Of a DNA stretch of 64,000 nt, positions 1-64,000 are shown piece by piece (positions within the stretch are counted from its first letter, which is position 1; every line of letters starts with the position of its first letter). The stretch comes from Bacillota bacterium. Lineage in GTDB: Bacteria; Bacillota; DSM-12270; Thermacetogeniales; Thermacetogeniaceae. Location of the stretch: the NCBI GenBank assembly GCA_013177945.1, contig JABLXW010000016.1, positions 1 through 64,000 of the forward strand. Reading direction: 5' to 3'. Below the pieces are notes generated by a model. It saw only the letters and a program-made list of their open reading frames with translations, ran no database searches and was not told the DNA's origin. The position numbers and the translations under genes were made by a program.

Positions 1-149
1 TAACCTCGAGAGATATGAGGTTGGCATCTTGCATCGTTATTATGAAAGCTAACGACTGAGGTTTGCCAGGAGCCGTGTACGTGGCCCGTACGCACGGTTC
101 TGTGAGAGGGACAGCGCTAGACTGATCACCTAGCGCTGCCCTACTCGAT
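1..149 (+). mobile_element. 3' end of a group II intron (domains V and VI)
   Basis: Bases 70-100 fold as a domain V hairpin: GAGCCGTG pairs with CACGGTTC, a two-base CG bulge lies on the 3' strand, and TACG/CGTA caps the stem. Domain VI follows: CAGCGCTAG (112-120) pairs with CTAGCGCTG (130-138), extended by GGG/CCC. The strand after it reads CCCTACTCGAT; A143 would be the branch-point A seven bases before a 3' splice site after T149, and the intron would end in the usual AT. The reverse transcriptase/maturase and the catalytic core must lie to the left of the window. The upper stem of domain V is shorter than usual (31 rather than 34 nt in total), so the copy may be degenerate. Confidence 0.75.
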
Positions 150-249
150 GGCTCTTTCGCCGCGATCGATCACCTGATTTTTCCTGTTCCCGGCGGCGGC
201 CAGGGATGGGTTAAAAGGTTTTGTGAGATTCCCCGGCCTTTTTCTCGTA

Positions 250-278
250 TTGACAGGGGTACGGGACTGTGCTAAAGT
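250..278 (+). promoter_or_regulatory. Sigma-A promoter of rpmG-secE-nusG
   Basis: TTGACA (250-255), 17-bp spacer, TAAAGT (273-278), placed 36 bp before the rpmG start. Bases 150-249 between the intron end and this promoter hold no gene I can see. Confidence 0.8.
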
Positions 279-313
279 AGACGCGGTACGTTGCAGTTCA
301 GGAGGTGGCGCCA

Positions 314-463
314 TTGCGCGTTGGGATTACGCTGGCATGTACGGAGTGCAAGAACCGTAACTATGCAACGGAAAAAAATAAGAAAAAAAATCCCGAACGT
401 CTGGAGCTGAAGAAATACTGTCCTGTTTGTAAGACACATACCCTTCACCGGGAGACGAAGTAA
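314..463 (+). CDS. rpmG: 50S ribosomal protein L33 (zinc-binding form)
   Basis: 49-residue protein of the large ribosomal subunit. Two CxxC pairs (C9/C12 and C36/C39) mark the zinc-binding form of L33. The gene starts with TTG at 314, chosen because GGAGG lies at 301-305 and the product then begins [12 protein letters not shown] as in homologues. It is the first gene after the promoter at 250-278 and sits just before secE and nusG, the usual order in Bacillota. Many Bacillota carry a second, zinc-free L33 that replaces this one under zinc starvation; none is in the window. Confidence 0.93.
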
Positions 464-512
464 GGTGTTCTTTTCTGGGAAAGGGATCAATTGAGAAGGA
501 AGTGAGGGCCAG

Positions 513-968
513 ATGGGAAAGAAGGCCGGAGCGGTAAAAGCGCGGAAGGGCGGGAAGATTCGGTCTGAGGGGGCAAAGCCCGGAGCGGCAAAGGAAAAAA
601 GCGAGAATACGGGGGAAGTTGTTCCGCAGTGGAAAGCGGGTTCACTCTTGAGGCTCGTCAAGCCGCGCGGAAATCAATCCCGGGAGAAAGAAGAGAAGAA
701 AAGCGCGGTCAAAGGCAGAGAACATGCCGCGAAAGAGAGCCGGCCCCACCGGGCAAAAGATGTCAGGGAGAAGGCCAAACGGAGATTTTTCCAGGAAGCC
801 GCCCGGTTTTTCCAAAGTGCATGGGGTGAACTCAAGAAAGTACACTGGCCCAACCGTTCAGAAATTATTGTTTATACTTCGGTGGTCTTAAGCTCGGTGG
901 CTTTTGTGGCATTCCTGATCTGGATCGCGGATTCAATTCTCAGCCGGATCCTGGAATTGCTCCTGTAG
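513..968 (+). CDS. secE: Preprotein translocase subunit SecE with long basic N-terminal extension
   Basis: SecE is the small clamp subunit of the SecYEG protein-conducting channel. The conserved part is the C-terminal third: an amphipathic stretch ending in ELKKVHWPNRSE, then one membrane helix (about residues 117-145). The protein is 151 residues, while single-span SecE is usually about 60-70. The extra N-terminal 85 or so residues are rich in Lys, Arg, Glu and Gly and look disordered. The ATG at 513 follows a GAAGGAAGTGAGG region. An internal start nearer the conserved part is possible, but the reading frame stays open and no better start site stands out. The next gene is nusG, as in most bacteria. 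Confidence 0.88.
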   Translation: MGKKAGAVKARKGGKIRSEGAKPGAAKEKSENTGEVVPQWKAGSLLRLVKPRGNQSREKEEKKSAVKGREHAAKESRPHRAKDVREKAKRRFFQEAARFFQSAWGELKKVHWPNRSEIIVYTSVVLSSVAFVAFLIWIADSILSRILELLL

Positions 969-1027
969 GTTGCCCGTTTCTATCAAAACGAACCGGGGAG
1001 GTGGGGGCCGCGAGGTCCCTTGTCTTT

Positions 1028-1555
1028 ATGGAAAAGAAGTGGTTTGTAATTCACACCTATTCCGGCTATGAAAACAAGGTGAAGGCAAACCTGGAAAAGC
1101 GGGTGGCGTCCATGGGGATGCAGGACAAGATTTTCCGCGTCCTCGTGCCCATGGAGGATGAAATCGAAATCAAGGATGGAAAACGCCGCGTTTCCAAGCG
1201 AAAGGTTTTTCCCGGTTATGTTTTGGTGGAGATGATCTTGACAGACGACTCCTGGTACGTGGTTCGGAATACACCCGGTGTAACCGGTTTTGTTGGGACT
1301 GGGAACAAGCCGGTTCCCCTGCAGCCGGCCGAGGTGCGGGCGATTATGCGGCAGATGGGATTGGAGGAGGCGCGCACAAAGATCGATCTGGACCTGGGCG
1401 AAAGCGTCCGCGTGATCGCCGGGCCCTTTGAAAATTTCATCGGCACGGTGGAGGAGATTTACCCTGAAAAGAACAAACTGAAGGTGCTCGTCTCGATGTT
1501 CGGGCGGGAGACCCCGGTTGAACTGGACTTCACGCAGATTGAAAAGTTAGATTGA
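1028..1555 (+). CDS. nusG: Transcription termination/antitermination protein NusG
   Basis: NusG binds RNA polymerase and modulates pausing, Rho action and coupling to the ribosome. The 175-residue product has the N-terminal NGN domain ([15 protein letters not shown], then [11 protein letters not shown]) and a C-terminal KOW domain ([18 protein letters not shown]). I chose ATG 1028 because the family begins there; a GTG at 1001 in the same frame would add nine residues and lies directly on the GGGGAGG motif, with no spacing. The gene follows secE by 59 bp and precedes rplK. Confidence 0.95.
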
Positions 1556-1587
1556 GAAATTTATTTTTAAGAAGGGAAGGACAGGAA

Positions 1588-2013
1588 ATGGCAAAAAAAG
1601 TTACTGCCGTGGTAAAGCTTCATATCCCGGCCGGTAAAGCCACCCCGGCGCCCCCGGTAGGATCAGCTTTGGGCCCGCATGGTGTCAACATTATGGCTTT
1701 CTGCAAGGAGTTCAACGAGCGTACCGCCGCCGAGGCAGGAATGATTATTCCTGTTGAGGTGACAATATACCAGGATCGTTCCTTCAGCTTTATCTGCAAG
1801 ACGCCGCCGGCTTCCATTCTTTTGAAGAAGGCGGCGGGAATTGAGTCTGGTTCCGGCGAGCCCAACCGTAAGAAGGTCGGGAAGGTAACGCGCGCCAAGG
1901 TCCGGGAAATTGCCGAACTAAAAATGCGGGATCTCAATGCAGCAGATCTCGAGGCTGCGGCAAGGATGATTGAGGGGACGGCCCGGAGCATGGGAATCGA
2001 GGTTGTCGATTAG
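1588..2013 (+). CDS. rplK: 50S ribosomal protein L11
   Basis: 141 residues, the normal length. L11 forms the GTPase-associated centre with 23S rRNA and the L10/L12 stalk. The Pro-rich N-terminal signature [19 protein letters not shown] and the C-terminal RNA-binding domain with [15 protein letters not shown] are both present. ATG 1588 is preceded by AAGGACAGGA. An in-frame ATG 36 bp upstream overlaps the nusG end and has no ribosome binding site. It is cotranscribed with rplA, 48 bp on. Confidence 0.96.
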
Positions 2014-2061
2014 GAGAATGTGGGAGGAGCAATCCGCGCGAACCACAAAGGAGGGGTAGTG

Positions 2062-2757
2062 ATGCCGAAGCGAGGCAAGAAGTACCGGGAAGCTTTAAAG
2101 AAGATCGAACGAGGCGTTTTATACGAACCCGAAGCAGCCCTGAGGCTGGTCAAGGAGACAGCCCTGGCCAGGTTTGACGAAACTGTAGAGGTTTCTGTGC
2201 GCCTGGGAATCGATCCCCGCCACGCTGACCAGCAGGTGAGGGGAGCGGTTGTGCTTCCCCACGGCACCGGAAAATCCCGCAAGGTGCTTGTTTTTGCGAA
2301 GGGCGAAAAGGCCGAGGAGGCTCAAGAAGCGGGAGCCGACTATGTGGGAGCAGAAGAACTGATCGAAAAAATCCAGGGCGGCTGGCTGGACTTTGAGGTT
2401 GCCGTTGCCACGCCGGACATGATGAGCAAGGTGGGAAAACTGGGGAAACTGCTCGGGCCGCGGGGGTTGATGCCCAACCCGAAGACGGGAACGGTAACCT
2501 TTGACGTGGGCCGGGCGGTGAAAGAGATTAAAGCGGGTAAAATCGAGTACCGCGCGGATAAGACGGGAATTCTGCACGTCCCGATCGGGAAGGTTTCCTT
2601 CCCGCTGGAAAACCTCCTTGAGAACTTCAGGACCTTCATGGAGGCCGTAATTAAGGCAAAGCCTGCCGCAGCCCGCGGCCAGTACCTGAAAAGCATCACC
2701 GTTTCTTCGACAATGGGCCCGGGGATTAAGATCAACCCCCAGAAAGCCGCCAGCTAA
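2062..2757 (+). CDS. rplA: 50S ribosomal protein L1
   Basis: 231 residues, full length for L1, the protein of the mobile L1 stalk that helps release deacylated tRNA. The family motif near residue 130 ([18 protein letters not shown]) is intact. ATG 2062 follows AAAGGAGGGGTAGTG, a clear ribosome binding site. In many bacteria L1 represses its own operon by binding the mRNA; I did not identify that site. A new promoter lies 13 bp after the stop. Confidence 0.96.
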
Positions 2758-2770
2758 GTTCTAGAAAAGC

Positions 2771-2799
2771 TTGACCGAGGTTTTCTTGTTTGCTATATT
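2771..2799 (+). promoter_or_regulatory. Sigma-A promoter of rplJ-rplL
   Basis: TTGACC (2771-2776), 17-bp spacer, TATATT (2794-2799), just after the rplA stop. It separates rplKA from rplJL and places the transcript start at about 2806, right before the L10 leader. Confidence 0.75.
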
Positions 2800-2805
2800 A
2801 AATTT

Positions 2806-2917
2806 GCGCGACCGGAGACAGTAGGTGCCAAAGGGCTTAAAGGTTGCTGCCGCCTACCGAGGTCAGGGGATCAGGATGCTTTTTGCCCTCTGCTGTCTGC
2901 GGAGGGTTAACTTTTTG
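2806..2917 (+). promoter_or_regulatory. Ribosomal protein L10 leader with attenuator
   Basis: The untranslated leader carries GACAGTAGGTGCC near its 5' end and GCCTACCGAGG about 25 bases later, the pairing typical of L10 leaders. A terminator hairpin follows: CCCTCTGC (2886-2893) pairs with GCGGAGGG (2899-2906), then TTAACTTTTT. GACAGTAG (about 2816-2823) can instead pair with CTGCTGTC inside the terminator, so the two folds exclude each other. This fits attenuation in which free L10-L12 complex binds the leader. The binding step is known for the family and inferred here. Confidence 0.75.
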
Positions 2918-2931
2918 TGAGGAGGAGCAGA

Positions 2932-3462
2932 ATGCTAAAGCTCGAAGAAAAGAAGAGGGTTGTAGCAGAACTCGAAGCAAAGCTTAAGTCCTCCCGGGCA
3001 GCCATTTTCACCGATTACCGGGGCCTGAATGTGGCCGAAGCCAACCAGCTCCGAAAGTCCTTCCGGGAGGCTGGTTCCGAATTCCGCGTTGTTAAAAACA
3101 CCTTGATCAGGCTGGCGGCGCAGCAGGGCGGGATTGAAGGGATCGATCGGTTCCTGACGGGGCCCACGGCGGTTGCCTTTGATTTCCGGGACCCTGTGGT
3201 TCCTGCCAAGCTGCTGATGGATTTCACCAAAACAACCCGCAGCCTCGACATCAAGGGTGGCCTTGTTGAAGGCCGGCTCGTGGGGTTTGAGGAAATAAAA
3301 TACCTGGCCGACCTTCCCGGCCGGGAAGTTTTGATTTCGAGAGTGGTGGGAGGTTTTCTTTCACCCCTTGTGGGGCTGAGTTCGGTTTTACAGGGGCCTT
3401 TGCGGAAGCTGGTTTACGCCCTGAAGGCGGTTCAGGAACAAAAACAAAAGGCAGCCGGCTAA
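2932..3462 (+). CDS. rplJ: 50S ribosomal protein L10
   Basis: 176 residues. L10 anchors L7/L12 dimers to form the ribosomal stalk that recruits translation GTPases. The N-terminal rRNA-binding domain shows [16 protein letters not shown] and [12 protein letters not shown]; the C-terminal helix that carries L12 is at the end. ATG 2932 follows GAGGAGGA with good spacing. It is expressed from its own promoter through the attenuator leader and paired with rplL 55 bp on. Confidence 0.96.
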
Positions 3463-3517
3463 TTTTCCGGAAGACCTGATTAAAAAAGTTTTATTAAAAT
3501 CAGTTAGGAGGTTAACA

Positions 3518-3898
3518 ATGAGCAAGGTAGCGGAAATTATCGAAGCGGTTAAGGGAATGACGGTTCTGGAGCTTGCAGAACTGGTAAAAGCCCTGGAGGA
3601 GGAGTTTGGGGTAACCGCTGCGGCTCCGGTTGCGATGGCAGCAGGCCCTGCCCCCGCGGCTGTAGAAGCCCCGGCCGAAGAGGAGAAAACCGAATTTGAC
3701 GTTATTTTGAAAGCTGCCGGAGACAAGAAGATCAACGTAATCAAGGTGGTTCGAGAGATTACGGGGCTTGGGCTGAAAGAGGCAAAAGAGCTTGTTGACA
3801 ATGCTCCAAAGCCGGTGAAAGAGAAGATCGGCAAAGAAGAGGCAGAGGCCATCAAAGCAAAACTCCAGGAGGCCGGAGCGGAGGTTGAAGTTAAGTAG
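3518..3898 (+). CDS. rplL: 50S ribosomal protein L7/L12
   Basis: 126 residues: N-terminal dimerisation domain (to about residue 35), an Ala/Pro/Glu hinge, and the C-terminal factor-binding domain with the motif [22 protein letters not shown]7/L12 recruits EF-G, EF-Tu and other factors to the ribosome. TTAGGAGGTTAACA before the ATG is a strong ribosome binding site, in keeping with its multi-copy presence on the ribosome. A terminator lies 100 bp downstream. Confidence 0.97.
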
Positions 3899-3998
3899 TC
3901 GTCCCGCCGGCAGACAGGGGCTGCAGGCCGCCTGACGGGAGAGATCTCTCTGAGGAAAAACGCTCCCCATGAAAGCGAGGGAAGAAAAGCTTCATCCG

Positions 3999-4048
3999 GT
4001 AAAGAGACTCTCTTCGGGAAGCCAGGAGGGGAGCTCTTTACATTTTTT
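3999..4048 (+). terminator. Rho-independent terminator/attenuator after rplL
   Basis: GTAAAGAG (3999-4006) pairs perfectly with CTCTTTAC (4034-4041); the interior can pair further (CTCTC with GAGGGGAG). A run of six T follows at 4043-4048. It divides rplJL from rpoBC, a position where partial termination is common in bacteria. Confidence 0.75.
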
Positions 4049-4242
4049 CAGCCATGCCCCGCGCTTTTTTCAGGGGCCGTCCGGCTCTTCCAGACCGCCT
4101 GCGTGGCGGCAATCCGCGGCCTTCCGCATCTGATTTGTGCAGCGGCTGAGTACTCACTGCGGCTTTGAAGTGGCACAAGATTTATCCGTGAGTGAGCCAT
4201 TTCCCTCTTGGTAAAATTTTAAAAATGAGTGATCGCGGAGAC

Positions 4243-4271
4243 TTGACAGGGCATTACTTTTATGCTAGCAT
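4243..4271 (+). promoter_or_regulatory. Sigma-A promoter of rpoBC
   Basis: TTGACA (4243-4248), 17-bp spacer, TAGCAT (4266-4271). The -10 is imperfect, while the -35 matches fully. The flanking sequence is noticeably AT-rich. Confidence 0.65.
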
Positions 4272-4419
4272 TATAGAATGTCCGTTGGGTCTGCTTTTGT
4301 CTTTTTCTGGCAAAGAGTGGTTTGGAATCCGGTGAGCAGGGGCATAATGTAAATATTGCAGTAGCTTGATTTTTAAAGGTGTACTGGAAAAGTTTCAGGT
4401 AAAAGTGAGGGATGGTGCC

Positions 4420-7400
4420 GTGGCTTATCCGTATCCGATTCAGGCAGGACAGCACCAGCGCTGGAATTACGGGCGCATTTCAGAAGTACTCGAAATGCCG
4501 AATTTAATTGAAATTCAGCAGCAGTCTTATGAATGGTTTTTAAAAGTCGGATTGCGTGAATTATTTCGCGATGTTTCACCGATCCAGGACTTTACAGGCA
4601 ACCTGGCTCTTGAGTTTATAGATTACACCTTGGGAGAACCAAAATACACTGTAGAGGAATGCAAGGAGCGGGATGTTACTTACGCCGCACCGCTGCGGGT
4701 AAAAGTTCGCCTGACGAACCGGGAAACCGGAGAGATTAAGGAGCAGGATGTTTTTATGGGGGACTTCCCCCTGATGACTGAAAAGGGAACCTTTATCATT
4801 AACGGAGCAGAGCGGGTCATTGTCAGCCAGCTTGTCCGGTCGCCCGGTGTTTACTACCACGCCAGCAGTGATGCGGCAGGAAAGAAGATCTATGGAGCTA
4901 CGGTGATCCCGAACTGGGGGGCCTGGCTGGAACTGGAAACAGATCCTCATGATGCCATCTACGTAAGGGTTGACCGGACCCGAAAACTTCCCGTGACCGT
5001 TCTCATCCGCGCCCTGGGCTATTCGACAAATGCAAGCATTCTCGAGCTTTATGATGACAACGAGAGCATCAAAGCAACCCTGGAGCGGGACAATACCCAG
5101 TCTTACGAAGAGGCCCTTGTGGAGATTTACAAGCGCCTGCGGCCCGGGGAGCCTCCCACGATAGACAGTGCAAGGGCGCTTCTGGAGGGTCTCTTCTTCG
5201 ACCCCCGGCGCTACGATCTGGGTTACGTGGGCCGCTACAAGTTAAATAAAAAGCTGAAGCTGGATGTCCCGAGGGAAACCAGGTGCCTGACCAGAGAGGA
5301 TATTATTAAGGTGGTCGAATATCTCCTGAAGCTCATCAAAGGGGAGGGCCAGGTGGATGACATCGACCATCTGGGAAACCGGCGCCTCCGCTCTGTAGGC
5401 GAACTCCTGCAAAACCAGTTCCGGATTGGCCTCGCCCGGATGGAAAGGGTTGTCCGGGAGCGGATGACCATTCAGGACGTTGATACGATCACACCCCAGG
5501 CCCTGATCAACATCCGGCCGGTGGTGGCAGCCATAAAAGAATTTTTCGGAAGCAGCCAGCTTTCGCAGTTTATGGACCAGACGAATCCCCTTGCAGAGTT
5601 AACCCACAAGCGCCGGCTGAGCGCCCTGGGGCCGGGTGGTTTGAGCCGGGAGCGGGCCGGTTTTGAAGTGCGGGACGTGCACCACTCCCATTACGGGAGG
5701 ATGTGTCCGATCGAAACTCCTGAAGGGCCGAACATCGGATTAATCGGATCTTTAAGCACCTACGCCCGCGTCAACGAATACGGTTTTATCGAGACCCCCT
5801 ACCGGAAGGTGGATAAAGAGCGGGGGGTTGTAACCGACGAAATCGTTTACCTTACGGCCGATGAAGAAGATGAATACATCATTGCGCAGGCCAACGCTCC
5901 CCTTGACGAAGAAGGGCGCTTTGCAACACCCCGGGTCAACGCCAGGCGCGGACATGAAATCATTGTTGTTCCCTCCTCGGAAGTTGATTACATGGACGTT
6001 TCTCCGAAACAGGTGGTGAGCGTCGCGGCGGCTTTGATTCCCTTTCTGGAGCACGATGACGCCAACCGGGCCTTGATGGGCGCCAACATGCAGCGCCAGG
6101 CGGTGCCTCTTCTCCGGACCGAGCCGCCCCTGGTGGGCACCGGAATCGAACACCGGGTGGCTCGGGACTCCGGGGTGATCATTACGGCCCATCACGACGG
6201 GATCGTTCAGAGCGTAACCGCCGACAAGATTTGCATCAGGCGTGATGATGGGATTGTAGACACCTACACCCTTACTAAGTTTGCCCGGTCGAACCAGGGG
6301 ACATGTATCAATCAAAAACCTATTGTTACCAAGGGCCAGCGCGTGTCTGCAGGGGATGTGATCGCCGACGGCCCCTGTACTTCAGGAGGGGAACTGGCCC
6401 TCGGCCGGAATGTCCTGATCGCGTTTATGCCCTGGGAAGGGTATAACTTTGAGGACGCGATCCTCATCAGCGAAAAGCTTGTCAAGGAGGACTACTTTAC
6501 TTCCATTCACATTGAAGAATACGAATGTGATGCCCGGGATACCAAGCTGGGGCCCGAGGAGATCACGCGGGACATCCCCAATGTGGGGGAGGATGTGCTC
6601 AAGGATCTGGATGAGAGGGGAATCATCCGGGTCGGGGCCGAGGTGAGGCCCGGCGATATCCTCGTGGGCAAGGTGACGCCGAAGGGTGAGACCGAGCTGA
6701 CCGCCGAGGAGCGCCTCCTCCGGGCAATTTTCGGCGAGAAGGCCCGGGAGGTCAGGGACACCTCTTTGCGGGTGCCCCACGGGGAATCGGGCCGGGTGGT
6801 TGATGTCAAGGTCTTTTCCCGGGAAAAAGGGGATGAACTTCCCCCCGGGGTGAACCAGCTGGTGCGGGTCTATGTTGCCCAGAAGAGAAAGATCTCTGTC
6901 GGAGACAAAATGGCGGGGCGGCACGGCAACAAGGGAGTCATTTCCAGAATTTTGCCGGAAGAGGACATGCCCTTTCTGCCGGACGGCACCCCGGTCGAGA
7001 TCGTCCTGAACCCGCTGGGTGTCCCCTCCCGAATGAATATCGGGCAGGTGCTGGAGTGCCACCTGGGCTGGGCAGCCCACGAACTGGGGGTTTACGTGGC
7101 CTCTCCTGTCTATGACGGGGCGCGGGAAAATGACATCTTCGAAACCTTAAAGCGCGCCGGTTTGCCTCCTAATGGCAAAACAGTGCTTTACGACGGGCGG
7201 ACGGGCGAGCCCTACGACCACGAGGTTACCGTGGGGTATCTTTACATGCTGAAGCTCGCCCATCTTGTGGATGACAAGATCCACGCCCGCTCGACGGGGC
7301 CTTATTCTCTCGTCACCCAGCAGCCCCTGGGCGGCAAGGCCCAGTTTGGAGGCCAGCGGTTTGGGGAGATGGAGGTGTGGGCGCTCGAGGCCTACGGGGC

Positions 7401-7983
7401 AGCCTATACGCTCCAGGAAATTCTCACCGTCAAGTCGGACGATGTTGTCGGCCGGGTGAAAACCTACGAGGCGATTGTAAAGGGCGAGAATGTACCGGAG
7501 CCGGGGGTGCCGGAGTCCTTTAAAGTCTTGATCAAGGAACTCCAGAGCCTCTGCCTCGACGTCCGGGTTCTTTCCGAAACGGCCGAAGAGATTGAAATCA
7601 AGGAAGATGAAGAGGATATCAGCGAAACCGCCAAGGAACTCGACCTGGATCTTGGAGAAGCAAGGGTTCCAGCAGCTGCAAAAACGGGAAAGGCTAAAAG
7701 TTTGGCTGCCCAGGAAGGAGAGCCGGATGAAGAGGAAGCCGAAGAGCCGGAAATCGAAGATGTTGCAGAAGATTTTGGGCTTTTGACCGGAAGCGGGGGA
7801 AGCTTCGGGCAGAAGTTTCTTGCCGGTGCTAAAGGGGAAGAAGACGAGTACTTTTTGGATTTCAAAGACGAAGAAGACGAAGATTTAACCCGGCAGTCCC
7901 GGCGTACCCGTGCCAAAGCGAAAGTGAGCCAGAGAAGGGGTTCCTTTTTGGACGATCTGGCAGCTGAAGAAGATGAATCGTAG
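4420..7983 (+). CDS. rpoB: DNA-directed RNA polymerase subunit beta
   Basis: Beta subunit of RNA polymerase, 1187 residues with the start used here. The fork and rifampicin region ([20 protein letters not shown]), the KYSRSNQ-like KFARSNQGT segment, the GYNFEDAI motif and [20 protein letters not shown] are intact. GTG 4420 gives the family N-terminus ([10 protein letters not shown], then [15 protein letters not shown]) and follows GAGGG; a TTG at 4366 in frame would add 18 residues. The last 130 or so residues, after [10 protein letters not shown], form an unusually long, very acidic Asp/Glu tail with a short basic patch near the end. The rifampicin-site residues look wild type. rpoC follows by 41 bp. 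Confidence 0.97.
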
Positions 7984-8024
7984 TTGTTCGTGCATCAACC
8001 CTGGGAAAAAGGGAGTGAGGCTCA

Positions 8025-11000
8025 ATGCTCGATGTCAGCAACTTTGAACAGATGAGAATAGGTCTGGCCTCCCCGGAGCAGATCCGGGCCTGGTCAAGCG
8101 GGGAAGTTAAGAAACCGGAAACCATTAATTACCGGACTCTCAAACCGGAGCGCGACGGCCTTTTCTGCGAAAGAATTTTCGGTCCCACAAGAGACTGGGA
8201 GTGCCACTGCGGAAAATATAAAAGGGTTCGTTATAAAGGGATCATCTGCGACCGCTGCGGGGTCGAGGTAACCCGTTCCAAGGTCCGGCGGGAGCGTCTG
8301 GGGCATATTGAACTGGCAGCACCTGTTTCCCATATCTGGTATTTTAAAGGGATCCCGAGCCGGATGGGGCTCTTGCTTGACATCTCCCCCCGCTCCCTGG
8401 AGAAGGTTCTTTATTTTGTTTCTTATATTGTTACCGACCCGGGAGATACGCCGCTCACCAAAAAGCAGCTGCTCACAGAATCGGAGTATCGGGAGAACAG
8501 GGAAAAGTACGGAAACCGCTTCAGAGCAGGGATGGGCGCAGAAGCGATCAAGGAGCTGCTTGAAGAAATAGACCTGGATGAGTTGAGCCAGCAGCTGCGG
8601 GCGGAACTCAAGGAGGCGACGGGCCAGCGCAAGGTTCGCGCCATCCGGCGCCTGGAGGTTGTTGAAGCCTTCCGGAAGTTGGGGAACCGCCCCGAATGGA
8701 TGATTCTGGAGGTCATTCCGGTGATTCCCCCGGAGCTCCGGCCGATGGTCCAGCTGGACGGGGGGAGATTTGCCACCTCGGATTTGAACGATCTCTACCG
8801 CCGGGTGATCAACCGCAACAACCGGTTGAAGCGCCTGCTTGACCTGGGGGCGCCCGATATCATCGTCAGAAACGAAAAGCGGATGCTCCAGGAGGCGGTT
8901 GATGCATTAATCGACAACGGGCGGCGCGGCCGTCCGGTCACAGGGCCCGGCAACAGGCCCTTGAAATCCCTGAGCGATATGCTGAAAGGGAAGCAGGGCC
9001 GGTTTCGCCAGAACCTGTTGGGGAAGCGGGTGGACTACTCGGGGCGCTCTGTGATCGTCGTCGGTCCCGAATTGAAGCTCCACCAGTGCGGCCTCCCGAA
9101 GGAAATGGCCCTGGAGCTCTTCAAGCCCTTTGTCATGAAGCGCCTGGTAAACCAGGGTTATGCCCATAATATCAAGAGCGCGAAGCGGATGGTTGAGCGG
9201 GTTCGCAACGAAGTCTGGGATGTTCTGGAGGATGTCATTAAGGAGCATCCCGTGCTCTTGAACCGCGCTCCCACCCTGCACAGGCTGGGAATCCAGGCCT
9301 TTGAGCCGGTTCTGGTGGAGGGCCGGGCGATCCAGATTCACCCCCTCGTCTGTACCGGGTACAATGCCGACTTTGACGGGGATCAGATGGCCGTTCACGT
9401 TCCTTTGTCCGCCGAGGCCCAGGCCGAAGCGCGGATCCTGATGCTCTCCAGCCACAATATTCTGAACCCAAAAGACGGGCGCCCCGTAACGACCCCAACC
9501 CAGGATATGGTTTTGGGTTGCTACTACCTCACTCTCGACAGGGAGGGGGCTAAAGGGGAAGGCAAGGTCTTCCGGGATTTCAACGAGGCTTATTTTGCTT
9601 ACGAGAGCAAAGAAATTGACCTCCACGCCAGGATTAAAGTGCGCCTTGATGGAAAACTTGTCGAAACGACGGTCGGCCGGTTGATCTTTAATGAGGTTAT
9701 TCCTCCAGAGCTGGGTTACATCAATGAGGTTGTCGGGAAGAAGATGCTTGCCCAGATCATCGGGAAGTGCTACCGCCAGCTCGGATACGCCCGGACGGCG
9801 GTGCTCCTGGATGGAATTAAGAAGCTCGGCTTTACCTACGCCACGAAGGCAGGGATTACGGTAGGGATTACAGATGTCACTATCCCCCCTGATAAGGACG
9901 AGATCCTTGCTGAGGCCGAGGCCGAGGTTGACAGAATTGAGCAGCAGTACCGCCGGGGCCTGATTACCGAAGAGGAGCGCTACGAAAGGGTCACCGGAAT
10001 CTGGCAGAAAGCCACAGATCGGGTAACAGAATCTCTGCTCAAGACCCTGGATCCGCTCAACCCCGTGTACATGATGGCGACTTCGGGGGCGCGCGGAAAC
10101 ATTCAGCAGATCCGCCAGCTGGCGGGAATGCGCGGCTTGATGGCCGACCCCTCGGGCCGGATCATCGACCTTCCCATTAAGGCGAACTTCCGGGAGGGGC
10201 TGACGGTGCTGGAATACTTTATTTCCACCCACGGCGCCCGGAAGGGGCTGGCGGATACCGCGCTCCGCACGGCAGACTCGGGTTACCTCACCAGGCGCCT
10301 GGTGGATGTCGCCCAGGATGTGATCGTGCGGGAGGAAGACTGCGGAACCAGGGAAGGTTTTTACGTGGAAGAAGTGACAGATGGCGGCGATGTCATCGAA
10401 ACTTTAGAAGAGCGCATTGTCGGCCGTTTCACTCTGAAGCCGGTTGTTCATCCCGAAACCGGTGAGGTAATCGTTCCTGCTGATACGGAGATTACCGAGG
10501 AGCATGCTGCGGCAATTCTTGCTGCCGGAATCAGGAAGGTCCTGATCAGGTCGGTTTTGACCTGCAAGACCCACTACGGAGTCTGCCAGAAGTGCTACGG
10601 GCGGAACCTTGCCACAGGCTTTCCGGTGGAGATCGGAGAGGCTGTGGGAATCATGGCGGCCCAGTCGATTGGAGAGCCCGGGACGCAGTTGACGATGCGA
10701 ACCTTCCATACCGGTGGGGTTGCCGGCGAAGATATCACCCAGGGGTTGCCCCGGGTGGAAGAGCTTTTTGAGGCCCGGAAGCCAAAGGGGCAGGCGATTA
10801 TCGCCGAGTGTGACGGGATTGTTCGCATTACGGAAAACAAAGGGAAGAAAGAGGTTGAAATCGTAGGCGAAACGGAAAAGTATACCTACCAGATACCCTT
10901 TGGCTCGAGAATCAAGGTGGAAGACGGCCAGTATGTGGAAGCAGGTGAAGAGCTGACCGAGGGCTCCATCAACCCCCACGATCTCCTTCAGGTGAAAGGG

Positions 11001-11555
11001 ATTACGGCCGTGCAGGCTTACCTCCTCCGGGAGGTCCAGCGCGTCTACCGGATGCAGGGGGTTGACATCAATGACAAGCACATTGAGGTCATGATCAGGC
11101 AGATGCTGCGCAAGGTGAAGGTTGAAGATCCGGGCGACACGGAACTCCTGCCCGGGGGCCTGATCGAGGTCTTTGATTTTGAGGAGGAGAACGCCCGGGT
11201 GCTGGCGGTAGGGGGAGAGCCTGCGACGGCAAAACCGGTCATTTTAGGGATTACGAAAGCTTCGCTGGCAACCGAATCCTTCCTTTCCGCGGCTTCCTTC
11301 CAGGAGACCACGAGGGTCTTGACGGAAGCGGCGATTAAGGGGAAGGTGGATCCTCTCCTGGGGCTGAAAGAAAACGTCATCATTGGAAAACTGATTCCGG
11401 CCGGAACCGGGATGTCCCGCTACCGCAACATCAAGGTGCTTGATGAGGAAGAGTTCAAGAAGCCTGGAAAAGAGCCGGAGGAGGTTGAAGAGCGGGTTGT
11501 CTCCGGCGGGGAGCAGGAGGAGCCTGCAGGAGAAGAAGCGGTTGGCCTGAAGTAA
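8025..11555 (+). CDS. rpoC: DNA-directed RNA polymerase subunit beta'
   Basis: Catalytic beta' subunit, 1176 residues. It has the N-terminal zinc site (CHCGKYKR then ICDRCGVEV), the bridge between clamp and active site, and the catalytic NADFDGD motif that binds magnesium. The trigger loop region ([21 protein letters not shown]) and the second zinc site ([13 protein letters not shown]) are present. Length and motifs are normal for Bacillota, with no intein or insertion. The end is acidic, like that of rpoB, though much shorter. ATG 8025 follows AGGGAGTGAGG. Confidence 0.98.
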
Positions 11556-11648
11556 TTGACAGGTGCTGCGCCCGGGTGCTAAAATCTACATTGTGTGAAT
11601 TTCGCAAAGAAGCCTCTCAAAACTGGAATCAAGGGGAGTGAGAGGAAA

Positions 11649-11891
11649 GTGGAAAGACTGCTTAACGCGCGCAAGAAAACGGTGGGAACAAAACAAACCC
11701 GAAAAGCGGTTGAGAAAGGCCAGGCGCGGGTGGTTTATGTTGCAAAAGACGCGGAAGCGCGGATCACTTCTCCTTTGCTCCAGTTGTGCGCTGAGAAGAA
11801 CGTCGAAGTGGTGATGCTGGATTCCATGGAGGAGCTCGGTAAAGCATGCGGGATTAAGGTGGGAGCAGCCTCGGCGGCAGTCATCGAGTAG
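11649..11891 (+). CDS. rplGB: L7Ae-family kink-turn-binding protein (L7Ae-like)
   Basis: 80-residue member of the L7Ae/L30e/S12e/Gadd45 family. Such small Bacillota proteins (YbxF/RplGB) bind RNA kink-turns, and their presence between rpoC and rpsL is conserved. The family core is visible: TKQTRKAVEKGQARVVYVAKDAE and the later VEVVMLDSMEELGKACGI. I chose GTG 11649, eight bases after a GAGAGGA motif; earlier in-frame codons back to 11595 lack homology. Its cellular RNA partner is not settled for the family. Confidence 0.85.
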   Translation: MERLLNARKKTVGTKQTRKAVEKGQARVVYVAKDAEARITSPLLQLCAEKNVEVVMLDSMEELGKACGIKVGAASAAVIE

Positions 11892-11942
11892 CTTTCAGGT
11901 GAAAAAGTGCGGGATTTTGCGGGATTTTAAGGAGGTGTTCAG

Positions 11943-12326
11943 GTGCCGACGCTTAACCAGCTGGTTCGAAGAGGCAGGAAAAAGGCAGAAAAGAAATCGA
12001 CTGCTCCTGCTCTGAAGAATTCTCCCCAGAAACGGGGGGTCTGCACGAGGGTATATACGACAACACCGAAGAAGCCGAACTCGGCGCTGCGGAAAGTGGC
12101 CCGGGTCCGCCTCACAAACGGGGTTGAGATTACCGCTTACATTCCCGGAATCGGGCATAACCTGCAGGAGCATTCTGTCGTCCTTGTCAGGGGAGGCCGG
12201 GTCAAGGACCTGCCGGGCGTCCGTTACCACATCATCAGGGGAACCCTGGATACTGCCGGTGTTCAGGGAAGGAACCGGGGCAGGTCGAAGTATGGAACGA
12301 AGCGGCCCAAGGCGGCAAAGGCGTAG
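11943..12326 (+). CDS. rpsL: 30S ribosomal protein S12
   Basis: 127 residues. S12 sits at the decoding centre and monitors codon-anticodon pairing. The invariant loops [13 protein letters not shown] and [13 protein letters not shown] are unaltered, so no streptomycin-resistance substitution is seen at the classical lysines. The gene starts with GTG at 11943 behind AAGGAGGTG. It opens the str group with rpsG, fusA and tuf. Confidence 0.97.
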
Positions 12327-12345
12327 CAGGAAGGGAGGGATGTGA

Positions 12346-12816
12346 TTGCCTCGCCGTGGTAGTGTCCCCAAGCGGGACGTTTTGCCGGATCCCGTTTACG
12401 GGAGCAAGGTTTTTACAAAGCTGGTCAACAAGGTGATGTGGGACGGGAAGAAGAGCCTTGCCGAGAAGATTTGCTACGGCGCTTTTGACATCATCAAGGC
12501 CAGGACAAAGCGGAACCCGATGGAGGTCTTCGAGCAGGCCTTGAAGAACGTGATGCCCGTCCTGGAGGTTAAGGCGCGGCGCGTGGGCGGCGCCAACTAC
12601 CAGGTTCCTGTGGAGGTGCGGCCGGAACGCCGCCTGACCCTGGGAATCCGGTGGCTGGTAAATTACGCGCGGGAACGCGCCGGCAAGAGCATGCAGGAAA
12701 AGCTGGCGGCGGAAATTATTGATGCCGCAAACAATACCGGCGGCGCCGTCAAGAAGAAGGAGGATACCCATAAAATGGCGGAGGCCAACAAGGCTTTTGC
12801 CCATTACCGGTGGTAA
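12346..12816 (+). CDS. rpsG: 30S ribosomal protein S7
   Basis: 156 residues, standard length. S7 nucleates assembly of the 30S head and contacts E-site tRNA. The start [16 protein letters not shown] and the segment [19 protein letters not shown] are typical. The start codon is TTG (12346) behind GGAAGGGAGGGATG. It lies 19 bp after rpsL and 46 bp before fusA. Confidence 0.97.
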
Positions 12817-12862
12817 GTGCCGGTGGCAGGCTGATAAACCATACGGAAAGGAGGGATCAAGC

Positions 12863-14953
12863 ATGGCGCGTGAAGTTTCGCTGGAAAAAATTCGCAACAT
12901 CGGGATCATGGCGCACATTGATGCAGGAAAGACCACGACAACCGAGCGGATCTTGTTCTACACCGGCCGCGTCTATAAGATGGGGGAAGTGGACGACGGA
13001 GCGGCAACGATGGACTGGATGGTTCAGGAGCAGGAGCGGGGAATTACAATCACCTCGGCGGCCACTACCTGCCCCTGGCGGGGTTTTACCATAAATTTGA
13101 TCGACACGCCAGGGCACGTGGACTTTACGGCGGAGGTAGAGCGCTGTCTACGGGTGCTTGATGGCGTGATTGCCGTTTTTTGCGCGGTTGCCGGGGTTGA
13201 GCCTCAGTCCGAGACGGTCTGGCGTCAGGCGGACAAGTACCGGATTCCCCGCATCGCCTATTTGAACAAGATGGACCGGGTAGGAGCAAACTTCTTCCGG
13301 GCCACCGGGATGATCCGGGAGCGCCTGGGGGCGAATGCGGTGCCGATCCAGCTCCCCATCGGAAGCGAAGACTCGTTCCGGGGAGTTGTTGACCTGGTAA
13401 AGAATAAGGCAATTATCTACCTTGATGAATTGGGAACGGTCAGCGAAGAGACCGAGATTCCGCAGGAAATGGCCGGGGAGGCGCGGCGCTACCGGGAGCA
13501 GCTGCTGGAAGCTCTTGCAGAACTGGATGAAGATTTGATGGTCAAGTACCTGGAAGGGGAGCCGATCTCCGAAGCAGAGATCAAGGCCGCAATCAGGAAA
13601 GGAACACTTTCCTGCAAGCTGGTTCCCGTGCTCTGCGGGTCTTCGCTCCGAAATAAAGGGGTGCAGCCTCTGCTCGATGCAGTTGTTGATTATCTCCCGT
13701 CCCCGGCCGACATCCCGCCGGTGGAGGGGGTTCATCCCAGGACCGGAGAAACCGTGGTGCGGCACGCGGGCGACGAGGAGCCGCTGGCCGCCCTCGCCTT
13801 CAAGGTGCAGACCGACCTTTACGCGGGAAAGCTGGTCTTTCTGCGGGTGTATGCCGGGACCCTGGAGTCTGGGGCGACGGTTTACAACGCCACCAAGGGG
13901 AAGAGAGAGCGGATCGGGCGCCTGGTGAGAATGCACGCCAACCACCGGGAGGACCTCACAGAGGTTCATGCAGGTGACATTGCTGCTGCGGTTGGTTTGA
14001 AAGAGACCATCACCGGCGATACGCTGTGCACCGAGGAGGAGCCCCTGGTCCTGGAGCCCATGCATTTTCCTGCTCCGGTTATTTCTGTGGCAATCGAACC
14101 CAAAACCAAGGCCGATCAGGATAAAATGGGAACGGCCCTGCACCGCCTTGCCGAGGAGGATCCCACTTTCCGTACCTATACGGATCGGGAGACGGGGCAG
14201 CTGCTCATTGCCGGAATGGGCGAGCTTCACCTGGAGATCATTGTGGACCGGCTCCTGCGGGAGTTCAATGTGGATGCCTATGTGGGCAAGCCCCAGGTGG
14301 CTTATAAAGAAACGATCAGCCGCAGGGCCCGGGGCGAGGGAAAATTCATCAGGCAGACCGGGGGACGGGGGCAGTACGGGCACGTTGTTTTAGAACTGGA
14401 GCCTCTTCCCTCCGGGCGGGGCTGCGAGTTTGAAGACCGCACCAAAGGAGGGGTGATTCCGAAGGAATTTCTTCCCGCCATCGAGGCGGGGATCAGAGAA
14501 GCCATGGAAAGCGGTGTGCTCGCCGGTTATCCCATGATCGATATCCGGGCGGCCCTTGTCGGGGGCTCTTTCCATGAGGTTGACTCTTCGGAAATTGCAT
14601 TTAAGATTGCGGGCGCCTGCGCCTTCCGTTCGGCTGCCGAGAAGGGAGCTCCGGTTTTGCTGGAGCCCATGATGAAAGTCGAAATCACCGTCCCCGAGGA
14701 GTATCTGGGTGATGTGATCGGTGATTTCAATGCCCGGCGCGGCCGGATCGAAGCAACCGAATTGAGAGGGACCACCCGGGTCGTCCGGGGAGTGGTTCCG
14801 CTCGCGGCGATGTTCGGTTATGCCACCGACCTGCGCTCTTTAACCCAGGGGCGCGGGAACTACGTCATGCAGTATTCTCATTACGAGCAGGTACCTCCTG
14901 CGGTTTCGGAGAAGCTTATCAGCCGTCCCCGCAGGAATTGCTTGAACATTTAA
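12863..14953 (+). CDS. fusA: Translation elongation factor G
   Basis: 696 residues. GTPase that drives translocation of tRNA and mRNA. The G motifs are [13 protein letters not shown] (G1), [10 protein letters not shown] (G2), DTPGHVDF (G3) and NKMDRVGA (G4). Domains II-V follow, with GMGELHLEI and the domain IV segment near [24 protein letters not shown] 12863 follows AAAGGAGGGATCAAGC. The C-terminal coding end runs into a 38-bp block made only of A and T that separates it from tuf. Confidence 0.97.
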
Positions 14954-14985
14954 TTTAAATATAAATAATTTTAAATATAAATTTA
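14948..14985. repeat. Pure A/T block with a short direct repeat between fusA and tuf
   Basis: Thirty-eight consecutive bases are A or T in an otherwise GC-rich region. TTTAAATATAAAT occurs once near 14954 and a near copy, TTTTAAATATAAAT, near 14970. The block overlaps the fusA stop codon and ends about 23 bp before the tuf start. Confidence 0.8.
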
Positions 14986-15008
14986 GCTTGAGAAAGGAAG
15001 GATTCTTG

Positions 15009-16209
<1,201 letters not shown>

Positions 16210-16257
16210 TAATCTACGCGAGGGCCTTTTTCACAGGCCCGTTGAGGAGGGATGAGA

Positions 16258-16566
16258 GTGGCGCGTCAGAAGATCCGGATCAGGTTAAAGGCCTTTGACC
16301 ATAAAATACTCGACCAGTCTGCCCAGAAGATCGTGGAAACAGCCCGGAGAACAGGGGCCTCCATTTCGGGCCCCGTTCCCCTTCCTACGGAAAAGAGCAT
16401 CATTACCATTTTGAGGTCGCCCCATAAAGATAAGGATTCCCGGGAGCAGTTCGAGATGCGCACCCACAAGCGGCTCATCGATATTTTAGAGCCGACCCCG
16501 AAAACGATCGATGCCCTGATGCGTCTTGACCTTCCCGCAGGGGTTGATATTGAGATCAAGCTTTAA
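16258..16566 (+). CDS. rpsJ: 30S ribosomal protein S10
   Basis: 102 residues, first gene of the S10 group. S10 is a 30S head protein that also works as NusE in transcription antitermination. The text [26 protein letters not shown] and the ending [12 protein letters not shown] are canonical. GTG 16258 gives MARQKIRI and stands six bases after GAGGAGGG; ATG 16252 touches the Shine-Dalgarno motif and is less likely. The S10, spc and alpha groups then run without an obvious break. Confidence 0.95.
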
Positions 16567-16596
16567 CCGGAGACGGTCGGGGATTTGGAGGTGAAG

Positions 16597-17229
16597 ATGT
16601 TGCGCAAAGGAATTCTTGGAAGAAAACTCGGCATGACCCAGATTTTCAGCGAAGAAGGAGAGGCAGTTCCGGTTACGGTGATCAAGGCGGGCCCCTGCAT
16701 TGTGGTGCAGAAGAAGACTCCTGAGCGGGATGGCTATGCCGCCCTCCAGTTGGGTTTTGAGGAGGTGCGTGCCGAAGATCTAAGCCTCCCCCGGCGCGGC
16801 CACTTCGCCCGGCGGAAATTGAAGCCGCTCCGTTTCTTGCGGGAAATCCGGGTGGATGCAGAAGATCTTGACCGGTATGAAGTGGGCCAGGAGGTCCGGG
16901 TCGATATCTTCAAAGCCGGAGAGTATGTTGATGTGCGCGGGACTTCGAAGGGGAAAGGGTTTGCAGGAGGGATTAAAAGGCACGGCTTCCAGCGGGGCCC
17001 CATGAAGCACGGGTCCAAGTACCACCGCAGGCCCGGCTCCCTCGGCGCAAAGGGCCCGGCCCGGGTTTTCAAAGGACGGAAGCTTCCCGGGAGAATGGGC
17101 GGCGCAAGGGTAACCGTCCAGCATTTAAAGGTTGTCAGGGTGGACCCGGATAGAAATTTACTCCTGGTCCGGGGCGCGGTGCCGGGAATCCGCCAGGGGC
17201 TCCTGGTTATTAAGAACTCGCTGCGCTAG
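16597..17229 (+). CDS. rplC: 50S ribosomal protein L3
   Basis: 210 residues. L3 reaches from the surface to the peptidyl transferase centre and starts 50S assembly. The start [25 protein letters not shown] and the central loop [22 protein letters not shown] are typical. ATG 16597 is spaced five bases after GGAGG; an in-frame TTG 12 bp earlier lies on the Shine-Dalgarno sequence itself. Confidence 0.96.
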
Positions 17230-17250
17230 CCAGAAAGGAGGCAAGGAGGC

Positions 17251-17880
17251 ATGCCAAAAGCAGCCCTTTACGATCCAGCAGGAACCAGAGTTGGAGATCT
17301 GGAACTCCGGGATGACATTTTCGGAGGCCCGGTGAAAAAGTCTGTCCTCCACCAGGCTGTCGTCCGTCACCTGGCATCCATGCGCCGGGGCACTGCGGCG
17401 ACGAAAACCCGGGGCGAGGTTCGGGGCGGCGGGCGCAAGCCCTGGCGCCAGAAAGGGACCGGACGGGCCCGGGTCGGAAGCATTCGCTCTCCTCTCTGGC
17501 GGGGGGGCGGGATTGTCTTCGGGCCGAAGCCCCGGGACTACCGCCAGTCCCTTCCTCGCAAGGTCCGCCGCCTGGCTTTAAAGTCGGCCCTTGCTGCCCG
17601 CGCCCAGACGGGGGATCTCGTGGTCATCGAGGATATCCGGCTCGAGGCTCCGAAGACGAGGGAGGTCGTCAAGCTCCTGGAGGCGATGGAAGTCGGGGAG
17701 CGCGCCCTGCTGGTTGTTGAAGCTCCAGATCCGCTGCTTGAAAGGTCGACGCGGAACCTGCCGGGGATCCGGATTGCCCTGGCCAGTCAGTTGAATCCTT
17801 ATGAGATCCTGGCAGCAGGCAAGGTAGTCCTGACGAAGAATGCCCTTGCCAGGGTTGGGGAGGTGTTGGCCGATGCTTAG
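17251..17880 (+). CDS. rplD: 50S ribosomal protein L4
   Basis: 209 residues. L4 lines the peptide exit tunnel. The tunnel loop [37 protein letters not shown]-like segment is present at about residues 50-83. ATG 17251 follows AAAGGAGGCAAGGAGGC. Its last codons overlap the rplW start, which suggests coupled translation. Confidence 0.96.
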
Positions 17881-18166
17881 CCCCCAGGACATTATTATCA
17901 GACCGGTTGTGACGGAGAAATCGGTCAACCTGGCGCAGCAGCAGAACAAGTATACTTTTTATGTAAACAAACAGGCCACCAAAATCGACATTAAAAAAGC
18001 TGTTGAGGAACTCTTCAAGGTAAAGGTGCTGGCCGTAAATACGGCGATCATCAAGGGCAAACCCAGACGGGTCGGGCGCTTTCGGGGCCGGAGACCGGAC
18101 CGGAAGAAGGCAATCGTCACTTTGCGACCCGGAGACAAGATCGAAATCTTTGAAGGACTGCTCTAG
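17873..18166 (+). CDS. rplW: 50S ribosomal protein L23
   Basis: 97 residues. L23 surrounds the tunnel exit and docks trigger factor and SRP. The family start [19 protein letters not shown] is complete from ATG 17873, which overlaps the rplD stop by eight bases and has GGGAGGTG upstream inside rplD. The RNA-binding part [22 protein letters not shown] closes the protein. Confidence 0.95.
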
Positions 18167-18217
18167 CAGTAAGCTTTGATCAGAATCTGCAGCAAGAGAT
18201 GGAAGGGAGGGAAAGGC

Positions 18218-19045
18218 GTGGCTATCAAAAAGTTCAAACCGACATCTCCAGGGCGGCGCCAGATGACTGTGCTCGGCTTTGAGGAGCTGAGTGATGTAGA
18301 ACCGGAACGCTCGCTCCTGGAGCCTTTGCGGAAAAAGGCCGGACGCAACAACCAGGGGCGGATTACTGTCCGCCACCGGGGCGGAGGAATGAAGCGTTTC
18401 TACCGGATCATTGATTTCAAGCGGAATAAGGATGGAATTCCGGCAAAGGTTGCAACCCTGGAATACGATCCCAACCGCTCGGCGCATATTGCGCTCCTCC
18501 ACTATGCGGATGGGGAGAAGCGCTACATCCTGGCACCGCTGGGGCTCAAAGTGGGGGATACGGTGGTTTCCGGAGAGGAGGCGGACATCAGGCCCGGAAA
18601 CGCCCTCCCGTTAAAGAATATTCCGGTGGGGACCCTGATCCACAACATTGAATTGAAGCCGGGTAGGGGCGGCCAGCTTGTGCGGTCGGCCGGGGCGGTG
18701 GCCCAGTTGATGGCGAAAGAGGGCCCCTATGCCCACATCCGGATGCCTTCGGGTGAAGTGCGCCTTATTCACCTGGACTGCAAGGCTACCATCGGCCAGG
18801 TGGGGAACCTGGATCACGAAAATATTACCATTGGGAAGGCCGGAAGGGCGCGCTGGCTCGGGATCAGACCAACTGTGCGCGGCGTTGTCATGAACCCCTC
18901 GGACCACCCCCACGGGGGCGGGGAAGGAAAGTCCCCCATCGGGCGCAACCCCGTAACACCATGGGGCAAGCCTGCCCTGGGGGCGAAGACGCGGAAAAAG
19001 AAGAAAGCCTCGGATAAAATGATTATCAAGCGGCGCACCAGGTAA
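18218..19045 (+). CDS. rplB: 50S ribosomal protein L2
   Basis: 275 residues. L2 is needed for subunit joining and peptidyl transfer. The end [21 protein letters not shown] carries the conserved His at the active region. The start [21 protein letters not shown] begins at GTG 18218 with GGAAGGGAGGGAAAGGC before it. Confidence 0.97.
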
Positions 19046-19072
19046 AAGCGCCCTAAGGAGGGTAAGGAAGGA

Positions 19073-19357
19073 GTGGGCCGTTCTCTTAAAAAGGGGCCTT
19101 ATTGCGATCCAAAGCTCTTGAAAAAGATCATCGAAATGAACGAGAAGGGCACGAAGCGGGTGATTAAAACGTGGTCGCGGCGTTCGACGATCTTTCCCGA
19201 GATGGTCGGCCATACCATCGCAGTGCACGATGGGCGCAGGCATGTTCCCATTTATATCACCGAGGATATGGTGGGTCATAAGCTGGGCGAGTTCGCGCCG
19301 ACGAGGATCTTCCGCGGCCACGGTGCCCATACAGAGCGTTCAACGGCACTCAAGTAG
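19073..19357 (+). CDS. rpsS: 30S ribosomal protein S19
   Basis: 94 residues. S19 works with S13 at the top of the 30S head next to the A-site finger. [19 protein letters not shown] and the ending [16 protein letters not shown] are canonical. The start is GTG (19073) after GGAGGGTAAGGAAGGA. Confidence 0.96.
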
Positions 19358-19371
19358 AAGGGGTGAAGAGC

Positions 19372-19713
19372 GTGGAGGCACGGGCGGTTGCACGCTATGT
19401 CTGGATTTCCCCGCGCAAAGCGCGCCAGGTGGTGGATCTCGTGCGGGGCAAGAAGGTCACTGAAGCGCTGGCGATCTTGCGTTTTACACCGAAGAAAGCG
19501 GCGCGTCCTGTTGCGAAGGTGGTGCGTTCGGCCCTCGCGAACGCCGAACACAACTACAATTTGGATCCGGATAACCTGTACATCAAGAGAATTTACGTGG
19601 ATGTGGGGCCCATTTTCAAGCGCTACCAGCCCCGGGCGCGGGGACGGGCGGACCTCAGGCGCCGGAGAACCAGCCATATTACCGTTGTAGTAGGTGAGCG
19701 AAAGGAGGGATAG
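19372..19713 (+). CDS. rplV: 50S ribosomal protein L22
   Basis: 113 residues. L22 spans the 50S subunit and forms the tunnel constriction with L4. Visible are [27 protein letters not shown] and the loop end [22 protein letters not shown] chose GTG 19372 because it gives the family N-terminus with AAGGGG eight bases before; GTG 19363 in frame is the alternative. Confidence 0.94.
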
Positions 19714-19716
19714 GGA

Positions 19717-20397
19717 ATGGGACAGAAAGTGCATCCCAAAGGCCTCCGCCTGGGCATCATCAAAGAGTGGGATTCGAAGTGGTATGCCGCAAAGAATTTC
19801 CGGGAGCTGCTGCATGAGGATATCGCGATCAGGAATTTTATTAAAAAGCGTCTTTTCCTTGCAGGGATCTCCCGGATTGAGATCGAGAGGGCTGCCCATC
19901 GTGTGCGGGTTTCCATCCACACCGCGAAGCCCGGGATCGTGATCGGGCGCGGAGGAGCAGAAGTGGAAGCCCTGCGGAAGGAACTTGAAGGACTGACCGG
20001 AAAGCAGGTCAGCGTCAATATCATTGAAATTAAGAAGCCGGAGCTGGAGGCCCAGCTGGTTGCAGAAAATGTTGCAGCACAGCTCGAAAAGCGGGTTGCT
20101 TTTCGCAGGGCCATGAAGCAGGCCGTTTCCCGCACCATGCGCATGGGGGCGCAGGGGATCCGGATTGCGGTAAGCGGCCGCCTGGCAGGAGCGGAAATGG
20201 CCCGGACCGAGTGGTACAGTGAAGGCAAAGTTCCCCTCCATACACTGAGAGCGGATATCGATTACGGCTTTGCCGAGGCCAATACAACTTACGGGAAAAT
20301 TGGTGTTAAAGTCTGGATTTACCGGGGCGAGGTTCTCCCTGAAAAGACTCCGCCCAGGCTTGAAGAGAGTGCGGGCGGGGAAGGAGGCAGAGGCTGA
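19717..20397 (+). CDS. rpsC: 30S ribosomal protein S3
   Basis: 226 residues. S3 lies at the mRNA entry and has helicase-like activity with S4. It contains the KH domain with [14 protein letters not shown] and the C-terminal domain [32 protein letters not shown] 19717 follows AAGGAGGGATAGGGA. Its stop overlaps the rplP start by one base. Confidence 0.96.
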
Positions 20398-20834
20398 TGC
20401 TGATTCCGAAAAGAGTTACCTACCGGAAGCAACACCTGCGCCGGCCGACGGGGAAGGCGGGCCGGGGCAATGAGGTTACCTTTGGAGAATACGGTCTCCA
20501 GGCTCTGGAACCCGGCTGGATCAGCAGCCGGCAGATTGAGGCGGCCAGGATCGCGATGACCAGGTATGTCCGGCGGGGCGGCAAGGTTTGGATTAAGATT
20601 TTTCCCGATCAACCTGTTACCGCGAAGCCCGCTGAAACCCGGATGGGGAGCGGGAAGGGGGCTCCGGAATTCTGGGTGGCTGTTGTTAAACCAGGTCGTG
20701 TCCTTTTTGAGCTTGCAGGGGTTTCTGAAGATGTGGCGCGGGAGGCAATGCGCCTTGCAGGTCATAAATTGCCGGTGAAGACGAGGTTTGTGAAACGCCA
20801 CGAAGCGGGTGGTGAGGCCGGTGAAGAAGGTTAG
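20397..20834 (+). CDS. rplP: 50S ribosomal protein L16
   Basis: 145 residues. L16 organises the A-site region of 50S and binds near 5S rRNA. Its start [20 protein letters not shown] and the segment [18 protein letters not shown] are standard. ATG 20397 overlaps the rpsC stop (ATGA arrangement), with GGAAGGAGGCAGAGG upstream. Confidence 0.96.
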
Positions 20835-21054
20835 GGAACTTCGGGAGCTGACCGACGAGGAACTGGAACGCAAGCTGGTTGACCTGAAAGAAGAGCTTTT
20901 CCGCCTTCGTTTCCAGATGGCGACAGGTCAGCTGGAAAACCCCATGCGGATTCGGGAGATCCGGCGGGACTTTGCCCGCGCCAGGACAATCTTGCGGGAG
21001 CGGGAGCTGAGCCGGCAGCGTCAAGAGATCGGGAAGAGACAGGGGGTATCGTAG
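20821..21054 (+). CDS. rpmC: 50S ribosomal protein L29
   Basis: 77 residues, slightly long for L29, which sits beside L23 at the tunnel exit. [29 protein letters not shown] is diagnostic, and the C-terminal dozen residues are an extension. Three in-frame GTG codons (20809, 20812, 20821) precede the core; 20821 gives the family-like MKKVREL. The gene overlaps the end of rplP. Confidence 0.92.
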
Positions 21055-21369
21055 TTGAACCCACGACCTCAGCGAAAGACGCGGATTGGAAAAGTGGTTA
21101 GCGACAAAATGGATAAAACTGTTGTTGTTGCTGTAGAGACCCTGGTCCGGCATCCTCTTTACGGGAAGACGGTGAAAAGAACCAAGAAGTTCAAGGCCCA
21201 TGATGAGGAGAACGCCTGCCGGATTGGAGACCAGGTGAAGATTATGGAAACCCGCCCTTTGAGCAAAGAAAAGCGGTGGCGGGTGGTGGAGATCCTGGAG
21301 CGCGCCGGAGAAAAAGGGTTGATCCAAAAGGAGGATGAAACCGATGATTCAGCCCCAGACCATTCTTAA
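21055..21369 (+). CDS. rpsQ: 30S ribosomal protein S17
   Basis: 104 residues. S17 is an early-assembly 30S protein of OB fold. [22 protein letters not shown] and [19 protein letters not shown] are typical. It starts with TTG 21055 immediately after the rpmC stop, with AGACAGGGGG upstream. The C-terminal extension of about 20 residues overlaps the next gene by 26 bp. Confidence 0.93.
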
Positions 21370-21712
21370 GGCCGGCGACAACACGGGTGCAAAGAAACTC
21401 ATGTGCATCCGGGTTTTGGGCGGCTCCTTCCGCCGCTACGCTTCCGTTGGGGATATCATCGTGGCTTCCGTGAAAGAGGCCAGTCCCGGCGGCATGGTGA
21501 AAAAGGGGGATGTCGTTCAGGCGGTGGTGGTCCGGACGCGCAAAGAAATTCGCCGGCCTGACGGTTCGTATATCAAGTTCAGCGAAAATGCGGCTGTAAT
21601 TATCAATGAACAGAAGAACCCGCGCGGAACCCGGATCTTCGGGCCTGTGGCCCGGGAGCTGCGGGATAAGGACTTCATGAAAATAGTTTCCCTGGCACCC
21701 GAGGTGCTCTGA
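21344..21712 (+). CDS. rplN: 50S ribosomal protein L14
   Basis: 122 residues, full length. L14 forms an intersubunit bridge. [27 protein letters not shown] and the ending [22 protein letters not shown] are standard. ATG 21344 is nine bases after AGGAGG, while the ATG at 21335 directly abuts it. Confidence 0.96.
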
Positions 21713-21737
21713 GGTGCGTCAGGTTGGAGGTGTGTCT

Positions 21738-22064
21738 ATGGCGCGAAAAAAGGTTCACGTGCGCAAAGGGGATCAGGTGCTGGTAATCACGGGTAAGAAC
21801 GCGGGCAAGCGGGGAAAAGTGCTCCAGGTTTTTCCGGCCCTCCAGAGGGTGGTTGTTGAAGGTGTGAATATTGTCAAGCGGCACAGCCGGCCCACCCGGA
21901 CTCTTCCCCAGGGAGGAATTATCGAGAAGGAGGCCCCGATTGCCAGCTCTAATGTGATGCTGATCTGTACGAAATGCAACCGGCCGACCCGAATTGCAAA
22001 GAAGCTTGTTGATCAAAAATATTACCGGGCCTGCAAGAAGTGCGGAGAAATCATTGACAGGTAG
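21738..22064 (+). CDS. rplX: 50S ribosomal protein L24
   Basis: 108 residues. L24 starts 50S assembly. The KOW motif lies in [25 protein letters not shown]. The C-terminal part has [10 protein letters not shown] and CKKCG, a four-Cys set suggesting zinc binding. ATG 21738 follows TTGGAGGTGTGTCT. Confidence 0.95.
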
Positions 22065-22089
22065 GGGCTCCGGTGAAGGAGGAGCAGGG

Positions 22090-22626
22090 ATGGGTCTGAA
22101 AGAACGCTATCGCAGCGAAATTGTTCCCCAGATGATGAAGAGATTCAGTTATAAAAATGTCATGGAAGTGCCCAGGCTGGAGAAGATCGTCGTCAATATG
22201 GGACTGGGTGAGGCCATTCAAAACCCCAAGGCCCTTGAAGCTGCAGTTAACGACCTGACGCAAATTTCGGGGCAGCGCCCGGTGATTACGAGGGCGCGGA
22301 AGTCGATTGCGGCTTTCAAGCTGCGGACGGGAATGAAAATCGGCTGCAAGGTCACTTTACGCGGGAACCGTATGTACGATTTTTTAGAGAAGCTGGTGAA
22401 TGTTGTTCTTCCCAGGGTGAGGGACTTCCGGGGGGTTTCGCCCAGGTCCTTTGACGGACGGGGGAACTATACGCTGGGCCTGAGGGAGCAGGTGATTTTT
22501 CCGGAAATCAGCTACGATCAGATAGATAAGATCCGGGGAATGGATATCACCATTGTCACAACGGCGAAAACCGACGAAGAGGCGCGGGAACTCCTCCGCT
22601 TGATGGGAATGCCTTTCCGGGAATAA
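22090..22626 (+). CDS. rplE: 50S ribosomal protein L5
   Basis: 178 residues. L5 binds 5S rRNA and contacts P-site t[40 protein letters not shown] and [30 protein letters not shown] are present. ATG 22090 follows AAGGAGGAGCAGGG. Confidence 0.96.
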
Positions 22627-22652
22627 AAGACGGAGTTAAAGGAGGGAAGTGG

Positions 22653-22838
22653 GTGGCCAAGAAATCACTTATTGCGAAGCAGCAAAGAAAGCCGAAATTC
22701 AGGGTCCGGGCCTACAACCGGTGCCGGCTGTGCGGCAGGCCGCGCGCCTACCTGCGGAAATTCGGAATGTGCCGGATCTGTTTCCGGGAGCTGGCCTACA
22801 AAGGATATATTCCCGGTGTTGTGAAAGCCAGCTGGTAA
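22653..22838 (+). CDS. rpsN: 30S ribosomal protein S14 (type Z)
   Basis: 61 residues, the short zinc-binding form of S14. The motif CRLCGRP then CRIC within 16 residues supplies the four Cys ligands. It starts with GTG 22653 behind AAAGGAGGGAAGTGG. Confidence 0.96.
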
Positions 22839-22862
22839 AGGCGTAAAGGAGGTTAAAGAGGG

Positions 22863-23258
22863 ATGATGACGGACCCGATCGCAGATTTCCTGACGCGGAT
22901 TCGGAATGCCAATCAGGTTCACCGGGATCGCGTGGAAGTGCCTGCCTCCAAAATGAAAAAGGCTCTGGCAGAAATTCTCAAAAACGAGGGGTTCATCCGG
23001 AATTACGAATACATTGACGACGGGAAGCAGGGGATCCTGCGGTTGTATCTGAAATACGGGCCAAACCGCGAAAGGGTTATTACCGGACTCAAGCGCATCA
23101 GCAAGCCGGGCCTTCGGGTTTATGTCAAGAAGGACGAAATTCCCAGGGTCCTGGGTGGTTTGGGTGTGGCGGTTATTTCCACCCCGAAAGGGCTGATGAC
23201 CGACAAGCAGGCCCGGCAGGAGGGCCTGGGTGGTGAGGTTATTTGCTACGTTTGGTAA
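22863..23258 (+). CDS. rpsH: 30S ribosomal protein S8
   Basis: 131 residues. S8 binds 16S rRNA helix 21. [31 protein letters not shown] and the ending [34 protein letters not shown] are canonical. Two consecutive ATG codons (22863, 22866) could serve; the first is used here. Confidence 0.96.
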
Positions 23259-23271
23259 GAGAGGTGATACC

Positions 23272-23820
23272 ATGTCCAGAGTTGGACGCCTTCCGGTGGC
23301 GATACCGGCAGGAGTAGAGGTAAAGATCCACGACAACGGCGTTGAGGTCAAGGGCCCGAAAGGGAGGCTTTACAAAAAGTTCCATCCCGAGATCAGGGTT
23401 TCTCTTGAAGGCGGCCAGCTCGTGGTAGCGAGGCCCTCGGATGAAAAAGAGCACCGGGCGCTCCACGGCCTGACAAGGGCTCTCCTGCAGAATATGGTAG
23501 AAGGGGTGACGCGGGGCTTTTCCCGGAGCCTGGAACTGGTGGGAGTGGGTTACAGGGCGGCGAAGCAGGGAAAGAAGCTGGTCCTTACCGTGGGCTATTC
23601 CCACCCCGTGGAAATCGAGCCGGAGGAGGGCCTGGAAATCGAAGTTCCTGCCCCCAACAAGATTGTTGTCCGGGGAATCGATAAGGAAAAGGTGGGCGCC
23701 CTTGCCGCCCGCATCCGCAGTGTCCGCGAGCCTGAGCCTTATAAAGGAAAAGGGATTAAATACGAGGACGAGGTAATCAAGCGCAAGGTTGGTAAAGCAG
23801 GGGTTAAGGGCAAGAAGTAA
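23272..23820 (+). CDS. rplF: 50S ribosomal protein L6
   Basis: 182 residues. L6 lies near the sarcin-ricin loop and factor-binding site. It has the doubled RNA-binding fold, with [16 protein letters not shown] at the start and [22 protein letters not shown] at the end. ATG 23272 has AAGAGAGGTGATACC before it. Confidence 0.96.
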
Positions 23821-23835
23821 GGAGCGTGAGGGAAG

Positions 23836-24204
23836 TTGCTGAAGAAGGAGACGCGCCGAGAACTGCGGCGGCGGAAGCATGCCCGGGTCAGAAAAAAGGT
23901 TTTTGGGACACCTGAAAGGCCGCGGCTCAGTGTTTACCGCAGCCTTAACCATATCTACGCCCAGATTATTGACGATACGCGGGGAACAACCCTGGCAGCC
24001 GCCTCTACTTTGTCACCCGAAATTCGAGGAGAGGTCGGTAACCGGAAAAACCTCGCAGCGGCGCGGGTCGTGGGCAGGTTGATCGCCGAAAAGGCCCGCG
24101 CCCGGGGGATTACCAGAGTTGTTTTCGACCGGGGTGGCTACCCCTATCATGGCCGGATTGCTGCCCTGGCCGAGGCAGCCCGGGAGCACGGCCTGGATTT
24201 TTAG
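23836..24204 (+). CDS. rplR: 50S ribosomal protein L18
   Basis: 122 residues. L18 brings 5S rRNA into the large subunit. [32 protein letters not shown] and [28 protein letters not shown] are typical. The start is TTG 23836, preceded by GTGAGGGAAG. Confidence 0.95.
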
Positions 24205-24227
24205 AGAACAGGGAGGGAGTAATCGTT

Positions 24228-24725
24228 TTGCGAATTGATCCCAATACTTTAGAGCTTACAGAAACCGTCGTAAGCATCAACCGGGTTGCCAAGGTTGTGA
24301 AGGGCGGGAGACGGTTCAGTTTCAGCGCCCTCGTCGTCGTGGGAGATGGTCAGGGCCACGTTGGGGCAGGCCTGGGGAAAGCAGGGGAAGTGCCCGAGGC
24401 AATCCGGAAGGGAATTGAAGATGCGAAAAAGAATATAATTGTGGTTCCCATGAAGGGGACGACAATCCCCCACCCTGTCATTGGGGAATTCGGGGCAGGC
24501 AAGGTGCTTTTGAAGCCGGCCTCCCCCGGGACGGGGGTGATTGCGGGGGGGCCTGTGCGGGCCGTTCTGGAGGCCGCGGGAATCAAGGATATTTTGACGA
24601 AATCTTTAGGCTCTTCGAATGCCCACAATATGGTTCACGCCACGATCGAGGGCCTGAAAAGCTTGAAGCGGGCGGAAGATGTTGCCCGGCTTCGGGGAAA
24701 AACGGTAGAGGAATTGACAGGTTAG
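24228..24725 (+). CDS. rpsE: 30S ribosomal protein S5
   Basis: 165 residues. S5 helps decoding accuracy and mRNA entry. The N-terminal dsRNA-binding-like domain reads [33 protein letters not shown] and the C-terminal half [20 protein letters not shown]. It starts with TTG 24228 after GGGAGGGAG. Confidence 0.96.
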
Positions 24726-24737
24726 GGGGAGTAGAGC

Positions 24738-24941
24738 GTGGAGTCCTTTTTACGGGTTACCCTGGTGAAAAGCCCGATCGGTTATCCTGAAAAACAGCGG
24801 CGGGTTCTGCGTGCCCTTGGTTTGAGGAAGCTCAACAGCACTGTGGTGAAGGCCGATGTTCCGGAAATTCAGGGGATGATCAGAAGCGTTTCTCATTTAG
24901 TAAAGGTTGAACCGGTGGGCGAGAAGGAAGGGAGGGTTTGA
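24738..24941 (+). CDS. rpmD: 50S ribosomal protein L30
   Basis: 67 residues. The L30 core [32 protein letters not shown] is clear, with a short charged tail. It starts with GTG 24738 behind AGGGGGAGTAGAGC and lies between rpsE and rplO, its standard place. Confidence 0.94.
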
Positions 24942-24942
24942 C

Positions 24943-25383
24943 TTGAAGCTCCATGAACTGCAGCCTGCGCGCGGGGCGCGTTCTGTCCGGACCCGGAAGG
25001 GCCGCGGCATCGGGTCTGGCCTGGGCAAAACTGCGGGCCGCGGGCAGAAAGGTCAAAAGGCGCGGTCCGGAGGGGGAGTGCGGCGCGGTTTTGAGGGAGG
25101 GCAGATGCCCCTGTACCGCCGGATTCCCAAGCGCGGGTTCAGGAATATCTTTCGGAAAGAGGTTGCCGTTGTCAACGTTCGGGATCTCGCCAGATTTCCT
25201 GCAGGAGCTGTTGTGACACCGACGCTTCTCAGGGCGGAAGGGCTGGTTAAGAAAACGGACGCCGTCATTAAACTGCTGGGTAAAGGGGAGCTGGACCGCC
25301 CCCTGACGGTAAAGGTTCACCAGGTCAGCAAGGGTGCTGCCGAGAAGGTTGCTGCGGCAGGCGGCAGGGTTGAGGTGATATGA
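24943..25383 (+). CDS. rplO: 50S ribosomal protein L15
   Basis: 146 residues. L15 is a late-assembly 50S protein with a glycine-rich N-terminal arm: [30 protein letters not shown]. The start is TTG 24943, one base after the rpmD stop, with GGGAGGG in good position. Its end overlaps secY by four bases. Confidence 0.95.
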
Positions 25384-26642
25384 TGCTGGAATCTCTTAAA
25401 AGCGCCTGGAAGCTGGGGGATCTCCGGAGCAAGCTCCTCTTCACCCTGGTCATGCTGTTGATTTTCCGGGTGGGCGCTCACATCCCGGTTCCCGGAATCA
25501 ATCACCAGGTGCTGGAGAAACTGCTGGGAGGACAGCTTTTCGGCTTCTTTGACGTCATCTCCGGTGGGGCCTTCCGCCGTTTGTCGGTTTTTGCGATGAG
25601 CATCACCCCGTACATTAACGCCTCGATTATCATGCAGTTGTTGACCGTCGTCATTCCCCGCCTGGAGCAGCTTGCGAAAGAAGGGGAAGCCGGAAGAAAG
25701 ATCATCGTGCAGTATACCAGGTACGGAACGGTTGTCCTTGGGTTTATCCAGGCTATCGGCATGGCGGTTGCGCTGGGCCGGCAGGGCGCCATCCAGCACG
25801 CAGGCATCGGGTCGTACCTGCTGATTGCCCTGACCCTGACTGCAGGAACTGCCTTTCTCATGTGGCTGGGGGAAATGATCACGGAAAAGGGGATCGGGAA
25901 CGGCATTTCTCTCCTTATTTTTGCGGGGATCGTTTCCCGCCTCCCGGCAGGGGCGGTGAACATTTTCCGCCAGCTTCAGGCAGGAACGATAAGCATTGCG
26001 AGCGTGGTTATTCTGATCGTGCTGGGGCTCCTTGTCATTGCAGCAGTTGTGGCGGTTCAGGAGGGGCAGCGCCGGATCCCGGTGCAGTATGCGAAACGGG
26101 TCATGGGCCGGAAGGTCTACGGAGGGCAGAGCACCCATATCCCCCTCCGGGTGAACCAGGCAGGGGTGATTCCGGTCATCTTTGCCATGTCTATTCTGAT
26201 GTTCCCGGTCCAGATAGCCCATTGGATCAACCATCCCTGGGCGCAGGGAGTAGCAAGCCACCTCCAGTTCGGGACGCCCTTGAACACCGTTCTCTACGCT
26301 CTGCTGATCATTTTCTTCACTTACTTTTACACGGCGATCATTTTCAATCCGATGGATGTGGCGGACAACCTGAAAAAGTACGGAGGGTTTATCCCGGGGC
26401 TGCGGCCGGGCCGGCCGACCGGGGAGTACATCAACCGCGTTTTGACGCGAATCACCCTGGCCGGTGCGATTTTCCTTGCTTTCATCGCAATTCTCCCCAA
26501 CTTCATGATTGCCGTTACCAAGATTCCTTCCCTTTATTTCGGCGGAACGGCGCTTTTGATCGTGGTTGGGGTTGCCCTGGAAACGATGAAGCAGTTTGAA
26601 GCACATCTGCTGATGCGCCACTACCAGGGCTTTATGAAATAG
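25380..26642 (+). CDS. secY: Protein translocase channel subunit SecY
   Basis: 420 residues with ten membrane segments, the channel of the general secretion pathway that pairs with SecE (encoded at 513). It opens [35 protein letters not shown], as in other Gram-positive SecY, and ends [23 protein letters not shown] 25380 or 25383 follows GAGGTGAT. adk follows by 21 bp, as usual in the spc group. Confidence 0.97.
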
Positions 26643-27314
<672 letters not shown>

Positions 27315-28061
27315 ATGATTGTCTTGAAGTCATCACGGGAGATCGCGTACCTGCGCGAGGCAGGACGGATTGCTGCTCTGGCTCTCCAGGAGTTGGGGAA
27401 AAGGGTGAAGCCCGGGGTCACAACATGGGAGCTTAACCAGTTCACGGAGGAATTTTTGCGCCGTGCCGGGGCCTCCCCTGCCTTTCTTGGCTATCATGGC
27501 TTTCCGGCCAGCATCTGCACCTCGGTCAACAACGAAGTGGTGCACGGGATCCCCGGTTTAAGAAAACTGGAAAACGGAGATATTATTAGTATTGACATCG
27601 GGACTGTTTACCGCGATTACTACGGAGATGCTGCCGCAACTTTTCCGGTGGGGGAGATCTCTCCCGAGGCGCGCCGGCTGCTGGAAGTTACCCAAAAGGC
27701 GCTTTTTTTGGGGATCGCCCAGGCGGTGCCGGGGAACCGGGTTGGCGACATTTCTGCCGCCATTCAGAACTACGTGGAAAGCAGCGGATTCCATGTTGTG
27801 AGGGACTTTGTGGGGCATGGGATCGGGCGCAGCATGCACGAGGAGCCCCAGGTGCCCAATTTCGGCAAGCCAGGTCTGGGGCCGCGGCTGCAGCCGGGTC
27901 TTGTGCTGGCAATTGAGCCGATGGTCAATGCGGGAACCTCCGAGGTTTTTGTGCTGCCGGATCGCTGGACCGTTGTTACCAGAGATGGGAGTCTTTCCGC
28001 GCATTTTGAGCATACGGTTCTGGTTACGGAAGGAGAGCCGGAAATCCTCACCCGGCTCTGA
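27315..28061 (+). CDS. map: Methionine aminopeptidase, type I
   Basis: 248 residues. Removes the N-terminal Met from nascent proteins. The dinuclear-metal ligands are in place: DIGTVYRDYYGDAA (two Asp), GHGIGRSMHEEP (His), AIEPM (Glu) and FEHTVLVTE (Glu). Its ATG comes directly after the adk stop, so the two are probably translated together. Confidence 0.96.
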   Translation: MIVLKSSREIAYLREAGRIAALALQELGKRVKPGVTTWELNQFTEEFLRRAGASPAFLGYHGFPASICTSVNNEVVHGIPGLRKLENGDIISIDIGTVYRDYYGDAAATFPVGEISPEARRLLEVTQKALFLGIAQAVPGNRVGDISAAIQNYVESSGFHVVRDFVGHGIGRSMHEEPQVPNFGKPGLGPRLQPGLVLAIEPMVNAGTSEVFVLPDRWTVVTRDGSLSAHFEHTVLVTEGEPEILTRL

Positions 28062-28080
28062 AGGGGGCAGGAGCGGAAGA

Positions 28081-28392
28081 GTGAAGGGAAGTTTAGAAGT
28101 GGGCCAGTTAGTTTGTTCCAAACGCGGCCGCGATCGGGGAAAGTTTTTCCTCGTGGCTGAAGTAATCGACGACTCTTTTGTTTACCTGGTTGATGGAGAG
28201 AAACGCAGGCTGGAAAACCCCAAGCGGAAGAATATTAAGCACCTCGAACCGTTTCCCGTCGTTGCCGAAAACCTGGCAGCGCTGTGGAAAAGTGGCCAGC
28301 AGGTTGGGAATCACGAGGTTCGCAGGATCATCGCCGCTTTACGGCAGGCTCACATCAACAAGGAGTCTGAAAACGAGGGGGTAGATAAATGA
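28081..28392 (+). CDS. KOW-domain RNA-binding protein (ribosomal L14e/L6e-like)
   Basis: 103-residue protein with a KOW motif near the start: [35 protein letters not shown]. Small KOW proteins of this kind sit between map and infA in many Clostridia and resemble eukaryotic/archaeal L14e. The first 65 residues are the conserved part; the rest is a helical, basic tail. GTG 28081 is seven bases after AGGAG. It presumably binds rRNA or the ribosome, but this is inference from the domain and the position. Confidence 0.85.
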
Positions 28393-28393
28393 T

Positions 28394-28618
28394 ATGCCCA
28401 GGTCGAAGCCGAATGTCATCGAAGTTGAAGGTACCGTGGTCGAGGCCCTCCCTAACGCCATGTTCCGGGTAGAATTGGCGAACGGATATAAGGTGCTGGC
28501 ACATGTTTCCGGAAAGATCCGGATGAATTTTATCCGAATTCTGCCTGGCGATCGCGTTACCGTGGAACTTTCACCTTATGACTTGACCCGGGGAAGAATC
28601 GTTTACCGCTTTAAATAG
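28394..28618 (+). CDS. infA: Translation initiation factor IF-1
   Basis: 74 residues, an OB-fold factor that occupies the A site during initiation. [64 protein letters not shown] is canonical apart from a slightly basic start. The ATG is two bases after the KOW-protein stop, whose last codons supply a GGGGG motif. Confidence 0.96.
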
Positions 28619-28655
28619 TCCAGGCAATGATTTGCCGCGGAAGGAGGGGGCTCTG

Positions 28656-28769
28656 TTGAAGGTTCGCGCTTCTGTCAAGCCGATCTGCGAAAAGTGCAAA
28701 GTGATCAGGCGCAAAGGAAAGATTATGATCCTGTGTGAAAACCCGAAACACAAGCAAAAACAGGGGTAG
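28656..28769 (+). CDS. rpmJ: 50S ribosomal protein L36
   Basis: 37 residues, the smallest ribosomal protein. [37 protein letters not shown] has the C-x2-C-x12-C-x4-H zinc set of the standard form. It starts with TTG 28656 after GGAAGGAGGGGGC. It stands between infA and rpsM, its normal place. Confidence 0.95.
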
Positions 28770-28794
28770 AATCTGAGATTTAGGAGGATTGAGG

Positions 28795-29166
28795 ATGGCG
28801 AGAATTGCAGGGGTAGACCTGCCGCGCGACAAGCGGGTGGAAATAGCCCTGACCTACATTTACGGCATCGGCCGGTCAACTGCCAAGCAGATACTCCAGA
28901 AAACGGGAATCGATCCCTCCACCAGGGTTAAAGATCTTACCGAAGAGGAAGTAGGTAAGCTGCAGGAAATCATCGATAAGGAGTACAAGGTGGAAGGGGA
29001 CCTCCGGCGCGAGGTTTCCATGAATATTAAACGCTTGATCGAAATCGGCTGCTACCGGGGCTTGCGCCACCGCCGGGGGCTGCCGGTGCGCGGCCAGCGG
29101 ACGCGCACCAACGCCCGGACACGGAAAGGGCCCCGGAAAACAGTCGGAGTTCGCCGCAAGAAGTAG
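28795..29166 (+). CDS. rpsM: 30S ribosomal protein S13
   Basis: 123 residues. S13 bridges the 30S head to 50S and contacts P-site tRNA through its basic tail. [25 protein letters not shown] and [25 protein letters not shown] are canonical. ATG 28795 is seven bases after AGGAGG. Confidence 0.97.
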
Positions 29167-29184
29167 CAGGAAAGGAGGAAGAAG

Positions 29185-29574
29185 GTGGCAAGGAGAGCGG
29201 GGAGACCAAAACGCAGGGAAAGGAAGAACGTTGAGCACGGCATTGCTCACATCAAATCCACTTTTAACAACACGATCATTACGATTACGGACATGGCAGG
29301 CAACGCGATTGCCTGGGCGAGCGCCGGAACGATGGGATTTAAAGGCACCCGGAAAGGCACTCCCTTTGCAGCCCAGATGGCCGCCGAGGCTGCAGCAAAA
29401 GCGGCGATGGAGCACGGAATGAAGCAGGTCGAGTGCTACGTCAAAGGGCCCGGCGGAGGAAGGGAGGCGGCGATCAGGTCCCTCCAGGCGGCGGGTCTGG
29501 AAGTGAACATGATTAAAGATGTGACTCCAATTCCTCACAACGGCTGTCGTCCGCCGAAACGCCGGCGCGTTTGA
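29185..29574 (+). CDS. rpsK: 30S ribosomal protein S11
   Basis: 129 residues. S11 forms the platform near the E site. [34 protein letters not shown] and [17 protein letters not shown] are standard. It starts with GTG 29185 after GGAAAGGAGGAAGAAG. Confidence 0.97.
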
Positions 29575-29600
29575 TAAAATTCCAAAAGGAGGATCAGATC

Positions 29601-30227
29601 ATGGCAAGATATACAGGTCCGGTATGCCGTCTCTGTCGCCGCGAGGGAATCAAGCTTTACTTAAAGGGAGACCGATGCTACTCGGATAAGTGCGCGCTTG
29701 ACCGGAGGAACTATCCCCCGGGCGAAAAGGCCCAGGCACGGCGAAAGATGACGGAGTACGGGTTGCAGCTCCGGGAAAAGCAGAGGGCGCGGCGGATTTA
29801 CGGGGTTCTCGAGCGGCAGTTCAGACGGTACTTTGAAATTGCAGAACGCCAAAAGGGCATTACCGGTGAAAACCTTCTGCGCCTGCTGGAACGCCGCCTG
29901 GACAACGTGGTTTACCGGCTCGGGTTTGCCGCCTCGCGGGCTGAGGCGCGCCAGCTGGTCCGGCACGGGCATTTCACCGTAAACGGGAGGCGGGTGGATA
30001 TTCCTTCTTACCTGGTGAAGATCGGAGATGTGGTCGCCGTTGCCGAGAGAAGCAGGGAACTGACCCGTTTTGCGGAACTTGCCGAGGCCGCAGCCCATAA
30101 GACTCCTCCTCCCTGGCTGGAAGTGGATGTCGAAAGAATGCAGGGGCGGGTGTTAGGCTTCCCGGCCCGCGAGGATATAGATATCCCCATCAAAGAACAC
30201 CTGATTGTGGAGCTTTACTCACGTTAA
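29601..30227 (+). CDS. rpsD: 30S ribosomal protein S4 (zinc-binding form)
   Basis: 208 residues. S4 starts 30S assembly and often represses its own operon. The N-terminal CRLCRREG then CYSDKC supply four Cys for zinc. The S4 RNA-binding domain [34 protein letters not shown] follows. ATG 29601 has AAAAGGAGGATCAGATC upstream. Confidence 0.97.
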
Positions 30228-30263
30228 AGCATCTGCGTGAAAAGGTGTTGGGGAAGGAGGTTT

Positions 30264-31217
30264 ATGGTGGTGTTGGAGATCGAAAAACCTCGCATCGAAT
30301 GCCTTGAGAAAAACGATGCCGGAACCTATGGCAAATTTGTGATCGAACCGCTTGAGCGCGGTTACGGGACCACCCTGGGGAACAGCCTGCGCCGGGTTCT
30401 CCTCTCTTCCCTGCCTGGAGCGGCTGTCACCTCGGTGAAAATCGAGGGGGTGCTCCACGAGTTCAGCACAATTCCCGGGGTGCGCGAGGATACGACAGAC
30501 ATTATTTTGAATTTAAAGGGTCTTGCCATTAAGATGTACACCGATGAACCCCAGGTTGTCAGGATCGAGGCCCAGGGGGAAAGGGTGGTAAGGGCCTCCG
30601 ACATCATTGCCGGTGCCGAGATTGAAATCATCAATTCCGATCACTACATCGCCACCCTGGAAGCGGACGGCCGCCTCTTTATGGAGATGAACGTGGAGAA
30701 AGGGCGGGGTTACGTCCCTGCGGAGAAAAACAAAAAGGGGGACCAGGTGATCGGAATTATTCCCGTCGATTCCCTTTTTTCCCCGGTTCACAAGGTCAAT
30801 TACACCGTTGAGAACACCCGGGTCGGTCAGGTTACCGACTACGACAGACTTGTCCTGGAGGTCTGGACCAACGGGACGGTGAAGCCGGACGAGGCGATCA
30901 GCATTGCCGCGAAAATTCTCATTGACTACCTGAAGTTATTTGTCGGCCTGACAGAAAAGGGTGAGGAAGGGGAGGCGCCTCCGGAAGAACCGGTTGATGA
31001 AAAAAGAAAGATCCTGGAGATGCCGATTGAGGATCTGGAGCTTTCGGTGCGCTCTTACAACTGCCTGAAAAGGGCGGGCATCAATACCGTGGAGGATTTG
31101 ATCCAGCGCACCGAAGAAGATATGATCAAGGTCCGGAACCTGGGGAAGAAATCTCTCGAGGAAGTCGACCAGAAGCTTGCGGAATTGGGGCTTTCGCTGC
31201 GGAAGGCAGAGGACTGA
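30264..31217 (+). CDS. rpoA: DNA-directed RNA polymerase subunit alpha
   Basis: 317 residues. The N-terminal domain ([27 protein letters not shown]) dimerises and assembles the polymerase. The C-terminal domain ([44 protein letters not shown]) binds UP elements and activators. ATG 30264 lies three bases after GGAGG; GTG codons at 30267 and 30270 have better spacing and may be the true start, a difference of one or two residues. Confidence 0.97.
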
Positions 31218-31232
31218 AAAGAGGTGATTTTT

Positions 31233-31568
31233 GTGTACCGGAAACTGGGTTTTCGAAGCGACCACCGCAAGATGATGCTTCGGAACATCGTGACATCTTT
31301 GCTTCGGGAAGAGCGCATTGAAACAACGGAGCAGCGGGCCAAGGAGTTGAGGCGCCTGGCAGAAAAGATGATCAGCCTGGGAAAACGGGGAGACCTTCAC
31401 GCCAGGCGGCAGGCCCTTGCCTTTCTGCTTGATGAAAGTGTGGTCAAAAAGCTTTTTGAGGAAATCGCTCCCAAATATACGGAGCGCTCCGGGGGGTACA
31501 CCCGCATCCTGAGGCTGGGGAACCGGCGCGGCGACGGCGCCCCGATGGTCCTGGTGGAACTTGTCTGA
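31233..31568 (+). CDS. rplQ: 50S ribosomal protein L17
   Basis: 111 residues. L17 lies near the tunnel exit. It opens [31 protein letters not shown] and ends [17 protein letters not shown], both typical. GTG 31233 is eight bases after GAGGTG. In many Bacillota the ECF transporter genes ecfA1-ecfA2-ecfT lie between rplQ and truA; here truA follows directly. Confidence 0.95.
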
Positions 31569-31572
31569 AAGG

Positions 31573-32382
31573 ATGCGCTACCTGAAGCTGACGCTGGAGT
31601 ATGACGGCACCGGATTCTGCGGTTTCCAAAAGCAGACGGGGACCGGGCTCCGGACCGTCCAGGGGGTTCTGGAGGCTGCGCTTGAAAAGCTGACCGGGGA
31701 GGCGGTCCGCACCTTTGGAGCAGGGCGGACCGATGCCGGGGTTCACGCCCTGGGGCAGGTTGTGCACTTTGCGACGCAGGCGAAGATCCCTGTGGAGCGC
31801 TTTCCGCCTGCTTTAAACAGCATCCTCCCCCCCGATTTGGCTGTAAAAAAGGGGGAAGAGGTTGATTCTGCTTTCCATGCAAGGTATTCTGCCCTTGCCA
31901 AAAAGTATTGCTACCTGATTTTGAACAGGAAGCACCCCTCTCCCGTCTGGCGCAGCCGCTGCTACCGTTTTCCGTACCCCCTGGATGCGGATTTAATGCA
32001 GGAGGGGGCGCGTTACCTGGAAGGCTTCCACGATTTTCGGGCTTTCTCCGCCTCAGGCAGCAACGCGAAAAGCACGAGGAGACACCTTTTTTCTTTCCGG
32101 GTAATCCGGCGCGGAGATTGGGTTTGCCTGGCAGCAACGGCAGACGGGTTTCTTTACAAGATGATGCGTTTGATGGGGGGGACGCTCCTGGAAGTGGGGC
32201 AGGGAAAATTGCCTCCCCGGAGGGTGCAGGAAATTTTGGCCTCAGGCGTGCGGGGGGAGGGGGGTCCTGCTTTGCCTCCCCAGGGACTTTATTTAGTGCG
32301 CGTTTTTTATCCCGGCGATGATTTGAATTTCCGGGAAGAGGATCTTGAAGCAGAGCTTCCTCTGCTTGACGACCTTTCCTGA
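31573..32382 (+). CDS. truA: tRNA pseudouridine(38-40) synthase
   Basis: 269 residues. Makes pseudouridine at positions 38-40 of the anticodon arm of many tRNAs. The catalytic Asp is D54 in FGAGRTDAGVHALGQVVHF. YDGTGFCGFQKQ and the later DGFLYKMMRLMGGTLLEVG are family motifs. ATG 31573 gives the normal N-terminus; a TTG at 31561 in frame overlaps the rplQ end and has slightly better Shine-Dalgarno spacing. Confidence 0.94.
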   Translation: MRYLKLTLEYDGTGFCGFQKQTGTGLRTVQGVLEAALEKLTGEAVRTFGAGRTDAGVHALGQVVHFATQAKIPVERFPPALNSILPPDLAVKKGEEVDSAFHARYSALAKKYCYLILNRKHPSPVWRSRCYRFPYPLDADLMQEGARYLEGFHDFRAFSASGSNAKSTRRHLFSFRVIRRGDWVCLAATADGFLYKMMRLMGGTLLEVGQGKLPPRRVQEILASGVRGEGGPALPPQGLYLVRVFYPGDDLNFREEDLEAELPLLDDLS

Positions 32383-32435
32383 AAAGGGAACAGGCTGCTT
32401 GCAGCAATCTGTTGCCCCGGCTCAGGAGAAGGGTG

Positions 32436-32455
32436 CCGGGGGAGCAAACCCCCGG
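32436..32455 (+). promoter_or_regulatory. Strong hairpin in the rplM leader
   Basis: CCGGGGG (32436-32442) pairs with CCCCCGG (32449-32455) around loop AGCAAA, 54 bp before the rplM start. No T-run follows, so it is not a standard terminator. It may be part of an autoregulatory leader before rplM-rpsI, as occurs in other Bacillota, but I cannot match it to a known leader structure. Confidence 0.4.
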
Positions 32456-32508
32456 TCGGGTTTGACGGAGGAAGCTTGATTCCGGCAGAGGGATGATAGG
32501 AGGGTTTA

Positions 32509-32943
32509 ATGATGCGTACATATATGGCCAAGCCCAGGGAAGTGGAGCGGAAGTGGTACGTGATCGACGCTACCGGGAAGACCCTGGGAAGGCTGGCAAG
32601 TGAAGCAGCGCGGATTTTGCGGGGAAAACACAAACCAATTTTTACGCCCCATATTGATGTGGGGGACCATGTCGTGATTATCAATGCGGAAAAAGTCAGG
32701 CTTACAGGAAAGAAGCTGGAGAAAAAGCTTTACATTTACCACACCCGTTACCCCGGTGGCCTGAAAGTGATGAATTACGAGAAGCTTCTGCGCACCAGGC
32801 CAGAAAGGGCTGTGGAAAGAGCCATTTGGGGGATGATTCCGCACAATCGTTTGGGAAGGAAGATTTTCCGGAAGCTCCGGGTCTACCGCGGGCCGGATCA
32901 TCCCCACGGGGCACAGAAGCCTGAAGTTTGGGAAATTCGCTGA
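32509..32943 (+). CDS. rplM: 50S ribosomal protein L13
   Basis: 144 residues. L13 is an early-assembly 50S protein. [56 protein letters not shown] and [28 protein letters not shown] are typical. Two ATG codons (32509, 32512) follow TAGGAGGGTTTA; the first is used here. Confidence 0.96.
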
Positions 32944-32960
32944 CGGAGGGGGTGAATTTT

Positions 32961-33356
32961 TTGGAGCAGGTACAGTACCAAGGCACCGGAAGGCGCAAAA
33001 CAGCAGTCGCGCGGGTGCGGATCGTTCCCGGGGAAGGGCAGGTTATTGTAAACGGGCGCCCTGCAGAAGATTATTTTCCAAAGCGCACTTCTATCCTGAC
33101 GATAATCAGCCAGCCCCTCGAACTGACCAAAACCGCCGGGCGGTTTAATGTCATTGCTTCGGTGAAGGGCGGCGGGGTAACCGGGCAGGCAGGGGCGATC
33201 AGGCTGGGCCTGGCCCGCGCCCTTTTAAAAGCAGACCCCAGCCTCCGTCCCTATTTGAAAAAGGCCGGTTTCCTGACCAGGGATCCCAGGATGAAGGAGC
33301 GGCGCAAGTACGGGCTGAAGAAGGCCCGGAAGGCTCCTCAATACTCCAAGCGCTAG
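32961..33356 (+). CDS. rpsI: 30S ribosomal protein S9
   Basis: 131 residues. The C-terminal tail of S9 touches P-site t[32 protein letters not shown] and the ending [17 protein letters not shown] are standard. TTG 32961 gives the usual short N-terminus, with GGAGGGGG upstream; GTG 32952 in frame is the alternative. Confidence 0.95.
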
Positions 33357-33417
33357 AACTTCCGCCAGCCCCGCAGCCGGCAGCCCAACTTTCCCTCTCC
33401 GCATGTCTTTGATACGG

Positions 33418-33444
33418 ATAATCGGATTGGCCCGCGCATAACAT
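33418..33444 (+). promoter_or_regulatory. Sigma-E-like sporulation promoter before cwlD
   Basis: ATA (33418-33420), exactly 16 bp, then CATAACAT (33437-33444). This matches the strong positions of the Bacillus sigma-E pattern (ATA-N16-CATAcanT). cwlD is a mother-cell sporulation gene in Bacillus, so the match has functional sense, though a pattern this short can arise by chance. Confidence 0.45.
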
Positions 33445-33480
33445 TTTGGAGAGGATCTCAAAAAAGGGGGAGCTGCTTTC

Positions 33481-34239
33481 TTGCGGGGCTTTATTTTTTT
33501 TAAGACAATAAAGCTGGATCACCGTATCGTTTTTGCTTTTTTACTTCTGGTCTTGCTCGGGGGTTCCCTTCACCCTTATTACGTGAGGTTTAGAGAGCGC
33601 AGGGCCGTCCAGGCTTTATCATGGTCTGTCGCCAACAGGGTGATTGTTGTCGACCCCGGACACGGGGGGGTGGATCCCGGGGCCGTCGGGCGGACCGGGG
33701 TTTTGGAAAAGGATATCAACCTGGCAATCGCAAAGCGCCTTGCCGTACTCCTCACTCAGGCGGGGGCTGCTGTTGTCTTGACCCGGGAGGGGGACTACGA
33801 CCTGAGCGATCCAGAGCACCAGTTCAGCCTCTCTGTAAGGAAGAAGGACGATCTCGAAGCCCGGGTGGAGCTTGCCAATAAGTACCGGGCAGACCTCTAC
33901 ATCAGCGTTCACGTGAACAGCTTCCCTTCCCCCCGGTGGTGGGGCGCCCAGGTCTTCTATTCCCCCCGCAGTCCAGAAAGCAAACGCCTCGCCTGCCTGA
34001 TCCAGCAGGAGCTGATCAAGACTTTAGGGGAAAGCTACAGGTGGGTGAAGCCCGAGGATTTTTATGTGATGCGGAATGTCAAAATGCCTGCAGTGGTGGT
34101 GGAGGCGGGCTTCATTTCCCACCCCCGGGAGGAGATCCTGATGACCGAACCCGTTTACCAGAGCAAGGTTGCCTGGTGCGTTTTTGCAGGTGTTGTCCGC
34201 TATTTTGCCGGCGAGCCTGCCCCGCAATCCCCCTATTAG
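33481..34239 (+). CDS. cwlD: N-acetylmuramoyl-L-alanine amidase CwlD (spore cortex)
   Basis: 252 residues. An Amidase_3 zinc enzyme that, in spore formers, removes the peptide from muramic acid so muramic-delta-lactam can form in the spore cortex. One N-terminal membrane segment (about residues 15-32) exports it. Zinc and catalytic residues appear in VDPGHGGVDPGAVG (His), EKDINLAIAKRL (Glu), DLYISVHVNSF (His) and VVVEAGFISHP (Glu). It starts with TTG 33481 behind GGGGGAG. It closes the ribosomal cluster in many Clostridia, and a sigma-E-like promoter precedes it. Its presence is the clearest sign that this organism sporulates. Confidence 0.9.
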   Translation: MRGFIFFKTIKLDHRIVFAFLLLVLLGGSLHPYYVRFRERRAVQALSWSVANRVIVVDPGHGGVDPGAVGRTGVLEKDINLAIAKRLAVLLTQAGAAVVLTREGDYDLSDPEHQFSLSVRKKDDLEARVELANKYRADLYISVHVNSFPSPRWWGAQVFYSPRSPESKRLACLIQQELIKTLGESYRWVKPEDFYVMRNVKMPAVVVEAGFISHPREEILMTEPVYQSKVAWCVFAGVVRYFAGEPAPQSPY

Positions 34240-34306
34240 GTCCGGAGGCCTCCATCCCTGCTTTCGCTCCGCTGCGTACTCCAGCTCGGATTTGTCTTGC
34301 CTGCAA

Positions 34307-34335
34307 TTGATTTGAAGATCTTTTTGGGATAGAAT
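34307..34335 (+). promoter_or_regulatory. Putative sigma-A promoter of the AmmeMemoRadiSam genes
   Basis: TTGATT (34307-34312), 17-bp spacer, TAGAAT (34330-34335), 74 bp before the next start. Confidence 0.55.
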
Positions 34336-34408
34336 GGAAGCAGCAGAACAGCCCTTCAGGATCAGGTCATTTTGGCCGACTTGTGAGAAATAAGGATGGT
34401 GAAGCAAG

Positions 34409-35752
34409 ATGCTTGTTTTCGCTGGTTTGGCTCCCCACCCCCCGATTATCGTCCCCGAGGTGGGGGGGCCTGAGTTGGAAAAGGCGGCGCAGACTGTGAG
34501 GGGCATGCGGGAGTGGGCGCGCGCTGCAGCCGCGGCCCGGCCCGAGACCCTTGTTTTCATCAGCCCGCACGGCAGCTTCCTGCGGAGCGCGCTGGGGTAT
34601 CTGGGAGGCAGAGATCTTGCAGGAAGCCTTGCCTCCTTTGGGGCGCCGGAGGTAAGCTTCCGGGCCCCCAACGACCTCGAACTCGGCCGCGCCATTGCGG
34701 CCGAGGCGGGAAGGGTGGGGGTTGAGGTTGTGGAGCTGGAGCAGGGGGTACTCGATCTTTACCGGGGCGAGGGTCTTGACCACGGGATCATGGTTCCCCT
34801 CTACTACCTCCGGGAGGCGGGGGTGGATGCTGCGCTGGTGGCCTTCGGAATCAGCCTTTTGCCCTTTGAAAAGCTGTTCCAGTTCGGGCGCGCCCTGGAT
34901 CGGGCGGTGCGGCGCTCGCCCCGGAGGGTCGGGCTGGTTGCCAGCGGGGACCTTTCCCACCGCCTCAAGCGTGGTGCCCCTGCAGGCTACGACCCGCTGG
35001 GGAGGGTTTTTGATGAAGCCGTTCGGGACGCCCTGGCGCGGATGGATACGGAGCGCATCCTGACCCTGCCTGAGGAACTGGTAGAGCGCGCGGGAGAGTG
35101 CGGGCTCAGGCCGATCATTATGCTGCTCGGCGCCCTTCAGGAGTACGAGGTGGAGAGCAAGATCTACTCCTACGAGGGGCCCTTTGGTGTGGGCTACCTG
35201 GTTGCCGGCTTTTCCATCAAAGAGGCGGCGCAGGCCGGGGCGCAGGAGTCTCCCCACGTGCGGCTTGCCCGCGCCAGTCTTGAACACTATCTCCGTACGG
35301 GGAAAATGCTCCCCGTACCGGACCCCGTTCCCCCGGGGATGGAGGGGCGGGCAGGGGTCTTTGTTTCTCTGAAAAAGCACGGCCAGCTGCGGGGGTGCAT
35401 TGGGACAATCGAACCCTATCAGGAAAATATTGCGGCCGAGATCATCCACAACGCCGTCAGTGCCGGAGTCCAGGACCCGCGCTTCTGGCCCGTGACGCTG
35501 GAGGAGCTGCCGGAGCTCAAGATCTCTGTTGATGTCCTTACCCCTCCGGAGCCTGTCGCCTCGGAAAAGGATCTGGATCCCAGGCGGTACGGGGTGATCG
35601 TGAGAAGCCGCGGCCGCACCGGACTCCTCCTTCCCGATCTGGAAGGGATCGACACCGTAGAAGAGCAGATCCGGATCGCCCGCCAGAAGGCCGGAATTCC
35701 CCCTGGAGAGCCTGTGCAGCTGGCGCGCTTTGAAGTAATCAGGTACGAGTGA
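34409..35752 (+). CDS. AmmeMemoRadiSam protein B-A fusion (Memo/LigB-like domain plus AMMECR1 domain)
   Basis: 447 residues with two domains. Residues 1 to about 270 resemble class III extradiol dioxygenases and the related Memo family: FAGLAPHPPIIVPEVGG, ETLVFISPHGSF and GEGLDHGIMVPLYYL give conserved His, and GLVASGDLSHRL another. Residues about 280-447 are an AMMECR1 domain, with GVFVSLKKHGQLRGCIGTIEP, its hallmark. The next gene, 11 bp on, is the matching radical SAM enzyme. The three parts (AMMECR1, Memo, radical SAM) co-occur in many bacteria and archaea; the reaction is not established, and a dioxygenase role in an anaerobe is doubtful. ATG 34409 has AAGGATGGTGAAGCAAG before it. Confidence 0.85.
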   Translation: MLVFAGLAPHPPIIVPEVGGPELEKAAQTVRGMREWARAAAAARPETLVFISPHGSFLRSALGYLGGRDLAGSLASFGAPEVSFRAPNDLELGRAIAAEAGRVGVEVVELEQGVLDLYRGEGLDHGIMVPLYYLREAGVDAALVAFGISLLPFEKLFQFGRALDRAVRRSPRRVGLVASGDLSHRLKRGAPAGYDPLGRVFDEAVRDALARMDTERILTLPEELVERAGECGLRPIIMLLGALQEYEVESKIYSYEGPFGVGYLVAGFSIKEAAQAGAQESPHVRLARASLEHYLRTGKMLPVPDPVPPGMEGRAGVFVSLKKHGQLRGCIGTIEPYQENIAAEIIHNAVSAGVQDPRFWPVTLEELPELKISVDVLTPPEPVASEKDLDPRRYGVIVRSRGRTGLLLPDLEGIDTVEEQIRIARQKAGIPPGEPVQLARFEVIRYE

Positions 35753-35762
35753 GGGAATCAGC

Positions 35763-36758
35763 ATGCAGGAGGCCAGATTTTACGAAAAACTGGAAGGTGG
35801 CCGGGTCTGGTGCCACCTCTGCCCCCAGAGCTGCCGCATCAGCCCGGGCCACGTGGGATTTTGCCGGGCAAGGAAAAACGAGGGAGGAGTTCTTTGCACC
35901 CTGAACTACGGGCGGATTTCCGCCTGGGGGATTGACCCCATTGAGAAGAAGCCCCTCTATCATTTTTATCCGGGCACCCAGATCTTTTCGGTGGGGACCT
36001 TCGGCTGCAACTTTCACTGCGGCTTCTGCCAGAACTGGCAGATTGCCCACGGCGAACCGCTCACCCAGACATGTTCCCCCGCAGAACTGGTGGAAATTGC
36101 ATGCAGGGCAGAGGAGCGATCCGGCTCCATCGGGATCGCCTATACTTATTCGGAACCGATGATCTGGTACGAATACGTCTGCGATGCCGCAAAGCTGGCG
36201 CGGGAAAAGGGCCTCAAAAACGTTCTGGTGACCAACGGTTCGGTGGAGGAGGAGCCGCTGCGGGAGCTTCTTCCCTACGTTGATGCCATGAACATCGATG
36301 TGAAGGCCTTTACCGAGGACTTCTACCGGGAAATCTGCCGCGGCAAGCTCGGCCCGGTGCTGCGCACCGTGGAGATTGCCTACAGCCGGTGCCATGTGGA
36401 GATCACGAACCTGATCGTTCCCACGAAGAACGACGCGGAAGGGGAGATTGCAGCCCTGGTTGACTGGATCGCCTCCCTTGACCCGGCGATTCCCCTCCAC
36501 TTTTCCCGCTACTTCCCTCAGTACAGGTTCAATCTTCCCCCAACGCCTCTGGCAACCCTCAAGAAGGCGCGGGAGATTGCCCTTAAAAAATTAAAGTATG
36601 TTTACATCGGAAATGCCCCGGAGCTGGGGGAAGATGATACCTTCTGTCCGAACTGCCGGAACCTCCTGATCGAGCGGACAGGGTACCGGACCACGGTCAC
36701 AGGGCTGCGGGAGAGGCGCTGCACACAGTGCGGGAGGGAGATTGAAATCGTGAACTGA
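35763..36758 (+). CDS. amrS: AmmeMemoRadiSam system radical SAM enzyme
   Basis: 331 residues. The radical SAM cluster motif is C82-x3-C86-x2-C89 (GTFGCNFHCGFCQNW), of the PflA-like type. An N-terminal Cys cluster (C17, C20, C24, C34, C45) may bind zinc or a second cluster, and a C-terminal zinc-ribbon-like pair (CPNC and CTQC) ends the protein. This layout fits the radical SAM protein of the AmmeMemoRadiSam system. The substrate is unknown. ATG 35763 lies 11 bp after the preceding gene, so the two are cotranscribed. Confidence 0.85.
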   Translation: MQEARFYEKLEGGRVWCHLCPQSCRISPGHVGFCRARKNEGGVLCTLNYGRISAWGIDPIEKKPLYHFYPGTQIFSVGTFGCNFHCGFCQNWQIAHGEPLTQTCSPAELVEIACRAEERSGSIGIAYTYSEPMIWYEYVCDAAKLAREKGLKNVLVTNGSVEEEPLRELLPYVDAMNIDVKAFTEDFYREICRGKLGPVLRTVEIAYSRCHVEITNLIVPTKNDAEGEIAALVDWIASLDPAIPLHFSRYFPQYRFNLPPTPLATLKKAREIALKKLKYVYIGNAPELGEDDTFCPNCRNLLIERTGYRTTVTGLRERRCTQCGREIEIVN

Positions 36759-36779
36759 GTTGGAAATATATTCATGTAC

Positions 36780-36815
36780 CGCCTGGAGAGAGGCCAGGCG
36801 TGTTGTCTTATTCTT
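36780..36815 (+). terminator. Terminator after the radical SAM gene
   Basis: CGCCTGG (36780-36786) pairs with CCAGGCG (36794-36800), followed by a T-rich tract (TGTTGTCTTATTC and more T further on). The T-run is interrupted, so efficiency is uncertain. Confidence 0.5.
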
Positions 36816-36884
36816 ATTCTTTTTGATTTTTTGTGGCATGTCTTTTATTTTTTGTGTTCATCCAGGCTGAGACGAAATTTTCTA

Positions 36885-36913
36885 TTGTATTTTTATGCGT
36901 TGATGTGTATAAT
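36885..36913 (+). promoter_or_regulatory. Promoter of the arginine operon
   Basis: TTGTAT (36885-36890), 17-bp spacer, TATAAT (36908-36913), 93 bp before argC. The region is AT-rich. An ArgR box could overlap the -10 region (TGTATAATCATAA), but the match is too weak to claim. Confidence 0.65.
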
Positions 36914-37005
36914 CATAAGGTGCAGATCATATCCTGTTCCAGGGCAACCTTAAGGCAGGCCGCGGGCTTGCTGCCGCAAAAAAACTTTTAAGGAGAGAGA
37001 GGAAG

Positions 37006-38049
37006 ATGGATTTCAGGGTTGGGATTGTGGGTGCGACCGGATATGTGGGGGAAGAGCTGATCCGGATCCTGTGCCAGCACCCTCAGGTTACGGGAATTGC
37101 TGCTGTTTCCCGGGATTTCCCCGGTTCTTCTCTTGATCGGGTTTTTCCCCATTTGAGGGGCCACGTTGACCTGGAAATTATGGATTTTGAAGAAATTCCA
37201 GCACTCATAGACTTTTCGGATCTCGTCTTTATTGCCCTGCCGCATGGGCTTTCGGCGCCGATCGTCCGGCAGGCCCTCGGCAGGGGAAAGCGGGTTGTCG
37301 ATCTGGCGGCTGACTTCCGGCTTCCCGATCCCTCCCTCTACGAAGCCTGGTATCAGATGCCCCACGGAGCGCCGGAGCTTTTGCGGGAGGCCGTTTACGG
37401 CCTGCCCGAGCTTTTCCGTTCGGCGGTTTGTGCAGCACGCCTGGTGGCCAATCCCGGCTGCTACCCCACCAGCGCCCTTCTTGCCCTCGCGCCCCTTCTG
37501 AAGCACGGCCTGGTAGATCAGACCTCTCTTATTGTCGATGCCAAATCGGGGGTTTCGGGGGCCGGGCGGACCCTTGCCTTGAGCAGCCACTTTTCCGAGT
37601 GCAACGAAAACCTCCGGGCCTACGCGGTTGCCACCCACCGGCACACCCCGGAGATCGTTTGCTATGCTTCGATTCTGGCAGGAGGAAAGGTGGAGGTCAC
37701 CTTTACCCCCCATTTGGTCCCCATGACGCGGGGGATTTTGAGCACCGTTTACGCCACCCTCCTGCGGCCCCTCGACACCTCCTCCCTGTGCCAGATCTTC
37801 CGGGAGTTTTACGCCGGAGAGGCCTTTGTCCAGATTACCGGGGAGGGGGAGTGGCCGCAGACGAAGTGGGTGCAGGGGACGAACAGGTGCTTCCTCGGCC
37901 TCACCGTAAACGGAGGGAGGCGGGTGATCGTGGTTTCGGTGATCGACAACCTGGTGAAAGGCGCCGCGGGGCAGGCAGTGCAGAACATGAACCTGATGTT
38001 TGGTTTCCCGGAAACGGCGGGGCTGGCTGTTCCCGGCCTCTATCCCTGA
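37006..38049 (+). CDS. argC: N-acetyl-gamma-glutamyl-phosphate reductase
   Basis: 347 residues. NADPH-dependent third step of arginine synthesis. Nucleotide binding is at GIVGATGYVGEELIRIL; the catalytic Cys is in VANPGCYPTSALLAL. ATG 37006 follows AAGGAGAGAGAGGAAG. It leads the seven-gene order argCJBDFGH, which covers arginine synthesis from N-acetylglutamate; carAB and argR are not in the window. Confidence 0.95.
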   Translation: MDFRVGIVGATGYVGEELIRILCQHPQVTGIAAVSRDFPGSSLDRVFPHLRGHVDLEIMDFEEIPALIDFSDLVFIALPHGLSAPIVRQALGRGKRVVDLAADFRLPDPSLYEAWYQMPHGAPELLREAVYGLPELFRSAVCAARLVANPGCYPTSALLALAPLLKHGLVDQTSLIVDAKSGVSGAGRTLALSSHFSECNENLRAYAVATHRHTPEIVCYASILAGGKVEVTFTPHLVPMTRGILSTVYATLLRPLDTSSLCQIFREFYAGEAFVQITGEGEWPQTKWVQGTNRCFLGLTVNGGRRVIVVSVIDNLVKGAAGQAVQNMNLMFGFPETAGLAVPGLYP

Positions 38050-38071
38050 TTGCGAGGAGGTTTAGCCCGGA

Positions 38072-39295
38072 ATGATTGGAGAGACAACGAGGTGGGAGGT
38101 TTTACCCGGGGGCGTGACGGCCCCTCAAGGATTTCTGGCCGCCGGGGTTGGGGCTCAGATCCGGAAGAAGGGGCGGCGCGACCTGGCCTTGATCTATTCC
38201 CGGGTGCCGGCTGCGGCGGCGGCCCTTTACACCCAGAACCGGGTGAAGGCAGCTCCGGTTCTGGTGAGCAGGGAGCACCTGGCCGGGGGAGCTGCCCAGG
38301 CGATTGTTGTAAACAGCGGGATCGCCAATGCCTGCACGGGGCCCCGGGGGTATGCCGATGCCCGGCGCATGGCCGCTTTGACCGGGGAGGTGCTGGGTAT
38401 TTCCCCGGAGCTTGTTGTAGTGGCCTCCACCGGAGTGATCGGAGTCCCTCTCCCGATGGAGAAGATCGAGAGGGGGATCCGGGAGGCGGCTTTGAACCTT
38501 TCCCGCGCCGGGGGGAGCGCCGCCGCCGAGGCGATCATGACCACAGATACCTGCCCCAAGGAGTATGCTGTGAAGTTCTGCCTTGGGGGGAGGGAGGTCG
38601 TGCTCGGGGGGATTGCGAAGGGCTCCGGCATGATCCACCCGAATCTCGCTACAATGCTTTCCTTTTTAACAACAGATGCGGCTGTTGCACCGGAGGCGCT
38701 GGCCGCTGCTCTGCGCTGGGCCGGGGCGCGATCCTTCAACGCCGTCACCGTAGACGGAGATACGAGCACCAATGACATGGTTGTTCTGCTGGCCAACGGC
38801 CTGGCCGGAAACGATCTCCTGACCGGTGGAGAAGCCGATTATTTCCTCTTCCGGGAGGCGCTGCTTGCGGTCTGCAGGGAGCTGGCGAAGATGATCGCGC
38901 GCGACGGGGAAGGGGCAACCAAGTTTCTCGAGATCCGGGTGAGAGGGGCAGAGAAGGAAGAGGAGGCCCGGCTGATTGCCCGGGCCGTGGCCGGGTCAAA
39001 TCTGGTGAAGGCGGCCATCTTCGGGGAGGATGCCAACTGGGGCCGGATCATCACCGCAGCCGGAAATGCGGGGGTTCCTTTTGATCCGGAACAGGTGGAT
39101 ATTTACCTGGGGGACCTCCAGGTGGCGGAAAAGGGAGCGGGCCTGGAATTCGATGAGGATGAGGCGCGCGCCATTCTGGAGGCGCGGGAGGTTGTCATCA
39201 CTCTCGACCTGAACCAGGGAACGGCGCAGGGCGTGGCCTGGGGCTGCGATCTCTCTTACGACTACGTCCGGATTAATGCCCATTACCGGACCTAG
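38072..39295 (+). CDS. argJ: Glutamate N-acetyltransferase / amino-acid acetyltransferase
   Basis: 407 residues. ArgJ moves the acetyl group from N-acetylornithine back to glutamate, recycling the acetyl donor. The self-cleavage site lies in [17 protein letters not shown], between Ala and Thr; the Thr becomes the nucleophile of the second chain. Whether it also uses acetyl-CoA (bifunctional form) cannot be read from the sequence; no argA is seen in the window. AGGAGG lies ten bases before the ATG. Confidence 0.94.
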
Positions 39296-39338
39296 TCTGG
39301 ATTTCAACAAACAGGACCTCAAGGGGGAGGAGAACGCG

Positions 39339-40223
39339 TTGATTTTGACTCCGCAGGAAAAGGCCTCGATCCTTGTGGAGGCGCTGCCGTACATCAGGAA
39401 GTTTGCCGGCCAGACCGTTGTCATCAAGTACGGCGGAAGGGTGATGCTGAGCGAGGTGCTGAAGCAGGGGGTGATTACCGACTGCATATTGCTGAAGCTG
39501 GTCGGAATTCACCCGGTCCTGGTGCACGGGGGAGGCTCGGCCATTGACGCCATGCTCCGGCGCCTGGGCAAGGAGTGGAACTTCGTGCGGGGCCAGCGGG
39601 TGACCGATGAGGAAACAATGGAAATCGTCGAAATGGTACTGGTCGGGAAGGTGAACAAGGAGATTGTGGCCCTCATCAACAAGCTGGGCGGAAAAGGGAT
39701 CGGGCTCTCCGGAAAAGACGGGAATCTTCTGGAGGCCCGGAAGAAGGTTCTGGCCGGGGCGCCGGGGGAGGAGCCCGTTGATTTGGGATATGTGGGGGAA
39801 ATCACCCGGGTGAATCCCGAGATCATCGAAACTGTGAAGAGCGAGGGGTATATCCCGGTGGTGGCCCCCATTGGGGTAGGAGAAAACGGGGAGAGTTACA
39901 ACATCAATGCCGACTACGTTGCTGGAGAACTGGCGGCGGCCCTGGGCGCGAACAAACTGGTGCTCCTCACCGATGTAGAGGGGATTCTGGCCGACCGGGC
40001 GGACCCGAAAAGCCTCCTTTCCGTCGTCAGGGTGAGCGAGGTTCCGGAGCTGATCAAACGGGGTGTAATTGCGGGAGGAATGATTCCTAAAGTTGAGTGC
40101 TGCGTCCAGGCGCTCCAGAAAGGGGTCGGCCGCACCCACATCATCGACGGGCGGATTCTCCACTCCATCCTGCTGGAGGTTTTTACCGACGAAGGAGTGG
40201 GGACGATGGTGGTGAGGGAATAG
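39339..40223 (+). CDS. argB: Acetylglutamate kinase
   Basis: 294 residues. Phosphorylates N-acetylglutamate, usually the step inhibited by arginine. The Gly-rich site [15 protein letters not shown], the [13 protein letters not shown] region and [14 protein letters not shown] are typical. The usual KYGGNAM motif reads KYGGRVM here. I chose TTG 39339 because AAGGGGGAGG stands eight bases before it and the product then begins [19 protein letters not shown] as in clostridial ArgB. An ATG at 39276 overlapping argJ would add 21 residues with no homology. Confidence 0.93.
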
Positions 40224-40254
40224 CGGTGAAAGCATCGAGGGGGGAAGGAGGAAA

Positions 40255-41484
40255 ATGGCGCAGGAAGTGGTGGAGCTTGGCCGGCGGTATCTCATGGAAA
40301 CATATGCCCGGCTCCCCCTCGTCCTTGTGAAGGGTGAAGGGGCGCGGGTCTGGGACGCGGAAGGGAAATGTTATCTCGATTTTGTGGGCGGGCTGGCGGT
40401 TAATTCTGTCGGCCACTGCCACCCGCAGGTTGTTGCGGCGATAAAGGAGCAGGCGGGGCGGCTGCTTCACTGCTCCAATTTGTACTGGTTTCGCCCCACT
40501 GTGGATCTTGCCCGGGAGCTTGCGGATTTGAGCGGCCTGGACCGGGTCTTTTTCTGCAACAGCGGAGCCGAGGCGAACGAGGCGGCGATCAAGCTCGTGC
40601 GAAAGTTCGGTCACCTGCAGGGAAAGGAGCGCCCCGAAATCATCTCCTTTACCGGATCCTTTCACGGGAGGACGCTGGGGGCTTTGGCGGCTACGGGCCA
40701 GGAAAAGTTCTGGGAGGGTTTTGCTCCCCTCCCGCCGGGCTTCCGCCACCTTCCCTTCAACGACCCGCGGGCGCTCCAGAATGCCGTGAATTCCCAGACC
40801 GTTGCGGTCTTTGTGGAGCCGGTCCAGGGGGAGGGAGGGGTTCACGTTGCCAGTCCGGAGTTTATGGAGAGCCTGGCGGAGGCCCGGGGGCGCCGCGGGG
40901 TGCTCCTGGTTTTCGACGAGGTCCAGTGCGGCCTGGGCCGGACGGGAAAGATGTTTGCCTTCGAGCACTACGGGGTCCGGCCGGACGTCCTGGTGCTCGC
41001 CAAGGCGCTGGGGGGCGGTTTGCCCATCGGGGCCGTCCTGGCGCGGGAGGAGGTGGCGGCCGCCTTCCGGCCGGGGAGCCACGGCTCCACCTTTGGGGGA
41101 AACCCCGTCGCCTGCGCCGCGGCGCGGGCCGTTTTGAGCGTCCTGAGGGAGGAGGGTCTGGTTGCCAATGCAGAGCGGGTGGGGAGCTACTTCAAGGCCC
41201 GGCTTGAAGAACTTGCCCGGCGTTTTTCCTTGATCCGGGAGGTGCGCGGGCTCGGTCTGATGCTGGGGATGGAGCTGGACCGGCCGGGGCAGGGGCTGGT
41301 GGCCCGCTGCCAGGAGCGGGGCCTCCTGGTCAACTGTACGGCGGAGCGTGTCATCCGCTTCTTGCCCCCGCTTTCCATCGGGAAGGAAGAGGTTGACGAA
41401 GCGGTGGCTGTCCTGGAGGAGGCCCTCGCGGAATTTGGCGGGGAAAAGTTGACGGGAGAGGAAGGAGAATGTCACAGGTTGTGA
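40255..41484 (+). CDS. argD: Acetylornithine aminotransferase
   Basis: 409 residues. Class III PLP aminotransferase that makes N-acetylornithine. The PLP lysine is in DVLVLAKALGGGLPIGAVL; FCNSGAEANEAAIKLVRK and FDEVQCGLGRTGK are family motifs. ATG 40255 follows GGGGAAGGAGGAAA. It may also serve lysine synthesis as succinyldiaminopimelate aminotransferase, as ArgD does elsewhere. Confidence 0.94.
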   Translation: MAQEVVELGRRYLMETYARLPLVLVKGEGARVWDAEGKCYLDFVGGLAVNSVGHCHPQVVAAIKEQAGRLLHCSNLYWFRPTVDLARELADLSGLDRVFFCNSGAEANEAAIKLVRKFGHLQGKERPEIISFTGSFHGRTLGALAATGQEKFWEGFAPLPPGFRHLPFNDPRALQNAVNSQTVAVFVEPVQGEGGVHVASPEFMESLAEARGRRGVLLVFDEVQCGLGRTGKMFAFEHYGVRPDVLVLAKALGGGLPIGAVLAREEVAAAFRPGSHGSTFGGNPVACAAARAVLSVLREEGLVANAERVGSYFKARLEELARRFSLIREVRGLGLMLGMELDRPGQGLVARCQERGLLVNCTAERVIRFLPPLSIGKEEVDEAVAVLEEALAEFGGEKLTGEEGECHRL

Positions 41485-41547
41485 GCGCCTGCAACCGGGA
41501 GCGCTCTTGCCTTTTTAAAAAATCAAAGTGAGAAGGGGAGAGGAAAA

Positions 41548-42495
41548 ATGGCTGCCGCTTACCTGGACACAAGGTTGAAAGGGCGGGACTTTTTGACCAT
41601 CACTGATTTCAGCAGCGAGGAGATCAGGCTCTTTCTCGACGCCGCCCATGAACTGAAAAAGGAGCTGAAGGGAGGGATTCCCCATCCCGTTCTGAAGGGA
41701 AAGGCGCTGGGGATGATCTTCCACAAGCCCTCCACCCGGACGCGTGTCTCCTTCGAGGTGGGGATGTACCAGCTGGGGGGCTACCCTCTGTTTTTGAGCG
41801 CCCAGGAGCTTCAGCTCCGCCGGGGGGAGTCCATCGGGGACACCGCCCGCACCCTTTCCCGCTACCTGGACGGGATCATGATCCGCACCTTTGCCCAGGC
41901 GGATGTTGAGGAGCTGGCCCGCTATGCTTCCATCCCGGTGATCAACGGCCTGACCGACCTGGTGCACCCCACCCAGGCCCTGGCAGACATCATGACCGTC
42001 GAGGAGCACAAAGGGAGGCTGCAGGGGCTGAAGCTTGCCTTCATCGGGGACGGGAACAACGTGGCCCACTCCCTGCTCCAGATCTGCGCGAAGGTTGGAA
42101 TCAACATGGTGGTTGCCTGCCCGCCCGGGTACGAACCAAACCCCGAGATCGTGGCAGGGGCTCTTGCAGATGCCGCAGAGACCGGGGCCGCCCTCGAAAT
42201 CATGGAGGACCCCGTTGCTGCCGTCCGGGGGGCAGATGTGGTTTACACCGACATCTGGGCGAGCATGGGGCAGGAGGCGGAGCAGGAGGAGCGCAAAAAG
42301 GTTTTTGCCCGCTATCAGGTGAACAGCGAACTGCTCCGGCACGCCGCCCCGGATGTGATCGTGCTCCACTGCCTCCCTGCCCACCGGGGTGAGGAGATTA
42401 CCGATGAGGTGATGGACGGCCCCCATTCTGTGGTCTTTGATGAGGCGGAGAACCGCCTCCACATGCACAAGGCGATCATGGCCCTGCTGATGTAA
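41548..42495 (+). CDS. argF: Ornithine carbamoyltransferase
   Basis: 315 residues. Makes citrulline from ornithine and carbamoyl phosphate. Carbamoyl phosphate binding is at [15 protein letters not shown]; the ornithine site and catalytic Cys lie in [16 protein letters not shown] 41548 follows AGAAGGGGAGAGGAAAA. The alternative catabolic role is unlikely in a biosynthetic cluster without arcA or arcC. Confidence 0.95.
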
Positions 42496-42511
42496 AAAAG
42501 GAGGAAGAGCG

Positions 42512-43726
42512 GTGGAAGTAAAAAAAGTTGTGCTGGCCTATTCCGGCGGTCTTGATACATCGGTGGCGATCCCCTGGCTCAAGGAAAACTTCGGGTGCGA
42601 GGTCATCTGCTTTGCGGCCGACCTGGGGCAGGAGGAGGAGCTTGAAGGCCTTGAGGAGCGGGCGCTCCGGGCCGGAGCCAGCAAGGTTTACATCAAAGAT
42701 TTAAAGCGGGAGTTTGTGGAGGACTTCATCTTCCCCACTTTGAAGGCGGGCGCCCTTTACGAAGGGAAGTATCTGCTGGGGACCTCCTTTGCCCGCCCTC
42801 TGATCGCCAGGCACCTGGTGGAGATCGCCGGGGAGGAGGGAGCCGACGCTGTTGCCCACGGGGCGACGGGAAAGGGAAACGACCAGGTGCGCTTCGAGGT
42901 CGCGGTCCAGGCCCTGAACCCGGATCTCAAGGTGATCGCCCCCTGGCGCCTCTGGGAGATTAAGTCCCGGGAGGATGCCATCGCCTATGCCGCAGCGCGG
43001 GGGATCGAGGTGCCTGTAGCCAGGGAGCGGCCCTACAGCATGGACCGGAACATCTGGCACCTGAGCCACGAAGGGGCAGACCTGGAGGATCCCGCCCAGG
43101 AGCCCCCCGGTGATCTCTATTTACTGATCACACCTCCGGAGCAGGCCCCCGACCGGCCCACCTATGTGGAGATCGGGTTTGTCCAGGGGGTGCCCCGCAC
43201 CCTCAACGGAAAAGAGTACGACCCGGTATCCCTTGTCCAGACCCTGAACAAGATCGCGGGAGAGAACGGGGTGGGCATCATCGACCTTGTGGAAAACCGC
43301 CTGGTGGGGATGAAGTCCCGGGGCGTCTACGAGTGCCCCGGGGGGACGGTTTTGTTCCTCGCCCACCGGGAGCTGGAGCACCTCACCCTCGACCGGAACA
43401 CCATGCATTTTAAGGAACTTGTTGCCCTGCGCTACGCAGAGCTGGTCTACGATGGGCTCTGGTATTCCCCCCTGCGGGAGGCTTTGAGCGCCTTTGTTGA
43501 CGAAACCCAGAAAACCGTCACCGGGACGGTGCGGATGAAGCTTTACAAGGGAAACTGCACCCCTGCGGGAGCGCGTTCTCCCTATTCCCTCTACCACGAG
43601 GGGTTCGCCACCTTCGGCCACTTTGAGCTTTACGACCACAAGGACGCCCAGGGGTTCATCAATTTGTTCGGCCTCCCCCTGAAGGTCCGCGCCCTGATGC
43701 GCCAAAGGGCTGGCTCGCCTTTATGA
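42512..43726 (+). CDS. argG: Argininosuccinate synthase
   Basis: 404 residues. ATP-dependent joining of citrulline and aspartate. The PP-loop is [15 protein letters not shown] at residues 9-23; [13 protein letters not shown] follows. It starts with GTG 42512 behind AAAGGAGGAAGAGCG, 16 bp after argF. Confidence 0.95.
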
Positions 43727-43806
43727 GAGGGGCGCCGGGTGCTTGAGCGCGCCCGGCCCCGGCAGCTGCAAAACTCGCTCAATACAATAAAAGAGGAGGG
43801 AGCAAC

Positions 43807-45198
43807 TTGAAGCTCTGGGGAGGCCGTTTCCGGAAGGATCCGGCGCCGGAGGCGGCAGGCTTTCTTAATTCCCTTTCCTTTGATTTCCGCCTCTTCAGGC
43901 AGGACATCGAGGGGTCCATTGCCCACGCCCGGATGCTGGGGCGCCAGGGGATCATCGGCCCGGAGGAGGCGGAGCTGCTGGTCAGGGGCCTGGAGGAGAT
44001 CCGGGAGGAGCTGGAGGAGGGAAGGCTGGCCTGCGACCCGGAGGCAGAGGATGTCCACTCCTTCATCGAGGCGCGCCTTGTGGAGAAGGTGGGGGAGGTT
44101 GGGAAGAAGCTGCACACCGCCCGCAGCAGGAACGACCAGGTGGCAGCCGACCTGCGCCTTTACCTGAAGGAAGAGATCCGGGCGCTGGGGGGGCTGGTGC
44201 TGGACCTGATCGGAGCCCTGGCAAGGCGCGCCCGGGAGACCGGAGAGGTGATCATGCCCGGCTACACGCACCTCCAGCGCGCCCAGCCGGTCACCTTCGC
44301 CCACCACCTCCTGGCCTACTGCGAAATGCTGCGGAGGGACTACGACCGCCTGCGGGACTGCTTCAGGAGGGTGGATGTCTGCCCCCTTGGGGCAGGCGCC
44401 CTCGCCGGGACGACCTTTCCGGTGGACCGGGAATTCGTAGCGCGGGAGCTGGGGTTCAAAAAGATTGCCGCCAACAGCCTGGACGCCGTGGCGGACCGGG
44501 ACTTTGTGGCGGAGTTCATCTTCGTTTGCTCCCTCCTGATGATGCACCTGAGCCGGTTCTCCGAAGAGCTGGTCCTCTGGTCGAGCAGCGAGTTCGGCTT
44601 CATCGAGCTGGATGATGCCTGCACAACGGGGAGCAGCATCATGCCCCAGAAGAAGAACCCCGATGTGGCGGAGCTGGTGCGGGGGAAGACGGGTCGGGTC
44701 TACGGGCACCTCGTGGCGCTTCTCACCGTCCTCAAGGGGCTCCCCCTCGCCTACAACAAGGACCTCCAGGAAGACAAGGAGGCCCTTTTCGACACCGTTG
44801 ACACCGTCAAAAGCTGTGTGGGCATCTTCATCCTCCTGGTTGAGACCCTGAGTTTAAACGAGGCGCGGATGCTCTCTGCCGCCGGGGAGGGCTTTACGAA
44901 CGCCACCGATCTGGCCGATTACCTGGTGCGCCGGGGGGTGCCTTTCCGGGAGGCCCATACCGTTGTGGGGAAGGTGGTGCTGCACTGCCTTGCGGCAGGA
45001 AAGCGGCTGGAGGATCTTTCCCTCGAGGAGTACCGCGCCTTTTCCCCGGCCTTCGATTCTGATCTCTACGAATTTCTGGAGATCCGGGCCTGTGTGGCAA
45101 GGCGCGCTCTGCCCGGGGGCCCCGCGCCTGCCGCCGTTGCCCGCGCCCTGGCAGAACTCACGCAGTGGCTGGAGGAGATGCGCGCCCTCCCCTTTTAA
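43807..45198 (+). CDS. argH: Argininosuccinate lyase
   Basis: 463 residues. Splits argininosuccinate to arginine and fumarate. The signature GSSIMPQKKNPDVAELVRGK carries the flexible catalytic loop; KLWGGRF at the start and the HTARSRND segment (here LHTARSRNDQVAADLRL) are typical. It begins with TTG 43807 after AGAGGAGGGAGCAAC. It is the last gene of the arginine cluster. Confidence 0.95.
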   Translation: MKLWGGRFRKDPAPEAAGFLNSLSFDFRLFRQDIEGSIAHARMLGRQGIIGPEEAELLVRGLEEIREELEEGRLACDPEAEDVHSFIEARLVEKVGEVGKKLHTARSRNDQVAADLRLYLKEEIRALGGLVLDLIGALARRARETGEVIMPGYTHLQRAQPVTFAHHLLAYCEMLRRDYDRLRDCFRRVDVCPLGAGALAGTTFPVDREFVARELGFKKIAANSLDAVADRDFVAEFIFVCSLLMMHLSRFSEELVLWSSSEFGFIELDDACTTGSSIMPQKKNPDVAELVRGKTGRVYGHLVALLTVLKGLPLAYNKDLQEDKEALFDTVDTVKSCVGIFILLVETLSLNEARMLSAAGEGFTNATDLADYLVRRGVPFREAHTVVGKVVLHCLAAGKRLEDLSLEEYRAFSPAFDSDLYEFLEIRACVARRALPGGPAPAAVARALAELTQWLEEMRALPF

Positions 45199-45319
45199 AA
45201 TTTTCGCCTTGACTGCTGCAGCGGCGAGGGCGGGGTTCCTGTCGGCCTCCCCAAACGGCTGCAGGGAGGCATGCCGGAACAAGGTGCCTTGAAATTTTTG
45301 GAGAAGGGGGAAATGCCCC

Positions 45320-46681
45320 ATGGAAGTCCTCATTGCCCTGTTCGCCTTTGCTGCAGGTTGCCTGGTTGCCTGGGCGGCGGCTGCTTCCCGCGCCCGGGCC
45401 CTCGAGGGTGTTGTGGCTGAAATAAAGCAGCAGCTGGTGCAGCGGGAGGAGGAGCTGCGCCAGAGCCGGGCTGAGCTCGACACCGAAAGAGCCGCCCGGG
45501 TAAGGGCGGAAACCCTGCTGGCAGAGGCGGAGAAGAATGCAGCCGAGCAGAGAAAAATGCTTGACGAAGCGACCCGGAAGCTGAGCGACACCTTCCAGAG
45601 CCTGGCGGGCGAGGCCCTCAGGAGCAACAACCAGGCGTTTCTCGATCTGGCCCGGCAGACCCTGGAGGCCTTTCTTGCAGAGGCCAGAGGGGACCTGGGG
45701 AAGCGGCAGCAGGCCATTGAGGGCATCGTTGCGCCTTTAAAAGAGGCGCTGGCCCGGTACGACAGAGAAATCCAGGAAATCGAAAGGGCGCGGCGGGAGG
45801 CATATGGGAGCCTCAGCAGGCACCTCCAGGAGCTGAGCCAGGTCCAGCAGCAGCTGCAGGGCGAAACCAGGAAGCTTGTCGCGGCGCTGAGGGCCCCCCG
45901 GGTCAGGGGCCGCTGGGGGGAGATCACCCTGCAGCGGGTCGTTGAGATGGCGGGGATGTCACCTTTTTGCGATTTCATCAGCCAGCCGACGGTTGATTCC
46001 GGTGAGGGCCGGCGGCGCCCCGACCTGATCGTGAACCTCCCCAACGGGCGCGCCATTGTTGTGGATGCCAAAACGCCCCTCGATGCCTACCTGGACGCCG
46101 TGGAGGCAGAAAATGAGGAAGCGCGCAAGACTGCCTTGTTGCGCCATGCCCAGGCAGTCCGGAGCCACATGGTCAGCCTGGGCGCGAAGGAGTACCAGAG
46201 CCAGTTCAAATTCAGCATCGATTTTGTGGTGCTCTTCCTGCCGGGCGAGCCTTTCTTCGGCGCAGCAGTCGAGCAGGATCCGGCCCTCATTGAAGACGCG
46301 CTCAACAGGCACGTCCTGCTGGCCACACCCATCACCCTGGTGGCCCTCCTCAAGGCGGTGGCGTACGGCTGGCAGCAGCGCCAGGCGGCGGAAAACGCGG
46401 AAAGGGTTATCGAGGCGGGCAGGCAGCTTTTCGAGCGGATCTGCGTCTTTGCCGAGCACCTGGCAGGGGTCCGCAAGGGGCTCCTGGGGGCGGTAAACTC
46501 CTACAACGAAGCTGTTGGCTCCTGGCAGAGCCGCCTGGTTCCTGGAGCGCGCCGCCTCAAAGAACTGGGTGCTGCACCGGCGCGGCGGGAGCTGGAGGAT
46601 CTGGAGGAGGTGGAAGTGGCCCCGCGGGAGGTGGCCAGCGCTGCTTCCCCGGAGGCGTCAACACCTGAGTTTATCAGATGA
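45320..46681 (+). CDS. rmuC: DNA recombination protein RmuC homologue
   Basis: 453 residues. One N-terminal membrane segment (about residues 3-20), then a long coiled coil rich in Glu, Arg and Gln (about 25-185), then the RmuC domain with RVRGRWGEITLQRVVEMAGM and the nuclease-like core IVVDAKTPLDAYLDAVEAE. RmuC limits inversions and is related to PD-(D/E)XK nucleases; it has been linked to DNA-based defence in some bacteria. It follows argH by 121 bp with its own AGAAGGGGGAAA ribosome binding site. There is no clear functional tie to the arginine genes. Confidence 0.88.
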   Translation: MEVLIALFAFAAGCLVAWAAAASRARALEGVVAEIKQQLVQREEELRQSRAELDTERAARVRAETLLAEAEKNAAEQRKMLDEATRKLSDTFQSLAGEALRSNNQAFLDLARQTLEAFLAEARGDLGKRQQAIEGIVAPLKEALARYDREIQEIERARREAYGSLSRHLQELSQVQQQLQGETRKLVAALRAPRVRGRWGEITLQRVVEMAGMSPFCDFISQPTVDSGEGRRRPDLIVNLPNGRAIVVDAKTPLDAYLDAVEAENEEARKTALLRHAQAVRSHMVSLGAKEYQSQFKFSIDFVVLFLPGEPFFGAAVEQDPALIEDALNRHVLLATPITLVALLKAVAYGWQQRQAAENAERVIEAGRQLFERICVFAEHLAGVRKGLLGAVNSYNEAVGSWQSRLVPGARRLKELGAAPARRELEDLEEVEVAPREVASAASPEASTPEFIR

Positions 46682-46860
46682 CCTTGCTCAAACCCGCACA
46701 AAACCTGAAGGTGGACATAGTCAAAACAGATAAAGTACATTGGAGTTAGATAGAGTTGCTTCATCGCGTAGGACATTGAGTATTAGGGAAGGATTATTTT
46801 TTGATGCCTGGACAGGCGTATTTTTTCAAGTGGCACTTTCATTCCCTCTTCACCGACAAA

Positions 46861-46886
46861 AGCCCGGGTTGTTGGGAACCCGGGCT
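46861..46886 (-). terminator. Terminator of the CMD-family gene
   Basis: AGCCCGGGTT (46861-46870) and AACCCGGGCT (46877-46886) pair perfectly around GTTGGG. Read on the minus strand it ends with TTTT, directly downstream of the gene at 46898-47206. It may also stop rmuC transcripts from the other side, with a weaker tail. Confidence 0.7.
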
Positions 46887-46897
46887 CGGAATTTCCG

Positions 46898-47206
46898 TCA
46901 GCTCTGCTGGGGAAAGGCGTTGTTGCTGGTGGCGAGGGTCTTCATTCCTGAGACGTAGTAGGCGATGCGCAGGACCTCGTTGATTTCCTGATCTGTTGCT
47001 CCCAGCTCGCGGGCGCGGTTTGCAAGCGCCATTACACCGCGCTCGGAGCCGATATAGGCATCCAGGGCCAGGGCGATAAAGGTTTTTGTCTTTGCATCCA
47101 GGGCCCCAGGGGTCATGGCCAGCTCGATGATTTTGACAACCGCCTCGTACAGTTCCGGGTCGCGCTTTTCAATCTGCTGGACAAAGGGCGGGGGTACCGG
47201 TTTCAC
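46898..47206 (-). CDS. Carboxymuconolactone decarboxylase (CMD/AhpD-like) family protein
   Basis: 102 residues. The CMD fold pattern is clear: GALDAKTKTFIALALDAYIGSERGVMALANRARELGATDQEINEVLRIAYYVSGM. The CxxC pair that gives AhpD its thiol peroxidase-linked activity is absent, replaced by IGSERGV. So neither peroxidase support nor decarboxylation can be assumed. I chose GTG at 47206, spaced after GGAGG; a TTG at 47224 overlaps that motif. It is convergent with rmuC and ends at a perfect hairpin. Confidence 0.82.
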   Translation of the reverse strand: MKPVPPPFVQQIEKRDPELYEAVVKIIELAMTPGALDAKTKTFIALALDAYIGSERGVMALANRARELGATDQEINEVLRIAYYVSGMKTLATSNNAFPQQS

Positions 47207-47492
47207 CTGCTTCACCTCCTCCAATGGGTATCAATTGAATTTATGCTTATACTTCTTCTCCTTTCGTTCTTCTATTCCTGCCGTCAGGGCGGAAAAACCG
47301 AACTCCTTCCCGCTTGCCGGGTGGACCTTCCCCCCGAGCCTCCCCCGGAGCCAAATAATTTTTCCGGAAAAAAAAGTTAGCTCCACCTTTCGACCGGGTT
47401 CAGGCAAAACGGTTGATGAAAATGTTTGAAGGAAAAAAGCTTGGGAACGGCGAAACATTTAAAAAATTAAAATGGATGCAGGGGAGTAAAGA

Positions 47493-48470
47493 ATGCAGCA
47501 GGACCGGAACGCAGGTGGCGTCGGAGCCGGGGATGCGGGAAGAGAAAAGCCCTGTCCTTATCCGGGCGGGATAGAAGGGGAACAGGAGCAAACAGGCGGC
47601 AGGGAAAGAGGATTCCTGCAGGCAGATCTGGCCTTCATCGGGGGTTCGGGAACCTTTGCCCTTGATTTCCCCGAAGACCTGGAATTTTCCGGGGTTCGCG
47701 TGCTGGCCCGCGGCCTGGTGGTAGAGACTCCCTTTGGCCCGAGCCCGGCCCTGAAGCTGTTTTCCCTCCCCACCAGCCCGCCGCGCCTTGTAATAACGGC
47801 AAAAATGCACGGGCGGCTGCCCGGGGTTTCCTGGGGCGATGCCTCCCGGCGTTTGTTTTGGGTTTTCAGGGAGGCCGGTGTGAAGAAAATCGTTGCAGAG
47901 GGCGGGGTGGGGAGCGTGAACCCCCTGCTGGATCCCCTCGACCTGGTGATCCCCACGGACTATCTTGACTTTTCCCTGCGCCGGGACGTCAGCCTGGGGG
48001 AGGATTTTCTCTGCATCATGCGCCAGCCCATCTGTCCCCTGATCCACCGCGCCCTGGCGGAAGCGGCGCGGGATTGGACCCCGGGCCGGGTCTTCCCCCG
48101 CGGCACCTATGTGGCAACCGAGGGGCGCCACTTTGAAAGCCCTGCAGAAGTGGCGATGTTCCGCCAGTGGGGAGGGGACGTGGTCGGGCAGACCCTCTGC
48201 CCCGAGGTCTACCTTGCCCGGGAGATCGGGGCCTGTTATGCCGGTGCCTACCTGGTGGTGAACTACGGTGAGGGGGTTGTGAAGCCCTGGGACTACGGGC
48301 TTTTGAAAGACATCTTTTTTAACCAGGCGGCTCCCTTCGGAAATCTCCTGCTGCGCGCTTTGATGGAGGTTCCTTTAGCTCTTTCCTGCGGCTGTGCCGG
48401 ACTCCGGAAGCCCACCTTGCTGCGCGGGGAGAACATCGGACGAGCACTTGAGAAAACGGGGGACCGGTGA
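47493..48470 (+). CDS. MTA/purine-nucleoside phosphorylase-like protein in the futalosine cluster
   Basis: 325 residues of the MTAP branch of nucleoside phosphorylases: LAFIGGSGTFALDFPE, VETPFGPSPALKLF, KIVAEGGVGSVNPLLDPLDLVIPTDYLDF, GTYVATEGRHFESPAEVAMFRQWGGDVVGQTLCPEVYLAREIG. The first 48 residues or so are a low-complexity extension not seen in MTAP. It stands 62 bp before mqnE, mqnA and mqnC, and the usual futalosine hydrolase mqnB is not seen. I infer it may cleave aminodeoxyfutalosine or futalosine; ordinary methylthioadenosine salvage is the alternative. ATG 47493 follows AGGGGAG. Confidence 0.75.
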   Translation: MQQDRNAGGVGAGDAGREKPCPYPGGIEGEQEQTGGRERGFLQADLAFIGGSGTFALDFPEDLEFSGVRVLARGLVVETPFGPSPALKLFSLPTSPPRLVITAKMHGRLPGVSWGDASRRLFWVFREAGVKKIVAEGGVGSVNPLLDPLDLVIPTDYLDFSLRRDVSLGEDFLCIMRQPICPLIHRALAEAARDWTPGRVFPRGTYVATEGRHFESPAEVAMFRQWGGDVVGQTLCPEVYLAREIGACYAGAYLVVNYGEGVVKPWDYGLLKDIFFNQAAPFGNLLLRALMEVPLALSCGCAGLRKPTLLRGENIGRALEKTGDR

Positions 48471-48532
48471 AGAGGGGAGTCATTGGAAAAAGGGAACAGG
48501 AGTTTTGGCGAGAGGATGGGTGAAGGGGAGAA

Positions 48533-49708
48533 ATGAGGAGGATGGGTTGTTTCCGCGAGGTTTTTCCGGGACGGGGGCCGGAAAGTTTCAGGGAGGACGG
48601 AGGCAATGCAGCCTTAAAGGCAATTCTGGAGGGGCCGCTGGGTGATCTTGCGGAAAAGGTGCTCGAGGGGCGCCGCCTTGACCGGGCGGACGGCATCCGC
48701 CTGGGGGAGTCCAACGACCTCCTGGCCCTTGGGTTTTTGGCCGATTACGCCAGGCGCTGCCGGGTGGGGGATGAGGTGTATTTCATCAACAACGTCCACC
48801 TCAACCACACCAACATCTGCCGCAACCTCTGCCTTTTCTGTGCCTTTGGCCGCACGGCAGACGCCCCTGGAGCCTACACCTTGACCATTGAAGAGATTGC
48901 CGCAAAAATGGAAAAGGTGAAGGCCTGCCGCCCAACGGAGGTCCACATTGTGGGCGGCTTGAATCCGGCCCTCCCCTTTGCTTACTACGAAGAAGTGCTG
49001 GCGACGGTCCGGAGAATCCTGCCGGAGGCCCACATCCAGGCCTTTGATGCCGTTGAAATCGATTTCCTGAGCGAAATTTCCGGCCTGAGCGTTGAGGAGG
49101 TGCTGCTCCGGCTCCGGGAGGCCGGCCTGGGCTCCCTACCCGGCGGGGGCGCGGAGATCTTCAACCCCGAGATCCGCCGGCGGATCTGCCCCCGCAAGAT
49201 CAGCGGGGAGCGCTGGCTGGAGGTGCATGCCACCGCCCACCGCCTGGGCTTCCGCACCAACGCCACCATGCTTTACGGCCACATCGAGAGCATCGCGGAC
49301 AGGGTGGACCATTTGCTCCGGCTCCGGGAGCTTCAGGATGAGACCGGCGGGTTTCTGGCCTTTATTCCCCTTCCCTTCCATCCCGAAAACACCGCTTTTT
49401 CCCATCTGCCCGGAACTTCCGGCTATGACGACTTGAAAACCGTCGCCCTTGCTCGTCTCCTCCTTGACAACTTTTTCGCGATCAAGTCCTTCTGGATCAT
49501 GCTTACCCCCAAGCTCGCCCAGATTACCTTGAGCTTTGGGGCGAACGACCTGGACGGAACCGTAAGAGAGGAGCGGATTGCCCATGACGCTGGCGCCGCA
49601 ACCCCCCAGTACCAGCCTGCGCAGGAGTTCATTGCGATGATCCGGGAGGCGGGGCGGATCCCGGTAGAGCGGGATACCCTTTACAATGTGATCAGGCGCT
49701 ACGACTGA
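48533..49708 (+). CDS. mqnE: Aminofutalosine synthase MqnE
   Basis: 391 residues. Radical SAM enzyme that joins SAM to 3-[(1-carboxyvinyl)oxy]benzoate, making aminodeoxyfutalosine for menaquinone. The cluster motif is C96-x3-C100-x2-C103 (NHTNICRNLCLFCAF). VHIVGGLNPALPFAYYEEVLA and SLPGGGAEIFNPEIRRRICPRKI are typical of MqnE and MqnC. The first 30 residues are not conserved and the true start may lie slightly downstream. GAAGGGGAG lies just before ATG 48533. Confidence 0.92.
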   Translation: MRRMGCFREVFPGRGPESFREDGGNAALKAILEGPLGDLAEKVLEGRRLDRADGIRLGESNDLLALGFLADYARRCRVGDEVYFINNVHLNHTNICRNLCLFCAFGRTADAPGAYTLTIEEIAAKMEKVKACRPTEVHIVGGLNPALPFAYYEEVLATVRRILPEAHIQAFDAVEIDFLSEISGLSVEEVLLRLREAGLGSLPGGGAEIFNPEIRRRICPRKISGERWLEVHATAHRLGFRTNATMLYGHIESIADRVDHLLRLRELQDETGGFLAFIPLPFHPENTAFSHLPGTSGYDDLKTVALARLLLDNFFAIKSFWIMLTPKLAQITLSFGANDLDGTVREERIAHDAGAATPQYQPAQEFIAMIREAGRIPVERDTLYNVIRRYD

Positions 49709-49723
49709 GAGGAGATGGGTGGC

Positions 49724-50629
49724 GTGGGAGCACCGCGGCTCGGAAGGGTCGGTTACATTAACTGCCTCCCCATTTTTTATGCCCTGGAAAAGGGCCTGAT
49801 CCAGGTTCCCGCCCGGATCGTTGCGGATCACCCGAGCCGCCTGAACAGCCTGCTGGCAGCCGGGGAGCTTGAGGTTTCGGCAGTTTCTTCGATTGCCTAC
49901 GCGAGCCTCCGGGAGACCTGCGTGGTTTTGCCCGGGTTGTCCATTGCCAGCGACGGGCCGGTCTGGAGCGTGGCCCTGCTGAGCAGGGTCCCGGTGTCAA
50001 GGCTGGAGGGGCGCCGGGTTTCTCTCACCCCCTATTCCGCAACGAGCATCATCCTGCTCCAGATTCTTCTGGCGCGGTTTTACGGGATCGAGGTGGAGCT
50101 TTTCACCCGTCCTCCGGGTGTTTCCCCCTGGTGGGGGGAACCGGAGGCAACCCTGGTCATCGGAGATGAGGCGCTGAAATTTGCCTCGCCCCCGTCCTGC
50201 CCCAGGGATTGCTACATCTACGACCTGGGTGCGGAGTGGAAAAAGTTTACCGGGAAGCACATGGTCTATGCCTTGTGGGTGGCAAGACGGGAGTTTGCAG
50301 AGCAGTCTCCCGCCCTTTTGGAAGAAATCCACCGGGGCTTGCAGGCAGCCAGGCGCTGGGGGCATGAAAACCGGAGCGTGGTTGCGGAAGCGGCCAGTCG
50401 TCTTGTTGACCTTCCGGTTTCGACTTTAGTGGATTATTTCCACCACCTGAAGTACGAACTGGATGGAGATTACCTGGAGGGGCTCCACCGTTTCTATGCC
50501 TGCGCCTGGCAGTGCAGGCTCCTGGCGCAGCCGGTTCAGGTGGAGCTGTGGAGGGAAGCTGATGCAGGGGGAGTTGAGAATGGAGTCCATCATTGCCAGG
50601 GTGAGGCGCGGAGCGCGGCTGAGCCCTGA
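49724..50629 (+). CDS. mqnA: Chorismate dehydratase MqnA
   Basis: 301 residues. Converts chorismate to 3-[(1-carboxyvinyl)oxy]benzoate, the first step of the futalosine route to menaquinone. The periplasmic-binding-like fold is shown by RLGRVGYINCLPIFYALEKG, HPSRLNSLLAAGELEVSAVSSIAYA and ATLVIGDEALKF. GTG 49724 is nine bases after GGAG; ATG 49715 lies directly on that motif. The gene follows mqnE by 15 bp and overlaps mqnC. Confidence 0.93.
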   Translation: MGAPRLGRVGYINCLPIFYALEKGLIQVPARIVADHPSRLNSLLAAGELEVSAVSSIAYASLRETCVVLPGLSIASDGPVWSVALLSRVPVSRLEGRRVSLTPYSATSIILLQILLARFYGIEVELFTRPPGVSPWWGEPEATLVIGDEALKFASPPSCPRDCYIYDLGAEWKKFTGKHMVYALWVARREFAEQSPALLEEIHRGLQAARRWGHENRSVVAEAASRLVDLPVSTLVDYFHHLKYELDGDYLEGLHRFYACAWQCRLLAQPVQVELWREADAGGVENGVHHCQGEARSAAEP

Positions 50630-51638
50630 GGAGGGGCTTTTTCTGCTGGAGCGGGGAGATCTCCTTACCCTGGGCTGGCTTGCGGATGAGGTGAGGAGGG
50701 CTAAGCACCCGGAGGGAGTTGTCACCTTCGTCATTGACCGGAACATCAATTACACCAACATCTGCGTTTCCGGCTGCCGCTTTTGTGCCTTTTACCGGCC
50801 CCCGGGGCACCCCGAGGGATACCTTTTGAGCCGGGAGGAGATCTTCCAGAAGATCGAGGAGACCCTTGCCGCCGGGGGGACCCAGATCCTGATGCAGGGG
50901 GGGCTTAACCCCACCCTCAGCCTGGAGTACTTCGAGGATCTCTTTGCAGCGATCAAAGCGCGCTACCCCGTCACCCTGCACTCCCTCTCCCCTGTGGAGA
51001 TCGATTACCTGGCGCGCCGGAGCGGCCTTACGCTGGAAGAGGTTATTGCCCGCCTGCGGGCCGCGGGGCTTGACTCCATTCCCGGCGGGGGTGCGGAGAT
51101 CCTGGTGGACCGGGTGCGCCAGGAGATCAGCCCCCGGAAAACAAGCGCGGCCCGCTGGCTGGAGGTGATGGCCGCCGCCCACCGCCTGGGGCTGAAAACC
51201 ACCGCTACAATGATGTTCGGGAGCCGGGAGACCCTTGCCGAACGCATTGCCCACCTGGAGGCCATCCGCTCCCTCCAGGATGACACCGGGGGGTTCACCG
51301 CCTTTATCCCCTGGCCGTACCAGCCCGGAAATACAGCGCTGGGGGGCGAGCCGGTGTCGGCCCGGGACTACCTGCGCACCCTTGCGGTGAGCCGCCTCTA
51401 CCTGGATAATATTCCCAACATCCAGGTTTCCTGGGTGACCCAGGGGGCAAAAATCGCCCAGGTTGCCCTGGCCTTTGGCGCCAACGACTTCGGTTCCACG
51501 ATGCTGGAGGAGAACGTGGTCCGGGCGACCGGGATCTGCAACAGAAGCTCGGCTCCTGAAATTGTGGCCCTCATCAGAAATGCCGGTTTCCGCCCGGCCC
51601 AGCGGGACAATTTGTACCGGATTTTGAAGCACTACTAG
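50580..51638 (+). CDS. mqnC: Cyclic dehypoxanthinyl futalosine synthase MqnC
   Basis: 352 residues. Radical SAM cyclase of the futalosine pathway. The cluster motif is C62-x3-C66-x2-C69 (NYTNICVSGCRFCAF). TLHSLSPVEIDYLARRSGL and GGGAEILVDRVRQEISPRKTSAARWLEVM match the family. ATG 50580, six bases after AGGGGGAG, gives the usual N-terminus; ATG 50562 is an alternative. It overlaps mqnA by 50 bp. mqnD, which splits the cyclic product, and later steps are not in the window. Confidence 0.93.
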   Translation: MESIIARVRRGARLSPEEGLFLLERGDLLTLGWLADEVRRAKHPEGVVTFVIDRNINYTNICVSGCRFCAFYRPPGHPEGYLLSREEIFQKIEETLAAGGTQILMQGGLNPTLSLEYFEDLFAAIKARYPVTLHSLSPVEIDYLARRSGLTLEEVIARLRAAGLDSIPGGGAEILVDRVRQEISPRKTSAARWLEVMAAAHRLGLKTTATMMFGSRETLAERIAHLEAIRSLQDDTGGFTAFIPWPYQPGNTALGGEPVSARDYLRTLAVSRLYLDNIPNIQVSWVTQGAKIAQVALAFGANDFGSTMLEENVVRATGICNRSSAPEIVALIRNAGFRPAQRDNLYRILKHY

Positions 51639-51664
51639 GCCGGTTAAAGGCCGGAGAGACGGAT

Positions 51665-51832
51665 TTACAACGATTTCGCATCAACCCGTCTGGCGGCCGG
51701 GTTTTTTGGCGGCAAGGACAGAGAGAGAAGGACTTCAAGAATGAGGAGAATTCCGCTCAGAATGGAAAAGATTCCGCGGAGAAGCCGGGATGTGATCTGG
51801 AATGCTTCAACCTGCTGCTGATCTTCTTGCAT
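51665..51832 (-). CDS. Small hydrophobic membrane protein, unknown
   Basis: 55 residues: a polar N-terminus, one long hydrophobic stretch (LLRGIFSILSGILLILEVLLSLSL), then a basic tail. The ATG at 51832 has GGGGGAGGAGAAATCG before it, a strong ribosome binding site that argues for a real gene. The hydrophobic part slightly recalls a single repeat of YggT proteins, but I do not recognise the family. It is convergent with mqnC and divergent from the methyltransferase. Confidence 0.6.
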   Translation of the reverse strand: MQEDQQQVEAFQITSRLLRGIFSILSGILLILEVLLSLSLPPKNPAARRVDAKSL

Positions 51833-52066
51833 CGATTTCTCCTCCCCCAAATTTTTTCTCTTTATCATATTCCCCTTTCTCCTTTTTGGTGCCCTCGACC
51901 GGTGCGCCCTGTCGGCTGCCTGCTCCTGGCAGGCGGAGACCGCCAAATCCCCAACAAACCCTTCCCGCCCATGGCCTCTCTTCCTGCGGTGCCGCCGCCT
52001 CAACCGGGGACAAAGGGGAAGGATGTGTTAAAATGAATGAGAGAATGCTTGAAGGGGGCGGATCAG

Positions 52067-52984
52067 ATGAAAGCCGGTACCGTCGCGGAAAAACTGGCTG
52101 CAGCCTGGCGGGATCCTCGTTTCTGGAGCGAGGCCTGGCAGGCGGCGCGCGAAAAGTCTCTGTTTGCGCGCCAGCGCCCAGAGCGGGCCGGGACTGACTG
52201 GTGGAACAGGCGGGCGGCGCGCTTTGCCGCCCAGACTCAAGAAGGGGACATTGAGGAACGGGTCGCGAAAGTAATGCACATGCTCGGGCACAAGGATGCC
52301 CTGAAAAAAGAAGCCCGCCTTCTGGACATCGGAGCGGGCCCGGGGAATTTCGCCCTTCCCCTGGCGCGGCGGGTGCAGCAGGTGGTTGCCCTCGATCCGG
52401 CCGGGGAAATGCTGGAAATTTTAAGGCAGCGCGCTCAGGAGCAGGGGATTGCCAACGTCGAAGCCGTGAACCGGGCCTGGGAAGAGGTGGATCTGGATGC
52501 CGCCGGGTGGCAGGGTGCCTTTGACGTTGTGCTGGCGCTGATGACCCCGGCCCTGAAGGATGAGGAAAGCCTGCGGAAGATGCTGGCTGCCTGCCGGGGC
52601 GTTTTCCTCGCCGGGGGGCATCTCCGGCGGGAAGACCCGGTGCGGCAGGAGCTCTGGAGGGAGCTGGGCCTGGGCGAAATGCCGGAAATCTGCCCGGATC
52701 CCTTTTACGTTTTCCACTGGCTGTACGCTTCAGGCTTCTGCCCCGACCTGGAAGTCAGTTGCCACTGCTTCGAGCGGGAACTGCTCCCGGATGAGGCCAG
52801 AGCTGAGCTGGAGGACTTTCTCTTTCCTTACCTGGAATTGACGCCGCAGATCCGGGAGCGCGTCGGGGATTTCGTGGAGAAACGGAGCCGGAGCGGCACA
52901 TTCCGCATCACCCGCTTCTTTGTGGTGGGTTGGGTCCTTTGCTCCGTAAAGCCCCAGGGCCATCCCCGGCACCACCATCACTAG
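52067..52984 (+). CDS. SAM-dependent methyltransferase with His-rich C-terminus
   Basis: 305 residues. Class I methyltransferase fold: motif I RLLDIGAGPGNFALPLARRV (about residues 88-107), then VVALDPAGEMLEIL, and VVLALMTPALKD. The protein ends GHPRHHHH, a run of His unlike the rest, suggesting metal binding. The substrate is unknown. ATG 52067 follows AAGGGGGCGG; an ATG at 52037 in frame has no ribosome binding site. Confidence 0.78.
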   Translation: MKAGTVAEKLAAAWRDPRFWSEAWQAAREKSLFARQRPERAGTDWWNRRAARFAAQTQEGDIEERVAKVMHMLGHKDALKKEARLLDIGAGPGNFALPLARRVQQVVALDPAGEMLEILRQRAQEQGIANVEAVNRAWEEVDLDAAGWQGAFDVVLALMTPALKDEESLRKMLAACRGVFLAGGHLRREDPVRQELWRELGLGEMPEICPDPFYVFHWLYASGFCPDLEVSCHCFERELLPDEARAELEDFLFPYLELTPQIRERVGDFVEKRSRSGTFRITRFFVVGWVLCSVKPQGHPRHHHH

Positions 52985-53133
52985 CGCCGCCGGAGAATCG
53001 GAGCCGATTAAAGCGCACCTTCCTTTCAGGAGCGGAGCTTCGAAAAAGGAATCCCGGACTTCTTCCGGCAAGGGGGTTTGCCGGCCCTCCGGGCCGGTCG
53101 CGGCGGCTTCCTGCCCCAAACCCGGGTAAAGGG

Positions 53134-53763
53134 TTATTCGGTGGGTTGCGGGTACGACCCGCGGTAGATCTGGGAATCCGGAAGATACGGCTGGAGGCGC
53201 CGGTTCACCTCGGCCCAGTCGATGTTGCGGAAGAAGGTGTTTAAATACCCGGCCCTGTTGGTGCCGTAGTCGATGAAGTATGCATGTTCGTAAACATCAA
53301 GGACGAGGAGAGGAACCGTCCTCTGGATCCCCCCGAGATTGTGGGCGTCCAGCAGAAAGTTGCGCAGCCTCTCTTCGTCCAGGTCGAGGGCGAGGATCCC
53401 CCATCCCCGCGCGGCCAGGCCCAGGGCATAGAAATCTTCGCTCCAGGTGCGCCCGGAACCGAAGTCCCGGTCCAGAAAATAGCCGATTTCCCCGTCAGGA
53501 GGGCCGCCGCGCCCGCCCAGGTTCCCAAAGTAGAGCTCATGCAGCTTAATCCCGTTCAGGCTGTAGGTTTCTTCCAGCTTGAGCTCCCGGTACTCGCTGT
53601 AGGTTGCGTTGGCTGCCGCCCTGTCTGACCGGGGCAGTTTTCCCCGGATCTCGTTTGTTTTGTTGACATAGCCCACGTAGAGCTTGTAGTGTTCCGCGAG
53701 CTGCCTCTCCGAAAGCCCCGGCAGGGACCTGTATTTGAGAGGCCTGGGTTTGAATTCTGCCAT
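53134..53763 (-). CDS. Fe/Mn superoxide dismutase family protein (divergent)
   Basis: 209 residues. The four metal ligands fit H25, H75, D156 and H160, with LVLDVYEHAYFIDYG as the signature. The first ligand lies in LAEHYKLYVGYVNKTNEI, not the classic HHxxYV pattern, so the active-site Tyr arrangement differs from standard SodA/SodB. In an anaerobe it would remove superoxide during oxygen exposure. A hairpin (CCCTGGT/ACCAGGG, 53774-53796) lies just upstream and overlaps the ribosome binding site. It follows the glycosyltransferase gene by 58 bp on the minus strand and is probably cotranscribed. Confidence 0.83.
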   Translation of the reverse strand: MAEFKPRPLKYRSLPGLSERQLAEHYKLYVGYVNKTNEIRGKLPRSDRAAANATYSEYRELKLEETYSLNGIKLHELYFGNLGGRGGPPDGEIGYFLDRDFGSGRTWSEDFYALGLAARGWGILALDLDEERLRNFLLDAHNLGGIQRTVPLLVLDVYEHAYFIDYGTNRAGYLNTFFRNIDWAEVNRRLQPYLPDSQIYRGSYPQPTE

Positions 53764-53821
53764 GCCGTTCCCTCCCTGGTTCCTTTTTTACCAGGGTATG
53801 CAGCACCTGCTTCAAAGGTTT

Positions 53822-54970
53822 TTAACTGCACCAGAGTGCGGGGTGGTGGCTGCAGGCGGCGAGGTTTAAAATGTGCCGGGCCGCCGTGAGGGCTGCCCCG
53901 GGCCGCCCGGCCGCCCGGGCGCTTTCCCTCAGCATTTCCAGGAGGGGCGGTTCGCTCAGGAGCTGGATGAGCCTTGCTTCCAGCTGCCTGAGGTTGCGAA
54001 CGGCAAGGGCGGCTCCGATTTCCGTGAGGTACCTTGTGTTTTCGGCCTCCTGGCCGGGGATGGGGCGGTAAATGAGCATGGGAAGGCCCACGGCCAGGGC
54101 TTCGGAAGTGGTCAGCCCTCCTGCCTTGGTGATCAGGAGGTCCGCTGCTGCCATGTACTCCTCCACGTTTTCCACGTAGCCTGAGACCAGGAGCGGCTTT
54201 TTCATTTTCGGAGCGAGCCTCCGGAGGCGCCGGTAGAGCCGCCGGTCCTTGCCCGTTACCGCCAGGACCTGGAGGGGGAGAGGGAGGCGGTCCAGCAGCC
54301 GGCAGATGGACGGGATTCCCCGGAGCATCCCCACTGCTCCTGCCATGATGAGAATCACGGGGACGCCGGGGTTGAGGCCGAATTTTTCGAACAGGAAGGG
54401 CCGGGAGGGGAGGCTGGCGAACTTCGGGTCGATGGGGATCCCGGTGACGGCAATTTTAGTGCCGGGCACACCCCGCCCGATCAGCCCTTCCCGGACCTGC
54501 TCCGACCCTACCAGGTAGAGGTCCGTCCAGGGGTGGATCCACTGGTTGTGGACGGCGTAGTCGGTGATCACGGTGACCAGGGGGACCCTGAGCAGTCCCT
54601 GCTTTTTCAGGCGCGAAACCGCTCCTGCGGCTACAGAGTAGGTGGCGACGATCAGGTGGGGCCGGCGCGCCTGCAGAAGGCCGAGAATTTTTTGAACTCC
54701 TAGGTAGTTGAACTTCTTTTCCCAGAGCGGATCGATTTTCAGGCGGTTCGTGGCACGGTAGAAGTACCCGTAGAGGGAAGGGGCGTTGCGGACCGATTTT
54801 GCGTAGGTGAAGGAGGTAACCCTGTTCCAGGTGGGGCTGATCAGCTCCACGAAGTCGACGATTTCTGTCTTCAGATCTTTCTGGTGAAGCAGCAGGGCTT
54901 TCGCGACGGCGCGGGCCGCCTGCCAGTGCCCTCCTCCGTAGCTGGCCGTAAAGATGAGAATGTTTAGCAT
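53822..54970 (-). CDS. Diacylglycerol glycosyltransferase (MGDG synthase/UgtP-like, GT28)
   Basis: 382 residues. The N-terminal MGDG-synthase-like domain shows FTASYGGGHWQAARAVAKALL, and the GT28 donor-binding half carries KAGGLTTSEALAVGLPMLIYRPIPGQEAENTRYL. Family members put glucose or galactose on diacylglycerol, making membrane glycolipids and sometimes the lipoteichoic acid anchor. The sugar used cannot be read here. ATG 54970 follows GGGGAGGAG on the minus strand. Confidence 0.85.
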   Translation of the reverse strand: MLNILIFTASYGGGHWQAARAVAKALLLHQKDLKTEIVDFVELISPTWNRVTSFTYAKSVRNAPSLYGYFYRATNRLKIDPLWEKKFNYLGVQKILGLLQARRPHLIVATYSVAAGAVSRLKKQGLLRVPLVTVITDYAVHNQWIHPWTDLYLVGSEQVREGLIGRGVPGTKIAVTGIPIDPKFASLPSRPFLFEKFGLNPGVPVILIMAGAVGMLRGIPSICRLLDRLPLPLQVLAVTGKDRRLYRRLRRLAPKMKKPLLVSGYVENVEEYMAAADLLITKAGGLTTSEALAVGLPMLIYRPIPGQEAENTRYLTEIGAALAVRNLRQLEARLIQLLSEPPLLEMLRESARAAGRPGAALTAARHILNLAACSHHPALWCS

Positions 54971-55235
54971 TGACTCCTCCCCCTATTCGGTATTGTTTTA
55001 AGAATTTTATGCCGGCCGGCCCAATATTTTTTCTTCACTGCCGGGGGCGGAAATCGCAACTGCCGTTCCTGAAGCATGTCCCCCAAGAACAATTCAGCGT
55101 TTTGTTAATTTTTCCTCCCCCCGGGTGGAATTCTTCCGTTGAATGAAACACGGCTGCAGGGACCGTTTTCTCGAGCAGGGAAGCGGAAAGATCGGTCGAA
55201 GAATATAAACAGGTAGCTCGAGAAGGGAGAAGTTA

Positions 55236-55802
55236 ATGGACGATCTGGTAGAGTTTCTGCTCCAGTACGGTTTGGCCGGATTGCTTGTGGTTGCTTTTGT
55301 TGAAGCCTCTTTCTTTCCGGTTCCTCCCGATGCCCTGCTGATTCCCCTGGTGCTTTTAAAGCCCGGGCGCGGCCTGTGGTACGCTTTCCTCTGCACCCTT
55401 GCCTCGGCCGCAGGGGGCCTCTTCGGGCATTTCCTGGGAAAACTGGCGGGACGCCCCCTGCTGGAGCACTATGTTCAGGGGAAGCGGCTTGCCCGGATCG
55501 AAGATCTTTTTCAGAAGTACGGGGGCTGGGCCGTGGCCTTCGCCGCCCTGACTCCGGTTCCCTACAAGGTCTTTACCATCGCGGCGGGGGTTTTTCTCGT
55601 AAGGCGGCGGATCGTTTTCGTGAGTTCTTTGCTGGGGCGGGGAGTGCGTTTTTTCTTTGAGGCGCTGGCTGTTGATCTGATGGGGCCCGCGGCGGTGGCC
55701 CTCCTGAAAAAGTATTCGGGGCCGGTTACCTTTGGCCTTGGGGTTTTGCTGGTGGGCGCGGCGGTGTGGTATACTTGGTACAGACAGAAACGCTCCAGGT
55801 GA
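55236..55802 (+). CDS. DedA/YqaA-family (VTT domain) membrane protein
   Basis: 188 residues with about four or five membrane segments. EASFFPVPPDALLIPLVLL and PVPYKVFTIAAGVFLV are the hallmarks of the YqaA branch of DedA proteins. Some DedA proteins act as undecaprenyl phosphate or phospholipid translocases; the YqaA branch is not well defined. ATG 55236 follows AGAAGGGAGAAG. The 265 bp before it (54971-55235) contain no gene I can support. Confidence 0.85.
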   Translation: MDDLVEFLLQYGLAGLLVVAFVEASFFPVPPDALLIPLVLLKPGRGLWYAFLCTLASAAGGLFGHFLGKLAGRPLLEHYVQGKRLARIEDLFQKYGGWAVAFAALTPVPYKVFTIAAGVFLVRRRIVFVSSLLGRGVRFFFEALAVDLMGPAAVALLKKYSGPVTFGLGVLLVGAAVWYTWYRQKRSR

Positions 55803-55880
55803 TTTTTAGAAGGGGAGAGGAGCAAGGCAAAAGCTTGACTCAGTGGTCTGAACTCTTTTAGTTAAAGGGGGGCCTTGCCG

Positions 55881-56726
55881 ATGCCAGATGCGGCCCGGGA
55901 CTTGCTTTCGACCGCTGAAGTCTGCCGGATTCTGGGGGTTACGCCGCGCGAGGTGCGCCGCCTTGCTGCGGAAGGCTATCTTGAAATCAAGCGCGTTGAC
56001 CGCTGCAAGCACGGAATCCTGCCGTTTTTTTCTGAGAGGCAGGTGGAAGCTGTCCGGCGCCAGCTGCCCCGGATTTTAAGACAGTGGGAAGGGAGGGAGG
56101 GCGCCGAAAGGGGGGCGGCGGCCGCCTGGAAGCGGCTCAGGGAGTGGCGCTCCTGCCATCAAACTAAATTAAGAAAAGAAAGGTTTCTCAAAGCCCTGGA
56201 AGAGCTTCCGGAGAAGAGCGGTCTGCTCCTGCGTGCCGCCTATTACCTTTACCACCTCAACCACTATGCGAAGGCGGGGGAATCCTATCTTTACGATCTC
56301 AAGGAAAAAGTGCTGGCCTGTATGGCGGCTCATTTTGCGCCCGAAGATGGCTTGCGGTTGTACTTTATTCCCGGCCCCGCCCGGATTCGCCTCTGCCCTG
56401 CCTGCAGGCGCCGGGCGCGGAGTCAAAAGAAAACCTATCTGGAATACTGCCGTCTCACCGGAGGGTGCCCCTGCTGCCGCAGGGATGAAGATTACTACAG
56501 CCTGTACGAGTTTCTGATTGAGTCAGAGGAGCACCGCTTCTGCTTCCATACTCCTGCCCAGCTCGGCCGGAAATGGCTCAAAGGGATGGAGATCCCGGAG
56601 AAGGAGGGTTCGGAGCGGGAAGGCGGCTACCCTTTTGGGAGGCCGATTTTCCCAGGGGAGGCGGCAGCCGTAAACCTCGCCGAGGTGATCGAAGAACTCG
56701 AAAAGTTCCTCAAAAATTTTACCTGA
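55881..56726 (+). CDS. HTH-domain protein with Cys motifs, unknown function
   Basis: 281 residues. Residues about 8-55 look like a MerR/excisionase-type winged helix: LLSTAEVCRILGVTPREVRRLAAEGYLEI. The middle (95-165) is helical, rich in Tyr and Leu. Then come C172-PA-C175, C190 and C196-P-CC199, a likely zinc or cluster site. I do not recognise the whole protein. ATG 55881 is eight bases after AAAGGGGGG; TTG 55875 is possible. It sits upstream of an exporter operon with a perfect palindrome between them, so a transcription regulator of that operon is a reasonable but untested guess. Confidence 0.7.
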   Translation: MPDAARDLLSTAEVCRILGVTPREVRRLAAEGYLEIKRVDRCKHGILPFFSERQVEAVRRQLPRILRQWEGREGAERGAAAAWKRLREWRSCHQTKLRKERFLKALEELPEKSGLLLRAAYYLYHLNHYAKAGESYLYDLKEKVLACMAAHFAPEDGLRLYFIPGPARIRLCPACRRRARSQKKTYLEYCRLTGGCPCCRRDEDYYSLYEFLIESEEHRFCFHTPAQLGRKWLKGMEIPEKEGSEREGGYPFGRPIFPGEAAAVNLAEVIEELEKFLKNFT

Positions 56727-56743
56727 TAGAAAAGATTTTTCGG

Positions 56744-56769
56744 GGGCTTGACCGGAGCCGGTCAAGCCC
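56744..56769. promoter_or_regulatory. Perfect 26-bp palindrome, candidate operator
   Basis: GGGCTTGACCGG and CCGGTCAAGCCC are 12-bp arms around AG. No T-run follows on either strand, so a simple terminator is not the obvious reading. A GCTTGAC half-site with a nearby GGTC occurs again at 55833-55848, just before the HTH gene. Confidence 0.55.
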
Positions 56770-56808
56770 GTTGGTGCGTGAGCCCAACACAAGGCAGGAG
56801 GGTGAACT

Positions 56809-57867
56809 GTGGCGGAAGAGAAGGATCAAGAGAGGCAGGGGTCGGGAAGGGGAGCCAGGCGGATTTTGGGAGTTATCCTGCTTTTCTTTTTCCTCGGGGG
56901 AGGGGGAGGGTTTGCCTGTCTTCGTTTTGGACCGAAGCTTCGGTCAAAAACGGGCAGTGCCGGCCTGATTTCTGCAAGCGGAACCATTGAAGCGACGGAA
57001 ATCGATGTCTGCCCTGAGGTGGGGGGCCGGATCGTTTCCCTGCAGGTGGAGGCGGGCGAGCAGGTGAAGGCCGGACAGGTTATTGCAGTTCTGGATCAGG
57101 CTCAACTCCAGGCCCAGGTCGAGGGGGCAAGGGCAGCCCTCGCCCGCGCCCGGGCGCGTTTGGAGGATCTCGAGGCCGGGGCGCGGGAGGAGGAAAAAGG
57201 TGAAGCGGCAGCAGCTCTGGAGCAGGCGCGGGTGAGCCGCGAGCGCGCGGCGCGGGACTGGGAACGGGTGGCTGCGCTTTACGAGGCAGGAGCAGTTTCC
57301 GAACAGGAGCGCGACCGGGCCCGGACCGCTCTTGAGCTTGCCGAGGCGCAGCTGAAAGCGGCAGAGCAGCGCCTTGCTCTGGTGGAGGCCGGAGCGCGGC
57401 CCGGCGTCATTGCCCAGGCGCGCCAGGAGGTGCGCCAGGCGCAGGCCGCCCTTGCCCAGGCGGAGGCGGCTTTAAGCCGCACCGTGCTCCGGGCGCCTGT
57501 TAGCGGAACAGTTTTGCTGAAGAATTTCGAGGTCGGGGAAATCGCGGCGCCCGGTGTACCCGTCGTCACCCTTGCGGACCTCCGGCAGATGTGGCTGCGC
57601 CTGTACCTGCCCGAGCCTGATCTGGGGAGGGTGAAGCTGGGGGCGGAGGTTGAAGTCAGCGTAGATTCTTTTCCGAACCGGACTTTTCGGGGAAAAATCA
57701 CCGAAATCTCCCAGCAGGCGGAGTTCACTCCCAAGTTTGTGCAGACAAAAAAGGAGCGGGTCAACCTGGTCTTTGCGGTGAAGGTGCTCGTTCCTAACCC
57801 TGAAGGGCTGCTGAAGCCCGGCATGCCGGCTGATGCCGTGATTCACACCGGCCTCAACGGTAGTTGA
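56809..57867 (+). CDS. HlyD/EmrA-family membrane fusion protein (YbhG-like)
   Basis: 352 residues. One membrane anchor (about residues 19-37), a biotinyl-lipoyl-like domain (GGRIVSLQVEAGEQVKAGQVIAVLD), a long coiled-coil hairpin rich in Ala, Arg and Glu (about 105-220), and the second lipoyl half (LRAPVSGTVLLKNFEVGEIAAPG). It starts with GTG 56809 after GGAGGGTG. With the next three genes it forms an exporter like E. coli YbhGFSR. In a Gram-positive cell there is no outer membrane for it to reach, so it likely acts as an extracytoplasmic adaptor. Confidence 0.85.
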   Translation: MAEEKDQERQGSGRGARRILGVILLFFFLGGGGGFACLRFGPKLRSKTGSAGLISASGTIEATEIDVCPEVGGRIVSLQVEAGEQVKAGQVIAVLDQAQLQAQVEGARAALARARARLEDLEAGAREEEKGEAAAALEQARVSRERAARDWERVAALYEAGAVSEQERDRARTALELAEAQLKAAEQRLALVEAGARPGVIAQARQEVRQAQAALAQAEAALSRTVLRAPVSGTVLLKNFEVGEIAAPGVPVVTLADLRQMWLRLYLPEPDLGRVKLGAEVEVSVDSFPNRTFRGKITEISQQAEFTPKFVQTKKERVNLVFAVKVLVPNPEGLLKPGMPADAVIHTGLNGS

Positions 57868-57932
57868 ACTGCCCCTTAAGGCCGGGGCAGGATTTATGCT
57901 TGCCGGGTATAGCAGGAAACGGGAGGAAGGAA

Positions 57933-58916
57933 TTGGGGGAAGCGGTTGTCATCACCCGCGATTTGCAGAAGGATTTCGGGAGCGTGAAAGCGCTCCGGGG
58001 CCTCGATCTTGAGGTCAGGCGGGGTGAAATTTGGGGTCTTATCGGGCCCGATGGGGCCGGTAAAACCACGGCTTTGCGCCTCCTGGCCGGCCTCTTTCCT
58101 CCGACCCGGGGAGAGGCTCTTGTTTTAGGGGCGCGGCTCACCCCCCTGGGCGCCGCGGCGCTGGAGCGGGCGCGGCACCGGATCGGCTACATGCCCCAGG
58201 GCCAGTGCTGCTACGGGGATTTAACAGTTTCCGAAAACCTGCACTTTTTCGGGCGGATTTACGGTGTCGGCAGCCCCGCCAGAAAAGAGCGGATCGATTT
58301 CCTGCTGGAGTTCACGGGCCTTGCTCCCTTCGCGAGGCGCCCGGCGGATCACCTTTCAGGTGGGATGCGCCAGAAGCTGGGCCTGGCCTGCAGCATTCTC
58401 CCTGAACCGGAGCTCTTGCTTCTGGATGAACCCACCACCGGCGTCGACCCTGCAGCCCGCCAGGATTTCTGGGATTTGCTCAGGGCTTTACGGCAGGAGC
58501 GGGAGCCGGCCGTTCTCATCGCCACCCCCTACATGGACGAGGCCGCCCGCTGCGATCAGATCGTGCTTTTGCACGAGGGGAGGGTCCTGGCGGTAGGGCC
58601 CCCGGCCTCCCTTGCCGGATTGCTGGAGGGAAAGATCCTGGAAGTGAAGGTGGCGCAGGGAGCGCAGATCTACCGCGCCCGGGAGGTGCTGGCCTCCCTG
58701 CCGGGCGTAAAAGATGCCAACCTTTTCGGCGACCATTTGCACCTGACAGTGGAGCAGATCCAGGAGGAAGAAGTGCAGGCTGCCCTGGCCGGGGCAGGGC
58801 TGCCCGATGCGGAAGTCCGGCAGGTTCCTCCCTCCTGCGAGGACATCTTTCTTTCCCTCCTGGCGCGCCGGGGAAATATGGTGGAAAGAGGGGATGGCAG
58901 TGACGGCCCTGGTTAA
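57933..58916 (+). CDS. ABC transporter ATP-binding protein (first of a pair)
   Basis: 327 residues. Walker A GPDGAGKTT (Asp replaces the usual Asn), signature HLSGGMRQKLGLA, Walker B LLLLDEPTTGVDP and the H-loop-like IATPYMDEA, where Pro-Tyr stands in for the usual switch His. I chose TTG 57933, six bases after GGAGG; a TTG at 57864 in the same frame lacks a binding site. Its end overlaps the next gene. Confidence 0.88.
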   Translation: MGEAVVITRDLQKDFGSVKALRGLDLEVRRGEIWGLIGPDGAGKTTALRLLAGLFPPTRGEALVLGARLTPLGAAALERARHRIGYMPQGQCCYGDLTVSENLHFFGRIYGVGSPARKERIDFLLEFTGLAPFARRPADHLSGGMRQKLGLACSILPEPELLLLDEPTTGVDPAARQDFWDLLRALRQEREPAVLIATPYMDEAARCDQIVLLHEGRVLAVGPPASLAGLLEGKILEVKVAQGAQIYRAREVLASLPGVKDANLFGDHLHLTVEQIQEEEVQAALAGAGLPDAEVRQVPPSCEDIFLSLLARRGNMVERGDGSDGPG

Positions 58917-59700
58917 AAGCCGGGGAGAACAGGGGCTGCCGGAGGGGCGAGATAAGCAGGCGGTAATCGTCACCGAAAACCTCCTGAAAGCATTCGGGAG
59001 CTTCGTTGCCGTCGACCGGGTCAGCATCACGGTCCGGGCGGGGGAGGTTTTCGGGCTGCTGGGGCCGAACGGGGCGGGAAAGTCCACCCTGGTCCGGATG
59101 CTCTGCGGAATTCTTGCTCCTACGGCAGGAGGGGCGCACGTTCTGGGCTTCGACCTGAATTCAGAAGCCGAGCGGGTCAAGGCGCACATCGGCTACATGT
59201 CCCAGCGCTTCAGCCTCTACCAGGATCTGACAGGAGAGGAGAACCTGTTGTTTTACGCCGAGATTTACGGGGTTTCGGGGAGGCGGCGCAGCTTGCGGAT
59301 CGCGGAGGTTGCGGCGCTGCTCGATCTGACGAAGTGGCTCCGCCTGCGGGTGGAGCATTTGCCTCGCGGCATCCGGCAGCGGCTCGCGCTGGGCTGCGCC
59401 CTCCTGCACGAACCCCCTCTTTTGTTCCTGGACGAACCCACCTCCGGGGTGGACCCCCGGGCGCGGCGCCTTTTCTGGGATATCATCCACCGTCTTGCCC
59501 AGGAAGGGGTGACGGTTTTAGTGACGACCCACTACATGGACGAGGCGGCTTACTGCCACAGGCTTGCTTTTATGTATGGAGGAAAGCTCCTGATCTGCGG
59601 AACGCCGGAGCAGGTAAAAGAGCGGTCAGGAGAGCAAAACCTGGAGGCGGCCTTTGTGAGGCTGGTGCGCGGCCAGGGGAATTTTACAGCCAGGGGGTAG
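58894..59700 (+). CDS. ABC transporter ATP-binding protein (second of a pair)
   Basis: 268 residues. Walker A GPNGAGKST, Walker B LLFLDEPTSGVDP, switch His in TTHYMDEA. The signature is LPRGIRQRLALG in place of LSGGQ, a change also seen in the second half of YbhF/RbbA-type ATPases, so the two subunits probably form a heterodimer with unequal sites. ATG 58894 or GTG 58900 (better spacing from GAGGGG) may be the start; both lie inside the end of the previous gene. Confidence 0.87.
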   Translation: MAVTALVKSRGEQGLPEGRDKQAVIVTENLLKAFGSFVAVDRVSITVRAGEVFGLLGPNGAGKSTLVRMLCGILAPTAGGAHVLGFDLNSEAERVKAHIGYMSQRFSLYQDLTGEENLLFYAEIYGVSGRRRSLRIAEVAALLDLTKWLRLRVEHLPRGIRQRLALGCALLHEPPLLFLDEPTSGVDPRARRLFWDIIHRLAQEGVTVLVTTHYMDEAAYCHRLAFMYGGKLLICGTPEQVKERSGEQNLEAAFVRLVRGQGNFTARG

Positions 59701-60831
59701 ATGTCCGTGCAAAGGGTGCTTCCGATTATTTACAAGGAACTGATCCAGATGCGGCGCGACCGGCTGACCCTCGCAATGATGCTCCTGCTTCCCGTAATCC
59801 AGCTTTTGCTTTTCGGGTTTGCCGTAAACACAGATGTCAAGCACCTCCCCACCGTGGTCTGGGACCAGTCCCGGAGCCGGGCAAGCAGGGAGATCCTTGA
59901 TGCCTTCCAGCACTCCCAGTACTTCGACCTGCGCTACGCCGCCGGGAGCTACCGCGAGGTAACCGCCTGCCTGGACAGCGGGAGGGCGCGGGTGGGGATC
60001 ATCTTCCCCCCGGACTTCGCCCGGAAGTTGAAGCGGGGTCAGAGCGCCCCGGTGCAGGTGCTCGTTGACGCTTCGGACCCGATGACGGCCACTTCTGCCA
60101 TCAGCACTTCCCAGCTGATCGGGCAGTTGAAGTCCTTCGAGATCGTTGCCCGTACCCTCCCGGCGCGGAGTTCCGGCAGCGAAGCCCTTCCGGTTGATGT
60201 CCGGGTGCGCGCCTGGTACAACCCGGACCTCCTCTCGGTGAACTTTATGGTGCCGGGGCTCCTGGGGGTAATCCTGACCATCGCGATGGTCCTGTTTACC
60301 GCAATGGCCGTCGTCCGGGAACGGGAGCGGGGGACGCTGGAGCAGCTGATCGTCACTCCGGTCCGCCCTGCGGAACTGATGGTTGGAAAAATTTTACCCT
60401 ACATGGCCGTTGCCCTGGTGATGATGACCCTTGCCCTGCTGGCGGGGGTGATCGTCTTCCGGGTTCCCATCAACGGGAGCATCGGGCTCCTTTACCTTCT
60501 TTCCCTTGTTTTCATGCTGGCCTGCTTAGGGATCGGCCTCCTTATTTCCACCGTTGCCAGAAACCAGCAGCAGGCGATGCAGATGGCCTTTTTCATCATT
60601 TTTCCTACCATCCTGCTCTCGGGGTTCGTCTTCCCCCGCGAGGCGATGCCCCCCTTCTTTTACGCGCTCGGCTACCTCGTTCCCGCCACCTACTTCCTTC
60701 AGATCCTGCGCGGGATCATTCTCAAAGGGATCGGGCTCAACTACCTCTGGCCCCAGGTGCTTTCCCTCCTGGTCTTCGGCCTCATTGTGAACCTCGTCAG
60801 CATCCTGCGCTTCCACAAAAGACTTTCCTGA
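59701..60831 (+). CDS. ABC-2 type permease (YbhS/YbhR-like)
   Basis: 376 residues. One N-terminal membrane helix (RLTLAMMLLLPVIQLLLFGFAV), a large extracytoplasmic domain, then five helices, the ABC-2 pattern. RERERGTLEQLIVTPVRPAELMVGK and GFVFPREAMPPFFYALGYLVPATYFLQILRGIILKG are typical. ATG 59701 comes directly after the preceding stop. Only one permease is present, while YbhGFSR has two, so it may form a homodimer. The substrate is unknown (drugs or lipids are typical for the family). Confidence 0.87.
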   Translation: MSVQRVLPIIYKELIQMRRDRLTLAMMLLLPVIQLLLFGFAVNTDVKHLPTVVWDQSRSRASREILDAFQHSQYFDLRYAAGSYREVTACLDSGRARVGIIFPPDFARKLKRGQSAPVQVLVDASDPMTATSAISTSQLIGQLKSFEIVARTLPARSSGSEALPVDVRVRAWYNPDLLSVNFMVPGLLGVILTIAMVLFTAMAVVRERERGTLEQLIVTPVRPAELMVGKILPYMAVALVMMTLALLAGVIVFRVPINGSIGLLYLLSLVFMLACLGIGLLISTVARNQQQAMQMAFFIIFPTILLSGFVFPREAMPPFFYALGYLVPATYFLQILRGIILKGIGLNYLWPQVLSLLVFGLIVNLVSILRFHKRLS

Positions 60832-60840
60832 AAAAACTTC

Positions 60841-60870
60841 TTGACACGGGGCGGTGCAATGTTTTATACT
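60841..60870 (+). promoter_or_regulatory. Putative promoter of the copper module
   Basis: TTGACA (60841-60846), 18-bp spacer, TATACT (60865-60870), 9 bp after the permease stop. An AT-rich inverted repeat (60912-60930) and the CsoR-type site lie between it and csoR. Confidence 0.6.
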
Positions 60871-60943
60871 TCCCTCAAAGGTGAGTAAAAATATTTAAAT
60901 ACTTAGTTATCTTAAAAAACGATTTTTTAAAAAACTGCCGAGA

Positions 60944-60960
60944 ATACCCTACTATGGTAT
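60944..60960. promoter_or_regulatory. CsoR-type operator
   Basis: ATACC (60944-60948), 7 bp, GGTAT (60956-60960), an inverted repeat close to known CsoR sites, which carry TACCC and GGGTA halves. It lies 42 bp before the csoR start, downstream of the putative promoter. Confidence 0.55.
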
Positions 60961-61002
60961 AGTAGTATGGCAAAATTAAAAACGGCACGGGGAGGTGGGA
61001 GC

Positions 61003-61275
61003 TTGAATTCTTACGAACCTGTCAGGGATGAACTTCTGGAGAGATTGCGAAAAATCGAAGGGCAGGTCCGGGGCCTCCAGCGCATGGTCGAGGATGGTCG
61101 CTACTGCATTGATGTCCTGACGCAGCTTGCTGCCGCAAGGCAGGGCCTGAACCGCGTGGGCCTCCTCATTCTGGAGCGCCACCTGAAGGGGTGCGTCGTC
61201 AACGCCATCCGGGCGGGGGAGGAGGAAAGGGCGGTGAAAGAGCTTCACCAGGTTCTGCTCCGGTTTCTTCGTTGA
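61003..61275 (+). CDS. csoR: Copper-sensing transcriptional repressor CsoR
   Basis: 90 residues. CsoR binds DNA without copper and lets go when Cu(I) binds. The Cu(I) ligands fit C35, H60 and C64 (RYCIDVL then ERHLKGC), with the spacing of the classical protein. LLERLRKIEGQVRGLQRMVEDGRYC is the family core. TTG 61003 stands seven bases after GGAGG; an ATG at 60967 would add 12 residues. The copA gene and the operator-like repeat support copper over other metals of the CsoR/RcnR family. Confidence 0.9.
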   Translation: MNSYEPVRDELLERLRKIEGQVRGLQRMVEDGRYCIDVLTQLAAARQGLNRVGLLILERHLKGCVVNAIRAGEEERAVKELHQVLLRFLR

Positions 61276-61348
61276 GTTTGTAAAAAGATTAGGGGTGGCC
61301 CTTTTGAGGCGTCCTTTTGAAGGGAGAAAAAGCTAAGGAGGCAAAGAG

Positions 61349-61702
61349 ATGCGGAAGGTTGGCTACCTGTTGCTTGGTTTCCTGTTTCTGGCAGGTGTGC
61401 TGGGAACCCTTTGGTTTCAGGCTAATGCCGGACCCCGGCCGGCAGAGGAAATTCCGGACCGGGCCCGGCTGGCTTCAAATCCCGGCTGGATAGAATCCCA
61501 CCGGGAGATGATTCAGCAGTGTCACCCGGAGGCAAACGAAAAGTTCCTGCAGGAAATGGCGCAAGGCTGCCCTGCTTTCCAGGGCCCAGAGTCTTCGCCG
61601 GGGAATAAGCGGCAGCAGGAGAGGGGTAAAATGATGCAGAGATCGGGAATGTGGGAACTGCACCAGCAGCACCACGAAGGGGGAGTAGTCAGAAACCTTT
61701 AA
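61349..61702 (+). CDS. Small exported or membrane-anchored Met/His/Cys protein, unknown
   Basis: 117 residues. A signal/anchor sequence (VGYLLLGFLFLAGVLGTLWF) is followed by about 90 hydrophilic residues with clustered possible copper ligands: SHREMIQQCHPEA, LQEMAQGC, KMMQRSGMWELHQQHHEGG. I do not recognise a family. Its place between csoR and copA suggests an extracytoplasmic copper-binding role, which is inference. The ATG follows AAGGAGGCAAAGAG. Confidence 0.7.
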   Translation: MRKVGYLLLGFLFLAGVLGTLWFQANAGPRPAEEIPDRARLASNPGWIESHREMIQQCHPEANEKFLQEMAQGCPAFQGPESSPGNKRQQERGKMMQRSGMWELHQQHHEGGVVRNL

Positions 61703-61777
61703 GCCATTTGGGGCCACCTCTCTTTCATGTGTAGCCATTACGAAGGTTTTACACCTTACCCAACAGGAGGTTGGTTT

Positions 61778-64000
61778 ATGGAGCGGGAATTAAGGGATGC
61801 TGCGCTAAGAGGCCCGACCGGGGGCCAGGGGCCCCCTCCGGAGCATCAAGAGAAAGGAGGGAAGGGACCGGCCCCGGAAGGGGAAACGAAGCGCCTTTAC
61901 CTGACCGTCCGGGGGATGTCCTGCGCGGCCTGCGTGCGCAGGATTGAAAACGCCCTCCGGCAGACGCCCGGCGTTGTTCAGGCCTCCGTCAACTTTGCCG
62001 GGGAAAAGGCCGTCGTCGACTACGTTCCCGGGGTTGTCGCCCCGGAGGAACTGCGGTCCCTGGTGCAGGGTTTGGGGTACGAGGCCCTGCTGGACGAGGA
62101 ACAGCCGCCGGACCATGAGGAGGCGGCGCGGGAAGGCGATCTTAAGAAACTGGGCCGGACGCTGCTCTTTGCCGCGGCTTTCACGGTGCCGGTGGTGCTG
62201 GGCAGCTTCCGGGAGTTTCTCCCCGGCATCCCTGCCTTGCTGGCCAACCCCTGGCTCCTGCTTCTCCTCACCACGCCCGTTCAGTTCGGAGCAGGGTGGC
62301 GTTTTTACCTGGGCGCCTGGTCGGCACTCAAGGCCCGCAGCGCCGACATGAACGTCCTCATCGCTACGGGTACGAGCGCCGCCTACCTGTACAGCCTCCT
62401 CATGACCGTGGCGCCTGGCTACTTTGAGGCGCGGGGGATGACCCCCGTGATTTACTACGATACGGCGGCGGTGATCATCACCCTGATCCTGCTGGGCCGG
62501 TATCTTGAGGCGCGGGCAAAGCGGCAGACCTCAGCGGCGATCAGGAAGTTGATGGGATTGCGGCCCAAGATGGCCAGGGTGGTGCGCGCCGGGAGGGAGG
62601 TGGAGGTCCCTGTAGAGGAGGTGGTTCCCGGCGATCTCGTGGTCGTCAGGCCCGGGGAAAAGGTCCCTGTGGATGGGGTGATTGTGGAAGGGCATTCCAC
62701 CCTGGATGAGTCGATGCTGACAGGTGAAAGCGTTCCGGTGGAGAAGGGGCCGGGAGACGAAGTGATCGGGGCGACTTTGAACAGGACGGGAACCTTCCGG
62801 TTCCGCGCCACAAAGGTGGGAAGAGAAACGGTTCTCGCCCAGATTATCAGGCTGGTGGAGGAGGCCCAGGGATCAAAGCCCCCCATTCAGCGCCTTGCCG
62901 ATGTGGTGGCGAGCTACTTCGTGCCGGCCGTTTTAGGCATCGCCGTCCTCACCTTCCTCGGCTGGTACTTTTTCGGGCCCGCCCCCTCCCTGCTCTACGC
63001 CCTGCTTAATTTCGTCGCAGTTCTGATCATCGCCTGCCCCTGCGCCCTGGGCCTGGCAACGCCCACTGCAGTGATGGTGGGCACGGGAAAGGGAGCCGAG
63101 TACGGAGTCCTGATCAAAAACGGGGAAAGCCTGGAGCTGGCCCACAGGCTGAGTACCATCGTTTTCGACAAAACGGGGACCCTGACCGAAGGGGAGCCGG
63201 TTGTGACCGATGTTATGGCGCGGGGAGCAGGGGAGCGGGACCTGCTGTTCTATGCCGCCGCTGCGGAGCAGGGCTCGGAGCACCCTCTGGGGGAGGCGGT
63301 GGTGCGCCACGCGCGGGAGCAGGCCGGCCTTGATCTTCCCGGCGCGGAAGATTTTGAGGCGATCCCCGGGCGGGGGGTGCGCGCCCTGGTTGCGGGGAAG
63401 GAGGTTCTCGTGGGAACTCCGGAACTCCTCGAGGGGAGGAAAGTAGTTCTAGGAGACCTGAAGCATGAAGGAGAAGTCCTCGCGGAGCAGGGAAAGACTC
63501 CCATGTATGTTGCGCTCGATGGGGTGTGCGTGGGGCTGATCGGTGTTGCCGACCGGCTCAAGCCCACCTCGCGGCGCGCCATCGCCGCCCTGCACCAGAT
63601 GGGCCTGGAGACGGTGATGATCACCGGGGACCACGCCCGCACTGCGGCGGCCATTGCCCGGGAAGCCGGCATCACCCGGTTCCGGGCGCGCGTCCTGCCG
63701 GGGGACAAGGCAGCAGAGATCAAGAAACTGCAGGAAGAGGGGCGGATTGTGGGAATGGTGGGCGACGGGATCAACGACGCCCCGGCGCTTGCCCAGGCCG
63801 ATGTCGGAATCGCCCTGGGAACCGGCACCGATGTGGCGATGGCCTCCTCAGACATCACCCTGATCACCGGCGACCTGCTGGGGGTGGTTACGGCACTCCA
63901 GCTGAGCAGGAGAACGATCAGGACGATCAAGCAGAACCTTTTCTGGGCTTTTATCTACAACATCATCGGAATTCCCGTTGCCGCGGGGGTGCTTTACCCG
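61778..64000 (+). CDS. copA: Copper-translocating P-type ATPase CopA (runs off the right end)
   Basis: The first 741 codons are in the window; the stop is beyond 64000. One N-terminal heavy-metal domain with C49 and C52 (GMSCAAC), then the P1B ATPase core: TGES ([11 protein letters not shown]), CPC at 420-422 ([13 protein letters not shown]), phosphorylation Asp D464 ([11 protein letters not shown]), EHPLGEAV, and [18 protein letters not shown]. The last helix region shows [12 protein letters not shown], whose Tyr-Asn pair fits Cu(I) export. ATG 61778 follows CAGGAGG with seven-base spacing. A stretch of about 35 Gly/Pro/Glu-rich residues precedes the metal domain. Control by CsoR is likely. 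Confidence 0.93.

Follow-up and report, generated by a model that had tools for sequence, protein, structure and literature searches.

A LigB-AMMECR1 fusion gene and its radical SAM neighbor: evidence for a LigB-type AmmeMemoRadiSam unit

Two adjacent genes in a 64,000-nucleotide stretch of Bacillota DNA (here called the window) raise the question of whether a protein with a LigB fold and an AMMECR1 domain, together with the radical SAM enzyme encoded behind it, forms one functional unit, and what chemistry such a unit might carry out. A preliminary description had placed a LigB-AMMECR1 fusion and a radical SAM gene here, and this was borne out, PF02900 and PF01871 both matching within one frame and TIGR04337 matching the gene that follows. 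The pair and the signals around it are as follows.

34307..34335, + strand: promoter-like TTGATT-17-TAGAAT, 5' of the pair (by consensus match only; the region has 2, against an expected 0.9)
34409..35752, + strand: B-A fusion gene, LigB-fold and AMMECR1 domains; ATG at 34409 to TGA at 35752, 447 aa; model pLDDT 92.8
35763..36758, + strand: amrS, AmmeMemoRadiSam radical SAM enzyme (TIGR04337); ATG at 35763 to TGA at 36758, 331 aa
36780..36800, + strand: terminator-like hairpin, 3' of amrS (by consensus match only; the region has 3, against an expected 4.8)

The genes lie on the same strand with a gap of 10 bases, and by eye a purine-rich ribosome-binding stretch lies 5' of each. The promoter-like site and the hairpin are consistent with a single transcript, although as consensus matches they are of weak value. 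A search of Rfam over 28000-44000 found no riboswitch or other RNA near the pair. NCBIfam models gave truA, rplM, rpsI, and cwlD upstream and argC, argJ, argB, and argD downstream, in agreement with the earlier placement of the pair between cwlD and arginine genes. Shortly 3' of rplM-rpsI, at the end of a ribosomal gene cluster, the unit occupies a chromosomal slot that recurs in several families, seen in the window at 32509-36758 (NCBIfam) and at L076-L078 and L085 (by gene lengths and order).

The A and S parts could be assigned to their families from the following features.

35219..35257, + strand: interdomain linker, residues 271-283; residues 274-277 with pLDDT below 50
35258..35746, + strand: A domain, AMMECR1, residues 284-446 (PF01871, 1.1e-47; TIGR04335); LRGCIGT at 327-333
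35811..35864, + strand: N-terminal C17-x2-C20-x3-C24-x9-C34 of AmrS, possible auxiliary metal or FeS site; invariant in 22 sequences, 42/43
36006..36029, + strand: radical SAM cluster motif C82-x3-C86-x2-C89 of AmrS; invariant in 22 sequences, 42/43
36636..36755, + strand: C-terminal Cys-rich ribbon of AmrS; weak PF02150 match

The A domain scored 132.6 bits with TIGR04335, over the cut-off of 99, and its best fold match was PH0010 (1vaj, TMt 0.75). The LRGCIGT motif is kept in 50/50 fusions, and a human AMMECR1 mutation falls within it (PMC5502304). Pfam found no glycyl-radical domain in AMMECR1. AmrS scored 335.9 bits with TIGR04337 (cut-off 220), the only protein of its genome over that cut-off, and matched the radical SAM model PF04055 with 72.4 versus 29.5 bits. 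Its structural model (pLDDT 95.1, pTM 0.92) is closest to PFL-activating enzymes (TMt 0.79-0.81, the latter for 3c8f), followed by viperin, TYW1, and QueE. Unlike PFL-activating enzyme, AmrS has the N-terminal four-Cys motif and the C-terminal ribbon, and it stays below the glycyl-radical activase models (58.7 versus 231.75 bits for TIGR02493 and 55.1 versus 250.2 bits for TIGR04041). The ribbon is missing from AmrS versions of about 275 aa in Lachnospiraceae and relatives (many gut Clostridia); as far as these sequences tell, it is dispensable. In genome G048 there are two further radical SAM genes that match TIGR04337, both next to the gene for a protein of 821-873 residues (L080, 7159-8355 with 8310-10775; L081, 7412-8482 with 8625-11246); the L080 neighbor is spermidine-synthase-like, with an MFS/SpdSyn match. 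These pairs are a second context for the TIGR04337 radical SAM family.

The identity of the B part required more care, as the features predicted for it show.

34409..35218, + strand: B domain, residues 1-270, LigB/extradiol-dioxygenase fold (PF02900, 6e-46)
34436..34438, + strand: His10, predicted metal ligand; invariant in a 34-sequence alignment, 49/50 fusions, the remaining one a gap
34568..34570, + strand: His54, predicted metal ligand; invariant in the 34-sequence alignment
34958..34960, + strand: His184 of a DxSH motif, predicted active-site residue; 50/50 fusions
35096..35101, + strand: Glu230-Cys231, candidate third metal ligand; Cys231 in 50/50, Glu230 in 49/50

The PF02900 (LigB) match covers residues 8-265 with 157.1 bits against a cut-off of 26.3. 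The same domain scored 21.4 bits with TIGR04336 (AmmeMemoRadiSam B), under the cut-off of 26, and Pfam Memo (PF01875) matched neither the B-A protein nor anything else in its genome. A separate Memo protein as the real B of this genome was therefore rejected, the genome being without any. Of the two similarities proposed earlier, that to AMMECR1 held, while that to Memo stayed short of the family level, with PF01875 silent and TIGR04336 below threshold. The nearest solved folds were TK2203 (5hee, TMt 0.86), HpaD (8iq8, 0.79), and MEMO1 (3bcz, 0.54-0.62). The sequence is HpaD-like (49 bits to TIGR02298), and the domain scores far under every cut-off of the dioxygenase equivalog models. By sequence, then, the B domain is of the LigB branch, and the name Memo is valid for it only at the superfamily level. 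Because certain relatives of the fused domain exceed the Memo or TIGR04336 cut-offs (33.7-37.9 bits with TIGR04336, over part of the model), we place the fused family between the LigB and Memo branches. Because relatives pass TIGR04336 and a LigB-type B replaces Memo, we file the unit as a LigB-B form and not as a canonical three-family member.

Seven residues, His10, His54, Asp181, Ser183, His184, Cys231, and Gly232, are invariant over the 50 fusions, one partial sequence having gaps at His10 and His54. In MEMO1 the iron ligands are H49, H81, and C244, with the Cys at the place of the dioxygenase Glu, and no dioxygenase activity was seen with the substrates tried (PMC11081632). Profile comparison aligned Cys231 to the Cys of true Memo proteins. 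The position is Asp in TK2203 (alignment) and in a Holophagaceae B protein (L116, by eye); the counterpart of Glu230 is Pro in TK2203 and Gln in L043, and in an alignment to HpaD the ligand-type Glu pairs with Glu230 without a gap. The alignments make residue 231 the preferred candidate for the third ligand, although Glu230 is nearly as conserved. The fused LigB-type B domains thus likely carry a predicted metal signature of the Memo type, H-H-Cys (H10/H54/C231). TK2203 of Thermococcus, a putative LigB-like protein and the best structural match, differs from the B domain in being single-domain, in addition to its Asp. Human MEMO1 shares the superfamily and likely the same H-H-Cys site, but its structural match to the B domain is low (TMt 0.54-0.62).

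Strong Memo genes of the phylum do not sit with AMMECR1 or amrS, and the one tested was well over the TIGR04336 cut-off. At 15 of 16 loci, two of them congeneric, a strong Memo gene lies directly 3' of a gene for a bacterial alpha-2-macroglobulin of about 1,610-1,740 residues (L069-L075, L107-L109, L111, L112, and L118-L120; the exception is L110). These Memo proteins have N-terminal signal-peptide or lipoprotein-like stretches, and the papers searched did not report a Memo that is exported and partnered with a protease trap. By eye, those at L057-L068 have LDSP or LDAP where MEMO1 has its iron-holding Cys, which suggests a His-His-Asp site.

We then asked how general the fusion is. Of 53 loci taken from other genomes, 49 have it, 32 of these with amrS adjacent, and they span Clostridia, Selenomonadaceae, Synergistota, Collinsella, a Dehalococcoidia bin, and a Desulfovibrio bin. 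In a set of 300 genomes from the phylum, the open frames that hold the listed AMMECR1 matches mostly run to about 450-500 codons. Given both observations, the B-A frame is no chance joining or assembly error. The preliminary description had the families condensed here into two adjacent genes; the adjacency stands, but the rarity this implied does not, the fusion being the usual form in the phylum. No plasmid record covered 80% of the LigB fusion. The structural model of the fusion is confident (pLDDT 92.8) except at a floppy linker (274-277), and with a pTM of 0.67 it does not fix how the two domains sit relative to each other, which counts against reading a shared active site from it.

Among the 300 genomes, 230 had AMMECR1, 229 had TIGR04337 at a threshold of 1e-35, 226 had both, and 67 had neither. 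The radical SAM enzyme is thus present in 226/230 AMMECR1-positive genomes, and the co-occurrence that had been put forward as a test of the pairing was found. Neither the counts nor the Fisher test on them is corrected for kinship, so that the Fisher value is not a true probability; the figures by genus are 159 and 156 of 210. All four genomes with AMMECR1 and no TIGR04337 match at 1e-35 (G021, G162, G183, and G227) have the LigB-AMMECR1 fusion, and G183 and G227 each carry two. The three genomes with TIGR04337 only belong to one genus, and their matches are below the cut-off. Where both positions were among the matches listed (120 genomes), A and S were adjacent in 112. When the AMMECR1 gene had no amrS next to it (16 genomes), amrS was mostly still present at another place (13 genomes), indicating that the partnership is independent of linkage; at least one case of A and S on different contigs probably reflects a broken contig (G133, where each gene lies at the end of a contig). 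In control genomes, A was found without S in Haloferax and Memo without S in Thermus, which, together with the four fusion genomes lacking amrS, indicates that B-A can act on its own. Clustering of the neighbors at the 53 loci revealed no second conserved partner, the fusion and amrS being the only widespread families, and the earlier view of a free-standing module gained from this. The other clusters were set aside as opposite-strand shadow ORFs, ABC transporters, or common local gene order.

The arrangement of the three parts varies in ways that bear on their relationship. Five loci (L076, L077, L078, L079, and L086) have the unit split into three neighboring genes, in the order B, A, S. In a Holophagaceae genome (L116, L050) a LigB-type B lies directly 5' of amrS with A elsewhere, and in a Chlorobiota genome (L113) Memo lies directly 3' of amrS. 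Over eight genomes the LigB-type and Memo-type B were mutually exclusive, five having the LigB type without Memo and the three without the LigB type having Memo. Plasmids of Ideonella dechloratans (Pseudomonadota) and Segatella hominis (Bacteroidota) encode a Memo-AMMECR1 fusion followed by amrS. This is the order of the window, but the B domains are true Memo proteins (231-255 bits to TIGR04336), and their A domains group apart in a divergent clade of their own, whereas the A domains of fused and split LigB-type units interleave (small tree, modest support). B-A fusion or fission has probably occurred more than once, as judged from these sequences. In a fold search, three giant-virus proteins of BFVD (A0A5B8IQW3, A0A3G5A0Z1, and A0A481YR83) aligned with the fusion model along some 500 columns, taking in both domains, which suggests, at the level of models, that giant viruses have a B-A fusion too. 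Two of the three are named Memo-like or AMMECR1.

Overall, we identify the two genes with high confidence as a LigB-B-type AmmeMemoRadiSam unit (amrB-A, amrS). It shares with the known system (TIGR04335 for A, TIGR04336 for B, TIGR04337 for S; amrA/amrB/amrS) an A and an S over their cut-offs and adjacent, a partner of the B fold, and the order of the split operons, and it differs in its LigB-branch B (21.4 versus 26 bits). The three-family system and its name already stand in NCBI curated models, and "recently-described Memo-Ammecr1 systems" are cited by PMC7159879. What is added here is the quantified co-retention, the exchange of LigB and Memo B proteins, the occurrence of a B-A fusion in parallel for both B types, and the reading of the LigB-type site as H-H-Cys; part of this may already be in print.

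As to function, the reading that we favor, with a probability of roughly 0.55, is a LigB-B-type AmmeMemoRadiSam unit with O2-independent chemistry on a shared substrate. B and A would form a single working protein with a common substrate: B would be a metalloprotein of the extradiol-dioxygenase fold with the predicted Memo-like H10/H54/C231 site, A would bind or present the substrate through AMMECR1 with its invariant LRGCIGT loop, and AmrS, PFL-activase-like, would perform a radical step on that substrate, coupled to a redox or cleavage step at the B metal that does not use O2. A single substrate for all three parts is a good bet in itself. The same had been argued from the fusion, and the argument is strengthened, short of proof, by the split B-A-S operons, the B-S pairs, the unlinked copies retained together, and the Memo-AMMECR1 fusion with its amrS. 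Against the favored reading stand the occurrences of A and of Memo without S, the fusions without amrS, and the unfixed geometry between the domains. The assignment of the individual steps to B, A, and AmrS is tentative and may well need revision. B probably does not use O2, on account of the anaerobe bias of AMMECR1, the top-weighted anaerobe marker in a survey table (3.38% of aerobes, 50.66% of anaerobes; PMC13386939), and of the lack of dioxygenase activity in MEMO1. A dedicated peptide is a less likely substrate than a small molecule or nucleobase, because precursor genes do not recur next to the unit.

The chief rival makes AmrS the activase of B-A: it would modify AMMECR1 covalently or place a radical on it, the RGCIGT loop being one candidate site, and the activated B-A would be the working enzyme. 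AmrS does have the PFL-activating enzyme fold as its closest (3c8f, TMt 0.81) and glycyl-radical activases as its closest sequences after its own family; no other widely recurring neighbor family could serve as a glycyl-radical partner, AMMECR1 offers an invariant Gly/Cys loop, and AmrS is almost never seen without A. However, AMMECR1 lacks a glycyl-radical domain by Pfam, A occurs without S in Haloferax and in the four genomes of the phylum, and at L116 it is B that adjoins S, without A there. We regard this rival as unlikely. Related to it, and a good deal more doubtful, is the idea that B is a functional Memo replacement, a dioxygenase scaffold with a Memo-type His-His-Cys site working independently of O2, while AMMECR1 would be radical or covalently activated by AmrS. 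Were B instead an ordinary O2-dependent extradiol dioxygenase that opens the ring of an aromatic compound, AMMECR1 having an accessory role, the PF02900 match, the likeness to HpaD in sequence and fold (TIGR02298, 49 bits; 8iq8, TMt 0.79), and the ungapped alignment of Glu230 would be accounted for, but not the invariant Cys231, the marking of anaerobes by AMMECR1 (PMC13386939), the scores far under every dioxygenase equivalog cut-off, or the want of any other widely recurring gene family nearby, and we consider this very improbable.

A more specific version of the shared-substrate reading, in which the substrate is a prenyl group or another isoprenoid, draws on polyprenyl diphosphate synthase-like genes (motifs by eye) that adjoin A in a Nitrospirae bin (L047, 7023-7997) and the fusion in Anaerovibrio (L014, 11470-12441) and lie 3 kb off in L006. 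A 2019 comparative study reportedly tied Memo contexts to isoprenoid and nucleobase modification. These are only three loci in two lineages, and with this the synthase was dropped as a partner of the unit; we hold the isoprenoid version to be rather improbable. Least probable of all is that B-A and amrS are neighbors through inherited gene order alone and do separate jobs. The slot 3' of rplM-rpsI does itself recur (in the window and, by gene lengths, at L076-L078 and L085), but the pairs persist at other sites, unlinked, split, and with a different B family.

The human relatives MEMO1 and AMMECR1 are linked to cancer spread and developmental disorder. To our knowledge, neither has a known chemistry, and we know of no radical SAM partner for MEMO1 in humans. 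If the Memo-replacement reading were true, human MEMO1 and AMMECR1 would descend from a two-part enzyme that has lost its radical SAM activator. The exchange of LigB-type and Memo-type B within one A-S partnership, and the fusion of both to AMMECR1, narrow the search to chemistry that is possible for both B folds, and the compact two-gene form, with its high-confidence two-domain model and its thermophile relatives, offers a practical handle on the reaction.
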